This document shows positions 1 through 49,893 of a stretch of DNA of 49,893 nt, piece after piece (position 1 is the stretch's first letter; each line of letters starts with the position of its first letter). The translations under genes were made by a program, and so were the position numbers. Source of the stretch: a virus; the IMG/VR virus record IMGVR_UViG_3300036860_000543, positions 1-49,893 of that record. One strand, given 5' to 3'. The notes beneath the pieces are model-generated. The model searched no databases and was not told where the DNA came from. It saw nothing but the letters and a program-made list of their open reading frames with translations.

Positions 1-465
<465 letters not shown>

Positions 466-476
<11 letters not shown>

Positions 477-636
477 TGTGGGTCTCCTTTCGCGACGCCC
501 CACAGGCGCCGCAGTGCTCGGCGGGTTCATCCCGCTCGTTGTCCTCGATCCACGCCCCAACCTGCGCCTCGGGGGGCGCCCCACACCGCGTGCACCGCTC
601 CTCATCGTGGCTTCGCGATGCGCCACACGGCCGCAA
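466..636 (-). CDS. Small zinc-ribbon-like protein
   Basis: About 56 residues if translation starts at TTG 636. The frame carries two Cys pairs, CTRCG and CGACG, separated by an acidic stretch, as in a zinc ribbon. It overlaps the end of the upstream gene (stop at 602) and the ATG of the downstream gene at 476. The start is uncertain because no ATG or GTG lies in this frame near the right place. An ATG at 605 is in a different frame that gives only an Arg-rich shadow. One of many Cys-pair mini-proteins on this strand; role unknown. Confidence 0.45.
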
Positions 637-1078
637 GTCGCTCGGGCACGGGGGCGCGCTGCTCAACGGGCTCAAGCCGTGGGGCGCCGCGCTCGACGGC
701 CGCTCGCTCCCTCTCGTCGTCGAGCAGGTCCAACGCGTCGGCGCACTGCTGCCGCACGAACGCTCGTAGCCCCGCCAGTTGGTAGCGCTGCGATTCAACT
801 GCCCAGAGAATGCGGGAGAGTGAGGCGCGGAGGCGCTCGATCTCGGCGAGTCCTCGCAGGGACGGGAGCCCCCCCGGCTCGCGGTTGCCTCCGTCCTCTC
901 CGTCCCCTCCGCTACCGTTCCGTGCCGTTGCTCCCGTTCCCTGCGAGCAGCGGGAGTCCTCCCACACGCCAGATGACTCGTGCAAGAGAAATCTAAGACT
1001 TTGGTCTGAGTCGAAACTACTCGCTTGGGCGGAGAGCTGTTGTCGCAGGATGCGCCAGGCGCCACGCCATTCGTCCAC
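602..1078 (-). CDS. Hypothetical protein with helical C-terminal half
   Basis: 158 residues from GTG 1078, which has GGAGG six bases upstream. Residues 1-45 form a helical N-terminus. Residues 46-75 are Gly/Asp/Asn-rich and probably disordered. From about residue 75 a long amphipathic helix with regular Leu spacing (LAEIERLRASL) and Glu/Arg pairs suggests a coiled coil. No catalytic motif is visible. It lies in the early minus-strand operon, between a small membrane protein and a zinc-ribbon mini-gene. Function not recognised. Confidence 0.55.
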   Translation of the reverse strand: MDEWRGAWRILRQQLSAQASSFDSDQSLRFLLHESSGVWEDSRCSQGTGATARNGSGGDGEDGGNREPGGLPSLRGLAEIERLRASLSRILWAVESQRYQLAGLRAFVRQQCADALDLLDDERERAAVERGAPRLEPVEQRAPVPERLAAVWRIAKPR

Positions 1079-1218
1079 GTATGACCTCCGGAGCCCCCTC
1101 CGGTGATGGCGACGTCCCGATAAATCGGGTAGGATACGTTATGTAAACCTTCGGTGGCCATCTCGGTCCTGTGTGCTGGGGAATCGACGCACGACCCGGG
1201 CACTTTATTCAGTGGGCT
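1079..1218. promoter_or_regulatory. Intergenic stretch with 14-base palindrome
   Basis: No convincing full gene. A palindrome CCCGAT-AA-ATCGGG lies at 1116-1129. An ATG at 1142 on the minus strand has AGGA upstream and opens a frame that later merges with the zinc-ribbon frame, but its middle is Ser/Arg-rich and looks non-coding. A weak TTTACA element near 1151-1156 on the minus strand could belong to a promoter for the gene starting at 1078. Confidence 0.3.
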
Positions 1219-1401
1219 TCAAATCACGTCGGAGAGATGAATTCGCGCGCCACCACACTCCCACGCGATCAAAGCGTACGCGAGCGCGGCAAGGATGCCG
1301 GCGAGTGGGAAGAACACGTCTGGTGGTAGGTTGGTCAATGCGCCAAGCAGCAGCACGACGAACCCCAAAAGAAGCGCCACGCCTGGGCGCCAGCTATACA
1401 T
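1219..1401 (-). CDS. Small two-helix membrane protein
   Basis: 60 residues from ATG 1401, which overlaps the stop of the upstream ribbon-helix-helix gene by eight bases. Two hydrophobic segments are visible, about residues 8-24 (VALLLGFVVLLLGAL) and 29-47 (FFPLAGILAALAYALIAW), with a short polar tail. The size and layout resemble small phage holins, but nothing specific proves that role, and its place in the early operon argues for a host-interaction function just as well. Confidence 0.65.
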   Translation of the reverse strand: MYSWRPGVALLLGFVVLLLGALTNLPPDVFFPLAGILAALAYALIAWECGGARIHLSDVI

Positions 1402-1573
1402 CACGATCGTCCTCTTGTTGCCGGGCCTCGCCGCTCGGCGCACGCACTGCAGCCGCCAGTACCCACGCGACGTAGTTGCTGAGCGTGCGCCCCTCTCGCG
1501 TGGCCCGCTGCTGCGCCAGCTCGTAGGTCTCGCGCGGGATGGTGAGGCTCAGGGTCTTTTTAGGGGTGGCCAT
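1394..1573 (-). CDS. Ribbon-helix-helix (CopG-like) DNA-binding protein
   Basis: 59 residues from ATG 1573. The first 40 residues match the ribbon-helix-helix layout: a basic strand KKTLSLTIP, then helix ETYELAQQRATREG, a turn RTLSN and a second helix YVAWVLAAAV. This fold binds DNA as a dimer through the N-terminal strand, typically as a repressor. It overlaps the upstream Cys-motif gene by 14 bases and the downstream membrane gene by eight. A second such regulator is encoded at 2266-2742, so one of them may act at the palindromes near 2.2-3.2 kb. Confidence 0.75.
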   Translation of the reverse strand: MATPKKTLSLTIPRETYELAQQRATREGRTLSNYVAWVLAAAVRAPSGEARQQEDDRDV

Positions 1574-1772
1574 GGCGCGCTCCGCTGCTCCACTCCTTCC
1601 ATACACCAGCACAGCCCCCCGCATGGGAATATCCGGTATCGTCACAGCTTGGACACACGACGGTGCTCGCGAGTTGAAAAAATCGCCAGTCTGCCACGGC
1701 GTTCCAGAATCTCACCACGCCGTTTCTCTGTGTACAAGACTGGTGGTTCCTGTATGCGCCGTGACGCGTCAT
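1560..1772 (-). CDS. Small Cys-motif protein (CPSC)
   Basis: 70 residues from ATG 1772, whose ATGA overlaps the stop of the preceding gene. A motif CPSCDDTGYSHAGGC in the second half resembles a treble-clef or DnaJ-type zinc knuckle. The first 35 residues carry no clear motif. The end overlaps the start of the ribbon-helix-helix gene by 14 bases, so the three genes are probably translated together. Function unknown. Confidence 0.55.
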   Translation of the reverse strand: MTRHGAYRNHQSCTQRNGVVRFWNAVADWRFFQLASTVVCPSCDDTGYSHAGGCAGVWKEWSSGARHGHP

Positions 1773-1960
1773 GCCTCTCGCATCCGTAGAGCGACCACCG
1801 CCCGGTATTCCGCAAACCCACAGTCCCCGTTGCACAAGTGGGACGTGCGTCCATCGGGCGCGGGCTCCTCGCAGTGCTTGCAGACCGGATCGCACCCTTC
1901 CCAAATCGGCGCAGGTTCCGGTTCGTACGCATCGCAGCAGAGAAAATGTCGCGTGGCCAT
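1769..1960 (-). CDS. Small Cys-rich zinc-binding-like protein
   Basis: 63 residues from ATG 1960 with an AAAGGA ribosome site about eight bases upstream. Six Cys occur, in CC, CDPVC, C and CNGDC contexts, spaced as in a small zinc-binding fold. It ends in a TGA that overlaps the ATG of the next gene. Base composition matches the neighbours. No enzyme motif; likely a nucleic-acid- or protein-binding accessory protein. Confidence 0.7.
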   Translation of the reverse strand: MATRHFLCCDAYEPEPAPIWEGCDPVCKHCEEPAPDGRTSHLCNGDCGFAEYRAVVALRMREA

Positions 1961-1986
1961 GTCTTATATCCTTTCCGGGCGCCGTA

Positions 1987-2169
1987 TTAGGCGCCGTTCC
2001 TAGGCTTTGTGCGTAGCCGTAACCGTTCTTCCGGGGTAACTGGAGTCTTGTGGTGCCTCTGACATGCCACTGCTGCCTTGAAGCTTGGTTGACGCTTCAA
2101 GCAGTCAGGACAAATCCACGGCGACCGTTCCACACCACCCTCACCATATGCACTCCGCGTGCCACGCAC
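1987..2169 (-). CDS. Small C2H2-type zinc-finger-like protein
   Basis: 60 residues if GTG 2169 is used; a shorter start at GTG 2133 is possible. The centre has CPDC, then about 12 residues later C..RHH, a classic C2H2-like arrangement. The C-terminus is basic. It is the second gene of the minus-strand unit and lies just downstream of a perfect 14-base inverted repeat. Could be an early DNA-binding regulator; the role is inferred from the motif only. Confidence 0.6.
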   Translation of the reverse strand: MRGTRSAYGEGGVERSPWICPDCLKRQPSFKAAVACQRHHKTPVTPEERLRLRTKPRNGA

Positions 2170-2226
2170 GCTCCCCGCGTGCTTCCTACGTTATACGCCG
2201 TACAATCGCGCGCGCCGCGTGCACAT

Positions 2227-2263
2227 TCTACATTCTACACACGAAGGGCGTGTAGAATGTAGA
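2227..2263. repeat. Perfect 14-base inverted repeat (operator or hairpin)
   Basis: Arms 2227-2240 (TCTACATTCTACAC) and 2250-2263 are exact reverse complements around a nine-base spacer. The arm itself contains a tandem ATTCTAC. It sits between the stop of the 2266-2742 regulator gene and the next minus-strand gene. It lacks a T-tract, so an operator for one of the ribbon-helix-helix proteins, or an RNA stem controlling the downstream gene, is more likely than a simple terminator. Confidence 0.7.
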
Positions 2264-2265
2264 CT

Positions 2266-2742
2266 CTACACGAGCCCTTCGTCGCTGTTGCTCGTGATCT
2301 TCGCGACGTCTTCCTCGCTGAGCCCCGCCTCTCGCCACAGTCGGCGCAGCGTCGCGCGCCGCTCCTCGCCCTGGGGGTCGACCTCGCTCACGGGCGGCTC
2401 TCCGACCGGACCATCCGCCTCTAGTTCCTCGAAGAACCGCGCACGCTGCACCTGCTCCTTGCGCTCGCGCTCCTCGGGCGTGGGCTCCACGCATCGCTGC
2501 ACATGCAGCACCAGCGGCTGCACGTCATCGAGGGCGTCGGGCGCCGTCTCGCGCACCCGATCGTACCAGGCCATGAGCACGCCACGCATGAAGGCGGCGC
2601 GCGAGGCGCCCCACTCCCGGCCGCACGCATCGAGGTATCGCACGAGGTCGCGCGGTAGGTGCAGGCTCACGAGCGCACACGTCTCGCGCGCCGGCTTGCG
2701 TCGTGGTGCTCTCTCCACGTGCTCTACGTACAGGGTAGCCAT
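2266..2742 (-). CDS. Ribbon-helix-helix regulator with long C-terminal tail
   Basis: 158 residues from ATG 2742. Residues about 22-60 fit a ribbon-helix-helix: strand ALVSLHLP, helix RDLVRYLDACGREWG, turn ASRA and helix AFMRGVLMAWYDR. The long acidic C-terminal part (Glu-rich, with ERERKEQVQRARFFEELEAD) is probably helical and could mediate oligomerisation. It is the first gene of the minus-strand unit, facing the divergent control region, which suits an early autoregulator or a switch between the two transcription units. Confidence 0.7.
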   Translation of the reverse strand: MATLYVEHVERAPRRKPARETCALVSLHLPRDLVRYLDACGREWGASRAAFMRGVLMAWYDRVRETAPDALDDVQPLVLHVQRCVEPTPEERERKEQVQRARFFEELEADGPVGEPPVSEVDPQGEERRATLRRLWREAGLSEEDVAKITSNSDEGLV

Positions 2743-2777
2743 GGCGAGTTGGACGTGGGTGGGCTCAACGTATTCAA

Positions 2778-2799
2778 CGATTCAACGAATACACGAAGG
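2778..2799 (-). promoter_or_regulatory. Operator-like element, copy 1
   Basis: Read on the minus strand it contains GTGTATTCGTTGAATCG. It matches the plus-strand element at 2936-2957 at 18 of 22 bases, in inverted orientation. It lies in the leader between the minus-strand promoter and the ATG at 2742. Confidence 0.5.
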
Positions 2800-2859
2800 C
2801 GCACTAGAGGGGCAGGTCGCTATCGGGGGAACGGGAAGGAAAGAGAGAGTGTAGCAATT

Positions 2860-2868
2860 ATTATACCA
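2860..2868 (-). promoter_or_regulatory. Extended -10 promoter for the minus-strand unit
   Basis: On the minus strand the bases read TGG-TATAAT, a perfect -10 hexamer with the TGn extension that can replace a -35 element. No good -35 is seen 17 bases upstream. The predicted start of transcription is about 2853, giving a leader of about 110 bases before the first gene. Confidence 0.55.
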
Positions 2869-2935
2869 GAAATATCGTATTCGCGTGAGGCTCTCCGGGG
2901 GTCCGATAGCGATAGCGAGCAGGGGGTCTAATGCG

Positions 2936-2957
2936 TCTTTGTGTATTCACTGAATCG
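2936..2957 (+). promoter_or_regulatory. Operator-like element, copy 2
   Basis: Contains GTGTATTCACTGAATCG, with its own small palindrome ATTCA-C-TGAAT. It pairs with the inverted copy at 2778-2799. Two inverted copies flanking a promoter suggest a shared regulator binding both, possibly by DNA looping. Confidence 0.5.
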
Positions 2958-3217
2958 GTCGATGAATTTCGCGAGTGGTGGCGTGGGGTTATGTGGGGTC
3001 GGTCAGGTGGACAAGCTAGCACGCACCGCGTCATCTTGCGCGCGCCGTCGACCGAGGGCACCCTAGACACGGCCGGCGAGCAAGCACCATGCCGACGCCG
3101 ACCACCCCTCGCACCGCGTCAAAGGGGGGTCATCCCCTCCACGAGTCCGTGGAAAGCGCTGATCGACCTCGTATACTCGCGACCCAAAAATCGAGGGGAG
3201 CTGACGCGGGGCGTCAA

Positions 3218-3246
3218 GTACAACCATCGTGCCGCACGCGTTGTAC
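3218..3246. repeat. Inverted repeat over the plus-strand promoter
   Basis: GTACAAC at 3218-3224 and GTTGTAC at 3240-3246 are exact reverse complements with centres 22 bases apart, two helical turns. The right arm covers the -35 hexamer, so a dimer bound here would block or shift RNA polymerase. Confidence 0.5.
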
Positions 3247-3269
3247 GATTTGCAGAGGGGTGCTATCCT
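3241..3269 (+). promoter_or_regulatory. Promoter of the structural unit, probably leaderless
   Basis: TTGTAC (-35), 17-base spacer, TATCCT (-10). The GTG at 3277 begins eight bases after the -10, where transcription should start, so the first mRNA would have little or no leader. Confidence 0.55.
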
Positions 3270-3276
3270 GCGCCGC

Positions 3277-3636
3277 GTGCCCCGCCGCTATGCCGTCCGC
3301 AAGACCCAGATCGTGCATCGTCGCCGCGCCCATCGCCGCCGCAAGCGTTGCAACCCCATCGCGCGCTGGGAAGCCCGCGTGCTCATGCTGATGCAGGACG
3401 CACGGCAGCCCGAGTTGCGCCTCTGGGCGAGCGTCATGTGGGAGGCCATTCGCGACCTAGGGCGGCCCACCGCTTCCGCCGCCTACTGCGACGCCTGGCG
3501 CTGGGCCGTGTGCCTCCCACGCACCCCACAGCCCATGGGCAGCTTCATCTGGCTCTGTGAGGAGCTGGACCTCGACCCCGACACCGTCCGCGAGGCGCTC
3601 ATCGGCCCGCCCGCCGCTGCCCATGCCGCCGCCTGA
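3277..3636 (+). CDS. Phage hypothetical protein before terminase
   Basis: 119 residues from GTG 3277, chosen because it sits at the expected start of transcription; an ATG at 3229 in the same frame would lie upstream of it. The first 30 residues are strongly basic (RRRAHRRRKR). The C-terminal half is Trp-rich and ends with WLCEELDLDPDTVREAL, a motif I associate with small phage proteins encoded beside terminases, sometimes proposed as DNA-binding. The end overlaps the next gene by 14 bases. Confidence 0.65.
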   Translation: MPRRYAVRKTQIVHRRRAHRRRKRCNPIARWEARVLMLMQDARQPELRLWASVMWEAIRDLGRPTASAAYCDAWRWAVCLPRTPQPMGSFIWLCEELDLDPDTVREALIGPPAAAHAAA

Positions 3637-4126
3637 GCCCTCGCCGCCCGCGGCCGCGCCCCGGGGCGACCGCCTCGAAGCCATCGCCATGCTTGTGGCG
3701 GCGCGGCGCGAGACCACCGAGATCGCCCGCGTGCTCGGCGTCCCCCTCAGCTTCATCTACGCCTGCAAGGAGTCGCCCGCCTTCGCTGCCCGCGTCGCCG
3801 AGCTGCGAGGCGCCGAGAACGCCGTGCGCCAGCGCCTCGACGACGACGCCCTCGTGAACGTGGACTTCATCCGTAGCGTCCGCAACGGCGAGCACGCCGG
3901 CGAGGACCCGAAGGCCATCGCCACCCGCATGGACGCCGCGAAGGCCCTCCTCGAGCGCCAAGTACGCAAGGACGTCGTTGAGCAGCAGGCCCCCGCCATC
4001 CACATCCACATCGACGCCTCGCGCCACGCCACGATGGAGCGGGTGATGGCCGAGGACGCGGGGCCCGTGATCGACATCGAGGCTGTGAGCGCGATTCCAG
4101 GTCTCGATGACATCGACTCTCGATGA
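3623..4126 (+). CDS. Putative small terminase subunit
   Basis: 167 residues from ATG 3623. After a Pro/Ala-rich leader, residues about 20-55 form a helix-turn-helix (TTEIARVLGVPLSFIYACK), as in small terminases that recognise phage DNA. The middle is helical and the C-terminus acidic, fitting a ring-forming subunit. Its TGA overlaps the ATG of the large terminase gene (ATGA), the usual small-large order. Function is inferred from the motif and position. Confidence 0.65.
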   Translation: MPPPEPSPPAAAPRGDRLEAIAMLVAARRETTEIARVLGVPLSFIYACKESPAFAARVAELRGAENAVRQRLDDDALVNVDFIRSVRNGEHAGEDPKAIATRMDAAKALLERQVRKDVVEQQAPAIHIHIDASRHATMERVMAEDAGPVIDIEAVSAIPGLDDIDSR

Positions 4127-5256
4127 AGGCGAGCGAGCTGGTCGTGACGCGCGGTGGCGTGCGCCAGGCCGGCGCCACGCAGCCCGACACCGCCTTCATC
4201 GAGGGCTTCAGGCGCCAATGCGAGCGCTCCCTCTACGCCTTCGCGACCGGGGTGCTCGGCTACGACTTCCTCGTGCCCCATCTGCACCGCCACGTGTGCG
4301 CGTGGCTCCAGCGCGTGCCGCCACGTCGCAAGATGCTGCTGATGCCCCGCGAGCACGGCAAGTCGACGCTCGTGCCACGCGCCCTGCCCCTCCACTCGTG
4401 GGTGCAGCCCCGCGAGGCCAACATCTACCTCCCCGGCGTCCTCGGCGTCGACACGCGCTGGTTGCTGGCGGGTGAGACCTTCGATCGCGCGAAAGGCAAC
4501 CTGCGGGTCTGCAAAGCGCACCTGGAGTCCAACGAGCTGCTCCGCGCGCTCTGGCCGCACGTCGTGTGGGAGCTGCCGCGCCGCGACGCCAAGGTCTGGA
4601 ACGACACCGAGTTCGTGCTGCCGCGCTCGCAGGAGTTCGCCGAGCCAAGCCTCCTCGCCGTCGGCGTCGGCGCCGCCATCACCGGCATCCACCCCGACGG
4701 CCAGATCAAGGACGACATCACCACCGAAGCGGCCGCCAACAGCGACGTCGTCATGCAGACCGCCATCGACTGGCACATCAACACGCGCGCCTTGAGCCCG
4801 CGCGGCCTTGAGATCATCACCGCCACCTACTGGGCCGCCCACGACCTCCCCCACGTCGTCGAACGCGACCCCACCGTCGCCGTCAACTCCCGCTTCCGCG
4901 CCATTCTCGACGACGAGGGCCACCAGATTTGGCCCGAGGGCGGCTTCGACATCGAGGACCTGAAGCGCACCTTCGGCCCACGCTTCTACCTCCTCTACAT
5001 GAACTCCGTGACCGACAGCGCGCTCGTCGACTTCCGCCCCCAGGACCTCCGCACCTTCACCCTCGAAGCCGACGGCCTCCTCCACTACACCGACGACCCC
5101 CGCGACGCGACGTGGCTCGCCGACCCCACCATCGCCCTCGCCCCGCGCCCCGAGCGCCCCCAGCCCGACTGGCACATCGACCCGCGCGAGCGCCTCGAAG
5201 TCGGCGCCCGCGCCGCCCGCCTCTTCACCGCTCGTCATGCCACTCTCCGCCCTTGA
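4123..5256 (+). CDS. terL: Large terminase, ATPase part (split gene)
   Basis: 377 residues. A Walker A-like sequence MPREHGKST lies at residues 74-82, in the place and form usual for phage packaging ATPases. An acidic Walker B-like segment (IKDDITTEA) follows around residue 190, and the coupling motif TATYW around 235. The protein stops shortly after the ATPase domain, in a Pro/Arg-rich tail. The nuclease domain is encoded separately by the overlapping gene at 5237, in another frame. Together they cover a normal-length large terminase. Transcription and start (ATGA overlap with the small subunit) are operon-like. Confidence 0.85.
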   Translation: MKASELVVTRGGVRQAGATQPDTAFIEGFRRQCERSLYAFATGVLGYDFLVPHLHRHVCAWLQRVPPRRKMLLMPREHGKSTLVPRALPLHSWVQPREANIYLPGVLGVDTRWLLAGETFDRAKGNLRVCKAHLESNELLRALWPHVVWELPRRDAKVWNDTEFVLPRSQEFAEPSLLAVGVGAAITGIHPDGQIKDDITTEAAANSDVVMQTAIDWHINTRALSPRGLEIITATYWAAHDLPHVVERDPTVAVNSRFRAILDDEGHQIWPEGGFDIEDLKRTFGPRFYLLYMNSVTDSALVDFRPQDLRTFTLEADGLLHYTDDPRDATWLADPTIALAPRPERPQPDWHIDPRERLEVGARAARLFTARHATLRP

Positions 5257-5881
5257 CGCCATCCGCCCGCTCTACGCCTTCCTCGATCCACATGGCGGCA
5301 AGCGTGGCGCCCAAGCCGAGCGCCTCCGCCGCGTCACCGCCCAGAGCGCCATCGTGGTGGGCGGCCGCGACGACCGCAACATCTACGTCCTCGACGCGTG
5401 GGCCGAGCGCTGCAGCACCGACGAGTTGATCGAGCAGATGTTCGCGATGCACGAGCGCTGGCAGGTGAAGCAGTTCGGCGGCGAAGAGAACGGCCTCGCG
5501 AACCTCTTCCTTGACGCCGTACTGCGCGAGTCGAAGTGGCGTGGGCGCCCCCTCCCCCTCGTCGGCATCGCGCAGCCCTCCAACCTCGACAAGGACAATC
5601 GGGTGCGTAGCAGCCTCCAACACTTGATTGGCCATGGGCGGCTCTTCCTCCGTGAGCCCTTCACGCCCTACATGCAGCGCCTCGTCGAGCAGATCGAAGC
5701 CTTCCCGAACACACCGCAGAAGGACCTCGTCGACGCCCTTGCCTCCCTGGCGCGGCTGATGCCCGCCCGCGCCCCCCGCATCGAACGCGACGCCGAGCGT
5801 GAGCGCAAGCTCCGCTACCTGCGCGACCGTGGTGTTGACCCGCGCGCCATCGCGCGCATAGCTGCGGGAGGCGCCCCATGA
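5237..5881 (+). CDS. terL: Large terminase, nuclease part (split gene)
   Basis: 214 residues from ATG 5237, overlapping the ATPase gene by 20 bases in a different frame. An RNase H-like packaging nuclease pattern is visible: LDPHGG with Asp about residue 17, a second acidic site in YVLDAW about residue 53, and a C-terminal PQKDLVDALA carrying the last acidic residues. The last 50 residues are Arg-rich. The domain normally follows the ATPase in one chain, so the two products must associate, or a frameshift joins them. No obvious slippery site is seen in the overlap. Confidence 0.8.
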   Translation: MPLSALDAIRPLYAFLDPHGGKRGAQAERLRRVTAQSAIVVGGRDDRNIYVLDAWAERCSTDELIEQMFAMHERWQVKQFGGEENGLANLFLDAVLRESKWRGRPLPLVGIAQPSNLDKDNRVRSSLQHLIGHGRLFLREPFTPYMQRLVEQIEAFPNTPQKDLVDALASLARLMPARAPRIERDAERERKLRYLRDRGVDPRAIARIAAGGAP

Positions 5882-6144
5882 TCACCACCTGGTTCGACGT
5901 CGCCCACTTCAACGCCGCCGTGACGCTCGCCGTGGCGGGCTTCGTGGTGCGCTGGATCATCCGTGTGAACCAGAGCTTCCGCGCCGTCGAGGTGCTCCGC
6001 TTCGACCTCTCCCTGAAGATCGTGGCGGTCGAGGCCGCCTTGAACGAGCACGAGGCTGTCAGCGAGTCCGTCCACGTCGACATCGCGCGCCGCCTGGAGC
6101 ACCTCGAACGCCCCGCAGCGAGCCGAGGCGAGCGCGGCCACTAG
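5878..6144 (+). CDS. Small membrane-anchored helical protein
   Basis: 88 residues, ATGA overlap with the nuclease gene. One hydrophobic segment (about residues 13-28, AAVTLAVAGFVVRWII) is followed by a long charged helix (RLEHLERP). Could be a membrane-tethered coiled-coil protein. Its position between packaging genes and an endonuclease gives no clear role. Its stop codon lies within the -35 of the next promoter. Confidence 0.6.
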   Translation: MITTWFDVAHFNAAVTLAVAGFVVRWIIRVNQSFRAVEVLRFDLSLKIVAVEAALNEHEAVSESVHVDIARRLEHLERPAASRGERGH

Positions 6145-6169
6145 ACTCGCGCGTGCCCCGCGCCACACT
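6142..6169 (+). promoter_or_regulatory. Repeated internal promoter, copy 1
   Basis: TAGACT, 16-base spacer with CGCGTGCCCC, CACACT. The ATG at 6178 follows eight bases later, so transcripts would be leaderless or nearly so. Matches copies at 10357, 17555 and 19798 in both boxes, spacer length and the central GCCCC. Confidence 0.55.
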
Positions 6170-6177
6170 CGTCGAAG

Positions 6178-6522
6178 ATGCCCTACAGGGACACAGAGAC
6201 CCGTCGAGCTAAAAATCGCGAGAACGAGAAGCGGCGGTATCACCAAAAGCCCCATCTTTTCCGTGATGCCAACCTGAGGAACCTCTACGGCATCACTCTC
6301 GATGAGTGGAATTCTATGCTCGTGGCTCAGGAGAATCGCTGCGCGATGCCAGATTGCACCGCAGATGCTCCTGGTGGCTACGGCACGTGGCACACAGATC
6401 ACGACCACTCAACGGGCAGGGTACGAGGACTACTCTGTGCGAAGTGCAACACCCTGCTTGGCGCCTACGAGACGACGAAGTACCGTCATGCGGCGTTTGA
6501 GCACTACATCCAGAGGAGCTAG
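6178..6522 (+). CDS. Endonuclease VII-like His-Me nuclease
   Basis: 114 residues. The core matches the recombination endonuclease VII family: LYGITLDEWNSML, a CxxxxC pair, then HTDHDHSTGRVRGLLC and CNTLLG, which give the zinc-binding Cys pairs and the catalytic DH-H signature. Such enzymes cut branched DNA or act beside terminase in packaging. The DNA is visibly less GC-rich than its neighbours and it has its own promoter copy, which suggests later acquisition. Confidence 0.85.
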   Translation: MPYRDTETRRAKNRENEKRRYHQKPHLFRDANLRNLYGITLDEWNSMLVAQENRCAMPDCTADAPGGYGTWHTDHDHSTGRVRGLLCAKCNTLLGAYETTKYRHAAFEHYIQRS

Positions 6523-6526
6523 CGCA

Positions 6527-6730
6527 ATGCCATACGGATCAAATCATGGCCATACGAGGAAGGAGACGAATAGCCAGCCCCAGGGCCGGTCAAATAGCAA
6601 GACGTCTGTGCACATGGGACCGGCGAACAGCGGCGCGGTCAAGACCAACAAGCAGATGGATCATGGGTTGGGCAGGTCCCCGCGCGGCAAGGTCGCTGCC
6701 TCGAAGTCCTCGAAGCAGTACGGCGGGTGA
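6527..6730 (+). CDS. Small basic protein 1 (C-terminal Gly-Gly)
   Basis: 67 residues from ATG 6527, with AGGAG about eight bases upstream. Rich in Lys, Arg, Ser, Asn and Gly, with almost no hydrophobic residues, so probably unfolded. It ends in SSKQYGG. First of five such small basic genes between the nuclease gene and the ATP-grasp enzyme at 8718. Possible roles are nucleic-acid condensation in the head or a substrate for the ligase; neither is shown. Confidence 0.65.
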   Translation: MPYGSNHGHTRKETNSQPQGRSNSKTSVHMGPANSGAVKTNKQMDHGLGRSPRGKVAASKSSKQYGG

Positions 6731-7029
6731 CCTCCTATCCCTGCACCGTGAAGTCCCACGCAGCGAAAGGCCCGAAGCGGGGCCACAAGACCGGCCCAGG
6801 GCGCGGCCGTCACCACGACGAGCCCTTCCAGGACGCCCCGCCGCGCCTGATGAACCGCACGATGCACGCCTCGCTGCGTGACGACTCCGCGAAGGTCGCC
6901 CATCACCCCTCGCACACCCGCATGCACCGCCGCCTCTCGAAGAAGCTCCGGGGGCTCGCGCTCGGCCGCGAGCACGCCAAGGTGATGGGCTCGATGCACA
7001 AGGGGCGCGATCGGGTGCGAAGCTTCTGA
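6727..7029 (+). CDS. Small basic protein 2
   Basis: 100 residues from GTG 6727, whose GTGA overlaps the preceding stop. Highly basic, with repeated His, Lys and Arg (KRGHKTGPGRGRHH, HRRLSKKLRG) and several Met. No domain recognised. Translational coupling to the genes on both sides indicates joint production with the other basic proteins. Confidence 0.65.
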   Translation: MTSYPCTVKSHAAKGPKRGHKTGPGRGRHHDEPFQDAPPRLMNRTMHASLRDDSAKVAHHPSHTRMHRRLSKKLRGLALGREHAKVMGSMHKGRDRVRSF

Positions 7030-7271
7030 TGGGCTGGACTCGACATCGGTCTGCACCGCCCTCCATGCGGTCCTTCGCCGACGCGAAGGAATCTGGACGT
7101 GTGGCACGCGAGAAAATTCGACACGGCGCCAAGGACATCAACAAGTTTGGCGGCTCGGCGAAAGCCGCTATCTCCGAGGACGCCTCGGCGATCAAGCGCG
7201 AACTCCAACGCAACCACACCTGGGATGCTGGTGGTCGACTGACCACGAAGGGCGTTCCAGGCAACGACTGA
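7029..7271 (+). CDS. Small basic protein 3
   Basis: 80 residues from ATG 7029, one-base overlap with the preceding stop (TGATG). Basic and helix-prone in the middle (SGRVAREKIRHGAKDINKF, AIKRELQRNH), with a flexible Gly-containing tail. No recognised family. Confidence 0.65.
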   Translation: MGWTRHRSAPPSMRSFADAKESGRVAREKIRHGAKDINKFGGSAKAAISEDASAIKRELQRNHTWDAGGRLTTKGVPGND

Positions 7272-7450
7272 TGGCCTACGTCGAGGACTCCCCCTACGGC
7301 GGCCCCATCGACAAGGGCGACGCGCAGCGCAAGCCGCGCCACGCCAAGCCCAAGTCCCGCCCGAGCTACAACTCCGCCATGAAGCACAAGAAGCGCCACG
7401 GTCGCGCCAAGGGCATGCGCGCCTCAGGCGTCGGCCGCATTCGAGGCTAG
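7271..7450 (+). CDS. Small basic protein 4
   Basis: 59 residues from ATG 7271, again TGATG with the preceding stop. An acidic first ten residues (VEDSPYGG) is followed by a Lys/Arg/His-rich region (KHKKRHGRAKG) ending in GRIRG. Protamine-like composition. No recognised family. Confidence 0.6.
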   Translation: MAYVEDSPYGGPIDKGDAQRKPRHAKPKSRPSYNSAMKHKKRHGRAKGMRASGVGRIRG

Positions 7451-7453
7451 CGT

Positions 7454-8164
7454 GTGCCGGGCCTTGGTGACAGCCTCCTCAACCTCGCGTCCTTCCTGAA
7501 CCAGCGCGCGTCCGAACGCCGCCCCGCGGTCCTCGAAGGCGCAACCCCCGTCGGACTCTCGCCCGCGCAGCTCGGCGGTTCCCAGGGTGCTGGCTCGGGC
7601 GCACTCGGCGCGGGCGGCTCGCGCGCCACTGGCGGCCTCACCGGTACCTCCCCCGGCCTCTCCGTCCCGACGGGCGCGGGCCTCGCCGATGCGGCGGGTG
7701 GCGACGGCGGCGGTGGCACAGGAGGCGGCAGTGGCCCCGGCGCCAAGAAAACCAAGCAGCTTGAACACCGTGAGCAGCGCCTCGGCAAGCGCGAAGAAAC
7801 CCTCAAGGGCCGCGAGTCAACACGCCTCTCGCAGATCGCCGCACGCGCCGACCGCCGCACCCACCGCATCGAGCGCCGCATCGGCCGCAAGGAAGCACGC
7901 CTAGAGAGGCGCGAAGGGCGCCTGCAGGGGCGTGAGGAGCGGCTCACCGCCGCCGGCAAGCTCGGCAAAGCCGCCAAGGTCGAGCGCCGCATCGGCAAGG
8001 TGCAAGCGCGCGAGCAGGCCGTCGCCCAGCGCGGCGCCGCCAAGATCGGCAAGGTGCAGCAGCGCGCCGCCGCCAAGGAGCAACACGTCACGCAGCGCTT
8101 CGACAAGCGCATCGGCAAGGTGCAGCAGAAGCAGGAGCGCGTCCGCAGGCGCATCTTCGGCTAG
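7454..8164 (+). CDS. Gly-rich plus basic repeat coiled-coil protein
   Basis: 236 residues from GTG 7454. Residues 1-95 are Gly/Ala-rich and flexible. From about 100 the protein is a highly charged helix with repeated units such as RIGRKEARLERREGRL, RIGKVQAREQ, KIGKVQQRA and RIGKVQQKQERV. The repeats suggest a long basic coiled coil that could bind DNA. Function unknown; position in the late unit suggests a virion or DNA-packaging component. Confidence 0.65.
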   Translation: MPGLGDSLLNLASFLNQRASERRPAVLEGATPVGLSPAQLGGSQGAGSGALGAGGSRATGGLTGTSPGLSVPTGAGLADAAGGDGGGGTGGGSGPGAKKTKQLEHREQRLGKREETLKGRESTRLSQIAARADRRTHRIERRIGRKEARLERREGRLQGREERLTAAGKLGKAAKVERRIGKVQAREQAVAQRGAAKIGKVQQRAAAKEQHVTQRFDKRIGKVQQKQERVRRRIFG

Positions 8165-8173
8165 GAGTCCCCC

Positions 8174-8530
8174 ATGGCCCTCACCATCACCACCATCGAG
8201 AACCTCACGACCATCGCCGTCACGGGCGCCAACGCCGCCACCAACGTCTTCGTGCCCTCACCCGCCGAGATTGGTCGCTACCGCATCCGCGTCGTGCGCG
8301 TGGTCGCCATCGGCGCCACTGTGGGCGACACCATCTCCATCACGGGCATCACCCCGAAGCCCAGCGACGGCAGCGCCGAAACGCAGACACTCTGGAACAC
8401 CGTCGCCACCGCCGCCAACTTCATCGACCAGACCTCCTTCCCCGACGAGCACGAGTGGCGAGGGCGCATCCAGATAGCCTCCACTGGGACCCTCGGCGGC
8501 ACGTGCACCGTCTTCCTCTACCACGGCTAG
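8174..8530 (+). CDS. Small beta-rich structural-like protein
   Basis: 118 residues from ATG 8174, with GGAG five bases upstream. Thr/Val/Ile/Ala-rich alternating pattern (ALTITTIENLTTIAVTG, TVGDTISITGITP) with a C-terminal TCTVFLYHG, typical of compact beta-sandwich virion proteins such as head decorations or fibre adaptors. No specific family recognised. Confidence 0.6.
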   Translation: MALTITTIENLTTIAVTGANAATNVFVPSPAEIGRYRIRVVRVVAIGATVGDTISITGITPKPSDGSAETQTLWNTVATAANFIDQTSFPDEHEWRGRIQIASTGTLGGTCTVFLYHG

Positions 8531-8534
8531 CCCC

Positions 8535-8711
8535 ATGCCCCACGTCAAGAAGCACGGCACCCACTACGGCCACGAGCAGCCCCGCCAAGACGACGACATC
8601 GGCCAGCACCATCGCCCCGGCCACCGCACCTCCGCGAAGGCCCTCAAGACCTTCGAGTCGGGCAAAGCGCGCGGCCGCGGCGCATCCTCGCGTGGCGGCG
8701 GCCATCGCTAG
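8535..8711 (+). CDS. Small basic protein 5
   Basis: 58 residues from ATG 8535. His/Lys/Arg/Gly-rich (KKHGTHYGHEQPRQ, KARGRGASSRGGGHR). Compositionally like the other small basic proteins and placed directly before the ATP-grasp gene. No recognised family. Confidence 0.6.
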   Translation: MPHVKKHGTHYGHEQPRQDDDIGQHHRPGHRTSAKALKTFESGKARGRGASSRGGGHR

Positions 8712-8717
8712 CGTCCG

Positions 8718-9968
8718 GTGAGCATCCATCTCGCGAGCGCCTCCGGTGACGGCTTCTGCCTCGCCTACCGCCTCACGCGTGACGGCCACCCCACCACTTG
8801 GTGGTGCCAGGCGCATGAGGGGCGCGCGATCGGGCGCGGCCTTGTCGAGGCCAGCGCCATCCCGCCACGCGGCGCCACCACCATCTACGACGCCGTCGGC
8901 ATGACGCCGGTGCGCGGCGCCGCCCACCTCGGCGCCAACGACCTCGAAACCTGGGAAACGCGCCGCATGCTCGGCACGCGCACCATGGCCGAGCACGGCA
9001 TCCGCACCCCGCCGACCCACGAGTTCCGCCGCATCGAGGACGCCCGCGCCTTTCTGCGCCGCCACGACGGCGAGTTCTACTTCAAGCCCGACGGCACCCA
9101 CGTTCCGAAGTCCATGACCAAGAAGGGCACCAGCGAGGCGCTGCTGCGCTTCCTCACGTGGGCTGCGCCGCAGCTCGCCAAGGTCCCGCGCTTCGAGCTG
9201 CAAGAGCCCGTCGAGAGTGGCTGCGAGGTGGACGTCGCGGTGTGGCTCAACGCGCGTGGCCCTATCGCCTACGAGGTGTGCCTCGAAGAGAAGAAGTTCT
9301 GCACCGGCGACCTTGGCCCCGCCACCGGCTGCCAATCCAACGTGCTCTGGGACGTTCCCGCGTGCGCGCTGGTCGCCGACACCATCGAGCCCTTCATCGA
9401 GACCCTTTACCGCAGCGGCTACGTCGGCCTCGCGAGCATCAACACCATCATCACCCCGAAGCTCGACATCTACGGCCTGGAGTTCACGATGCGGCTCGGC
9501 TTTGACTCGACGCAGGCCGCGCTGGCACTCTGGGATGACACGCTGGGCGACCAGCTCGACGCCTTCGCCCGCGGCCGCACCGACGCCTTTGAGCGCTCGC
9601 GGCGAGCGGCCATGACGCTCCGCATCTCGACACCGCCGCAGCCCATCGAGGACTCCCGCGACGACACGAAGCTCGCGGGGACGCCGCTGCCGCCCGAGTT
9701 GCTAGAGGCCGAGGGCTTCCTCCCCGATGACGTCGCCCTCGACCGCGAGAAGCTCCCGATCTGCGCCACCGGCAGCGGCTTCATCGGCACGCTCAGCACG
9801 ACGGGCACCTCCCTCGCGACGATGCGCGACACGTTGCTGAAGCGCGCGAAGGCCCTCGCCATCGACGACGCCATGTGGCGCAAAGACCCCGTCTCGCGCG
9901 CCGACAAGGCCCTCGCCTTCCTCCGCAAGCACGGGCTCTGCCCCGATCCGTTCGCCGTCGATGCCTGA
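8718..9968 (+). CDS. PurD-like ATP-grasp ligase
   Basis: 416 residues from GTG 8718. The order of motifs follows phosphoribosylamine-glycine ligase: an N-terminal Rossmann-like segment, ATP-grasp Lys in FYFKPDG (about 121-126), the Glu/Gly segment EPVESGCEVDVAVW (about 163-176), GDLGPATGC (about 197-205, compare GDxGPNTGGMG) and YGLEFTMRLGFDSTQ (about 252-266, compare EFNxRFGDPExQ). The C-terminal third differs from PurD. The ATP-grasp fold joins a carboxylate to an amine using ATP. No other purine gene is present, and it lies among virion genes and tiny basic proteins, so the substrate may not be phosphoribosylamine. Confidence 0.75.
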   Translation: MSIHLASASGDGFCLAYRLTRDGHPTTWWCQAHEGRAIGRGLVEASAIPPRGATTIYDAVGMTPVRGAAHLGANDLETWETRRMLGTRTMAEHGIRTPPTHEFRRIEDARAFLRRHDGEFYFKPDGTHVPKSMTKKGTSEALLRFLTWAAPQLAKVPRFELQEPVESGCEVDVAVWLNARGPIAYEVCLEEKKFCTGDLGPATGCQSNVLWDVPACALVADTIEPFIETLYRSGYVGLASINTIITPKLDIYGLEFTMRLGFDSTQAALALWDDTLGDQLDAFARGRTDAFERSRRAAMTLRISTPPQPIEDSRDDTKLAGTPLPPELLEAEGFLPDDVALDREKLPICATGSGFIGTLSTTGTSLATMRDTLLKRAKALAIDDAMWRKDPVSRADKALAFLRKHGLCPDPFAVDA

Positions 9969-10359
9969 GCGCTCCAACACCGACAACTACTCCTACAACG
10001 TGCAGTGGGCGAAGGACGGCCCCTACCAGACGCCCCTCACCACCGGCGAGGAGTACCAGTATCGCGAGTGGGTCCGCCACGTCAGCAGCATGGTCGGTCA
10101 CCGCCTCGAACCCGACGACATCTCCTACGACATGCGCGGGTATTGGAAGGAAGTCGTGCAGACCGGCGAGTGGCAGTCCGAGCACTTCACGAAGGGCGCC
10201 CACTTCCCCGACACCTACAAGACGCCCTACCACCCCACCTTCTCGCGTGAGTCGCGCTACGCCCTCCCCACCGCGCCCTTCTGGGACACCAAGGAGCGAC
10301 TCATCGACCCGATGACAAAGAAGCCCACCGAGGGCTTCATCGCCGAGACGTCCCGGTAG
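9961..10359 (+). CDS. Phage hypothetical protein, aromatic-rich
   Basis: 132 residues from ATG 9961, eight-base overlap with the ATP-grasp gene. Rich in Tyr, Trp and Pro, with motifs YDMRGYW, HFPDTYKTPYHPTFS and SRYA that look strongly constrained. I have seen similar small proteins in phage structural regions, without known function. Coupling to the ligase gene suggests a shared task. Confidence 0.65.
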   Translation: MPERSNTDNYSYNVQWAKDGPYQTPLTTGEEYQYREWVRHVSSMVGHRLEPDDISYDMRGYWKEVVQTGEWQSEHFTKGAHFPDTYKTPYHPTFSRESRYALPTAPFWDTKERLIDPMTKKPTEGFIAETSR

Positions 10360-10384
10360 ACTCACGCGCGCCCCGCTTCACGCT
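10357..10384 (+). promoter_or_regulatory. Repeated internal promoter, copy 2
   Basis: TAGACT, 16-base spacer containing CGCGCGCCCC, CACGCT; the ATG at 10391 follows after six bases. The first TAG is also the stop codon of the upstream gene. Confidence 0.6.
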
Positions 10385-10390
10385 GGGCGC

Positions 10391-10561
10391 ATGCTGACCA
10401 AGCTCTTGCCCTACGCGAAGGCGGCGGGCCTCGCGCTCCTCGCGGCCGTCGGCGTCGGCTACGCGACCTACACCACCAACCACGACCTCGCCGCGGCGCT
10501 CGTGGCCGGCTTCGGCGCCCTCGTCGCCAAGCTGCTCCCCTCGCACCTCCCGCCGTCGTGA
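10391..10561 (+). CDS. Small two-segment membrane protein
   Basis: 56 residues from ATG 10391. Two hydrophobic stretches (AAGLALLAAVGVGYATY and LAAALVAGFGALVAKLL) separated by a polar TTNHD turn, with short ends. The layout resembles a minimal holin hairpin, and it has its own promoter copy. The role as holin is only a suggestion, since no endolysin gene is adjacent. Confidence 0.65.
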   Translation: MLTKLLPYAKAAGLALLAAVGVGYATYTTNHDLAAALVAGFGALVAKLLPSHLPPS

Positions 10562-10920
10562 CGCCGCGTGTGCTCAACTTGGACCTCCAAGAAGGTCCCA
10601 CCGTGACACCCGGCGGTACCACGCGCCTCGAAGTCGTCCTCGCGCAGGGCGTCCCAGGACGCCTCTTCCACATCCAGCCGCGCGGCGCCGAAGGCGAGGA
10701 CCTCCCGTGGCCCGCGGGCCTCGTCCCCACCTGGGAGAACTCTGTGCCTGGCGTTGCCTCCTGCGTGGTTGCGCCCGATGGCCGTAGCGCCGTCCTCCAA
10801 CCCATCACTGGCGGCGCCACCCTCATCACTGTGCGCGCCGCGACCTGCATCTCCTACATCAGCGTCACCGTCAACCAGCCCGCCATCGACCACATCGACG
10901 TGCTGGAGCCGCCCGCATGA
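10558..10920 (+). CDS. Ig-like beta-sandwich protein
   Basis: 120 residues from GTG 10558 (GTGA overlap). Contains a Pro/Gly-rich beta pattern typical of bacterial Ig-like domains: PTVTPGGTTRLEV near the start and GGATLITVRA...YISVTVNQ near the end. Such domains decorate phage surfaces and bind weakly to host glycans. It overlaps the following secreted-protein gene (ATGA). Confidence 0.55.
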   Translation: MTPRVLNLDLQEGPTVTPGGTTRLEVVLAQGVPGRLFHIQPRGAEGEDLPWPAGLVPTWENSVPGVASCVVAPDGRSAVLQPITGGATLITVRAATCISYISVTVNQPAIDHIDVLEPPA

Positions 10921-11912
10921 TGCGCTTCCTCGCCCTCGCGGTGCTGCTCGTCGCGACCGCACGCGCCGAGGTCGTCCAGACGGTCCCGCCCGACCGCGTA
11001 TCTCTCGCCGTCAAGGGCGGCGCCGACTACACCACCTTTCAGAACCAGTACGAGCGTGACGCCGCCGAGCAGTCCCTTGCCAACGTCTACCTGCCGCAGG
11101 TCGAACTCTACATGAAGAGCGTGGTGGCCTGCGCAGGCTACCTCTCGAACGGCACCTCCCAGGCGAGCGTCATCTACCCCCGCCTCGACGCCGTCAACCA
11201 GTACCGAGGCGGCATGCTCCGCGGCAACACTTGGCAGGTGACGAACGGGGGGCGCCACTACCAGATCGAGAACTACCAGATGCAGCATGCGCAGGCGTGC
11301 TCCACCGGCAGCGGCAAGTACGACTGTGCCGAGAGCGCCCTCCTCACCGACACCATCAAGACGCTCCTCAACATCGCTGTCGTGAATGGCGCCTGCGTGA
11401 AGCTTCCTACGCGCTCCATCCCCCACTACGCCTCCTCGCTCGTCGGGCTCGCCAAGGGCAGCATCGTGTTCCTGGCGCTCGACGCCGCCAGCGAAGCCGC
11501 ACTGCACGCCGCCGAGGCCGCTCACGCGGCGGGCATGTGCGGCGCAGAGCCCTCGCCCATCGGCGTGCAAGCCGCGCAGGCGGCGTACATCGCCCTCGCC
11601 AGCACCCCCGAAGAGGCACACTTCCGCACCCCGCAGCCCTTCAAGGGCGGCTGCGACCCCTCCTGGTACACCGCCGAGTGCTGCGCCTGGAAGGCACTGG
11701 AGCATCGCGAGTACACCGCGTGGGCGCACGCGCAACGCCTGGGCCGCTGGGGCGAGGCCGACTGCTTCGGCGCGCGGCACGCCCATATGCACGTCTGCGC
11801 GAACTGGTACGGCGCCTACACGATCCGCATGCCGACGTGCCGCTTTGGCGACTACCCCGACGACACGCCCTCCACCACTTGCCAGGACTACCTGGCCAAC
11901 CCGGTACCCTAG
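10917..11912 (+). CDS. Secreted Cys-rich protein
   Basis: 331 residues. The first 18 residues (MMRFLALAVLLVATARA) form a signal peptide with an A-x-A cleavage site. The mature part holds about a dozen Cys, many paired in the last 100 residues (CDPSWYTAECCAW), which suggests disulfides. The middle is Ala-rich and helical. It sits in the virion operon, between an Ig-like protein and tail fibre genes, but a signal peptide implies export from the cytoplasm. No enzymatic motif recognised. Confidence 0.65.
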   Translation: MMRFLALAVLLVATARAEVVQTVPPDRVSLAVKGGADYTTFQNQYERDAAEQSLANVYLPQVELYMKSVVACAGYLSNGTSQASVIYPRLDAVNQYRGGMLRGNTWQVTNGGRHYQIENYQMQHAQACSTGSGKYDCAESALLTDTIKTLLNIAVVNGACVKLPTRSIPHYASSLVGLAKGSIVFLALDAASEAALHAAEAAHAAGMCGAEPSPIGVQAAQAAYIALASTPEEAHFRTPQPFKGGCDPSWYTAECCAWKALEHREYTAWAHAQRLGRWGEADCFGARHAHMHVCANWYGAYTIRMPTCRFGDYPDDTPSTTCQDYLANPVP

Positions 11913-11915
11913 CAG

Positions 11916-12314
11916 ATGGCCACACTCAACATTCTCGACATCAACGATCGCGGTTGGGTCGTACGCGGCTCCATTGGGGTCGTCTCCGCCGTCAGTACCT
12001 CCCTCACCTGGTTCGACCTCGGCAACCCGCTCGCGATCTTTCCCTTCATGACCCGCGGCGGCGGCGCCAACATCCTCGGCGTCAGCGTCGAGGGCACCTT
12101 CAGCTTGACGGCGCAGGTGCTCATCAGCCTCCAGGACTCGACGCCCTCCAGCGCGCCCGCAGGCGCCAGCGCCCTCGCGTGGCCGACGCTCGGCTCCACC
12201 ACCACCCCACAGATGTTCACCATCAACCAGCCCATCCGCTGGGTTGCCTTCAACTGCAGCGCCTTCACGTCGGGGAGTGCCACCGCATGGGTCTACGGCG
12301 TGCTGCCCAAGTAG
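11916..12314 (+). CDS. Small beta-rich virion-like protein
   Basis: 132 residues from ATG 11916. Beta-strand-rich, with FTINQPIRWVAF near the end; a similar phrase, YRIDQPITW, occurs in the protein at 21985-22620, so the two may be distant relatives. Probably a capsid or fibre accessory. It overlaps the start of the tailspike-like gene by 28 bases. Confidence 0.6.
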   Translation: MATLNILDINDRGWVVRGSIGVVSAVSTSLTWFDLGNPLAIFPFMTRGGGANILGVSVEGTFSLTAQVLISLQDSTPSSAPAGASALAWPTLGSTTTPQMFTINQPIRWVAFNCSAFTSGSATAWVYGVLPK

Positions 12315-14425
12315 CGGGGGGCATCCTCCTCGCGTCGCTCCTGCTTGCTGCCGTCCACACCGAAGACGGACAGTTCCACTTCTTCCCCGGCGGCGTCGGC
12401 GGCCCTGGCGCTGCGAGCGTTCTCCAGTTCAGCACCGGCAGCAACGGTGTGGACGATTCGGTCTCGATCCAAGCCGCTATCGACTCCCTCCCACGCGGCG
12501 GCACCCTTATCTTTCCTGCCGGAACCTACATTGGGTGCAACCTCATCCTTCGTAGCCCCTACCTCACCATCATCGGCGCCGGCAAGGATTCGACCGTCGT
12601 CCAAGCGACCGCTGCCTGCACAAACCTTTTCCTTCAGCAGATTAGCTCTCCCTTCGTCTCGACCGCTGGCCCCCTCTACACCGTCTCGTTCTCCGACCTC
12701 ACCCTCAAGGCCGGGGCCGCCACCCTATCCCTCGTCAATATCCTGGGCCGCGACGTCGCCCGCTTCCGTGCATCCAACATGGCGCTCAACGTCGGCAACG
12801 TTGGCGATGCGCAGGGCTTGAACCTCCAGGGCATCAACGACATCCGCATCGAGAACGTCGAGTGCTACTCGACCGTCCCCGGCCACGGCAAGTGCTTCGT
12901 ACTCACCAACTCCCCCACGCGCCCCATTCTTCGCAACAACACCTGCAAGTGGATTTACACCTGCTTCGAGTGGGGCACTGGTGGCACCGACTCCGCTCTC
13001 TTCGACTCGAACACCATCATGCAGGGTTGGCCCTTCCTCCCTACCAAGGTCAGTAACAGCGGCGGCACCGTCACGTATGTCGATGGCGTCCTGACCGACA
13101 CCTCCGCGACCTTCTCCGGACTCTGCAACGACGACGGCGCCGCCGCCCCGCAGACCTGCACCGGGAACCTTGGCAACCACGTCCGAGTCATGACCCCGAT
13201 CGTCACGCGCGCCGCGGGCAACGTGAACTTCAACAGCGGCGGCTCGGTCCTCACGGACGCAGGAGGCAACTTCGTCGCCAACGGCGTCAAGGAAGGGGAC
13301 ATTGTCCGCACCGCCTCTATCTGTCGCGACAACGGCGCCGTTGGTCCCATCCTGAAGCAGACCTGCACCGCACCTGTGGGCACGAACGGATGGGGCGACC
13401 GATGCGACTGCACCACCAACGCAGACTGCGCGTCGGGCGTCTGCGAGCCGCGTTTCACCTTCGTGATCGCGGTGCCCGACGCTACGCACCTCCGCACCTA
13501 CGAGTGGATGAGCGACACCGACCGCCGCGCCACGACTGCGCCGCTCCAGCCTGCCTACACCGTCTACTCCTGGGTGACGTGCTCGGTAGGGTCGTTCACG
13601 GCCACCGCGATCACCTGCGCGGCGACCACGGGCGCCCACTTCAAGAAGTGGGACCTCGGCACCGTCACCACACCCTCCAACGGTACCCTATACGAGGTCG
13701 AGACACGCCACCCGAACTACGCCTTTCTAGAGCAATCGGCGGCGACCAACTCGCAGATCACCAACAACTACGGCAATTGGAACTTCTCCGACAACGTCTT
13801 CACAACGGGCGACCACCCGACCGTGATCGGCAACCGTATGGAGAACTGTTGGGATCATTGCTTCAACCTACAAGGCAACCGCGGCGTCTTCAGTAGCAAT
13901 CGCGCCCGCCACTTCGGCGCTCGCGGCGTTGCCAACTTCTCCCCGAATTCCGTCATGGACGACACCATTGGCATGGATGGACCCATCACCGCCACTGGCT
14001 CCTCCAACTGCCCCATCGTCATCGGCTTCGTCGGGGCCAGCTCTGCCACGACCGCCAACAGCTTCGCCATCAACACGGTCACGCTCGCCACCTCCACCTC
14101 TGGCATCTGCGTCCAGAACAACTCCGACGGCGTGGTGCTCAACAATGCGCGCTGTCAGGGCACGTTCACAACGTCCTGCATCCGGAACGACGCCGCGACG
14201 AACGTCAACACCTTCATCCAGAACTACCATGGCGAAACGATCTCGAACAACGGCGGCACGTTCACGATCGAGGGCGGGAAGACCACGCAGGCTCTCGGGA
14301 CCGCGAACGCCGCACAGAACGGCTCCTACTTCGGCTGCTCGGACTGCACGGTCGCCAACCCCTGCGCGGCGGCAGGCACAGGCGCCGTGGCGAAGCGTCA
14401 GGGCGGCGCATGGGTCTGCAACTAG
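12287..14425 (+). CDS. Pectate-lyase-like beta-helix tailspike with signal peptide
   Basis: 712 residues from ATG 12287. A hydrophobic N-terminus (ILLASLLLAAVH, about 13-24) looks like a signal peptide. Residues about 40-300 have the start of a right-handed beta-helix: DDSVSIQAAIDSLPRGGTL-type opening, then GTYIG and repeated rungs, as in phage tailspikes that cleave polysaccharide. After the signal it has FFPGGVGGPG, and the C-terminus ends with a CxDC and GGAW motif, both shared with the next protein. A Cys-rich insert lies around residues 275-390. Catalytic residues cannot be assigned. Confidence 0.7.
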   Translation: MGLRRAAQVAGGILLASLLLAAVHTEDGQFHFFPGGVGGPGAASVLQFSTGSNGVDDSVSIQAAIDSLPRGGTLIFPAGTYIGCNLILRSPYLTIIGAGKDSTVVQATAACTNLFLQQISSPFVSTAGPLYTVSFSDLTLKAGAATLSLVNILGRDVARFRASNMALNVGNVGDAQGLNLQGINDIRIENVECYSTVPGHGKCFVLTNSPTRPILRNNTCKWIYTCFEWGTGGTDSALFDSNTIMQGWPFLPTKVSNSGGTVTYVDGVLTDTSATFSGLCNDDGAAAPQTCTGNLGNHVRVMTPIVTRAAGNVNFNSGGSVLTDAGGNFVANGVKEGDIVRTASICRDNGAVGPILKQTCTAPVGTNGWGDRCDCTTNADCASGVCEPRFTFVIAVPDATHLRTYEWMSDTDRRATTAPLQPAYTVYSWVTCSVGSFTATAITCAATTGAHFKKWDLGTVTTPSNGTLYEVETRHPNYAFLEQSAATNSQITNNYGNWNFSDNVFTTGDHPTVIGNRMENCWDHCFNLQGNRGVFSSNRARHFGARGVANFSPNSVMDDTIGMDGPITATGSSNCPIVIGFVGASSATTANSFAINTVTLATSTSGICVQNNSDGVVLNNARCQGTFTTSCIRNDAATNVNTFIQNYHGETISNNGGTFTIEGGKTTQALGTANAAQNGSYFGCSDCTVANPCAAAGTGAVAKRQGGAWVCN

Positions 14426-17400
14426 TCCTCGCGCTGCTGCTCTGCATCTCCTCGGCGTGGGCTGACACCAAGAACCCCTTCATCGAGGACAACCGCCAGC
14501 ACATCTTCCCTGGCGGCATCGGCCTCCCCGGCCCGCTGCAGGCCACCTGCGCCGACATCATTCCACCCGCCACGCCCACCACCGGCGAAGTCCTCTACTG
14601 CAAGGCGGGCTCAGGCTGGTGCGCCAAGGACTCCCTGGGCACCGAACGCTGCACCGGCGGCGGCGGAGGCGGCGGGAGCGGCACCATGACCGACCTGACG
14701 TGTGGCGCCGGCCTCACCTGCACCCCGAACCCTGTCATCACCTCAGGCACCGTCGCCATCGGCGCCGGCCAAGTCACCGATGCGATGCTCGCGAACAACT
14801 ACAGCGGCATTGGCACCTGCACCAACCAGTTCCCCCGCACGCTGAACGACAACGCTCCGCCGACCTGCGCGAGTGTCAGCCTCACCGCCGACGTGACCGG
14901 CACACTGCTCATCGGCAACGGCGGCACCGGCCAAACCACCGCCACCGCAGCCTTCAACGCCCTCGATCCCCTCACCACGCGTGGCGACCTCCTCACGCAC
15001 AACGGCACGAACTCGGTGCGTCTCCCAATCGGCGGCTCCGGTACCTTCCTCGCCACCGACGGAGTCGACGCTTTCTGGGCCGGCGTCAGCGCTGTCGGCA
15101 GCATCACCTGTGGCACCGCGCTCACCTGCGCCCCAGGAAACCCCATCACCTCCACCGGCACCATCTCCCTCTCCACCGTCGCCGACGACAACATTCTCGT
15201 CAGCACGGGCGCCACCTGGCAGGCGAAGGCTATCCCCCTCTCGACCGGCGTGGGCCAAGTCCTCCAGTACGACACCGCCAGCAACTCCTTCAGTGCCCAT
15301 ACGCTCGTCGACGCAGACATCCCCGACACCATCACCCTCTCCAACATCACCCAGATCGCTACGCGCTCCCACTCCTCGCTCCAGAACTTGAGCGCAGACG
15401 ACCACACCCAATACCTGCTGCTCGCGGGCCGTTCCCCCGTCCAGACCATGGCCGGCCAGTACCGCATCGGCAGCGGCACCAACGGCGGCCTCGACATCGA
15501 CGCCGACATCGCGAGTTCGAGTATTGGCCTCTTCATCGAGAAGAACGTCGGCACACCCATCGTCGGCCCGGCGCAAGCCTTCCTCTCCATCGTCACCAGC
15601 GCCGTCGCCGACTCTCCGAGCCTTCTCATGCAGGCGAGCAATGCACTCGCCGGCACCGACGCCGTCTTCGCGATGCGCCACTCGCGTGGCACCTACGCCG
15701 CTCCAACCGCCACCCAGAGCGCCGACATCCTCGGCACCTTCGCCATCCAAGGCTACGGTAACGGCACGTTCTCGGGCACCTCGCTCGCCGATGCCTCCCT
15801 CGAATTCTATGCGGCCGAGACCTTTGACGCCACGCACCGCGGCACCACCGCGAAGTTCTACACCACGAAATCTGCGCAAACGGCTCTCTCGGTCGTGTGG
15901 CAAACCAACACAAGCGCCTCTATGACGATCCCCGTCGGGCTCCGCATCGGCGACACGAGCCCTCCCACGCAGGCGCTGGAGAACGTCGGGCAGACGCGGA
16001 TATTCGCCTTGGATCGGACGTGGCCGGCAGTCGATACGCCGCCGCTCCTCATGAACAACGCCTACACCGCCACGGCAGCCACGACCGCCCCTCGCTTTGC
16101 GCTGTGGCAGGGCACCATCACCTATACAGGTGCGCCATCGCCAGCCGGCCATGCGCCGGTCATGGCGGAGTACGCGCCAGCCATCACCCTCAACTACACC
16201 GGCACATACGCGGGCGGTGTGGGATTTGCCACCGTGCCGACCGTGACCGTCTCGAATGGGCAGACTATTACCCTACCCGCCTTGGAATCGGATTTCTACG
16301 CCTCCACCACCTATCAAAAAGCGTCAGGCGGCACAGGCGCGCTCGATGCGGCCGCTACCCATTCGTCCTTTATCGCGACCGGGGCCGTCGGGGGAGTAGC
16401 CACTACCACTGGTGTGGCGATGAAACGGTGGAATGGTTATGTCTCGCTGGGACCGAACCTCCAGAACGGCGGCACGGTGGACGAGAATGTGCTCTTTCTC
16501 GCCAATGCGACCGCGGTGGGTACCTCACTGATCGCAGGCTTCCGGTCAGACATCGCCTCCGGTACGGGGCGCTGGGCCTTCCAGGGCAGCGGAACTGCGG
16601 TGTCGGGATTTGGTGGGGCGGTACGAATCGGCGACACGACCGCACCAACGACCACGAGCGGGCTTGAGGTTGTGGGCGTCGTCAAGCCCCGCATCGCCAA
16701 CGACACCAACCCCGGCATTGTCGACGCGATCGTCTGGGCGCCGACGCAGACGTACAGCGCTGGCGGGAGTGGGGTCCGAGTGCTCCGGGCCGCACCGACC
16801 GTCACAATCAGTGGAACGGGCGCGTCGGCCGACAGCGTCATCGACAGCAGCGGGACGTACAACATCGGCGCGGGAAGCAGCTCGATGACCGCGATCTATT
16901 CCCACCCGACCTACAACTACACGGCAGCGGTGGCGGCTCTCGGGTTGATCCCGACCACGTACCTCGACCAGTCGATCTACAATGCGTCGAACGTGGCGGC
17001 GGGAACGTCGAACGCCGCGGTCACGTTCACATCATTCGCGGCCGATCCGGAGTTCAAGGCAAGCGGCGCATCGGGAACCGTCACCTTCGACACGGTGCGG
17101 GAGATGAAGGCGGGCGGGCGTCTCACAACCGACAACGCCGCCGGCACGGTCACGGTCACGAATCTCATCCACTATGCGATCATTGCCGCGACGAACTCTG
17201 GGGCTGGCACTGAGACCGTGACCACGGAAGTGGGCCTGGACGTTCCGGACTTCGCCCTCGCGGGAACGAAAATCGGCATCCGCTCGGCGGGCAGTGCCGT
17301 GGAGCAGCGATGGGCGGGCAGTGCGGTCTTCGGGGCCAATGCGGCACCTACCAACGCCAGCACGGGGCTCGAAGTGTCGAGCACCACCAAGGCGTTCCTG

Positions 17401-17550
17401 ATGTCTCGGATGACCCAGGCACAAATGGCCGCGCTGACCGCCGCGAATGGCATGGTCGTCTACTGTACCGACTGCGTGAACACCTGCCTCGCGGGCGCCG
17501 GTGCCGGCTTCGCGTGCCTACGCGAGGGTGGCGCGTGGCGGCTTCTCTAG
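14410..17550 (+). CDS. Tail fibre with signal peptide
   Basis: 1046 residues from ATG 14410, overlapping the tailspike gene by 16 bases. It begins with a clear signal peptide (LVLALLLCISSAWA) followed by HIFPGGIGLPG. Fibre-type repeats follow: GNGGTGQTTATAAFNAL, SADDHTQYLLL, and three copies of a unit like RIGDTxxPTxxxLEVVG (about residues 513, 739 and 973). The end, CTDC...REGGAW, matches the tailspike terminus. The DNA from about 15.9 kb onward uses less biased codons, as if a fibre segment had been acquired. Likely host recognition. Confidence 0.75.
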   Translation: MGLQLVLALLLCISSAWADTKNPFIEDNRQHIFPGGIGLPGPLQATCADIIPPATPTTGEVLYCKAGSGWCAKDSLGTERCTGGGGGGGSGTMTDLTCGAGLTCTPNPVITSGTVAIGAGQVTDAMLANNYSGIGTCTNQFPRTLNDNAPPTCASVSLTADVTGTLLIGNGGTGQTTATAAFNALDPLTTRGDLLTHNGTNSVRLPIGGSGTFLATDGVDAFWAGVSAVGSITCGTALTCAPGNPITSTGTISLSTVADDNILVSTGATWQAKAIPLSTGVGQVLQYDTASNSFSAHTLVDADIPDTITLSNITQIATRSHSSLQNLSADDHTQYLLLAGRSPVQTMAGQYRIGSGTNGGLDIDADIASSSIGLFIEKNVGTPIVGPAQAFLSIVTSAVADSPSLLMQASNALAGTDAVFAMRHSRGTYAAPTATQSADILGTFAIQGYGNGTFSGTSLADASLEFYAAETFDATHRGTTAKFYTTKSAQTALSVVWQTNTSASMTIPVGLRIGDTSPPTQALENVGQTRIFALDRTWPAVDTPPLLMNNAYTATAATTAPRFALWQGTITYTGAPSPAGHAPVMAEYAPAITLNYTGTYAGGVGFATVPTVTVSNGQTITLPALESDFYASTTYQKASGGTGALDAAATHSSFIATGAVGGVATTTGVAMKRWNGYVSLGPNLQNGGTVDENVLFLANATAVGTSLIAGFRSDIASGTGRWAFQGSGTAVSGFGGAVRIGDTTAPTTTSGLEVVGVVKPRIANDTNPGIVDAIVWAPTQTYSAGGSGVRVLRAAPTVTISGTGASADSVIDSSGTYNIGAGSSSMTAIYSHPTYNYTAAVAALGLIPTTYLDQSIYNASNVAAGTSNAAVTFTSFAADPEFKASGASGTVTFDTVREMKAGGRLTTDNAAGTVTVTNLIHYAIIAATNSGAGTETVTTEVGLDVPDFALAGTKIGIRSAGSAVEQRWAGSAVFGANAAPTNASTGLEVSSTTKAFLMSRMTQAQMAALTAANGMVVYCTDCVNTCLAGAGAGFACLREGGAWRLL

Positions 17551-17554
17551 TACC

Positions 17555-17582
17555 TAGACCCACGCCTGCCCCTCGCTAGCCT
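17555..17582 (+). promoter_or_regulatory. Repeated internal promoter, copy 3
   Basis: TAGACC, 16-base spacer containing CTGCCCC, TAGCCT; the ATG at 17589 follows six bases later. Same geometry as copy 2. Confidence 0.55.
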
Positions 17583-17588
17583 GCCAGC

Positions 17589-17936
17589 ATGCCCACCATC
17601 CGCGTCACGGTACAGGTCGAGGTCGACGACGTTCCCATCGTCAACTTCCCACTCTTCTATCGTGCCACCCCGACGCTCGCGATGGGCCTCTCGAAGACGC
17701 AGGTCTCTGGCGCACCCTTCGTCAGCCTCCCCGACATCGCCTTCTCCACCCTCCAGCAGGCCATCATCCAATCCGACCAGCAGGTGAGCATCGCCTTCAA
17801 CGGCGTGACGGCCTCTCCCATCACCCTCACCGCGGGCGGTATCATGGTGCTCGACGGCACCTCGCTCACCGCGCTCTCCATCCAAAACCTCAGCGGCCAA
17901 ACCGCAACCATGCGCGGCTTCATCGGTGGCGTCTAG
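17589..17936 (+). CDS. Small beta-rich virion-like protein
   Basis: 115 residues from ATG 17589. Strand-rich pattern (TIRVTVQVEVDDVPIVNF, ASPITLTAGGIMVLDG) with no Cys and few charges, typical of small head or connector proteins. It lies directly before the portal gene and after a promoter copy. No family recognised. Confidence 0.6.
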   Translation: MPTIRVTVQVEVDDVPIVNFPLFYRATPTLAMGLSKTQVSGAPFVSLPDIAFSTLQQAIIQSDQQVSIAFNGVTASPITLTAGGIMVLDGTSLTALSIQNLSGQTATMRGFIGGV

Positions 17937-17938
17937 GC

Positions 17939-19801
17939 GTGGCACGCTACGTCGAACTGCACGGCCGCGACCGCAAGCCCTTCACACGCGACGCCGCCGC
18001 CGACACCCGCCTTGAGGCAGAACTCCAGTGGGAGCTGGAGATGATGTTCTCCGACCGCCACGCCCAGGAGGTCGCCTTCCGCGAGTCGCGTCGCCAGTAC
18101 GCCGCCGTGCCACGCGTCCCCTACCGCAACACGCCCGTCCCCGACGCCCCCAACGTCGAAGTCCCGCTCGGCGCCATCGCCTCCGACGCCCTCTACGCTC
18201 AGATCACCACCACCCTCTACAGCGGCTCTCCGCTCCTGACCGCTCGCGCCCTTGACGATCCTTGGATCGAGCACGCGAAGGAGGCGCAGCGCTGGACCAA
18301 CTACCTCGCCGCCAACGAGGTGCACCTGCGCGACGCCACCGACCACGCCTTCGCCGACTGCATCCAGCTCGGCACCGCCGGCTACTACATCCCCTACACC
18401 GAGGAAACCGTCAACGGCCGCGTGAGTCGCGTCACCACCAAGGGCCCCCGCATCATTCCCATCGCCCCCGAGAACCTCCTCTTCCTCGGCGGCTCCCGTG
18501 GCATGATCCACGACGACCGCTGGATGGGCATCCGCTGGTGGCTCTCGCCAGGCGAAATGCGCCTCCGCTCGCGCGTCCTCAAGTGGGACATGGCGAAGGC
18601 GATGCCCTGCGCCTCGACCGATTGGGTGCGCCGCCAGCACGAGCAGCTCGGCCTCACGAACTCCTCGACCTCCTGGAAAGAGCAGTTCGAGGTGATCGAG
18701 TTCTTCATCTACCACGACTACTACAACGACGGCGTCGACTTGGACCTCCACGTCTTCTACGACCGCTCCTCGCAGCGCATCCTCGACGTCTACCTGAACG
18801 AGTACGACGAGCGCCCGGTGGTGCCCATGCGCTACCAGGTGCGCCCGCACCTCGCCTACGGCCTCGGCGTCATGGACATGTTGCGGCCCTTCCAGGCCGA
18901 AGCCTCGGAGGTCCACAACCACCGCCTCTTGAACATGCTCATCGCCAACGTGCGCCACTGGATCGCGAAGCAGGGCAGCGTCCCCGACAACCTCGAAATC
19001 TGGGCCAACAAGGTCACCTTCGCCAACGACCCGAAGGACATCCAGGCGCTCCCCATGGGCGACGTCTACCCCTCCAGCATCCAAGCCGAGGAGATCGTCA
19101 CGGCCCTCGCCGAGCGTCGTGTCGGCACCGAGGGCGGCGTCGGTGCAGGTGCCAGCGCGCCCCACTCCATCGGCACCCGCACCCCCGGCATCACCACCAT
19201 GAGCGTGATGCAGGCGCAGAACTCGCGCTTTACCCCCGCCTTCGATCAGATGCGACTCGGCACCTGCGAGGCGCTCCGCCAGTGCCTTCTGCGGCAGCGC
19301 GAGCGCATTCTTGCGGGCGACAAGGACCTCCCCCAACACATGCGTGAGGTGCTCGGCGAAGGCGCCGACCTCGTCGAGGAGCTTCTCCGACACCCGAACT
19401 TCCACCGCTACGTCGCCGTCGAGTTCACCGCGCTCTCCCCGCAGACGAACGCCGCCGCCGACCAGCAAGCCATGACGATGCTGTGGCAGACGGCCGCCGC
19501 CAACTACTACAAGCCCATCATGGAGATGGTGGCCGCGGTGTCGCAGCCCGGCACCAACCCCGCGCTCCTCGACGTCGCCAAGCAGATCGCCGCCAAGAGC
19601 ACGGAGCTGTTCGACCGCTTCCTCCGCACCTTCGACCAAACCCGCGACCCGAAGCAGTTCCTCTTGGACCTCACGGAGAGCCTCGACAAGGTCGGCGAAG
19701 GCCAGCAGCAGCAGAACGACCTCCAGCAAGTGCTGCAAAGCATGTTCGGCGGCCAAGATGGTGGCGGTCAGGGCGGTCCGCAAGGCGCTCCGGTTGGTTG
19801 A
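17939..19801 (+). CDS. Portal protein
   Basis: 620 residues from GTG 17939. Size and features fit a podovirus-type portal: an N-terminal helical clip, a central region with GYYIPYTEETVNG and Trp-rich stem segments (WMGIRWWL), RPHLAYGLGVMDMLRPFQ, and a Gln/Gly-rich C-terminus that could form the barrel (QQQQNDLQQVLQSMFGG). Portals form the 12-subunit ring through which DNA is packaged by the terminase. Promoter copy 4 overlaps its last codons. Confidence 0.85.
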   Translation: MARYVELHGRDRKPFTRDAAADTRLEAELQWELEMMFSDRHAQEVAFRESRRQYAAVPRVPYRNTPVPDAPNVEVPLGAIASDALYAQITTTLYSGSPLLTARALDDPWIEHAKEAQRWTNYLAANEVHLRDATDHAFADCIQLGTAGYYIPYTEETVNGRVSRVTTKGPRIIPIAPENLLFLGGSRGMIHDDRWMGIRWWLSPGEMRLRSRVLKWDMAKAMPCASTDWVRRQHEQLGLTNSSTSWKEQFEVIEFFIYHDYYNDGVDLDLHVFYDRSSQRILDVYLNEYDERPVVPMRYQVRPHLAYGLGVMDMLRPFQAEASEVHNHRLLNMLIANVRHWIAKQGSVPDNLEIWANKVTFANDPKDIQALPMGDVYPSSIQAEEIVTALAERRVGTEGGVGAGASAPHSIGTRTPGITTMSVMQAQNSRFTPAFDQMRLGTCEALRQCLLRQRERILAGDKDLPQHMREVLGEGADLVEELLRHPNFHRYVAVEFTALSPQTNAAADQQAMTMLWQTAAANYYKPIMEMVAAVSQPGTNPALLDVAKQIAAKSTELFDRFLRTFDQTRDPKQFLLDLTESLDKVGEGQQQQNDLQQVLQSMFGGQDGGGQGGPQGAPVG

Positions 19802-19825
19802 CTCACGGACGCCCCACCCTACGCT
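19798..19825 (+). promoter_or_regulatory. Repeated internal promoter, copy 4
   Basis: TTGACT, 16-base spacer containing GACGCCCC, TACGCT: the best match to the general bacterial consensus among the four. Here only one base separates the -10 from the ATG at 19827, so the true start may be a downstream codon such as ATG 19869. Confidence 0.55.
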
Positions 19826-19826
19826 C

Positions 19827-20060
19827 ATGAGACAGTGGCAAACCGTACTGGAACGCGACTCTGCCGCGATGGACGACTTCCTCGCGTGGCTCTCGGAGCT
19901 GGAAACCGCGGAGCTTCGCAAGTTCGTGGACGCGCCCGGCGTCGACCCCGCCACCCAGCGGGGCATCGTGCAGGGCATTCGACTCGTGCGCCAGAGTGCA
20001 CGACTCAACTCGCTTGAGGACGCTGCCCGTGCCCGACACGCCGCCGCCCGAGACGCCTGA
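19827..20060 (+). CDS. Small helical protein after portal
   Basis: 77 residues from ATG 19827; a start at ATG 19869 is possible if the promoter at 19798 is active. Mostly helical (MDDFLAWLSELETAELRKFV) with an Arg/Ala-rich end (ARARHAAARDA). It overlaps the scaffold-like gene by 32 bases. Likely a small head-assembly component; no family recognised. Confidence 0.6.
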   Translation: MRQWQTVLERDSAAMDDFLAWLSELETAELRKFVDAPGVDPATQRGIVQGIRLVRQSARLNSLEDAARARHAAARDA

Positions 20061-20838
20061 CGCCCCGACGCCCTCCTTCGTCACGAAGGAAGAACTCGCC
20101 CAGACCACCGACGCCATCCTTTCCCGCATCCAGGGCCTCTTCGAGGGCTTCAACGCCCGCGACCGCGACGCCGCCCCCACTCCGCGCGAGCCTGAGCCCA
20201 TCAACCTCGCCGAGATCGACGACGCCATCCGCGAGGGCGGCGGCGCCGACAAGATCGCGCGCATGGTCGAGAAGGTTGCGAGCGCCAAGGTCGACGCGCT
20301 CCGCAAGACCGCCATCGACCCGCTCGAAGCGGTCGGCGTCGGCAACATGGCCACCTACGCCCGCGACATGGTCCTGCGGGACCTCCCCGAGCGGCACCGC
20401 CGCTACATCAAGGAGATCGACGAGTTCATGACGTCGATGCCCGACAAGCGGGTGCTTGCCAACCCCGAAGCCTGGCGCCACGCCGTCACGGCCACCATCG
20501 GCCGCCACGCCTCCGAGCTGGAGCGCGAGGCCGTCGAAGAGGCGATCCGCAAGGAGACCGAGCGCGTCGCCACCCCGCAGCCGTCGGCCGCTGCCTACTT
20601 CGACGATGAGCGCAAGCAGCCCGTGCCGAGCGTCAAGGAGTTCGCGGGCGACGAGGGCTTGATCGCGCTCCGCGAAAAGCAGATCGACGGCGACACGCTC
20701 GCGAAGCGCATGGGCTACAAGGACTGGTCCGACTACATGCGGATGGCGCGCGACTTCGACTCCATGCAGCAGTACGACGTCGACAACCCCCACGAACTCT
20801 ACCCCAACACGAAGCGAGGCGCGCATGCCCGCCGTTGA
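20029..20838 (+). CDS. Putative scaffolding protein
   Basis: 269 residues from GTG 20029; GTG 19996 would add 11 residues. Starts with a Pro-rich acidic stretch, then an almost entirely charged helical body (ELAQTTDAILSRIQGLFEGF, EEAIRKETERV), the profile of phage scaffolds. It is located between the portal and the capsid gene, the usual place. It could instead be an internal head protein. Confidence 0.6.
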   Translation: MPDTPPPETPDAPTPSFVTKEELAQTTDAILSRIQGLFEGFNARDRDAAPTPREPEPINLAEIDDAIREGGGADKIARMVEKVASAKVDALRKTAIDPLEAVGVGNMATYARDMVLRDLPERHRRYIKEIDEFMTSMPDKRVLANPEAWRHAVTATIGRHASELEREAVEEAIRKETERVATPQPSAAAYFDDERKQPVPSVKEFAGDEGLIALREKQIDGDTLAKRMGYKDWSDYMRMARDFDSMQQYDVDNPHELYPNTKRGAHARR

Positions 20839-21559
20839 TCCCAGCATCAAGACCAAGACCGACGTCGAGGCCGCGAAGCGCGCCGCCGTCGAGGCGCTTC
20901 CCCCGCCCGGCGACGAGCGCCGCGAGGTGCTCAAGAAGCGCCTCGAAGCCCTCAACGTCGAGGCCGAGAAGATCGCCTCCGAGCTGGGCATCGAGCGCGC
21001 CGACCCCGCGCGCCTCCGCGAGGACCGCGAAGCCCGCTACGCCTACGAGAAGCTCGCCGCATCCGTCGACGACGACGTCCCTATCAGCAACCGCCAGCCG
21101 GGCTTCCACTACGCCTGCGTCTGGCGCGACCCCTTCGGCCGCCTCGGCAACCGCGTCGTCTTCTCGTACATCAAGGACGGCTGGGAAGTCGTCAAGGGCG
21201 ACATGCCCGAGGCGCGCGACTGCCCGCAGATGGGCCCCTGCAGCGAACGCTACTACGCCGACACGATCCTGATGCGCATCCCCGTCGAGCGCTACGAGGC
21301 CATGCGCCGCAAGAACCTCGCGCTCCGCATCGCCCGCGAGGAAGGCGTCCCCGCGGACCTCCTCGAAAAGGCCGCGCGCCACGGCGTCAAGGCCACCTAC
21401 GGCGAACTCCCCTCGCACATCGCCTCCCAGATCATGACCTCCAGCGACGAGAACATGCGCCCGCGCCGCGACGACTCCACGCGCCGCGCCATGGCGCAGG
21501 CCATCGCTCTCAACAAGCTCGACCGCGCGATCCGCGCCGGCACACTCCACCAGAGGTAA
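20825..21559 (+). CDS. Conserved-looking head-region protein
   Basis: 244 residues from ATG 20825. A long charged N-terminal helix (about 1-75) is followed by a compact domain with HYACVWRDPFGRLGNRVVFSY and WEVVKGDMPEA, then ERYEAMRRKNLALRIAREEG. It is the second scaffold-like gene in a row. Function unknown; probably head assembly or a minor capsid component. Confidence 0.6.
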   Translation: MPAVDPSIKTKTDVEAAKRAAVEALPPPGDERREVLKKRLEALNVEAEKIASELGIERADPARLREDREARYAYEKLAASVDDDVPISNRQPGFHYACVWRDPFGRLGNRVVFSYIKDGWEVVKGDMPEARDCPQMGPCSERYYADTILMRIPVERYEAMRRKNLALRIAREEGVPADLLEKAARHGVKATYGELPSHIASQIMTSSDENMRPRRDDSTRRAMAQAIALNKLDRAIRAGTLHQR

Positions 21560-21972
21560 TGATGCGAGCGCTCGCGGCGGTCCTGCTTCTGGTGTCGTCG
21601 ACGGTCTTCGCCGACTGCTTGCCACACGGCCCCGTAGTTGTGGCGTCTGTCGGGATGGACAACCAGAACGCCGACATCGGGACGGCGACACTCTACACAA
21701 CGCCAGACGTTGGTGACTACGTCGTACACGTCTACATCGCAGCTTCGACCGGGTTTCCAAGCGGTCTTTCTGTCACGATCGGATGGGTGGATGGGACCTA
21801 TTCGTATGCCACATCTCATGTCGTTTCGGTTGGGCAACAGGTCAATGGACCTAGTCATGGAGCCGCAGAAGCGTTCCCCATCCATGTCGATGGCAGCACG
21901 AACATCACCTACGCAACGAGTCATGACTCCGCGACGGATTACAGTTTCGTCGTTGTTCTAGAGAAACTCTAA
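21559..21972 (+). CDS. Small secreted beta-rich protein
   Basis: 137 residues from ATG 21559 (or 21562, adjacent ATG). Begins with a signal peptide (LAAVLLLVSSTVFA) followed by a Thr/Val/Tyr-rich beta pattern. The DNA is less GC-rich than neighbours. A signal peptide within the head-gene cluster is odd for a virion protein. Could be a lipoprotein-independent secreted factor or an inserted gene; no family recognised. Confidence 0.6.
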   Translation: MMRALAAVLLLVSSTVFADCLPHGPVVVASVGMDNQNADIGTATLYTTPDVGDYVVHVYIAASTGFPSGLSVTIGWVDGTYSYATSHVVSVGQQVNGPSHGAAEAFPIHVDGSTNITYATSHDSATDYSFVVVLEKL

Positions 21973-21984
21973 GAAGGAACTCCT

Positions 21985-22620
21985 ATGGCCTCCTACGCTG
22001 TCATTCGCCCCAGCCAGCACAAGTACGCGCTCATGAAGGGCATGATCGCGTCGACAAGCCCCTCGCCTGCTTGGCTGGATGGTGCGGTGCTCTCGACCGC
22101 CTCGGGACTCCTAGTCGAGCCGGCCAACACGACCCTCGGCGGGTTCGCGACCGGCCCCGTCTACCAGACGACGCTCGGCCCGAACATCATCGGATTCGCT
22201 GCGTCGGCGTTCACGCTGGCGGCAACGGCGGTAGGAGGCGCGGCGATCGGCGCCGAGACGCAGTCGCCGGTCGGCGCCGGTAGCGCCATCTCGGGCGTCC
22301 GCCGCACCTTCTATCGCATCGACCAGCCGATCACCTGGACTGGCTCCCTCGACACTTCAGGCTCGCAGGGTGCCACCGCGCTCTCCGTGACCGACGTTGG
22401 CACCCTCTTCTCGCTCTCTCCCGTGAACGCCTCAGGTGCCATCACGGCGGGAGGCCAATGGATCGTCAACCGTACCCTTCTCGCGAACGGCCTCACCGTG
22501 AAGGTCACTCGCCTCATCGATCCCCCAGGCGCCAAGTTCGGCGACACCCCGGTCCCTGGCATCAACACTGGACAGGCGCTCGTCGAATTCGTCGTGTTGC
22601 CCGTTGCCTGGGCACTCTAG
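21985..22620 (+). CDS. Structural protein upstream of capsid
   Basis: 211 residues from ATG 21985 with AAGGAA upstream. Beta-rich, with YRIDQPITWTGSLD, and an Ala/Gly-rich middle. Its position directly before the capsid gene suggests a decoration or capsid-associated protein. A distant relation to the 11916-12314 protein is possible from the shared (I/N)DQPI/NQPI phrase. Confidence 0.6.
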   Translation: MASYAVIRPSQHKYALMKGMIASTSPSPAWLDGAVLSTASGLLVEPANTTLGGFATGPVYQTTLGPNIIGFAASAFTLAATAVGGAAIGAETQSPVGAGSAISGVRRTFYRIDQPITWTGSLDTSGSQGATALSVTDVGTLFSLSPVNASGAITAGGQWIVNRTLLANGLTVKVTRLIDPPGAKFGDTPVPGINTGQALVEFVVLPVAWAL

Positions 22621-22629
22621 GAGACTTGA

Positions 22630-23535
22630 ATGGCCTTCACCCGCACCGCAGGCGCCGTCTTCCTGAAGCCCGACCTCTACCGGGTCTACATCGAGACCGG
22701 CAAGGAACGCCCCCCGGAGTTCACGCAGATTTTCAACGTGGACGACATGCCGTGGAACCCGGTCACCGACCGCCAGGTGAGCGGCCTCGGCACGCTCCAG
22801 TCCATGCCCGAGGGCGAGGACTTCCCCGAGGACCAGCCTGTCGTCGGGAACGCGAAGGACTACGAGGCCCAGCCCTACGGCCTGATGGTCCAGATCACCT
22901 ACCCGATGTGGAAGGACGATCAGTACGGCGTGATGCGCGAGCTGGTCGCCGAAGAGGCCCGCTCCTCGCGCAACAAGCTCGAAGTCGACGCCTTCAGCGT
23001 CCTCAACTCCGCCTTCGACACCTCGGTGGTGGGCTTCACAGCCTCCGAGTCGCTGTGCAGCACCTCGCACGCCGGCTTCGCAGGCTCTGGTCCCTTCTCG
23101 AACCGCCCCTCGCCCGACGTCGGCTTCAGCGTCCTCGCCGTGCAGGGCTCGCTCATCCGCTTCGAGAACATGGTCAACGAGCGTGGCCTGCCGCGCCTGA
23201 TGGCCCCGACGATGGCGTGCATCGCCCCCGAGAACAAGTTCCTCGCCCGCGAAGTGCTCGGCTCCAGCGGCAAGCCCTTCACCGCCGACAACGAGCAGAA
23301 CTCACTCCTCGAAGACGACCTCCGCTGGATGGTGGTGCACTACTTCACCCTCGCCAAGCAGTGGTTCATCATGGCGTCGCAGGGCGTCCACGACCTGAAC
23401 TTCTTCTTCCGCGACCGTCCGATCTTCGACGTCTTCGACGACCCGTTCTCGAAGAACGTGCTCGCCACGGTCTACCAGCGCCACACCAAGGGCTTCGGTT
23501 CCTGGCGCGGCGTCGACGGCAGCAACGGAGGCTGA
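22630..23535 (+). CDS. Major capsid protein
   Basis: 301 residues from ATG 22630, with GGAG seven bases upstream. The mid-protein FxxSExLCSTSHAG, a helix EEARSSRNKLEVDAFSVLNSAF and the C-terminal half with FLAREVLG and LRWMVVHYF match the pattern of HK97-fold capsid proteins related to Mu gpT. The length is normal for that fold without a delta domain. Its best ribosome site in the region agrees with high expression. Confidence 0.75.
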   Translation: MAFTRTAGAVFLKPDLYRVYIETGKERPPEFTQIFNVDDMPWNPVTDRQVSGLGTLQSMPEGEDFPEDQPVVGNAKDYEAQPYGLMVQITYPMWKDDQYGVMRELVAEEARSSRNKLEVDAFSVLNSAFDTSVVGFTASESLCSTSHAGFAGSGPFSNRPSPDVGFSVLAVQGSLIRFENMVNERGLPRLMAPTMACIAPENKFLAREVLGSSGKPFTADNEQNSLLEDDLRWMVVHYFTLAKQWFIMASQGVHDLNFFFRDRPIFDVFDDPFSKNVLATVYQRHTKGFGSWRGVDGSNGG

Positions 23536-23538
23536 TGC

Positions 23539-24378
23539 ATGGCAGTCCAGAGTGGCACCGGTCTCAACGGGCCGCTCAAGTACAAGGCCCACACCAACAT
23601 CGCGACCGGCGCCTCCGGAGTCGGTCAACGGGCTGCGTACCTGAATGGCTGCGGATTTGCGCCGGTCGAAACCCTCACCGTCCTCCCCTACGGCACCGAC
23701 GACGACAAGCCCCGCGTCTTCGGATACGCGTGGAACGGCGCCAGCTTCCCCGGTCCCTACGCGACCTCCACCACACTCGAAGGCATCGTCGCGACGTTGA
23801 CCGCCTCCTCAACGAACGCCGCACTGCTCGGCGGTGGCGTGCAGATCGTTACGTCGGCCGGTGCCCCCGCCCTCAACACCTACGTCTCGGGCGCCTTCTT
23901 CCAGGTCACCGCCGGGAAGCGCATGTGGTACAACATCCGCTTCAAGCTCCAGACCGTCGCCTCCGAAGCCGTCGTCGTCGGATGGGTCAACTCCTTCGGT
24001 GGCGCCGACCTGACTACCCTCCCCACCGAGGGTATCTTCATCCTGAAGGCTATCGCGGGCACCGACTTCACCGCCCACGTCCGTACAGGCGGCACCTCTA
24101 CCACCGTGACCACGCTCCTCGCGAAGGTGGGTGATGCCGCGCTCGCGGACGGTGTCATCGTCGACCTCGGCATCCTCGTCGATGGCGGTGGTGACAGTGG
24201 CCTCATCTCCACCACCGGCCCCATCAGCTTCTACGTCAACGGCAAGCTCGCCGGCACCGTCGCAGGCAACGATGCCAACATCCCCACCGGCGCCCTCTCC
24301 TACGCCATCGCCACCAACACCACCGGCGGCGCCAAGACCATGACCGTGACGCAGGGGCTCGGCATCGAGGAGCTGTAA
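23539..24378 (+). CDS. Lectin-like structural protein
   Basis: 279 residues from ATG 23539. Strongly beta-rich with many aromatic and Gly residues; the second half (WYNIRFKLQTV, GPISFYVNGKLAGTVAGND) resembles a concanavalin-like jelly roll, a fold common in capsid decoration and fibre proteins. It follows the capsid gene directly. Likely a head decoration or glycan-binding protein; exact family not recognised. Confidence 0.6.
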   Translation: MAVQSGTGLNGPLKYKAHTNIATGASGVGQRAAYLNGCGFAPVETLTVLPYGTDDDKPRVFGYAWNGASFPGPYATSTTLEGIVATLTASSTNAALLGGGVQIVTSAGAPALNTYVSGAFFQVTAGKRMWYNIRFKLQTVASEAVVVGWVNSFGGADLTTLPTEGIFILKAIAGTDFTAHVRTGGTSTTVTTLLAKVGDAALADGVIVDLGILVDGGGDSGLISTTGPISFYVNGKLAGTVAGNDANIPTGALSYAIATNTTGGAKTMTVTQGLGIEEL

Positions 24379-24380
24379 GC

Positions 24381-24584
24381 GTGACCATCACCCCCAACCA
24401 CATCACGACCGCGCTCGACGTGCGCCGTGGCTTGAAGCGCATCAAAGAGCTTCCCGACGACCAGCGCCAGCCCGTGACCTTCGTTCTCCACACCACCTCC
24501 GACGCCAAGCTCGCCCAGATCGCCCACGAGCAGTCGGGCCGACGCAAGTTCCACCACCTCACGCACGCGAAGCCGCGCGGGTAG
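24381..24584 (+). CDS. Small hypothetical protein
   Basis: 67 residues from GTG 24381. Helical and basic toward the end (EQSGRRKFHHLTHAKPRG). The centre reads RRGLKRIKELPDDQRQPVTF. No known motif. It lies between the lectin-like and connector-like genes. Confidence 0.5.
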   Translation: MTITPNHITTALDVRRGLKRIKELPDDQRQPVTFVLHTTSDAKLAQIAHEQSGRRKFHHLTHAKPRG

Positions 24585-24587
24585 CCC

Positions 24588-25553
24588 ATGGCCACGTACG
24601 AGGACGTCGCACGGGCGAGCCTCGCCGCGTTGGACACGGACGCCGGGCTCGTCCGCGCCGCCGCTTGGGCCTACGAGCGCTACACCGAACTCGCCACTCG
24701 CACCCGCCTGCGCCACCTCCAGCGCACCGGCGAGTTGGTCATCCCCGCGCCCCTGACGACGGGCCAAGCGACCGTCACCCCCGGTAGCCCCCTCATCGTC
24801 GGCGACGCCACGGCCTCGCCCACCTGGAACACCAACCTCATCGGCCGCCACTTCCGCGCGCAGGTGAGCTGGTACGAGATTCTCGACGTGGTGCCCGATG
24901 CGGCCGCTGCGCAGCTCATCCTCCGCAGCGCCTACAGCGAGACCTCCAGCGGCGCCACCGGCTATCGCATCGTCCAGCGCTTCACGACCCTCGACTCGAA
25001 CGTCCGCACCCTCGGCAAGTTCGTCCACATGCGCCGCCGCCGCGAGCTGCGGCCCCTGAACCGCCTCGAAATGGAGGTCCTCTACCCCGGCCGCACCCAG
25101 ATCAGCAGCGGCCCCCGCGTGGTCGCCGACATCGGTGTCGACCCCGAGACGCATGAGCGCCGCGTCGAGATGTACCCCTACAATACACTCGCCGAGCAGG
25201 TCGTGTACCAGTATTGGATCGCGCCCCCGAAAGTCCCGGTGCCAGCGCTGCTCGACCTCTCGCTCCCGAACGAGATCGACCTCCCGCTCTTGAAGACCGG
25301 CGTCCTCGTCGACCTCTACCGCTACGAGATGGCGAAGCTGCTCCACGCGGGCCAGGTCGAGCCCGCCGCCCTCATGCGCAACGAGATGCGCGCCCAGATC
25401 ACCACTTGGGAGCGCGCCATCGAGGACCTCATCTCCAGCGACCGTGGCAGCAACGATGTGAGCATGGTGCTGCGCCTCCATGGCCCCACCCCCATGGACG
25501 ACCCCCTCATCAAGGACGCGCACGACGAGGTGCTCGCACGGTGGCCCATCTGA
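24588..25553 (+). CDS. Putative head-tail connector protein
   Basis: 321 residues from ATG 24588. Helical N-terminus (ARASLAALDTDAGLVRAAAWAYERYTEL), then a beta-rich central domain and a helical C-terminus. Location after the capsid and before the adaptor and nozzle genes, and the size, suit a head-tail joining protein of short-tailed phages. No definitive motif seen. Confidence 0.55.
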   Translation: MATYEDVARASLAALDTDAGLVRAAAWAYERYTELATRTRLRHLQRTGELVIPAPLTTGQATVTPGSPLIVGDATASPTWNTNLIGRHFRAQVSWYEILDVVPDAAAAQLILRSAYSETSSGATGYRIVQRFTTLDSNVRTLGKFVHMRRRRELRPLNRLEMEVLYPGRTQISSGPRVVADIGVDPETHERRVEMYPYNTLAEQVVYQYWIAPPKVPVPALLDLSLPNEIDLPLLKTGVLVDLYRYEMAKLLHAGQVEPAALMRNEMRAQITTWERAIEDLISSDRGSNDVSMVLRLHGPTPMDDPLIKDAHDEVLARWPI

Positions 25554-25573
25554 TGCGCTCCGACACCGCCTGA
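25553..25573 (+). other. Six-codon mini-frame linking two genes
   Basis: An ATG overlaps the preceding stop and the next stop (TGA at 25571-25573) overlaps the following ATG, leaving a six-codon frame, MRSDTA. It could act as a reinitiation step between the genes at 24588 and 25573. It may equally be chance spacing. Confidence 0.3.
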
Positions 25574-26223
25574 TGGCCGCCTCCACGACGGTCATCAACA
25601 CGGTTGCGCGCCGACTTCGCGACACCGCGAACCTCGCCTACCCTCGCGCCCTCCTCCTCCGCTACCTCACCCAGGGCCAGCGCGTCATCAACGCGCACCT
25701 TCGTGCCGTCCGCGACACCAGCGCCGTCACCATCCCTACTGGCTGTACCCTCCACCGCATCGACACGCTCTTCGGTGCCGTGAGTGAGATGCTGAGCCTC
25801 CAGGGCAACGGCGCGAGCGGCTCCAACTCCGAGCGCGAAGAGTTGGATCGTGTGCCGTGGCAGTCGATCGTGCACCAGGACCCCAACTGGCTCCTCGCTG
25901 TCGGCACCCGCTACAAGTGCTGGGCAACCATCGGGAAGAACCTACTCATCCTCTACCCGCGGGTCCTCGGCACCACGACCGCCGCCGCCAACGTTGGCGG
26001 CACCTTCGTCCCCGCGACCCTTCCCACGCTCCACGACGACGGCAGCGACGACATCGTGCTGCCCGACGACTTGATCCCCCTTCTGCAGGACCTCACCGAG
26101 GTGCTTGGCCTCCTGACGGGGCGGCGCTGGAGTGAGGCTGCCGACCCCATCGCCCGCATCCAGCAGATGCTCAGCGCCGCCCGCCGCTCCTACCTCACCC
26201 GCGTCCTTGCAGGGCAATCCTGA
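25573..26223 (+). CDS. Tail adaptor-like protein
   Basis: 216 residues from ATG 25573. A helical start with TANLAYPRALLLRYLTQGQRVINAHLRAV, a central Ser/Asn loop and a helical end (ADPIARIQQMLSAARRSYLTRVL). The arrangement resembles adaptor or collar proteins that bridge portal and nozzle. Its stop overlaps the next start by one base (TGATG). Confidence 0.5.
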   Translation: MAASTTVINTVARRLRDTANLAYPRALLLRYLTQGQRVINAHLRAVRDTSAVTIPTGCTLHRIDTLFGAVSEMLSLQGNGASGSNSEREELDRVPWQSIVHQDPNWLLAVGTRYKCWATIGKNLLILYPRVLGTTTAAANVGGTFVPATLPTLHDDGSDDIVLPDDLIPLLQDLTEVLGLLTGRRWSEAADPIARIQQMLSAARRSYLTRVLAGQS

Positions 26224-26855
26224 TGCCAGCCGCCGACGTCCAGCAACTCGTGCAAGACCTCAGTGATGGGCTCGCCGATGCGACCGCCGCCGGAACCTTC
26301 TACACCGACGTCCTCACCGACCTCGCCCTCGACCCCTCGGGCTTCCACGTCGATGTGCAGTCGATCGGCGTCACGGCAGGCGTCACCAGCATCGACCTTC
26401 CGACCGCAGTCGTGACCGAGTTGGCCTTCATCTACGACGACCGCCACCTCACCTACGCCAACACGGACGAAGCGGGCCTCTTCTCGCCCACCTGGCGGGG
26501 GCTCCTCGGCGAGCCGCGGTGTTGGATCGACGAGATCACCGATCGTCACACCATCCGCCTCCTGCCGCGCCCGGCGCACGGCTCCTCGGGCACCGTCGAC
26601 CCCACGATCGCCGGCCCCGGCGACTACCGCTTGACGGTCCTCTACACCTACGTGCCCACCGACCCCTCGCCCGACGCCGAACTCGCAGTCGCCCTCGAAA
26701 TCCTCGCCCGCGAGTTTGCCCGCGACAGCGACCACACCGACTCGACCGCGAGCGAGATGTGCCGCACACTCGCCGGCACCCTCTTCAAGATGCTCGGCGT
26801 CGCGCTCGACGACCACCTCCCGCCGGTCGTGAAGTCTGACCTAGAGGGCACCTGA
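26223..26855 (+). CDS. Second tail adaptor-like protein
   Basis: 210 residues, one-base overlap with the previous stop. Regular helix at the start (ADVQQLVQDLSDGL) and end (ELAVALEILAREFARDSDH) around a beta-rich middle. Similar domain order to the preceding gene, so the two could form a paired collar. No specific family recognised. Confidence 0.5.
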   Translation: MPAADVQQLVQDLSDGLADATAAGTFYTDVLTDLALDPSGFHVDVQSIGVTAGVTSIDLPTAVVTELAFIYDDRHLTYANTDEAGLFSPTWRGLLGEPRCWIDEITDRHTIRLLPRPAHGSSGTVDPTIAGPGDYRLTVLYTYVPTDPSPDAELAVALEILAREFARDSDHTDSTASEMCRTLAGTLFKMLGVALDDHLPPVVKSDLEGT

Positions 26856-27601
26856 TGGCGATCGGCGACCCCCTCTACCAACTCGCCGACCTCCAGGCGC
26901 GCGTGCAACAGCTCGAACAGCAGCTCCGCGCCACGTCGGCGCAGACAGCGAAAGCCTCCCCCATCTCGCCCCTCACCGCCGTCACGAGCGTGGGCCAAGG
27001 GGTTGTTGGCGTCGGTGGCTCCCAGGACGCCGTCTCGCGTGCCCTGTCGACGGCCATCGAGAACGCCTTCACGGGCTTCGACTCCATCCAAGACACCTTC
27101 ACCGCCGGCAGTAGCGTCAACTTCGGGGGTGGCAGCCCCATCACAGTGCGCAAAACTGACTACCTGCGCCCCGATCCACTCTCTTTCGACGTCTATCGCC
27201 TCTACGCCGATGGCGTCGTGTTCAACGCATCGGGTGGTGCTGCTCTGGTCGAGTTCCAGTGGAAGGGCTCCTCGGCCGGCACCACGACCGCCATCGGCCC
27301 CGTCATCCTCGCCAACGGCGACGTCGATGCGTGGTGGCTGACGCTCTACTGGGCGCCCCTCGCCACCATCACGAACATCAACCTCTTTGCGCGCCTCACC
27401 TATAGCGCCCCGCGCGGCGTCGGCGTCTTCACGACCGCAGTCGCCCTCGACTGGATCACGCGCTCGGTCGCGGTGTGGAATCCCGTCGCCGCGCAGCCCG
27501 AGCTGCAAGCCACCTCTAGCGTCATCGACGTCAACGTGGGCGTCACCCTCGACCACTACATCGTGGAGCGTCTTGGGCGCTTCAGCTTCACGGGCGCATA
27601 G
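26855..27601 (+). CDS. Tail protein with N-terminal coiled coil
   Basis: 248 residues, one-base overlap upstream. Residues 10-30 form a short coiled coil (ADLQARVQQLEQQLRAT). The rest is beta-rich with aromatic residues and Gly loops. Likely a trimeric tail or nozzle accessory; the coil is typical of trimerising phage fibres. No named family. Confidence 0.5.
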   Translation: MAIGDPLYQLADLQARVQQLEQQLRATSAQTAKASPISPLTAVTSVGQGVVGVGGSQDAVSRALSTAIENAFTGFDSIQDTFTAGSSVNFGGGSPITVRKTDYLRPDPLSFDVYRLYADGVVFNASGGAALVEFQWKGSSAGTTTAIGPVILANGDVDAWWLTLYWAPLATITNINLFARLTYSAPRGVGVFTTAVALDWITRSVAVWNPVAAQPELQATSSVIDVNVGVTLDHYIVERLGRFSFTGA

Positions 27602-27603
27602 CC

Positions 27604-30429
27604 ATGCCCATCGGCAAAGCCTCGTGGCGCACCTTCAGCGGCGGGATGTGGGTCAAGGGCCCCCCCGAGAACGTCCCCTCGGGAGCGCTGCGCCGCGCCC
27701 TCAACATCCACGTGCAGCGCGACGGCGGCAGCATCCGCTCCCGCAGCGGCACCGCCGCCTTCGTCGCCGCAACGCCAGGCCTTACCCACACCCTAGAGAC
27801 CACCGCCAGCACACCACTCGTCGGAGTTCCCCCGATCGTTGGCATCACCAACACGCTTTCGATCGTGTCGGGAGGGGTGCTCTCGACGATCCCCGCGCCA
27901 TGGCTCAGCGGGGGCGCCAACCCGAGCGGTCTCCTCACTGACCAGCGCTGGGACCTCCTCGAAATTCCAGTCCAGTTCCTCTCCACCTCCCCCAACATCG
28001 CCGCCGACTTGGCGCAGGTGAGTGGCGCCGGCACCTACGTCTTCGTCAGCCGGGCCGGTATAGCCTTCAAGTTCTCGAGCGTCGCCTTCGCCGGGAGCTA
28101 TTGGGGCATCGACGCCCCCGCCGCCAGCGTCGTCGAGAACCTCACCGTCACCCCGAACGTCTCGCCCCTCGACACGCAACTCTTCGCCTTCGCGAACGTC
28201 ACGAACACGACGGGGGCGGGACCAAGTGGCTTCGCCCTCTCGATCGACACGAATCGCTTTACTGAGGGCGCCTCGTCGCATCGCCTTGACTGCCCCCGCG
28301 ACAGCGAGACCATGGAGACGACCTCGTTTGCGCCCGCTGCCTACACCCCAAAGGACCTCACCGCGGGCGGCACCTCCAGCGACGAAGACTACATCTCATT
28401 CTGGGTGCATGTGGCGCGACCCGCGAACGTCAAGTCCATCAACATCAAGTTCTTCGTGCAGTCGGCAGGGCTCTTCAACCAGGCCCTCTTCAACCAGGAC
28501 CCGAACACCCCCTCGACCAGCACCGCCCCCTACACCGACTACTACCACACCGAGATGAGCATTCAGGTGGTGAAGGAGAAGCGCAAGCGGCAGCTCCTCG
28601 CGCTCGGCGACTTCGTCCCCTTCGACCCCGAGAACAAGGCCCTCAAGCGCTACCTCGCGCACCACCCACCCGACAAGGGACCCGACCTCGACGCCCTCCA
28701 GTTCTTGAACCCCAAGACGATCGCCGTCAGCCGCAACACCTGGACCAAGGTGACGATCCCAAAGGGGCTCTTCGACCGCTCTGGCAAGGCGGGCCAGGCC
28801 AACTTCACGTGGGCCAACGTCGTGGGCTTCCAGCTCTCCGTCGAGACCGAGAAGAGCGGCAACACGAGTGTGTGGTTCGATGACTTGCGGCTCGCGGGCG
28901 GCGTCGGCACCCGCGGCGACTACCTCTACACCATCACCTACCGCAACGACTCCACGGGCTCGCGCTCGAACCCGCCCTACAACAAGGCCGTCGACGGCAC
29001 CATCACGATCGCCACCACCCCGAGTGTCACCCTTGATCGCCAAAGCGCCGCCATCACGGGCATTCCCGCAGCCCTCAACGCCTCGCACTTCCGCGGCGGG
29101 GCGCACGGCTCGGGGAGCGTCGACGACGACCAGGTCACGCACATCGAAATCTGGCGCACTGTCGGCAACGGCAACCCGGGCAAGTCGAACGCCCTCTTCA
29201 ACGCCCCCACCTCGCTCCAGATGTTCCTCGTCGACAAGATCGCCGTCGGCACCACCTCCTACACCGACACCACCGCCGACTACCCCGGCATGCACAGCCT
29301 CCAGGGCGCAAAGTTCCTGAACTCCGACCAAGAAATGGAGTTCGACAACATGCCACCCTGGAGCGCCAACGACGGCATCGGCTCGCCGCGCGTCTCCACC
29401 ATCACACAGGCCGTGTACCACCCCCCGACGGGGCGAGTGTTCTTCACGGACTCGGCCTACCCCACACGCGTCTTCATCTCGGCACCAGGCCGCCCGGAGT
29501 CCCTCCAGGACTTCATCGAGCCCACCAGCGTCACCTACCCCATCCAGCGCTTGGTCATCTGGAACGACAACCTCTGGATTTTCACCTCGAAGGGCGTGCA
29601 GCAGCTCCAGGGCACCGACCGTCCCTTCTTCACGACCCCGGCAGCAGGCGTCCCCGGCACCGTGTACCCCTACACCGTGCTCGCCACCCCCTTCGGCATC
29701 TTCTACGTGTCGCAGGATGGGGCGCGGCTCTTCGACGGGCAGCAGTCGCGCATCGTCGCCGATGATGCCCTCGCTCCGCTCTTCCGGGGCACCACGACCG
29801 TCGAGGGCATCCCCGCCTTCACCGTCCAAGCCGTCGATGGCCACACCTACGGCCCGCAGGCGTCGTGGGGGCGCGACGAGGTCCTGCTAACGGACTGCCT
29901 CAACAACGTCTTCGGCTACCATCCCGCAAGCGACTCCTGGCGCATCATCAACGTGCCCTTCGTGACGACGCTTCACCATCCGCCTGATGGCCTCGTCGCC
30001 AACGGCATCATCTATGCAGGCGTCCGCACCTCGGCCAACACCACCGCCCTCGTGTACTTCGATGGCACGAGCGCCGGCGAGCAGAGCGGCGAGGTGGGTG
30101 AAGTCACGACCGACGCCGCGGGCGTTTCCTCGGGCACCTTCAATGTCCGCACCCCGTCGGTGTTCGTGAGCGGCGAGAACCAAGGGATCGTGCGCTTGCT
30201 CTACGTCGAGGCCAACACCCAGAGCCAGGTCGTCACCGTCAACTTGATCCTCGATGGCACGACGCTCGCGGTCGGCACCATCTCCTCCTCCACGAAGCAA
30301 CGCTTCGAGTTCAACATCAACCGGGTGGCCAACATCGCCGCCGTGGAGTTCGTGCGCGCAGGCGCCGTCTCGCCCCGCATCGAGATCAGCTCGATCGAAC
30401 TCGAGGTCTACGAGAGTGCCGGAGAGTAG
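27604..30429 (+). CDS. Tail nozzle-like protein (beta-propeller)
   Basis: 941 residues from ATG 27604. The last half contains repeated propeller-like blades: AVYHPPTGRVFFTDSAYPTRVFIS, RLVIWNDNLWIFTSKGVQQLQ, GIFYVSQDGARLFDGQ. Such blades are typical of P22-type or T7-type nozzle and tail tube proteins. The first half is beta-rich with charged loops. It is the largest protein between the connector and ejection genes, in the position of the nozzle. Catalytic function is not expected. Confidence 0.7.
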   Translation: MPIGKASWRTFSGGMWVKGPPENVPSGALRRALNIHVQRDGGSIRSRSGTAAFVAATPGLTHTLETTASTPLVGVPPIVGITNTLSIVSGGVLSTIPAPWLSGGANPSGLLTDQRWDLLEIPVQFLSTSPNIAADLAQVSGAGTYVFVSRAGIAFKFSSVAFAGSYWGIDAPAASVVENLTVTPNVSPLDTQLFAFANVTNTTGAGPSGFALSIDTNRFTEGASSHRLDCPRDSETMETTSFAPAAYTPKDLTAGGTSSDEDYISFWVHVARPANVKSINIKFFVQSAGLFNQALFNQDPNTPSTSTAPYTDYYHTEMSIQVVKEKRKRQLLALGDFVPFDPENKALKRYLAHHPPDKGPDLDALQFLNPKTIAVSRNTWTKVTIPKGLFDRSGKAGQANFTWANVVGFQLSVETEKSGNTSVWFDDLRLAGGVGTRGDYLYTITYRNDSTGSRSNPPYNKAVDGTITIATTPSVTLDRQSAAITGIPAALNASHFRGGAHGSGSVDDDQVTHIEIWRTVGNGNPGKSNALFNAPTSLQMFLVDKIAVGTTSYTDTTADYPGMHSLQGAKFLNSDQEMEFDNMPPWSANDGIGSPRVSTITQAVYHPPTGRVFFTDSAYPTRVFISAPGRPESLQDFIEPTSVTYPIQRLVIWNDNLWIFTSKGVQQLQGTDRPFFTTPAAGVPGTVYPYTVLATPFGIFYVSQDGARLFDGQQSRIVADDALAPLFRGTTTVEGIPAFTVQAVDGHTYGPQASWGRDEVLLTDCLNNVFGYHPASDSWRIINVPFVTTLHHPPDGLVANGIIYAGVRTSANTTALVYFDGTSAGEQSGEVGEVTTDAAGVSSGTFNVRTPSVFVSGENQGIVRLLYVEANTQSQVVTVNLILDGTTLAVGTISSSTKQRFEFNINRVANIAAVEFVRAGAVSPRIEISSIELEVYESAGE

Positions 30430-30430
30430 C

Positions 30431-30823
30431 ATGAAGGATATGCAGCAGGTCGCGGACGACTTCGGGCTCACCCTTGCGCAGCTCGCGGGCCGCCTTGAGG
30501 GGGCGCGGCTCTGGACCTCCCCAACCGCGATCGCGTGGGCCAAGCCCTTCTTCGACGGCGTCGAGTGGGGCATCTGGATCGAGCACGCCCACCGCCAGTC
30601 TCGTGCCTCCCTCACCTTCGCGCTCGTGACCCTCTCGGAGTGCCTCGTCGAGGTGCCGGTGGTGGTGGCGGTCGTTGGCCCCGAGCACATCGGCCCTGCC
30701 CTGGGCCTCGGATTCGAGGCCGTCGGCGAGGTCCCGGCGTTGCTCCAGGGCGGCCCCGCCACCATACTGCACCTGACGCGCGACGCCTTCCTCGCGCGAT
30801 GGAAGCTCAATGTCGCTGCCTAG
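30431..30823 (+). CDS. Hypothetical protein, possibly acetyltransferase-like
   Basis: 130 residues from ATG 30431. Contains IEHAHRQSRASLTFALVTLSECLVEVPVVVAVVGPEHIGPALGLGFEAVGEV-like segments; the phrase GFEAVGEV near the end resembles the last strand of GNAT proteins in phages. The acetyl-CoA motif R/QxxGxG/A is not clear, so the assignment is weak. It overlaps the next gene by 14 bases. Confidence 0.4.
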   Translation: MKDMQQVADDFGLTLAQLAGRLEGARLWTSPTAIAWAKPFFDGVEWGIWIEHAHRQSRASLTFALVTLSECLVEVPVVVAVVGPEHIGPALGLGFEAVGEVPALLQGGPATILHLTRDAFLARWKLNVAA

Positions 30824-31454
30824 CGCTGGAATCGTTCGAGACCCCCTCGGCCCCGGGGGCACCGCCGCCATCGCCCAGAAGCTCCTCGGCTCCGCGGTCA
30901 AGCCAAACCGCCTCCTCATGCAGCAGATCACCGAGTTGCTCTCGACGGGAGGCGTTGGCGCCCGCATCCCCATCATCCAGCGCGCCGTCGAGGCCGCAAC
31001 CGCCGCCTCGGGCCAGGCCGCGCAGCGCAACCGCGAGGTGACCGCGCGCGCCGGCCTCACCGGCAGCGCCTTCGACATCTCGAATCAGCTCGGCCACCAG
31101 GCCCGCTCCAGCGCCGCCATCGCCTCGATCGGCCCCCAGATGGCCTCGCAGATGCTCGCGCAGGCGCCCAGCGCCATCGCCAACACCGTGCAGCTCGGAC
31201 TCTCGGCCGTCAGCAGCGACATCCGCCGCCAGTCCATCAACGTCGCCAACTACGGGGCGTTCATGAATGCGATTCGGGAGAGCTTCACGTCGTGGTACGG
31301 AGGTGGTGGTGGTGGCGGCTCGACGCCCACCGCAGACACGAGCGGCGGCGGTCCCTACAACCTGAGCGTCGACACGGGCGGCAACACCGGACGCACCCTC
31401 GTGCCCGTCGGCTCCACGGGCGCTGGCGGCTCCTACCTCGGCTACGGAGGCTGA
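30810..31454 (+). CDS. Internal virion protein candidate
   Basis: 214 residues from ATG 30810. Ala/Ser/Gln-rich helical body followed by a Gly-rich tail (WYGGGGGGGST, SYLGYGG). Similar Ala/Gln-rich helical proteins just before transglycosylase ejection proteins form channels during DNA entry in short-tailed phages. Role by position and composition only. Confidence 0.5.
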   Translation: MSLPSAGIVRDPLGPGGTAAIAQKLLGSAVKPNRLLMQQITELLSTGGVGARIPIIQRAVEAATAASGQAAQRNREVTARAGLTGSAFDISNQLGHQARSSAAIASIGPQMASQMLAQAPSAIANTVQLGLSAVSSDIRRQSINVANYGAFMNAIRESFTSWYGGGGGGGSTPTADTSGGGPYNLSVDTGGNTGRTLVPVGSTGAGGSYLGYGG

Positions 31455-31455
31455 C

Positions 31456-32523
31456 ATGCCCGTCGCTGGTGATCCTCATGGCCTCAATGCGGTGCTCGGC
31501 GCGCTCCCCATCTCGGCGCAGAAGGTGGCCTACGGCCTTGACCCCCGCCAGGACGAGAGCGCCGGCGACCGCGTCGCCAACATCATGCATGGCATCGGCG
31601 GCGCCCTCTTGAACCTCATGCCCGGCTACGCGCAGGCCCACGCCCACCAATCGCAGGCGAGCGCCCGCCAGCAAGCCGAAGTCAACATGATGCTCGTGCG
31701 CGGCGCCATGGAGCAAGCCTCGAAGGGCAACACCGAGTTCTTCGAGAACCTCCCGAAGGACGTCGAGAAGGCGGCGCGCACCACCCTCGGGCCCGTCGCC
31801 GACGTCGCCTTCGGGTACTTCCGCCACGTCGCGGGCGCCGTCAGCGAGCACAAGGCGAGCTTCGGGCGCCTCGCCGCCGACATGCGTGCGAAGGGCTCCT
31901 CGCCGCAGGAAATCGTCGATGCCGCGGCGCAGCTCGGCATCCCCGTGCCCGAGCAGTTCGCCAGCGAGGCCGCCCGTTACACCTACGGTCCTGAGATTGC
32001 CGCCCGCAGCGCACGTGCCACCATCGACCCTGCCATCGAGAAGCAGGCCGCCTTGACGCCGGGCGCCGTGTCGCGAGCAGGCCAAGTCACGGAGACGCAG
32101 GAGACCACCCGCGAGCCCTACCGCATAGCCACCGAGGGGCGCAGCGAGCAGCGGGCCCTTGGGCGCGAGGCGCGCGGCGAGGAACGCACCATGAGCCGCG
32201 AGGAGCGCGCTGCCGCCCGCGAGTCGAAGAAGGCCGACGAGGCCGAGGCACGCAAGAGTCTCGGCGATGCCGCTATCAAGTGGCGCAACGACAAGGGAGA
32301 GCAGCCGCCCGCCACCCTGACTCGCGTCGAGGCCGTCGAGCAGGGCTATCGCCCCGTCGACCCGAAGGAGAACTCCTGGTTCCGGCGCTTCGTTGGGCTG
32401 CCTGAGACGAAAGTCGGCCCTGGCACCCACGCCGCCCCGAAGGCCCCCTCGCCCGCGCAGGCGGTCATCGACAAGTGGTCGGGGGGTGGCGCAGCTCCCC
32501 CCGCGGCGCCCGCCCCGCAGTAG
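31456..32523 (+). CDS. Internal (ejection) protein candidate
   Basis: 355 residues from ATG 31456. Helical, Ala/Glu/Arg-rich, with a long charged region near residues 225-275 (SREERAAARESKKADEAEA) and a Pro/Gly-rich end. Located between the nozzle and transglycosylase proteins, as ejection proteins usually are. No motif recognised. Confidence 0.55.
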   Translation: MPVAGDPHGLNAVLGALPISAQKVAYGLDPRQDESAGDRVANIMHGIGGALLNLMPGYAQAHAHQSQASARQQAEVNMMLVRGAMEQASKGNTEFFENLPKDVEKAARTTLGPVADVAFGYFRHVAGAVSEHKASFGRLAADMRAKGSSPQEIVDAAAQLGIPVPEQFASEAARYTYGPEIAARSARATIDPAIEKQAALTPGAVSRAGQVTETQETTREPYRIATEGRSEQRALGREARGEERTMSREERAAARESKKADEAEARKSLGDAAIKWRNDKGEQPPATLTRVEAVEQGYRPVDPKENSWFRRFVGLPETKVGPGTHAAPKAPSPAQAVIDKWSGGGAAPPAAPAPQ

Positions 32524-32526
32524 GCC

Positions 32527-35229
32527 GTGCCCGACCTGACGCAGATCGCGACCGACCCCGACTTCCTCGCACTCGACGGCGCGGGCAAGCGTCAGGTCAT
32601 GGCGCACTTCGACCCCGAGGGCTTCGGGAAGCTCGACGCGAAGCACCAAGACGAGGTCCTTGGCCACTTCATGGGCGTCAGCATAGCCCATGGTGCCGAG
32701 TCGATCGGGCTCGACCCGCACCTCGCCGTCGCACAGGCCCACCATGAGAGCGGCTTCCGCGAGAGCGCCGTGAGCCCGAAGGGCGCCGAGGGTGTCATGC
32801 AGGTGATGCCCGAGACAGGCGCCGCAGTGCGCAAGCGCATGGCCGCCGGCACCCTTCCGACCGCGCAGGGCGTCTCCGAGCCCGTCGCCGTGGGCCTCGC
32901 CTATCAGCACGACATGAAGCAGCGCTTTGGCGATGATGCGCTCGCCCTCGCGGCCTACAACGCTGGACCGACCGCCGTCGAGCACGCGATGGCGAAGGCG
33001 CGAGCCGCGGGCCGCCCCGCGACCATCGACGGCATCCTGCCCTTCTTGCCCCACGAAACCCAAGCCTACGTCACAAATGTCCTCCACACCGCGCACTCGA
33101 TGCGGGCGGCGGGCGGCACGGGTAACCCCCCCGAAGCTCCCAGCGCGCCGTCCGCTGCCCCGCAACCCGCTGCGCAGCCGGGGGCTCCCGTCACACAGGG
33201 CGATCCTGCCAGCACCTCCACGCCCACCACCACGCAGGCACCTGACCGCAACCCCCTCTCGCTCCTCGCCGAGCACGTCGTCGAGCAGCCCGCCGCCGAG
33301 TGGAACGCGCTTGCCCACAAGTTCGGCATCCCCGGCGCCGTCGATCCCCACGAGGCCCGCCTCGCCGGCCTGCGCTACGGCTACCCCGGCGCCGAGGACT
33401 GGCCGCAGCGCGACCCCGAGGGGGCGCTTGAGACCGGCGTCGCGGCCCTCGCCCCCGCGGAGGGTCTCTGGCCCGTGGGCGCTGCGGCCTGGACCGCCGC
33501 CGCCACCCTCTCCAACAAGCACTTCGCCGATGCCGTCGAGGGGGTGCTTGGGCTTGGGCTGCTGGCGCGGGGCGGCCTCAAGGCCTACCGCTACCTGCGA
33601 GGCCGCTCCCCGGCCGAGGTCGCCCACCTCGCCGCGAAGGCCGAGGTGCCCGAGCGCGTGACCGACGTGGCGGTCGCCCGCTCCGCGCTCCGCTCCACCG
33701 TCGAGCGCGTCGAGACGGCCCTCCAGTACCACGCCGAGGAACTCTCGAAGGTCGAGGCCGCCGAGCGTGCCCTTCCCTCCACCATGAAGGAGGTGCAGAC
33801 CGCCCTCGGTGCAAGCGGCGCCTCCCCCGAGCTGGCGGGCCGCATGCTCCAGGCGACCGGCGGCACGGCCCGCGAGCTGGGCGGCGAGGTCGGCGTCGCG
33901 CGTGGCATGAACGTGCACCTCCGCAAGGTGGGAGAGCTGTACGAAGGCGCCCGCAAGCTCGGCGACTCGACCGGCGCGGTGCTCCCCCCGAAGAGTGCCG
34001 ACCACGTGGAGCTGCTCGACGCCGTCGATGACTACCTGAAGCACGGCGGCGCCGCCACCGACCCCATCGTCAAGCGCATCCGCGACCTTGGGCTCGTCGG
34101 CATCCAGACCGAGACCGGCGAGGTGATGTCGCTGCGGAGCGTGGGCGACGCCGACGCCTATCTCGCGATGCACCCGAAGGCCCAGAAAGCCTACGGCCCC
34201 ATCAGCTACCGCATGATCGGCGAGACCTACGCCGAGCTGGCGAACGTCTCGCCCACGCCGCGCGCCTACGCCACCTCGACCGATCGCTCCGCCCGCGCCT
34301 TCTACCGCCTGGTGCGGGGCTCTCTCAAGACGGCGATGGAGAAGATTGAGGCTGGCGACCCTGAGCTGCGCAACGCCGCCGCGAAGGCCGATGCCTACTA
34401 CCGCGACTTCGTGGTACCGTACCGCCGTACCGCCAAGGCCACCCTCGGCGCCTCAGTCGAGCCGACGCAAGCTTTCGACCGCCTCATAGACCGGCCCGAG
34501 CACCTCGTCCGCCACCTTGCGCTCGCGAGCGCGCCCGAGCGCCAAGCCCTCGCTGACGCGTGGCTCGACCGCCTCGTCCGCACGCACTCCAACGCGCTTG
34601 GCGAGATCGACTTCGGCGGCGTCCTGAAGGACTGGAACGGCGCCGACGACACCGTGCGCTCGCTCGTCGCGGCAAGCGGCGGCGCGGACCAAGTTGGTGG
34701 CCCCGCTCGCGTCCTCAACGAATGGGCGGCGAAGGCGCAGCGCATCGAGACCTCGAAGGATGCGTTGGCGAGCTTCAAGAAGAGCCTGACGGCCAACAAG
34801 TCGCGCGTGCTGCGTCAAGCACGCGACGACGTCACCACGGCTATCACGGCGCTCCGTGACACGCAGCGTCGCGTCAAGCACACGGGTCGCCTGCCGGTAG
34901 GTCCGCTCCGCAGCCCGGAGGACGCGGCGGTACTCGACTTCGGCACTGGCATGCGCATGTTCGGGCGCATGCACCTCGTCCTCGGCATCAAGGACATCCT
35001 CACCGGCAACTTCGCGATGGCCGCGCTCCAGGGGGCCGAGGCCGCCTTCATGATGCGGCGGCCACGCATGGTGGCGAAGGCCGTCATGACACCGGTACGG
35101 GGCGAGGATGGTCCGCTGCTCTCGGCGGCGCTCCATGGGCTCCTCCAGACGCTTGGGCCGGCGCATGCGGTGGCTAAGAAGGCGCAGCAGCAGCTTCAAT
35201 CGTCGTCCGAGCCGTCGTCGCCCCAGTGA
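32527..35229 (+). CDS. Large internal virion protein with lytic transglycosylase domain
   Basis: 900 residues from GTG 32527. Residues about 50-190 form a soluble lytic transglycosylase domain: HHESGFRES with the catalytic Glu near residue 74, GAEGVMQVMPETG, and ALAAYNAGPTAVEHA. It cuts peptidoglycan during DNA entry, as T7 gp16 does. The remaining 700 residues are helical and Ala/Glu-rich and resemble ejection proteins that form a tube across the envelope. Last gene of the plus-strand unit; its end overlaps the opposite gene at 35196. Confidence 0.8.
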   Translation: MPDLTQIATDPDFLALDGAGKRQVMAHFDPEGFGKLDAKHQDEVLGHFMGVSIAHGAESIGLDPHLAVAQAHHESGFRESAVSPKGAEGVMQVMPETGAAVRKRMAAGTLPTAQGVSEPVAVGLAYQHDMKQRFGDDALALAAYNAGPTAVEHAMAKARAAGRPATIDGILPFLPHETQAYVTNVLHTAHSMRAAGGTGNPPEAPSAPSAAPQPAAQPGAPVTQGDPASTSTPTTTQAPDRNPLSLLAEHVVEQPAAEWNALAHKFGIPGAVDPHEARLAGLRYGYPGAEDWPQRDPEGALETGVAALAPAEGLWPVGAAAWTAAATLSNKHFADAVEGVLGLGLLARGGLKAYRYLRGRSPAEVAHLAAKAEVPERVTDVAVARSALRSTVERVETALQYHAEELSKVEAAERALPSTMKEVQTALGASGASPELAGRMLQATGGTARELGGEVGVARGMNVHLRKVGELYEGARKLGDSTGAVLPPKSADHVELLDAVDDYLKHGGAATDPIVKRIRDLGLVGIQTETGEVMSLRSVGDADAYLAMHPKAQKAYGPISYRMIGETYAELANVSPTPRAYATSTDRSARAFYRLVRGSLKTAMEKIEAGDPELRNAAAKADAYYRDFVVPYRRTAKATLGASVEPTQAFDRLIDRPEHLVRHLALASAPERQALADAWLDRLVRTHSNALGEIDFGGVLKDWNGADDTVRSLVAASGGADQVGGPARVLNEWAAKAQRIETSKDALASFKKSLTANKSRVLRQARDDVTTAITALRDTQRRVKHTGRLPVGPLRSPEDAAVLDFGTGMRMFGRMHLVLGIKDILTGNFAMAALQGAEAAFMMRRPRMVAKAVMTPVRGEDGPLLSAALHGLLQTLGPAHAVAKKAQQQLQSSSEPSSPQ

Positions 35230-35441
35230 TACACCTGGTACGAGTCGCCGCGCGGGCTCCGGATCGTTGAGTCGCCGTCGCCCCACCGCTCCTGCTGCCA
35301 CTGCTCGCCACGGGGCGTCTGGAGCGTGCGGTCGCCATCGGGCCACTCATAGACCTGGTAGGTGCCGCCCGGGGTGACGATGGTGTCGTCGGCGTGCGCG
35401 GCGCCCCCAAGCAGCACCACCAGCGCGATCGCAATCCACAT
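35196..35441 (-). CDS. Small secreted protein with three internal repeats
   Basis: 81 residues from ATG 35441. A signal peptide (IALVVLLGGAAHA) is followed by three units of about 20 residues beginning TPGGTYQVYEW, TPRGEQWQQERW and SPRGDSYQVYHW, then an acidic end. Last gene of the minus-strand unit. It overlaps the end of the 900-residue protein on the other strand by 34 bases. Probably acts in the periplasm; function unknown. Confidence 0.6.
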   Translation of the reverse strand: MWIAIALVVLLGGAAHADDTIVTPGGTYQVYEWPDGDRTLQTPRGEQWQQERWGDGDSTIRSPRGDSYQVYHWGDDGSDDD

Positions 35442-35490
35442 AGGGGCGCTTCTACGCCCCCACGCGACGCCCGTCAATCTCCCCGCTCAC

Positions 35491-35520
35491 TTGCACCCCA
35501 GTACGCAGATTTGGTACGCA
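35491..35520 (+). promoter_or_regulatory. Possible leaderless promoter
   Basis: TTGCAC, an 18-base spacer and TACGCA; the ATG at 35529 follows after eight bases, the same geometry as the internal promoters. It would drive the isolated plus-strand gene. Confidence 0.35.
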
Positions 35521-35528
35521 CCGCAGCC

Positions 35529-35759
35529 ATGCTTGCACTGCTGCTCGCGGCAACGCTCACCACCTCAACGACCTTCCCGGCGTTCTACGAGGTACCCGTA
35601 TGCTGGGAGCGATGCGCCCCCACCTACAACGACGCGTGTGGGTTCAACGTGCTCGCGGGCAAGCCCCACTCGGGAATGCGCGTAAAGGTCCGCGCCTACA
35701 CCCGATGCATCCGCGACCTTCTGCTGGACTGCGAGCACGGCGAGCCCGTCTGCCCCTAG
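35529..35759 (+). CDS. Small secreted Cys-rich protein
   Basis: 76 residues from ATG 35529. A signal-like N-terminus (LALLLAATLTTST) is followed by seven Cys (in contexts such as CWERCAPTYNDAC and CIRDLLLDC). It lies alone on the plus strand between two minus-strand genes. Its stop overlaps that of the opposite gene by three bases. Disulfide-rich secreted proteins of this size can block host surface processes; no family recognised. Confidence 0.55.
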   Translation: MLALLLAATLTTSTTFPAFYEVPVCWERCAPTYNDACGFNVLAGKPHSGMRVKVRAYTRCIRDLLLDCEHGEPVCP

Positions 35760-36298
35760 TCGGTCGCGTCCGTATCGGTCGGGTCGTCGAGCCAATCCCA
35801 GGTGCCGTCGGGCAACAGGATGTTCTTGTTGACGGCGTCGCAGGCGACGACCTTCCCGCCCTTGCCCTCGCGCCATCCGCTGCGCTCGCACGTCTCGGTG
35901 CGCCACTTGACGATGCAGTCGTGCAGGTCGGGTCCGCCGTCGCGGGTGAGCCCCTGCCAGTGGCACTGCGACCCACCGTTGCCCTGCGTGCAGATCGGCA
36001 CCAACTGGCCCTGCGCATTGTACTGCCAGTGATCTACGATCGTCCACGAGAAGCGACCGCAGTAGCCAAAGTCCTTGCCATCGCACATTGGGGTATAGCG
36101 GCGACACGCGACTGTGGCCGTGAAGCCGCACGGGGCGATGTAGGAGCGATTGATGTCACTCAAGCCCTGCTGCACGTCGCACTCGCCGACCGCAAGCGTT
36201 TGGAGCTTCGCCTTGACCGCGTTGTACTGGCTCGTGGTGTAGACGATGCAGCCGACGATCGCCGCACACAGCACTGCACAGAGAGCAATTCGCTTCAT
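35756..36298 (-). CDS. Putative lipoprotein or membrane-anchored Cys-rich protein
   Basis: 180 residues from ATG 36298. N-terminal hydrophobic segment with IVGC around residues 14-17, which could be a lipobox. Several Cys then occur in CDVQ, APCGF, ACRRYTPMC and YCGRF contexts, followed by Trp-rich segments and an acidic end. An exported, disulfide-bonded protein is likely. Position near the end of the minus-strand unit suggests lysis or surface function. No named family. Confidence 0.5.
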   Translation of the reverse strand: MKRIALCAVLCAAIVGCIVYTTSQYNAVKAKLQTLAVGECDVQQGLSDINRSYIAPCGFTATVACRRYTPMCDGKDFGYCGRFSWTIVDHWQYNAQGQLVPICTQGNGGSQCHWQGLTRDGGPDLHDCIVKWRTETCERSGWREGKGGKVVACDAVNKNILLPDGTWDWLDDPTDTDATD

Positions 36299-36329
36299 GG
36301 GAGTACCTCGATTTGGGGTTCGGGGTCGC

Positions 36330-36500
36330 TTACTCGGGTCGAGCAAGCAACCGGTGAAGGTCGTAGACGGTGCGCTCGAGTTCGTCGCGGGTGGACTCAG
36401 GCATCGGGAGGAGCAGCACCAGCCTGCGGAGCGCATGGCACTGACGGACGGCGGGCGGGTCGGACTCGCCCCACTGGTCGACGTAGGGGGTGCTGCTCAC
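36330..36500 (-). CDS. Small hypothetical protein
   Basis: 56 residues from GTG 36500, GTGA overlap with the methyltransferase stop. Contains QCHALRRLVLLLPMPESTRDELERTVYDLHRLL: an amphipathic helix pair typical of small regulatory subunits. No family recognised. Confidence 0.6.
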   Translation of the reverse strand: MSSTPYVDQWGESDPPAVRQCHALRRLVLLLPMPESTRDELERTVYDLHRLLARPE

Positions 36501-37312
36501 AGCGTAGCCTCTACGGCTAAGATCGACCGCCCGATCGCTTCGACGACCTGGGGGACGACAGCGTTGCCCAGCGCCTTGAGTCGGTGCTTCCAGATGGCAC
36601 GGTCCAGAACGGAGGGTACCCCATCAGTCCCTCGACCCACCCAGGGTTCAGTCGTCCTTGGGGACTCCCAGGAGTGTTGGGGTTGACCTGGCCGTGCAGG
36701 GAATCGGTACCGTCCCCCTTCCAGTCCCGAGCGCGCGACGTGTTCCAGCCGCGTGCCGTCGCGTCCGTCAGCGTCGTGCCCGGATGCCGACCGCTCTCCG
36801 TGCTGTAGCCTGCCGCCCCGCTCTGCTTCGCGTCCGTGGCCGTGGCCGTGGGCCACGACCCAGACGCGGTCCCGCTTGTGTGGGGCGCCGACATGACGAG
36901 CACCCACCACGAGCGGCCAGCAGGTGTAGCCCGCTTGCTCCAGGTCATCGAGGACTCGGTCTGCGCCTCTAGTTCGGAGAGCAGGTACGTTCTCAGCAAG
37001 GACCCAACGTGGTCCGAGTTGGCGGACGATGTGGACGAACTCGCGCCAGAGGCCGGAGCGCTGGCCGTCGAGGCCCGCGCCCTTCCCCGCGCACGAGATG
37101 TCTTGGCAGGGGAAGCCGCCGGCGATGAGATCGACATGGGGCAGGTCGGTGGCCATACGGACGTCGAGGTACTGGAGGGCTCGGGGGAAGTGTACGGGGC
37201 GGATGTCGTTGCAGAACTCATCGATCTCCACTTGCCAGCAGACGTCGAAGCCGGCGCGCTCAAGGCCGAGGGACATGCCTCCGATTCCGGCGAACAGATC
37301 GCCCGCAGTCAG
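36497..37312 (-). CDS. C5 cytosine DNA methyltransferase
   Basis: 271 residues if the CTG at 37312, which overlaps the upstream stop as CTGA, is the start; no ATG or GTG lies in frame before motif I. Motif I is LFAGIGG (about 6-12), motif IV GGFPCQDIS with the catalytic Cys (about 69), motif VI ENV (about 107), motif VIII RDRVW, and motif X LGNAVVPQVVEAIG near the end. It methylates cytosine, likely to protect phage DNA. The same DNA in a second frame (about 36517-36927) also reads like the methylase C-terminal family, which is unusual. Confidence 0.75.
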   Translation of the reverse strand: MTAGDLFAGIGGMSLGLERAGFDVCWQVEIDEFCNDIRPVHFPRALQYLDVRMATDLPHVDLIAGGFPCQDISCAGKGAGLDGQRSGLWREFVHIVRQLGPRWVLAENVPALRTRGADRVLDDLEQAGYTCWPLVVGARHVGAPHKRDRVWVVAHGHGHGREAERGGRLQHGERSASGHDADGRDGTRLEHVARSGLEGGRYRFPARPGQPQHSWESPRTTEPWVGRGTDGVPSVLDRAIWKHRLKALGNAVVPQVVEAIGRSILAVEATL

Positions 37313-37506
37313 GGGAGCGCCTCGACGACGCCCGTGCCCTTGCAGGCGGGGCAGTCGCTCGGCCTCCGCATGGAGTGGTGCTGGGTGAGGCCGGGGCAGC
37401 TCGTCGTGTCGAGGCCGCAGGGGGCGCCGCATGTGTAGCAGGGATTGCCGTTGTCGAGGGTCTCCTGGCGGCAGCGCACGCACACGCGAACCTTCAGCCC
37501 GAACAC
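37309..37506 (-). CDS. Small multi-Cys zinc-ribbon-like protein
   Basis: 65 residues from GTG 37506. Three Cys pairs are visible: VCVRC, CYTC and CPAC, with a single C between (CPGL). CPACKGTG is typical of DnaJ-like zinc knuckles. It overlaps the upstream gene by 13 bases and the methyltransferase start. Could bind nucleic acid; no assigned function. Confidence 0.65.
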   Translation of the reverse strand: MFGLKVRVCVRCRQETLDNGNPCYTCGAPCGLDTTSCPGLTQHHSMRRPSDCPACKGTGVVEALP

Positions 37507-37697
37507 GAGAGCTTCTCCACGAGGTGGCGCGCGACCTCGACGCCGCGCGCATCCCCCTCAGCACCGCAGAGCGTTTCGTAGTTGCGGAGCGCGACGCGCA
37601 GAACCGTGAGGTGCTCCGCGTGCAAGAACGCGATCACGAGCGCCCCAATCTCGCCCTCGACCCATGCGAGCCGGGCACGGCCCTTACTCCCCGGCAC
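37494..37697 (-). CDS. Small helical protein
   Basis: 67 residues from GTG 37697. Helical, with VEGEIGALVIAFLHAEHLTVLRVALRNYETLCGAEGDARGVEVARHL; two Cys near the end. No known motif. Overlaps the genes on both sides by about 13 bases, so it is translated with the operon. Confidence 0.55.
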   Translation of the reverse strand: MPGSKGRARLAWVEGEIGALVIAFLHAEHLTVLRVALRNYETLCGAEGDARGVEVARHLVEKLSCSG

Positions 37698-37887
37698 GCG
37701 CGGCCTCGGTGTGCTCGCACTCCCCCGCCACGACGATCGTGCCGCAGCGCGTGCACCACTTCCAGCGATCGATACGAGCGCGGAGCCGTTGCATCGGGTC
37801 CTCGACTTGGATCGGCGGGAACTGGATCACGATGGCGCGCCGGCCGGTGAGGCGCCGCCACACCCGCCGCAGCCATCTCACCGCCAT
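37684..37887 (-). CDS. Small zinc-binding-like protein with basic N-terminus
   Basis: 67 residues from ATG 37887. The first 20 residues are basic (RWLRRVWRRLTGRR). The end contains CTRCG and GECEH, a four-ligand zinc-like site. It overlaps both neighbours. Its base composition is like the rest of the operon. Function unknown. Confidence 0.6.
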   Translation of the reverse strand: MAVRWLRRVWRRLTGRRAIVIQFPPIQVEDPMQRLRARIDRWKWCTRCGTIVVAGECEHTEAARAGE

Positions 37888-38066
37888 GGCCACAGCAGAT
37901 GCCCCACGAGCACGTACATGAGCGCCGCGAACGCGGGGCGATGTAGCTCTTGATGCACCACTCGCGTGAGCGTGGGGAGTCCTCGCGCGATGGCGACGGA
38001 ATCCCACAACACCCACGCGAGGATGTTCGCGTAGACGGCGCCGAGGATGAGGGAGCGCGGGGTCAG
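37878..38066 (-). CDS. Small membrane protein (possible CTG start)
   Basis: 62 residues if read from CTG 38066, whose CTGA overlaps the stop of the lipoprotein gene. Two hydrophobic segments (SLILGAVYANILAWVLW and PAFAALMYVLVGHLLWPW) flank a polar middle. No ATG or GTG lies in frame before the first segment. A holin or membrane accessory to the lipoprotein upstream is plausible. Confidence 0.5.
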   Translation of the reverse strand: MTPRSLILGAVYANILAWVLWDSVAIARGLPTLTRVVHQELHRPAFAALMYVLVGHLLWPWR

Positions 38067-38290
38067 TTGCCGAGTCCCTTGACGTCCTTTGCGACGGCGA
38101 GGCAGGCAGGGACCTGCGTCTTGGCTGCTTCGGCGAGGGCGTTGACCTGCGCGGAGCAGGCGAGCCCATCGGCGACGGTCTGTGCAGCGACCTGCGGGTC
38201 GACCTTCACGCCGCCGAGTCCGAGCAGCGAGCAGCCCGCGAGCGGGGCAATGAGCACGAGTGCAACAGCAATACGAGTGAGCGTCATCAT
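38063..38290 (-). CDS. Small lipoprotein (spanin-like candidate)
   Basis: 75 residues from ATG 38290 (or 38287). A signal peptide ends at the lipobox LAGC (residues 17-20), so the mature Cys would be lipidated and placed in the outer or inner membrane. The short, Ala/Val-rich mature part has two more Cys. Size and lipobox fit a phage outer-membrane spanin, but no inner-membrane partner is adjacent. Confidence 0.6.
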   Translation of the reverse strand: MMTLTRIAVALVLIAPLAGCSLLGLGGVKVDPQVAAQTVADGLACSAQVNALAEAAKTQVPACLAVAKDVKGLGN

Positions 38291-38336
38291 AGCCTCTATC
38301 GTGGCTCGGGGCCGGGGTGAGTCGAGGGGTGGGTGG

Positions 38337-38386
38337 GGCCGGTGCGGCGCTTGCGTGTCGGAAGGGTGGACCCTACCGCACCGGCC
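38337..38386. repeat. GC-rich inverted repeat between genes
   Basis: Arms 38337-38347 (GGCCGGTGCGG) and 38376-38386 are exact complements around 28 bases, which hold an inner AGGGT-GG-ACCCT stem. The stop of the 38373-38537 gene lies at the edge. No T-tract follows on either strand, so it may be a structured leader or a weak terminator. Confidence 0.5.
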
Positions 38387-38537
38387 TCCTGAGGTGGTGG
38401 CTTCCACTTCCTCGAAGCATCCCCCCTTTCCTGCGGATTTCATGGTACTTAGACGGCGAGGAGGCTGGATTATTCACCGTAGGGTGCGGCGGGAAGAGGG
38501 TCTCTTCGTCGTCCCAATCGGTTTCGTAGGGGCTCAT
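38373..38537 (-). CDS. Small hypothetical protein
   Basis: 54 residues from ATG 38537, ATGA overlap with the preceding stop. Acidic start (YETDWDDEETLF) and basic end (RRKGGMLRGSGSHHLRRPVR). Its DNA contains one copy of a 31-base element repeated at 46377-46407. No motif recognised. Confidence 0.5.
   Translation of the reverse strand: MSPYETDWDDEETLFPPHPTVNNPASSPSKYHEIRRKGGMLRGSGSHHLRRPVR
38446..38476 (-). repeat. Repeated 31-base element, copy 1
   Basis: Shares 24 of 31 bases with 46377-46407, including TACTTAGACG and TATTCA at identical spacing. Located about 160 bases upstream of the lipoprotein start. On the minus strand it has TGAATA and TCTAAGTA boxes, so it could be a promoter or regulator site. 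Confidence 0.4.
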
Positions 38538-38782
38538 CGACGCGTTCCACCCACACTTCGCAGCGGTACGACTGGCGTGTCGATCGGTGTGCCGCCGTCG
38601 TCCTCAAACTCCATCTCGTCGTCGCGCCAGAGCATGTGATGCAGGACGGTTGTGAAGGCGTTGACCAGCGTGGACGGTGGTGGGTTGTAGGGAATGAGCA
38701 CCTGAATGGACTCGTATGCTTCGCGCACGATCTCTTGGTACGCGGCGATGCGCCCGCCTGGGTCGTCCTTCTCGTTGCTCAT
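38534..38782 (-). CDS. Small acidic hypothetical protein
   Basis: 82 residues from ATG 38782 (ATGA overlap). Helical N-terminus (RIAAYQEIVREAYESIQVL), then an acidic patch (DDEMEFEDDGG). No catalytic motif. Could be a small protein modulator of the DEDD exonuclease encoded just upstream. Confidence 0.6.
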   Translation of the reverse strand: MSNEKDDPGGRIAAYQEIVREAYESIQVLIPYNPPPSTLVNAFTTVLHHMLWRDDEMEFEDDGGTPIDTPVVPLRSVGGTRR

Positions 38783-39390
38783 GGGGTGTACTCGGGCAGC
38801 CTCGCCCCGCTCGCACTGCGCCACATGCGCGGCGGCAGCAGCATCGCCCGCGCGAGCAACTTCTCTCGCATCTCGATGTGCTGGCGCACGTCGCCCGTGA
38901 CGCGGGCGCGCGTCTTGGCGATCCCCGCGGGCGTCAGCCGATTCGCCTCGCGCCAATCCTGGTCCGTCATCTCCACCTTGGGGTGTGAGCAGCCGAGCAT
39001 CGCGGCGAGGTTCTTCTGCGAGCTACTCATGCCGTGGCGCCGCACGAGGTCGAGCTTCGTGTCGTGGGTGAGCTTGTCGGCGAGCGGCGGCAGCCCCACC
39101 TCCGAGAGCGCCGAGTTCATCAGCGGGAGGTCGAAGCCACGAATGTAATGCCCCGTGACAATGTCGGCGCGCTCGTACTGCACGAGGAAGAAATCGAGCA
39201 TGTCGCGCATCGGCCACCCCTCTCCAAGACACCAGCAGTGCACGCGGTCGGGCTCATCCACCCACGCACACGCAATCGCGGTGATTTCCTTGCTCACGTA
39301 GTCACCCCCGATCCAACTCAACGGCCGCGCCTCGCAATCGAAGTCGAGGATGCGCAGCGGCGGGTTAGGCTTTACGCGAAGAGTCAGCAT
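38779..39390 (-). CDS. DEDD-type 3'-5' exonuclease
   Basis: 203 residues from ATG 39390. RNase H-like exonuclease pattern: ILDFDCEAR near residue 14 (DxE), VTGHYIRGFDLPLMN (second acidic site), and HDTKLDLVRRHGMSSSQKNLAAMLG. These give the acidic metal-binding residues of DnaQ-like and PolB-associated exonucleases. Likely a nuclease for repair or for degrading host DNA. It lies upstream of small accessory genes in the replication block. Confidence 0.75.
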   Translation of the reverse strand: MLTLRVKPNPPLRILDFDCEARPLSWIGGDYVSKEITAIACAWVDEPDRVHCWCLGEGWPMRDMLDFFLVQYERADIVTGHYIRGFDLPLMNSALSEVGLPPLADKLTHDTKLDLVRRHGMSSSQKNLAAMLGCSHPKVEMTDQDWREANRLTPAGIAKTRARVTGDVRQHIEMREKLLARAMLLPPRMWRSASGARLPEYTP

Positions 39391-39589
39391 CGGGCGCCAG
39401 ATCGCCGAGGTCGACCTCGATCGTGTTCAGGTCGGGCGGATCGGGGAGCTGCGCCTTCCCCATGAACTCGTTCACGGCCTTCAGCACCACGTCTTCTTCG
39501 TGGTCGATGCGCTCCAGGCGTTGCTGCAGAGCGAACTTGGCCCGGAGCGCGGCCTTCAGCTTCTTGACGTTGCGAGCGTCTCTAAACAT
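39365..39589 (-). CDS. Small coiled-coil protein
   Basis: 74 residues from ATG 39589. Helical and charged (DARNVKKLKAALRAKFALQQRLERIDHEEDVVLKAV). Overlaps the exonuclease start by 26 bases. Could be a partner protein of the exonuclease. No motif. Confidence 0.55.
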   Translation of the reverse strand: MFRDARNVKKLKAALRAKFALQQRLERIDHEEDVVLKAVNEFMGKAQLPDPPDLNTIEVDLGDLAPDADSSRKA

Positions 39590-39885
39590 GCTTCCACCTT
39601 GCTGAGTTGGGAGAGGGTCGCGGCCCGTGCTGCGGCGAGGTGCCGTCGTCGTCGCGTGACGTAGCCGCCGTCGCGTTTGTACCACCAGCATTGGTTGCAG
39701 CGGGCGCGGGTTGCGCGCCCCTTCGCGGAGTGGCGATAGCGTGCACCGGCAGCGCGCCTCTGGCCCAGACGCGCGCGCACGGTGCGACCACACGTCCACT
39801 GCGGAGCGCCGTTGCGCTGGCGGCCGTTGCGCCGCATGGGCTCATCGTGGCACGCACAGCGCCGCCTCACGTCATCCCGATCCAT
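39556..39885 (-). CDS. Basic zinc-binding protein
   Basis: 109 residues from ATG 39885. Cys pairs CAC near the start and CNQC near residue 80, with TCG and CWW nearby, plus many Arg, suggest a zinc-binding nucleic-acid binder. It overlaps the primase/helicase-like gene upstream by 19 bases. Possibly a replication accessory. Confidence 0.5.
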   Translation of the reverse strand: MDRDDVRRRCACHDEPMRRNGRQRNGAPQWTCGRTVRARLGQRRAAGARYRHSAKGRATRARCNQCWWYKRDGGYVTRRRRHLAAARAATLSQLSKVEACLETLATSRS

Positions 39886-41042
39886 CGGTAGACCTTCCCC
39901 TGCGTGCGCGAGGTGACGACGTCTATTTCGCCCGCCGCGATGAGCGTCGCGACAATGCGGTCCATCTCGTCGGCGTGGATGCCCATCGACCCGAAGCGCA
40001 TGATGAGCGTCGCGCGCTTCACCGCCCCGCGCTGCCGCAAGAACGTCCGCACGCGAAGCGCTTGCCACCCCGCGGGCGTCTGGTGGACCCGCATCGCGAG
40101 CGCCCGCGCCCCCTTCTGGATGCCCTCCACCACCTCCTGCGCCTTCGCCATGTGGTGGCCCTCGATCGTGAGGCGCATGGTCTCGGCCGCCGCAAGGATC
40201 ATCGCGAGCTTCAAGCTCAGCACATGCTGCCGGTCCCACATCGCCGCCTCGACGTCGTTCTGGGGTGCGCTGCGCCCATACACCCACCCCTGCTCGATCG
40301 CCACCGCGGCGTCCGTGATGGTGAAGGCGCCGCTCAGCCCGCACAGCCGCTCGACCCGCCGCCGTAACCACCCCACCGCGGCCTCGTAGTCGTCGGGGTA
40401 GATGGGCTCCGTGAAGCGCCGCTCGTAGTTGCGCGTCTCCACGACGAACACACTACGACCCGAGAAGCCTGAGTCGAACAGGTCGGGGGTGATGGCCTTC
40501 GTGAACCACTCAGGGGTGGAGCCCGCGAGCCAATTGATGACGGGGCCACGCTCCACCCGCTTCACCCCATGCATGCGGGTCGCGTTCAGCACGATTTCGT
40601 GCCCGGCTTGGTAGAGTCGGACGAGATCGCTGACGAGCGCCTTGGTGAGGTCGCCGCCGGGGAGGTCCGCGAACAGCTCGCTTTGGATGAGCCACATCGG
40701 CGCCCCCGTGCCCGCTTCGGGGGCTTTTTGCGCGGCGACGAGGAGGTCCGAGAGGATGGCTTGAGTAAGGCGACCGGGAAGCGGATTGACGAACGGCCGT
40801 GCGGCGTCACTGAGGAGACTTCGAGCAAACCCGACTGCGTGATCCTTACCGATGCCAGACGGTCCGACGAGAAACACGAACAGGTTAGGGTACAAATGAA
40901 CGTGCCGGAAGCGGTCCAGGTACACTCGATCCCCAAGAGCCGCAGACACCAAGGACATGGCGGCCCAGGAATGGTAACGGGCGGGGGTGTGGTAGATGCC
41001 GGCGGCGTGGCGATAGCGGTCAAAGAAGTCCACACGCCTCAA
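39867..41042 (-). CDS. Primase/helicase-type ATPase (DUF3987-like)
   Basis: 391 residues. TTG 41042 forms TTGA with the polymerase stop; GTG 41033 is the alternative start. Walker A GPSGIGKD at residues 60-67. Typical of the phage AAA-like ATPase group that also includes YfjI-like replication proteins: GSTPEWFTKAITPDLFDSGFSGRSVFVVE follows, with a winged-helix-like end. It likely unwinds or loads at the replication fork with the adjacent polymerase. Confidence 0.7.
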   Translation of the reverse strand: MRRVDFFDRYRHAAGIYHTPARYHSWAAMSLVSAALGDRVYLDRFRHVHLYPNLFVFLVGPSGIGKDHAVGFARSLLSDAARPFVNPLPGRLTQAILSDLLVAAQKAPEAGTGAPMWLIQSELFADLPGGDLTKALVSDLVRLYQAGHEIVLNATRMHGVKRVERGPVINWLAGSTPEWFTKAITPDLFDSGFSGRSVFVVETRNYERRFTEPIYPDDYEAAVGWLRRRVERLCGLSGAFTITDAAVAIEQGWVYGRSAPQNDVEAAMWDRQHVLSLKLAMILAAAETMRLTIEGHHMAKAQEVVEGIQKGARALAMRVHQTPAGWQALRVRTFLRQRGAVKRATLIMRFGSMGIHADEMDRIVATLIAAGEIDVVTSRTQGKVYRWIGMT

Positions 41043-43576
41043 TCTCCCGGCCCGTAGTTGGCGTAGGTTTGGTCGAACGTGAGGTCGTCGTAGTCGTCAA
41101 GCACGAACGCGTCGCGTGCCGGAAGCTGCTTCCACTCCCGCTCGCAGGCCCACGACGTCCCAAGCGCGATCGTCACCGGCACCGTCATCTCCTCCCCGAA
41201 GTAGCAGCGGGGCTGCTCCAGTCGAGCGACCATCCAGCGCGCGAAGTCCCACGCCACGTCAGGCTCGACGCTGAAGAGCAGCTCGTCGTGGACCTGGAGG
41301 TGGAAGCGCGTGCCGACGGCGCCGGTCGCCTCCTCCGCCGCGTACGCCCGCAGCCCCGCATTCACGATCCCGCGCGCCTCCACCTGCGGCAGCCACGAGT
41401 AGGCGAACCCGAAGCTCGCCTCGTCGAGGCGCGTGTAGGGGAACGTCACGACGTCGCTCCACGTGCTCGCGAGACAGCGCGTGCGGGCGACCTCCATGCG
41501 GATGTCCTTGAAGTAGTCCTTGATGGGGGCGTAGCGTTTGAAGTAGCGATCGAGGAGCGTCTGGCACTCGTCGATCGTCTTGACGATCCCCTGGAGCAGC
41601 AGACGCTCCTGCATCATCGCCGCCCCCATGCCTCGCTGCGCGGCATGATTCGACTCCTTGCCAAGCTTGCGGTCGGCCTTGGCAACGTTCGCGATCGGGA
41701 TACCACACACAAGCGCCGCGTTCTCGGTGTGCATGTCGACCTCCCACGGCTTCGAGCGTGCAAGGCGGATCATCTCGGGGTCCCGCGTGAGCATCAGCTC
41801 GATCCGGTTCTCGATCTGGCTCATGTCGAACTTCACGAACCAGCACCCCGGGTCGGGCACGAAGATGTCCCGCAGCTCACGGTCGCGATTCTGCATGTTG
41901 TCGCCGGTGCCGAGCGGGTTCGTCGAGCTGCTGAGGCGCGTGCTCACGAAGTTGAACAGGCACCGCATGCGGCCGTCGGGGTCGGCCTTCGGCTGGAGCT
42001 GCTTTCGCTTCGAGCTGGCGCGCTGGAAGGCAAGCAGGCCCTCAAGCAACGGCGCCACCTGCGGAAACCGCCGCCCGAGCTTGAGCAGCGTCACGTGGTC
42101 AGCGCTCACGCTGCGGGTGTCACCCGCCGCGCCGCGCCGTACCTTGTACTGTACCGGGAGGTTGAGCGGCACGATGCCTTGCCCCGTGAAGCGCGCGACG
42201 TGCTCCTCGCGCTTTTTCTCGGGGAGGCCGCGGGCGCCGTAGAGCGCAAACTTGACGGCGTGGCCGCTGAGCCCCGTCGCCTTCACGAGGTGCCCCACCT
42301 GCTGCTTCGCGGCGTCGAGATCGGCAGTCGCGGCGGCGAGGCGCGCGCGCCTCCGCTCATCGTCCACCGCGACACCACGGCGGCTCGCGGCCACAAGCGG
42401 ACGCGCCAACGCCCCGTAGTTCTGGCGATAGGTCCCGAGCGACCCGCGACGCTCCAGCAACGTGTACAACCGTTCCCAGCATTCGAACGTCACACAGCAG
42501 TCGATCCCATTGTAGTGCCAGAGCGCCTCGTTGTTGGTGGCGAAGCGGGCAATCTCGTCGGGGTCCTTCGCCTCGTCCTTCCAGTAGGGTTGGCGGGTGA
42601 GCGTCGTGCCGAGGAACGCGAGGTCGTGGGGGAGCCGCGCCCACAACGCCGTGTGCATCGCGAGCGTGTCCCAGAGGTAGGTGGCGACGGGCATCCCCTC
42701 GTGCGCAAGCCAGTAGGCGTCGAACATCCCGTTGTGCATGACAACGGGGTGGGTGGCGAGCGCGTCGCGGATGGCATCGCGGACAGCGGCGTGCGCGAAG
42801 GTGTCGCGCCAGTAGGCGTCTGTGGTGGGGATGGTCATCGACTCGAGCGCACTCACGGCGAACCCAACGCACCCGAGGAAGGGCTTCGATCGCTTGTTCG
42901 GGCGCGGCGTCTCGACGTCGACCGCGACGAGGCACCCCGGCGGCAGCGCCTCCAGCCATCGGATGGCCTCCTCGGCGGTGGGTGCCGTGTGGTGGATGCG
43001 ATCAGGGAGCGCGAGGTCGCGGGTGCGCAGCTCGGCGGCGATGCGCGGCCAATCCCACACCGCACTCACCCACGCGTACTGCTCAGCCTTCTTGCCCGCC
43101 GCCTTGCCTCGCGCGAAGGTCGCGGCGGGGTGGATCGTCGGCACCACCTTCAGCGCGCGCCCCCGCCGATCGACGTAGGGCAGGATGCTCCCCCGCCACT
43201 TCGTGATCCCGGGGCGCGTCAGGCGCCCGTCGCGTTGATGCCAGCTCACTTTGCCCTTCTGCGTGAGGGCATAGAGGGCGTAGTTCCCGGTCGGCACGAT
43301 CACCCACGGGTCCTCCAGGGCGGCAATGCGCTCGTGCAGCGTCTCGAAGTACGCCTCGCAGCGCTCCCGTCCCACCCGGTCGATATTCGTGGGGCGATGA
43401 TCCCACACCACGTTGGTCCAGTAGGCGTCGTGGCGATGCAGCCCCACGCTCCCCATCCACTCGGCCATTTTCGCGCCGCTCGCCCCGACAAAGGGAATGC
43501 CCTGCACGAGTTCGTTCGGGCCCGGGGCTTCGCCGCAGATAACAAGCTTCGCGTTAAGAGGCCCGTCGTCCCTCAC
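41039..43576 (-). CDS. UDG-exonuclease-PolA DNA polymerase fusion
   Basis: 845 residues from GTG 43576 (GTGA overlap). Residues 1-165: a uracil-DNA glycosylase-like domain with GEAPGPNE (15-22), PFVG and HPAATF (149-154); the Fe-S Cys of family 4 are absent. Residues 205-390: 3'-5' exonuclease with DVE (220-222), HNGMFD (281-286) and YNGID (355-359). Residues 450-845: PolA motifs A DMSQIE (584-589), B R...K...H (636-644), and C HDE (763-765). In motif B the usual aromatic residues are His644 and Arg648. A complete replicative polymerase with possible uracil recognition. Confidence 0.9.
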   Translation of the reverse strand: MRDDGPLNAKLVICGEAPGPNELVQGIPFVGASGAKMAEWMGSVGLHRHDAYWTNVVWDHRPTNIDRVGRERCEAYFETLHERIAALEDPWVIVPTGNYALYALTQKGKVSWHQRDGRLTRPGITKWRGSILPYVDRRGRALKVVPTIHPAATFARGKAAGKKAEQYAWVSAVWDWPRIAAELRTRDLALPDRIHHTAPTAEEAIRWLEALPPGCLVAVDVETPRPNKRSKPFLGCVGFAVSALESMTIPTTDAYWRDTFAHAAVRDAIRDALATHPVVMHNGMFDAYWLAHEGMPVATYLWDTLAMHTALWARLPHDLAFLGTTLTRQPYWKDEAKDPDEIARFATNNEALWHYNGIDCCVTFECWERLYTLLERRGSLGTYRQNYGALARPLVAASRRGVAVDDERRRARLAAATADLDAAKQQVGHLVKATGLSGHAVKFALYGARGLPEKKREEHVARFTGQGIVPLNLPVQYKVRRGAAGDTRSVSADHVTLLKLGRRFPQVAPLLEGLLAFQRASSKRKQLQPKADPDGRMRCLFNFVSTRLSSSTNPLGTGDNMQNRDRELRDIFVPDPGCWFVKFDMSQIENRIELMLTRDPEMIRLARSKPWEVDMHTENAALVCGIPIANVAKADRKLGKESNHAAQRGMGAAMMQERLLLQGIVKTIDECQTLLDRYFKRYAPIKDYFKDIRMEVARTRCLASTWSDVVTFPYTRLDEASFGFAYSWLPQVEARGIVNAGLRAYAAEEATGAVGTRFHLQVHDELLFSVEPDVAWDFARWMVARLEQPRCYFGEEMTVPVTIALGTSWACEREWKQLPARDAFVLDDYDDLTFDQTYANYGPGD

Positions 43577-43953
43577 GGGTGCGTGGTGGTGGGCGTGGAG
43601 GTGCTGGTGGTGCTGGTTGTGGTGGGCTCGGTCGGCGGGGGGTCGAACTGCTGCGCCGCGGGGTTCAGGCGCCAATCCGTCCCCACCTTCAGCTCCTCAG
43701 CCCACCGCTTGATGGCGAGGCCCACCTGCTGCTGGAGCACTTGTCGCTGAATCTCGAGCGGCTGGGTTTGGTCCTCGTACTGCTTCAGCTCGGCACGCAT
43801 CGCCGGCGTCAGGGCGACGCTCTTCCCCGCGGCCTTCAGCTTCGGCGGATGCTTCGGGGCCTTCTCGGCACCAAACGCCCCCGCCATTCCCAACACGAAC
43901 GCCACGATCATGGCGACGATGAAGACCACTCCACGTCTCGCTGTCACGTTCAT
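43573..43953 (-). CDS. Membrane-anchored helical protein with Thr/Pro tail
   Basis: 126 residues from ATG 43953. Residues 8-27 form a membrane segment (VVFIVAMIVAFVLGMAGAFG). A charged helix follows (AELKQYEDQTQPLEIQRQVLQQQ), and the last 25 residues are Thr/Pro-rich. Overlaps both neighbours by three to four bases. Could tether the replication complex to the membrane; no family recognised. Confidence 0.6.
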   Translation of the reverse strand: MNVTARRGVVFIVAMIVAFVLGMAGAFGAEKAPKHPPKLKAAGKSVALTPAMRAELKQYEDQTQPLEIQRQVLQQQVGLAIKRWAEELKVGTDWRLNPAAQQFDPPPTEPTTTSTTSTSTPTTTHP

Positions 43954-44120
43954 AGGTCGTTCTCTTCCTCGTGCTTCTCAATGCGGTGGGCGAAGGAATC
44001 TCCATCCACCTCGACCATCCGGTCGCATGCCTCACACACGTGGCGCTCGCACCCCCGACACCGGTACGACGTCAGCGCGCCGCAGAGCGCACACGGCTCA
44101 CGACACGCGAGGGTGCGCAT
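43950..44120 (-). CDS. Small double zinc-knuckle protein
   Basis: 56 residues from ATG 44120. Seven Cys in CREPCALC, YRCRGC and HVCEAC, with His nearby, as in a B-box- or RING-like fold. Its TGA overlaps the next ATG. It shares DNA with the end of the previous gene by 23 bases. Function unknown. Confidence 0.65.
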   Translation of the reverse strand: MRTLACREPCALCGALTSYRCRGCERHVCEACDRMVEVDGDSFAHRIEKHEEENDL

Positions 44121-44394
44121 CCTTCGCAGCCTTCGCGGCGTCCTCGGCCTCGCGTCGCACCCGCTCGTGCTCTTCGGCGTGGGCTGCGAACTCGCGGCGC
44201 GTCAGCCGCGGGGCGCTGATGGGGCACTCCCCGCACCGCACCATGCCCTCAAGTGGGTCCCACCGCGTGCGCGCCTCGTACTCCTCGACCATGCGCGCGG
44301 CCTCGCGTTCGATGTCGGCGTCGGGGGTATCGTCAGGCACCGTGAGGCGCCCAACGAGTTCCCCCCTCGCCGTCTTGATGCGCAGGGAGCGCAC
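44098..44394 (-). CDS. Small protein with CxxC...HxxxH motif
   Basis: 98 residues from GTG 44394, with GAGG five bases upstream. The first 50 residues are beta-strand then helical (ADIEREAARMVEEYEAR). The middle holds CGEC and FAAHAEEH, a C2H2-like pair. The charged end is helical. Probably a zinc-stabilised accessory protein. Confidence 0.6.
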   Translation of the reverse strand: MRSLRIKTARGELVGRLTVPDDTPDADIEREAARMVEEYEARTRWDPLEGMVRCGECPISAPRLTRREFAAHAEEHERVRREAEDAAKAAKDAHPRVS

Positions 44395-44401
44395 CGCGTC
44401 C

Positions 44402-45013
44402 TCAGTCCTCTTCGATCACGACGGCGGGCGCCACCGTATTGCGCCGCGTACCGACGAAGCCTGCTGCCGGCCGTAACACCTGCCGCGCCACGTCGCCGCC
44501 GCCTCGCGCGAACACTCCGTCGATACGATTCTCGTCACGCGCCTCGTACTTGACGGAGCCGTCCCCGTTGAGGACTTCCTTCGAGCGCCGCACCGACAGC
44601 TTCAGCCGCAGCTCGTTGCCCGTGATCTGGTCGGCGATGCGCGCGAGCTGCTCAACGGTGCTCAGCTCGCCCTCGCGCGGCCCTGGCACGTACCCCGCGC
44701 GCCCGACGATGAGCCGATACTGGAGCCCACCCTTTGTGTCGACGGTCTTTGGGTCGTCGGCGTCGAGATCGCCCTCCCCGCCGAGCACGATCCGCGTGTA
44801 GAATGGGATGCCGGCGTGGGCGTCGCCGGTCTCGGCGCCCTCCACCACTCGAAACTCAAGCGCGGCCATGAGCGCACCAGGGTGCTTCGAGTTCGGTCCC
44901 GTGCGCTCCTCCTTGAGGCTCGCGATCTTCATCAGGTACGTGTCCTTCGGGAGGACCGGGAATCCGAATGCCTGCTCGTTGCTGATGCCGCTGCTGTCAC
45001 TGAAGTCGATCAT
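44402..45013 (-). CDS. DUF669-like protein of recombination module
   Basis: 203 residues from ATG 45013. DUF669-type pattern: FPVLPKDTYLMKIASLKEERTGPNSKHPGALMAALEFRVVEG near the start and a central GIPFYTRI, with the typical LxxxL helix ELSTVEQLARIADQITG near residue 120. In phages such proteins often sit beside RecA-like ATPases and have been proposed as single-stranded DNA binders. The basic middle and acidic end fit this, but the role is inferred. Confidence 0.6.
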   Translation of the reverse strand: MIDFSDSSGISNEQAFGFPVLPKDTYLMKIASLKEERTGPNSKHPGALMAALEFRVVEGAETGDAHAGIPFYTRIVLGGEGDLDADDPKTVDTKGGLQYRLIVGRAGYVPGPREGELSTVEQLARIADQITGNELRLKLSVRRSKEVLNGDGSVKYEARDENRIDGVFARGGGDVARQVLRPAAGFVGTRRNTVAPAVVIEED

Positions 45014-45198
45014 GCGTAGGTCTCCTCTGTGCGGGTTACGTCGAGCGCGCGGTTGTTCGTGCGCTTCGGCTTCGCCGTCGTGCGCGGCTTCCTTGCCTTG
45101 ATGATCCCGTGGCGCTGGAGCGTCTCGACGACGTCAGCCAGCGCCGCCAACTTGATCGCCACCTCCTCCAGGGGATTCTGTTTCGGGGGTCTTGCCAT
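45010..45198 (-). CDS. Small basic helical protein
   Basis: 62 residues from ATG 45198, overlapping the ATPase gene by 65 bases and the DUF669-like start by ATGA. Helical N-terminus (LEEVAIKLAALADVVETLQRHG) and a Lys/Arg-rich end (KPRTTAKPKRTNNR). A DNA-binding helper of the neighbouring recombination proteins is plausible. Confidence 0.55.
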   Translation of the reverse strand: MARPPKQNPLEEVAIKLAALADVVETLQRHGIIKARKPRTTAKPKRTNNRALDVTRTEETYA

Positions 45199-46009
45199 GC
45201 GTCGCGTCCTTTCGTTGCTCGTAGGTGCTCCAGATCGCCGCCCACACGCCGCGCCCCCCATTGGGCACGAGGATGTGGTTCGGGGCATCGATCTCGACGC
45301 TGGTGCCGCAGTTGTACCCGTCGCCGGGCTGCGTCTGGAGCCGTCGTGTGCCGTCGGTCTCGTCGTAGTAGACACGGTAGAGTTCGGTGTAGCTGCCGCC
45401 GAGCGTCGTGCGCAGCGTGCCGGGCGCCTTCGGGTTCCTCACCGACGTCCCATTCACGTAGTCTTTGTCCTCGTCGATGTGCGTGAGGACGACGACGTCG
45501 CATGGGAGGCCGGCGATCGACCCACACAGGTAGCGCTCGCACTCGGCTTTGCTCCACGCGTATTGAATCTTGTAGAGCGTTTCGAGGGTCGCCTTCGTGT
45601 GGTCGAGCATGTAGGCGCGAGCCCAATTGCGCGCGGCCAACTCCATGCTCGTAGCGCCGTCGTAGCCCACCGTGGCCCACTGCCCCAGCGCGACCTCCTC
45701 CGCGATCTCGGCCTGGACGTTCTTGAACTTCACCCACGCGGTCGGGCGATCGGGGTTGAAGTCGAAGAACTGGTCGATCTGGAGGAGTAGCTCGCCCTTC
45801 TTGCTGAAGCCGCGCAGCACCCGTTGCTCCTGGGTGCCGAGCGACTCCTCGATCGTGGTGCAACGCACCCGCAAGGGCGCCTCGTTGCCCACGGGATCGA
45901 ACTGCACGACGCGGAGCGGCTTCCGGGCGTCGGCGAGCACGGTTGTCTTGCCGGCCTTGTAGGTGCCCATCAGGAGGCCGTGCCAGAGGGGGCGCGTGGT
46001 GCTGCTCAT
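45134..46009 (-). CDS. RecA-like ATPase (Sak4-type)
   Basis: 291 residues from ATG 46009, ATGA overlap upstream. Walker A GTYKAGKTT at about residues 15-23, Walker B-like VVVLTHIDED near residue 185, and an overall length typical of phage Sak4-type single-strand annealing ATPases, which assist recombination. Placement with the DUF669-like and PD-(D/E)XK genes forms a familiar recombination block. The Pro/Gly-rich end is variable. Confidence 0.7.
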   Translation of the reverse strand: MSSTTRPLWHGLLMGTYKAGKTTVLADARKPLRVVQFDPVGNEAPLRVRCTTIEESLGTQEQRVLRGFSKKGELLLQIDQFFDFNPDRPTAWVKFKNVQAEIAEEVALGQWATVGYDGATSMELAARNWARAYMLDHTKATLETLYKIQYAWSKAECERYLCGSIAGLPCDVVVLTHIDEDKDYVNGTSVRNPKAPGTLRTTLGGSYTELYRVYYDETDGTRRLQTQPGDGYNCGTSVEIDAPNHILVPNGGRGVWAAIWSTYEQRKDATHGKTPETESPGGGGDQVGGAG

Positions 46010-46179
46010 TCGCGCCCCTTCGGTAGCTTCGGACGGAGCACAACGTTACCGCATGCGGTTATCTCCACGAACTCCACGTCGTAGTCGAAGCCGCTACCGT
46101 TGGGGTTCGCGAGGAAGACGTTACGGCACTCGCCCTGGTTGACCATGTGCAACCTGTTGAGGAGTTGCGCGACGGTCAT
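46006..46179 (-). CDS. Small hypothetical protein
   Basis: 57 residues from ATG 46179 (overlapping TGA of the micropeptide). Contains RLHMVNQGECRNVFLANPNGSGFDYDVEFVEITACGNVV, a mixed beta pattern with two Cys. No family recognised. Ends in an ATGA overlap with the Sak4-type gene. Confidence 0.6.
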   Translation of the reverse strand: MTVAQLLNRLHMVNQGECRNVFLANPNGSGFDYDVEFVEITACGNVVLRPKLPKGRE

Positions 46180-46253
46180 TCGCGCCCACACACGAGTGCG
46201 GCGAGCGCCACGACAGCGAACACCACCGCCACGATCCCTGCGTACTGCGACAT
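46176..46253 (-). CDS. Single-pass membrane micropeptide
   Basis: 25 residues from ATG 46253, with AAAGGAG six bases upstream: one of the best ribosome sites on this strand. The sequence is almost all hydrophobic (IVAVVFAVVALAALVC) with a short polar end. TGA overlaps the next ATG. It is the first gene after the intergenic region 46254-46411 and could act on a host membrane protein. Confidence 0.55.
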   Translation of the reverse strand: MSQYAGIVAVVFAVVALAALVCGRE

Positions 46254-46411
46254 GAAGACTCCTTTCAACGCGGGGCGTTGGTCTCGACCCGAGAGGGAGG
46301 GTGGTCGGCGAACGACGACCGGGAGCGCCACGTGTTGCATCGAGACCGTTTCCGTGACGCGACTCGGGTAAACGTGTACTTAGACGTCGAGCATTGTAGA
46401 ATATTCAACCG
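46254..46411. promoter_or_regulatory. Intergenic region with probable promoter
   Basis: About 160 bases without a gene, AT-rich near 46375-46408. It contains a copy of the 31-base element (46377-46407) also seen at 38446-38476. On the minus strand TACAAT lies near the centre and TTGAAT upstream of it, possibly promoter boxes for the operon starting with the micropeptide at 46253. Confidence 0.4.
46377..46407 (-). repeat. Repeated 31-base element, copy 2
   Basis: Same spacing as 38446-38476, with 24 of 31 bases matched, in an intergenic region upstream of the recombination genes. Supports a shared regulatory role rather than coding similarity. Confidence 0.45.
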
Positions 46412-46678
46412 CTACTGCGGCATCGAGATCGTCGCGACAGCGGCGAGCAACGCACACGCCACGCGGTCGCGTTCCTCTTCGAGCGCCTGCACCGTGAGCC
46501 GCAACGACCCCTGCACCACCACCTGCGCGCCCACGACGGCAATGCCTTGCGGCCCCTGCACGATAAATTCCTGCGTGATGATGACCGTTTGGATCATCGT
46601 CTCGTCGGCGACACAGTGGTGCACGGCGTGGAAGGGAATCCAGACCTCTCTACCGTCGGCTCTCGTAAAGTATGGCAT
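46412..46678 (-). CDS. Small hypothetical protein
   Basis: 88 residues from ATG 46678, one-base overlap with the preceding stop. Beta-rich core (VIITQEFIVQGPQGIAVVGAQVVVQGSLRL) followed by a helix (TVQALEEERDRVACALLAAVATI). Could form a small oligomeric barrel. No known motif. Confidence 0.6.
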   Translation of the reverse strand: MPYFTRADGREVWIPFHAVHHCVADETMIQTVIITQEFIVQGPQGIAVVGAQVVVQGSLRLTVQALEEERDRVACALLAAVATISMPQ

Positions 46679-46827
46679 CACTTTCCCCTCTGCTGCTGGT
46701 GGGCGAACTTCTGGTGCCGCTTGCAGTACCCGTTGGCCTGGGGAACGTTCGCGCACCGTCGCTGGATCAGCTTCGGTCGTATCCCCCTCGCTGGATTGTC
46801 CACCGTGATGATCTTAAGACAGGTCAT
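46678..46827 (-). CDS. Small Cys/His zinc-finger-like protein
   Basis: 49 residues from ATG 46827, ATGA with the previous stop and TGATG with the next gene. Contains RRCANVPQANGYCKRHQKFAH: two Cys and two His in a pattern like the small zinc-finger DUF5763 type. Basic overall. Nucleic-acid binding is likely. Confidence 0.65.
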   Translation of the reverse strand: MTCLKIITVDNPARGIRPKLIQRRCANVPQANGYCKRHQKFAHQQQRGK

Positions 46828-47438
46828 TCCCGCGGGCGTTCCTTCGGTGCGCCGCACACCGCGCAGTGGTCACGCCGCAGAAAGTTTTCGCTATCCTTCC
46901 ACTCGGTGGCCTGCTGTGCCTTGTGTGCACCGCAGCGCGGGCACACGTTCTGCTGCTGGTAGGCGTCGAACTTGAAGAGGACAGGGTCTAGTCTCAGGTG
47001 CGCGTCGTACGCCATCGCACGCGATTCATGGATGCTGGGCGGGCGCGTATCGGGACCGCCGCCGATGCACGCCAGAGTGGCCAGCGCATCACTGAGTGCA
47101 TCCGCCAACCCCTGCATGTTGCCCAGCGCGTTCTGTGCGTTCGTAATTTGGGTGCGGAGTTGGTCGCGTTCTTGAAGTGCCAGATCATGTTGATACAGCG
47201 CCGCCGCTTTCACCTTCACGGCTTCCGCGAGTTGGGCGCGGAGGGTGGCGTTCTCTTTGGACAGCATCGTGATCGTCCCCGGGAGGTCGAATCCCACGAT
47301 CCCCGCCGCGTCACGCGCCTCGCGCCCCGCGTCAACTTCGGCGCGAAGGGTGGCAATCTCTAGGTTGCCGCTGGCGACTTCGGCCTTATCCTGTTTGAAC
47401 TGCGCAGGCTCGGTGCAGTCGGGATATTTGTCTTTCAT
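46824..47438 (-). CDS. Coiled-coil protein with C-terminal zinc ribbon
   Basis: 204 residues from ATG 47438 (TGATG with the nuclease stop); TTG 47441 is an alternative. Long coiled coil from about residue 25 to 115 (NLEIATLRAEVDAGREARD, ENATLRAQLAEAVKVKA), then CPRCG and CAVCG pairs near the end, as in a zinc ribbon. It could bind nucleic acid as a multimer; likely a partner of the recombination nuclease. Confidence 0.65.
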   Translation of the reverse strand: MKDKYPDCTEPAQFKQDKAEVASGNLEIATLRAEVDAGREARDAAGIVGFDLPGTITMLSKENATLRAQLAEAVKVKAAALYQHDLALQERDQLRTQITNAQNALGNMQGLADALSDALATLACIGGGPDTRPPSIHESRAMAYDAHLRLDPVLFKFDAYQQQNVCPRCGAHKAQQATEWKDSENFLRRDHCAVCGAPKERPRE

Positions 47439-48400
47439 CAATGCGCCTCCACCGTCACGGTCATCTCGTGGAGGCGCTCGATCGGCCGTCCCGCCTCGCA
47501 GTACCGAAAAAAATCACACCACCGACACGCATTGTGGAACTTACCCGTGGCGGGCGCATCGGCGAGCGGTACACGATCGCTGGCGCTCGACGGCATCGAG
47601 GCTGCATGCCGCTGCGCCATCGCTTGCGCATCGCACACCCACTGCACCACGTCCTGCGGGCTCCGCGGAAACGTCCGCTGCTCCCACTTGACGTGCAGGT
47701 GCCCACAGTCGGCGTAGGCCATCCCATGGCCCTTGCACATGCGCGTGGAGCGCGGCACCTCCGCGATCTGGATGCCCTGGATGAGTACCCCCGCGACGCG
47801 CACGCCGTAGCGGCGCTCGGCCGCCCACACATACCCCGTCAGCGTCGCGTCCATCACCCACTGCCGCCAGAAGTTCGCGTCGAGCCGCCCGGTGGTCTTC
47901 GTGTCGTGGACCCACAGCACGCCGCCCTGCCGCACGATGGCGTCGGTGCGTACACGGTAGTCGACGCCGGGCGCCAGCTCCACCCGAAAGTCCCCCTCGA
48001 TCGTCTCGGGCAGCACCTCGTAGTCGAGCGTGCGATGGGCGTCGAGCCACTCCGCAAGGATCACCCGGACGTTCTCCCAGCGCCGCGGATTCGGCGTCAG
48101 CATCGCCTGGCCGTCGCGCCCGATCCACTCCTCGGGCAAGCAGTGGCGGGCGCTCCATGCGCAGTAGGCGGCGTCGAAGGCTGCAAGGGCCGTGGCGGCG
48201 GCGCGCTGTGGCCCTGCCGCCGGCAGCGCCGACAGATACGCCGCAATCGCCACATGCACCGCGCTCCCGCAGGTGCGCCGCCCACTCTCGTCCGGCGTCG
48301 TGCGCGCGTAGCCGTGGCGCAGCACGTCGGCGAGCGTGCAGGTCGCCGCGTCCTTCAGCGTCGACCCACTGACGAGGACGCGCCCATCGGGCTGGATCAC
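47438..48400 (-). CDS. Cas4-like PD-(D/E)XK nuclease
   Basis: 320 residues from GTG 48400 (GTGA overlap). RecB-type motifs: GSAVH (His49), RTDAIV (Asp153), HDTKTTG (Asp166, Lys168), and a later Gln-rich helix. One Cys near residue 21 and three near the end (C292, C295, C301 in a CxxC...C pattern) match the iron-sulfur staple of Cas4 and AddB. It likely degrades or resects DNA ends in phage recombination. Not part of a CRISPR locus here. Confidence 0.75.
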   Translation of the reverse strand: MIQPDGRVLVSGSTLKDAATCTLADVLRHGYARTTPDESGRRTCGSAVHVAIAAYLSALPAAGPQRAAATALAAFDAAYCAWSARHCLPEEWIGRDGQAMLTPNPRRWENVRVILAEWLDAHRTLDYEVLPETIEGDFRVELAPGVDYRVRTDAIVRQGGVLWVHDTKTTGRLDANFWRQWVMDATLTGYVWAAERRYGVRVAGVLIQGIQIAEVPRSTRMCKGHGMAYADCGHLHVKWEQRTFPRSPQDVVQWVCDAQAMAQRHAASMPSSASDRVPLADAPATGKFHNACRWCDFFRYCEAGRPIERLHEMTVTVEAH

Positions 48401-48678
48401 TGCGGCGCCCCCGTCGCCATCTTGAGCAGCACGCTATCCGTCACCGTGTCCAGCAACAGGTCGATGCTCTGATTCTGCACCCCGAGTGCCTGCTGGTGCG
48501 CCGTCAGGATGCTCAGCAACTCGTCGGCCTGCCGCTCGACCGTCGTCAACCGCGCACTTATCTGCACCAGCAGCCGCGCAATCATCGCGACCTCTTCCTG
48601 CGGGGTCGGCTCGGGCTCATCGCCTGCCCCCGGCTCGGGCTCGATCTCCACCACCGCCACCTCTCCGCGCTTCGCCAT
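48397..48678 (-). CDS. Helical protein with acidic N-terminus
   Basis: 93 residues from ATG 48678, with AAAGGAG upstream. Acidic Pro/Glu-rich start (EIEPEPGAGDEPEPTPQEE) followed by a long coiled coil (LLVQISARLTTVERQADELLSIL). Overlaps the nuclease start by four bases, so the two are probably made together. No motif. Confidence 0.6.
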   Translation of the reverse strand: MAKRGEVAVVEIEPEPGAGDEPEPTPQEEVAMIARLLVQISARLTTVERQADELLSILTAHQQALGVQNQSIDLLLDTVTDSVLLKMATGAPQ

Positions 48679-48690
48679 GATCCTCTCCTT

Positions 48691-48906
48691 TCAAAAGCAC
48701 GTGCCGCACGTGCAATGCGGATACCCCCCGCTCGCACACCGTGTGCTCGCAAAGTGGGGCGGGTAGAACGTCTCGCCCTTCGCCTTCATCTCCTGGCAAA
48801 AAGCGCACTCCTCGATCTGCTTGACACGGTCCTTGACCGGCTGCCCCTCGTAGGTGCGCGGCGCGTAGTACTGCCGCAGTGGACGGTCCTGCATGGGGGC
48901 GCCCAT
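48691..48906 (-). CDS. Small Cys-rich protein
   Basis: 71 residues from ATG 48906, one-base overlap with the upstream stop. Cys pairs CAFC and CTCGTC with further Cys/His near the end suggest a zinc-binding domain; the start is rich in Arg and Tyr. Function unknown. Confidence 0.6.
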   Translation of the reverse strand: MGAPMQDRPLRQYYAPRTYEGQPVKDRVKQIEECAFCQEMKAKGETFYPPHFASTRCASGGYPHCTCGTCF

Positions 48907-49154
48907 CAGTGGCACACCTCGTAGGCCGTGCCACACACCGTGTACTCCCAGCACGAGCGCTCCCGATTCCACTCGCCCTCGATCGTGCAGAGCACCTCGC
49001 CGCGCCGGCTCACGTAGGCGCCGACGATGGTCAGCCCCACCTGACACTCCCACGCGAGCGGCCGACCCTTCAAGTCCTTCTGCACCTCGACGACGCACGC
49101 GGCGTGCTGCTTCGTGACGAAGTACGCGGGAGGCAGCGTGTGGTGCGCCGCCAT
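48906..49154 (-). CDS. Small hypothetical protein
   Basis: 82 residues from ATG 49154, one-base overlap with the preceding stop. Beta-rich with four Cys: one near the start, ECQVGLTIVGAYVSRRGEVLC in the middle and SCWEYTVCGTAYEVC at the end. Compact fold likely; no known family. Confidence 0.6.
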   Translation of the reverse strand: MAAHHTLPPAYFVTKQHAACVVEVQKDLKGRPLAWECQVGLTIVGAYVSRRGEVLCTIEGEWNRERSCWEYTVCGTAYEVCH

Positions 49155-49504
49155 CAGCAGCCCACCCGGTCGGGTGCAGGGGGAATGCCCTCGGGATGCA
49201 CCATCGTGTCGCCGGTCAGTACCTCGGTCTCGCGGTGCAGCACGACGACAGGCTCGCCGTGGGCCCGCCAACGCTCCCCCCCACTGAACGCGAGGATGAG
49301 CATCGCTACCACGCCGATGCGCTTGGCGGCCCGCACCTGGCGGGTGCGCGTCTCGAAGCACCGCCCGCAGAGCAGTGGCGCCCCGCGCAGGTTCAGCCGC
49401 CGCCGCACGCTCGCGGCGTAGGCGTCACACGCGCCGCACGCGCGCAGCGTCTCGGCGCCCCACGGCTCCACATCGATCGAATGCGCGAAGCTGTTGTGGT
49501 TCAT
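49154..49504 (-). CDS. Membrane-anchored protein with two CxxC pairs
   Basis: 116 residues from ATG 49504 with GGAGG eight bases upstream. CGAC and CGRC occur in the first half, a hydrophobic segment (IGVVAMLILAFSGG) in the middle and a polar end. A membrane-bound zinc-ribbon protein is plausible. It follows directly after the alanine-repeat gene. Confidence 0.65.
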   Translation of the reverse strand: MNHNSFAHSIDVEPWGAETLRACGACDAYAASVRRRLNLRGAPLLCGRCFETRTRQVRAAKRIGVVAMLILAFSGGERWRAHGEPVVVLHRETEVLTGDTMVHPEGIPPAPDRVGC

Positions 49505-49524
49505 CGGAGGTCCTCCTTTCGTGC

Positions 49525-49893
<369 letters not shown>

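Follow-up and report, generated by a model that had tools for sequence, protein, structure and literature searches.

When a viral gene carries the motifs of a purine biosynthesis enzyme but lies among late structural genes, the question arises whether its product makes purines at all. The window analysed here is the whole 49,893-nucleotide stretch of IMG/VR virus record IMGVR_UViG_3300036860_000543. In its first-pass annotation, the product of one such gene was likened to phosphoribosylamine-glycine ligase (PurD, or GAR synthetase), with the proposal that it may attach an amino acid or a peptide to a protein or nucleotide of the phage. Phosphoribosylamine-glycine ligase has been reported to be more than 2.8-fold enriched in ocean viruses (PMC11360552), given as an auxiliary purine gene of viruses (PMC11097641), and listed again as a virus-enriched purine gene (PMC12043954). 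Literature searches found no description of the viral PurD-like family analysed here.

Relationship of the ligase to PurD

The open reading frame of the ligase (Table 1) is the top-scoring coding choice at its site, with a GC3 of 0.92. The similarity of its product to a protein of phage MW202796 exceeds chance (tblastn, E = 2e-12), and 24 positions are invariant across 30 aligned relatives. It is a real gene, and its product is related to PurD over the full length, with all three domains. The length of 416 residues was confirmed, as was the described order of PurD motifs: the ATP-grasp lysine, a GDxGPxTG-type motif (GDLGPATG, residues 197-204) and an ExxxRxGxDxTQ-type motif (EFTMRLGFDSTQ, residues 255-266). 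Judged from sequence by curated standards, the protein is only a distant relative and not PurD: it scores 31.9 bits (E = 6e-8) against the NCBIfam purD model TIGR00877, far under the cut-off of 288 and thus below the equivalog threshold, and 13.6 bits against Pfam GARS_A, for which the cut-off is 27. Its viral relatives do match TIGR00877, yet they sit in a separate clade.

Table 1. Coordinates of the ligase gene, its motifs and other features of the window.
Feature	Position	Strand	Remark
Terminase large subunit (TerL)	4123..5256	+	
Small basic protein	8535..8711	+	6-base gap upstream of ligase
PurD-like ATP-grasp ligase, virus-enriched PurD2-type family, 416 aa	8718..9968	+	GTG start
Codon of K123, ATP-grasp lysine (FYFKPDG)	9084..9086	+	invariant in family; position computed from residue number
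Motif E190-x-K-K-x3-G-D-L-G-P-A-T-G204	9285..9329	+	PurD equivalent DHKR..GDxGPNTGGMG
Motif E255-F-T257-M-R259-L-G261	9480..9500	+	stands for PurD E-[FY]-N-x-R-F-G-D-P-E
132 aa gene	9961..10359	+	overlaps ligase gene by 8 bases; matches Tunturiibacter phage Tunturi_3 gp25
56 aa hydrophobic protein, holin-like by appearance only	10391..10561	+	inferred from sequence
Head-tail adaptor / portal-like connector	17939..19801	+	
Likely major capsid protein	22630..23535	+	29% identity to that of MW202796
Internal virion protein with lytic domain	32527..35229	+	

Structure prediction against PurD, which had been named as a check, returned the ATP-grasp/PurD fold. A profile of 30 family members matched PurD chains of the PDB end to end (best 2yw2, E = 3e-39), and the matches with E < 0.01 were PurDs and one PurP only. 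The AlphaFold2 model, built on a 38-member alignment, reached a pLDDT of 76 and a pTM of 0.79, and was weak at residues 51-62, 195-203 and 307-353; when the predicted fold was searched with Foldseek, 15 of the 15 best PDB matches were GAR synthetases. Profile, model and fold search agree that the N, ATP-grasp and C domains follow in PurD order, and the alignment and the fold search place in the ligase an ATP-grasp fold with the catalytic Lys and the metal-binding Glu. In BFVD, the whole fold was matched by no viral protein (best TM 0.43).

The viral family has in common with PurD (TIGR00877; PDB 2yw2, 1gso, 2xcl) the three-domain full-length fold, the ATP-grasp Lys (K123) and the metal Glu (E255), the latter two invariant across the family, together with the C-terminal YRxD. 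The last persists as WRKD in the window ligase, with R388 and D390 invariant, so that the C-terminus, previously described as divergent, is not wholly so. Five changes set the family apart from PurD: the N-terminal GGREHA is missing; LExSK has become LExxR followed by G; KADGLA(A/G)GKG has become KPxG(D/E); DHKR..GDxGPNTGGMG has become ExKK..GDLGxATG(E/C); and E-[FY]-N-x-R-F-G-D-P-E has become E-[FW]-T-x-R-x-G. In UniProt/HAMAP annotation, Glu and Asn of the PurD E-x-N are the metal ligands, and the Asn of this pair is Thr (T257) in the window ligase. Upstream of E-[FW]-T, D-x-N occurs in nearly all members and S-x-N in the window protein.

These differences are consistent throughout the family. 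GGREH, NTGGMG and R[F]GDPE were each found in none of 32 viral-family clusters, and E-x-T-x-R was found in all 32; canonical cellular PurD controls had the opposite pattern, with the hallmark motifs in six of six. Most members were recruited through the KK-GDLG motif, so its conservation in the family partly reflects how they were chosen; the counts for E-x-T-x-R and for motif loss are independent of that recruitment. As a further control, canonical purD genes borne by viral contigs (17 loci, some of them near-duplicates) carried E-x-N-x-R-x-GDPE in every case, and therefore viral location alone does not erase the signature. On such sequence criteria the window ligase is not a PurD orthologue.

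Distribution and phylogeny of the PurD2-type family

No relative in viral contigs, genome contigs or plasmids was reached by pattern searches that started from the window protein by itself. In 50,697 phage records, tblastn gave a single family member, MW202796 (Caudoviricetes sp., uncultured, Manatee Spring), which aligns to 78% of the window protein at 25.7% identity. The MW202796 ligase (record positions 42140-43468) is unannotated in GenBank. Other INPHARED matches, from Salmonella, Acinetobacter and unannotated records, had 21-28% identity and scores of only 48-80 bits; those with an annotation bore the label purD and were taken as bacterial purD in the records. With MW202796 as a bridge, 49 viral loci were reached. 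At least 119 viral contigs of IMG/VR carry the recruiting pattern ExKKxxxG[DE]LGx[AT]TG, against nine contigs from the genomes of bacteria and archaea, 257 Gb in all; thus the family is frequent among uncultivated viruses, rare in cellular genomes and strongly virus-enriched. MW202796 and the IMG/VR contigs bear out the suggestion in the first-pass annotation that similar genes occur in environmental phages. The at least 119 IMG/VR contigs with a hallmark-less PurD-like gene compare with 17 that have the canonical motif, a ratio that is rough since the search patterns differ. Among 160 loci (some being second copies of one contig), 159 open reading frames match the family profile, forming 35 clusters at 80% identity, and PHROGs had a matching family for none of 30 members.

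Phylogenetic analysis was carried out with IQ-TREE on 50 rows comprising canonical PurD, the viral family and a cellular paralogue. The viral family and the cellular paralogue split together from canonical PurD with 100/100 support and long stems. Here we use PurD2-type family for proteins that carry E-x-T-x-R-x-G and fall in the clade apart from PurD, both of which are true of the window ligase. It clusters with the ligases of four loci (L147, L159, L062 and L162; 99/94), with which it has the TGCxxN loop in common, whereas the MW202796 ligase belongs to the main viral clade, of TGEQGT type. The exact place of the window ligase in the tree is unsure on account of its long branch (2.19); its best identity is 29%.

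The cellular paralogue, termed PurD2, was found in some Patescibacteria (9 of 145 genomes sampled) and Bacteroidota (2 of 99, the phylum of Ekhidna lutea), and accompanies canonical PurD in five genomes. The cellular proteins (Ekhidna lutea, L169:5398-6708; Patescibacteria, L164 and L168) are similar to the viral ones in motifs, side of the tree and length, but differ in being chromosomal, solitary and rare. Their neighbourhoods showed no conserved partner, except for an adjoining Mrp-like gene in two Bacteroidota. The viral-family motif set was observed at the paralogue loci L164, L165, L166, L168, L169 and L204-L211, with a tandem duplicate in L207.

Gene neighbourhood in the window and in relatives

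The placement among late structural genes was upheld: the ligase lies between TerL (from 4123) and the head-tail adaptor (from 17939), with tail and pectate-lyase-like genes downstream. The statement that the genome has no other purine gene also stood, in that a PurM-type AIRS domain was absent from the window record, as from 24 related virus records, and no purine family was found among the scanned window genes; the record has no end repeat, so its completeness is unproven. The 132 aa product has its relative in the C-terminal portion of gp25 (1070 aa) of Tunturi_3, a protein that adjoins lytic tail and endolysin genes in that phage; what is a part of a large protein there (PP885686 29500-29826) is a stand-alone gene in the window. 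This relation, and the occurrence of L162 in an Acidobacteriota MAG, hint at an acidobacterial host for the window phage.

Several other features of the window were observed. The large tail/fibre-like proteins at 10917-11912, 12287-14425 and 14410-17550 have signal-peptide-like starts, which is odd for virion proteins, and such starts also occur in tail/fibre-like proteins of L159 (3504-5684), L062 (5759-7750) and L162. One large tail/fibre-like protein downstream of the ligase has a pectate-lyase-like domain. A single open reading frame at 41042-43468 (minus strand) combines a uracil-DNA glycosylase-like domain, a 3'-5' exonuclease and DNA polymerase A, and an Endonuclease VII-type nuclease at 6178-6522 has homologues in L009, L010 and L012.

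In MW202796 and many relatives, the ligase comes after a long gene where the virion block ends, with an acetyltransferase and a head-closure protein upstream, and tail fibre, endolysin, hydrophobic holin-like and Rz-like proteins downstream. As in the window, the MW202796 ligase ends a block of virion genes, and the capsid proteins of the two are homologous. In most relatives the ligase comes straight after the lytic internal virion gene, which is not so in the window; L147 has the gene order terminase, ligase, portal, capsid. Of the 30 representatives whose contigs were long enough, 25 have a gene on the ligase strand that ends no more than 70 bp before the ligase gene, and in 15 of those 25 it overlaps by four bases or one base; its product is usually long. 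The long upstream proteins had no PHROG match, and we infer from their size and place that they are internal virion proteins. By eye, the upstream partner proteins showed no common C-terminal acceptor motif. The slot after the head-closure gene is occupied by a GNAT acetyltransferase (L020:4915-5364, L002, L118) or by another family (L041:5165-6028, L073) of cupin-like sequence, the L041 member of which partly matches short tail fibre proteins.

Proposed function and its implications

The protein is, more probably than not, an ATP-grasp carboxylate-amine ligase that descends from the PurD fold, has ceased to make glycinamide ribonucleotide and acts late on a non-purine substrate. By the chemistry of its fold, it would use ATP to activate a carboxylate as an acyl-phosphate and pass it to an amine. 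The loss of PurD motifs implies that the acceptor, and perhaps the donor too, has changed; with GGREH, the presumed site motif, gone, the amine would be one other than phosphoribosylamine. From the position of the gene, late action is deduced, probably while the phage assembles or leaves the cell and possibly on a substrate of the virion or envelope that is produced together with the particle or lysis proteins; this position could partly be chance hitch-hiking. ATP-grasp proteins of other phages and the GS-like amidoligases of LUZ24-like and OM43 phages are likewise of carboxylate-amine ligase type, but they are different families or partial ATP-grasp folds.

It is improbable that the protein is a divergent yet genuine GAR synthetase, that is, an auxiliary metabolic gene product boosting purine supply. 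Its full-length homology and fold, the presence of canonical purD in some viruses and the classing of such genes as purine auxiliary metabolic genes in surveys (PMC11360552, PMC11097641) all speak for that function; against it, the hallmark motifs are lost without exception, although virus-borne canonical PurDs keep E-x-N-x-R-x-GDPE, the clade is separate, PurM is not beside the ligase, and the gene is late-positioned, away from nucleotide genes. Together with the score below the TIGR00877 cut-off, these observations favour the earlier suspicion that it is probably not a purine enzyme, and the purine-enzyme label is probably wrong for such phage genes.

Two narrower forms of the preferred function, late ligation to a non-purine substrate, differ in the target. 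Addition of an amino acid to a virion or ejection protein as a post-translational modification, for which the overlap, seen in roughly every second representative, with the gene of a long protein upstream, the fixed late place and the frequent acetyltransferase in the module argue, is somewhat unlikely in that specific form, as the upstream proteins have no common acceptor motif and cellular paralogues occur with no phage genes around them. Modification of the host envelope, or production of a small amide metabolite for phage exclusion or lysis, would fit the endolysin, holin-like and fibre genes near the ligase in relatives, and envelope modification has been proposed for other phage amidoligases (PMC10580990); the Pfam family of those amidoligases is a different one (PF12224), and this target we regard as doubtful. 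Participation in the hypermodification of DNA bases is very improbable. Modified bases bearing amino acids do occur in some phages, but the ligase gene lies in the late module apart from replication genes, and no base-modification gene was noticed adjoining it in the window or in relatives.

A wider proposal, which we put forward tentatively and rate somewhat short of an even chance, is that members of an undescribed, mainly viral ATP-grasp ligase family add a covalent modification to a component of the virion, ejection apparatus or envelope late in infection, that the rare sister of the family in Patescibacteria and Bacteroidota is chromosomal, and that viral surveys have counted the family under purine metabolism. 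If the purD calls of those surveys are members of this family, the purine-boosting interpretation would be wrong for those calls, and phages would have a covalent modification step, so far unstudied, that is linked to virion or lysis genes.
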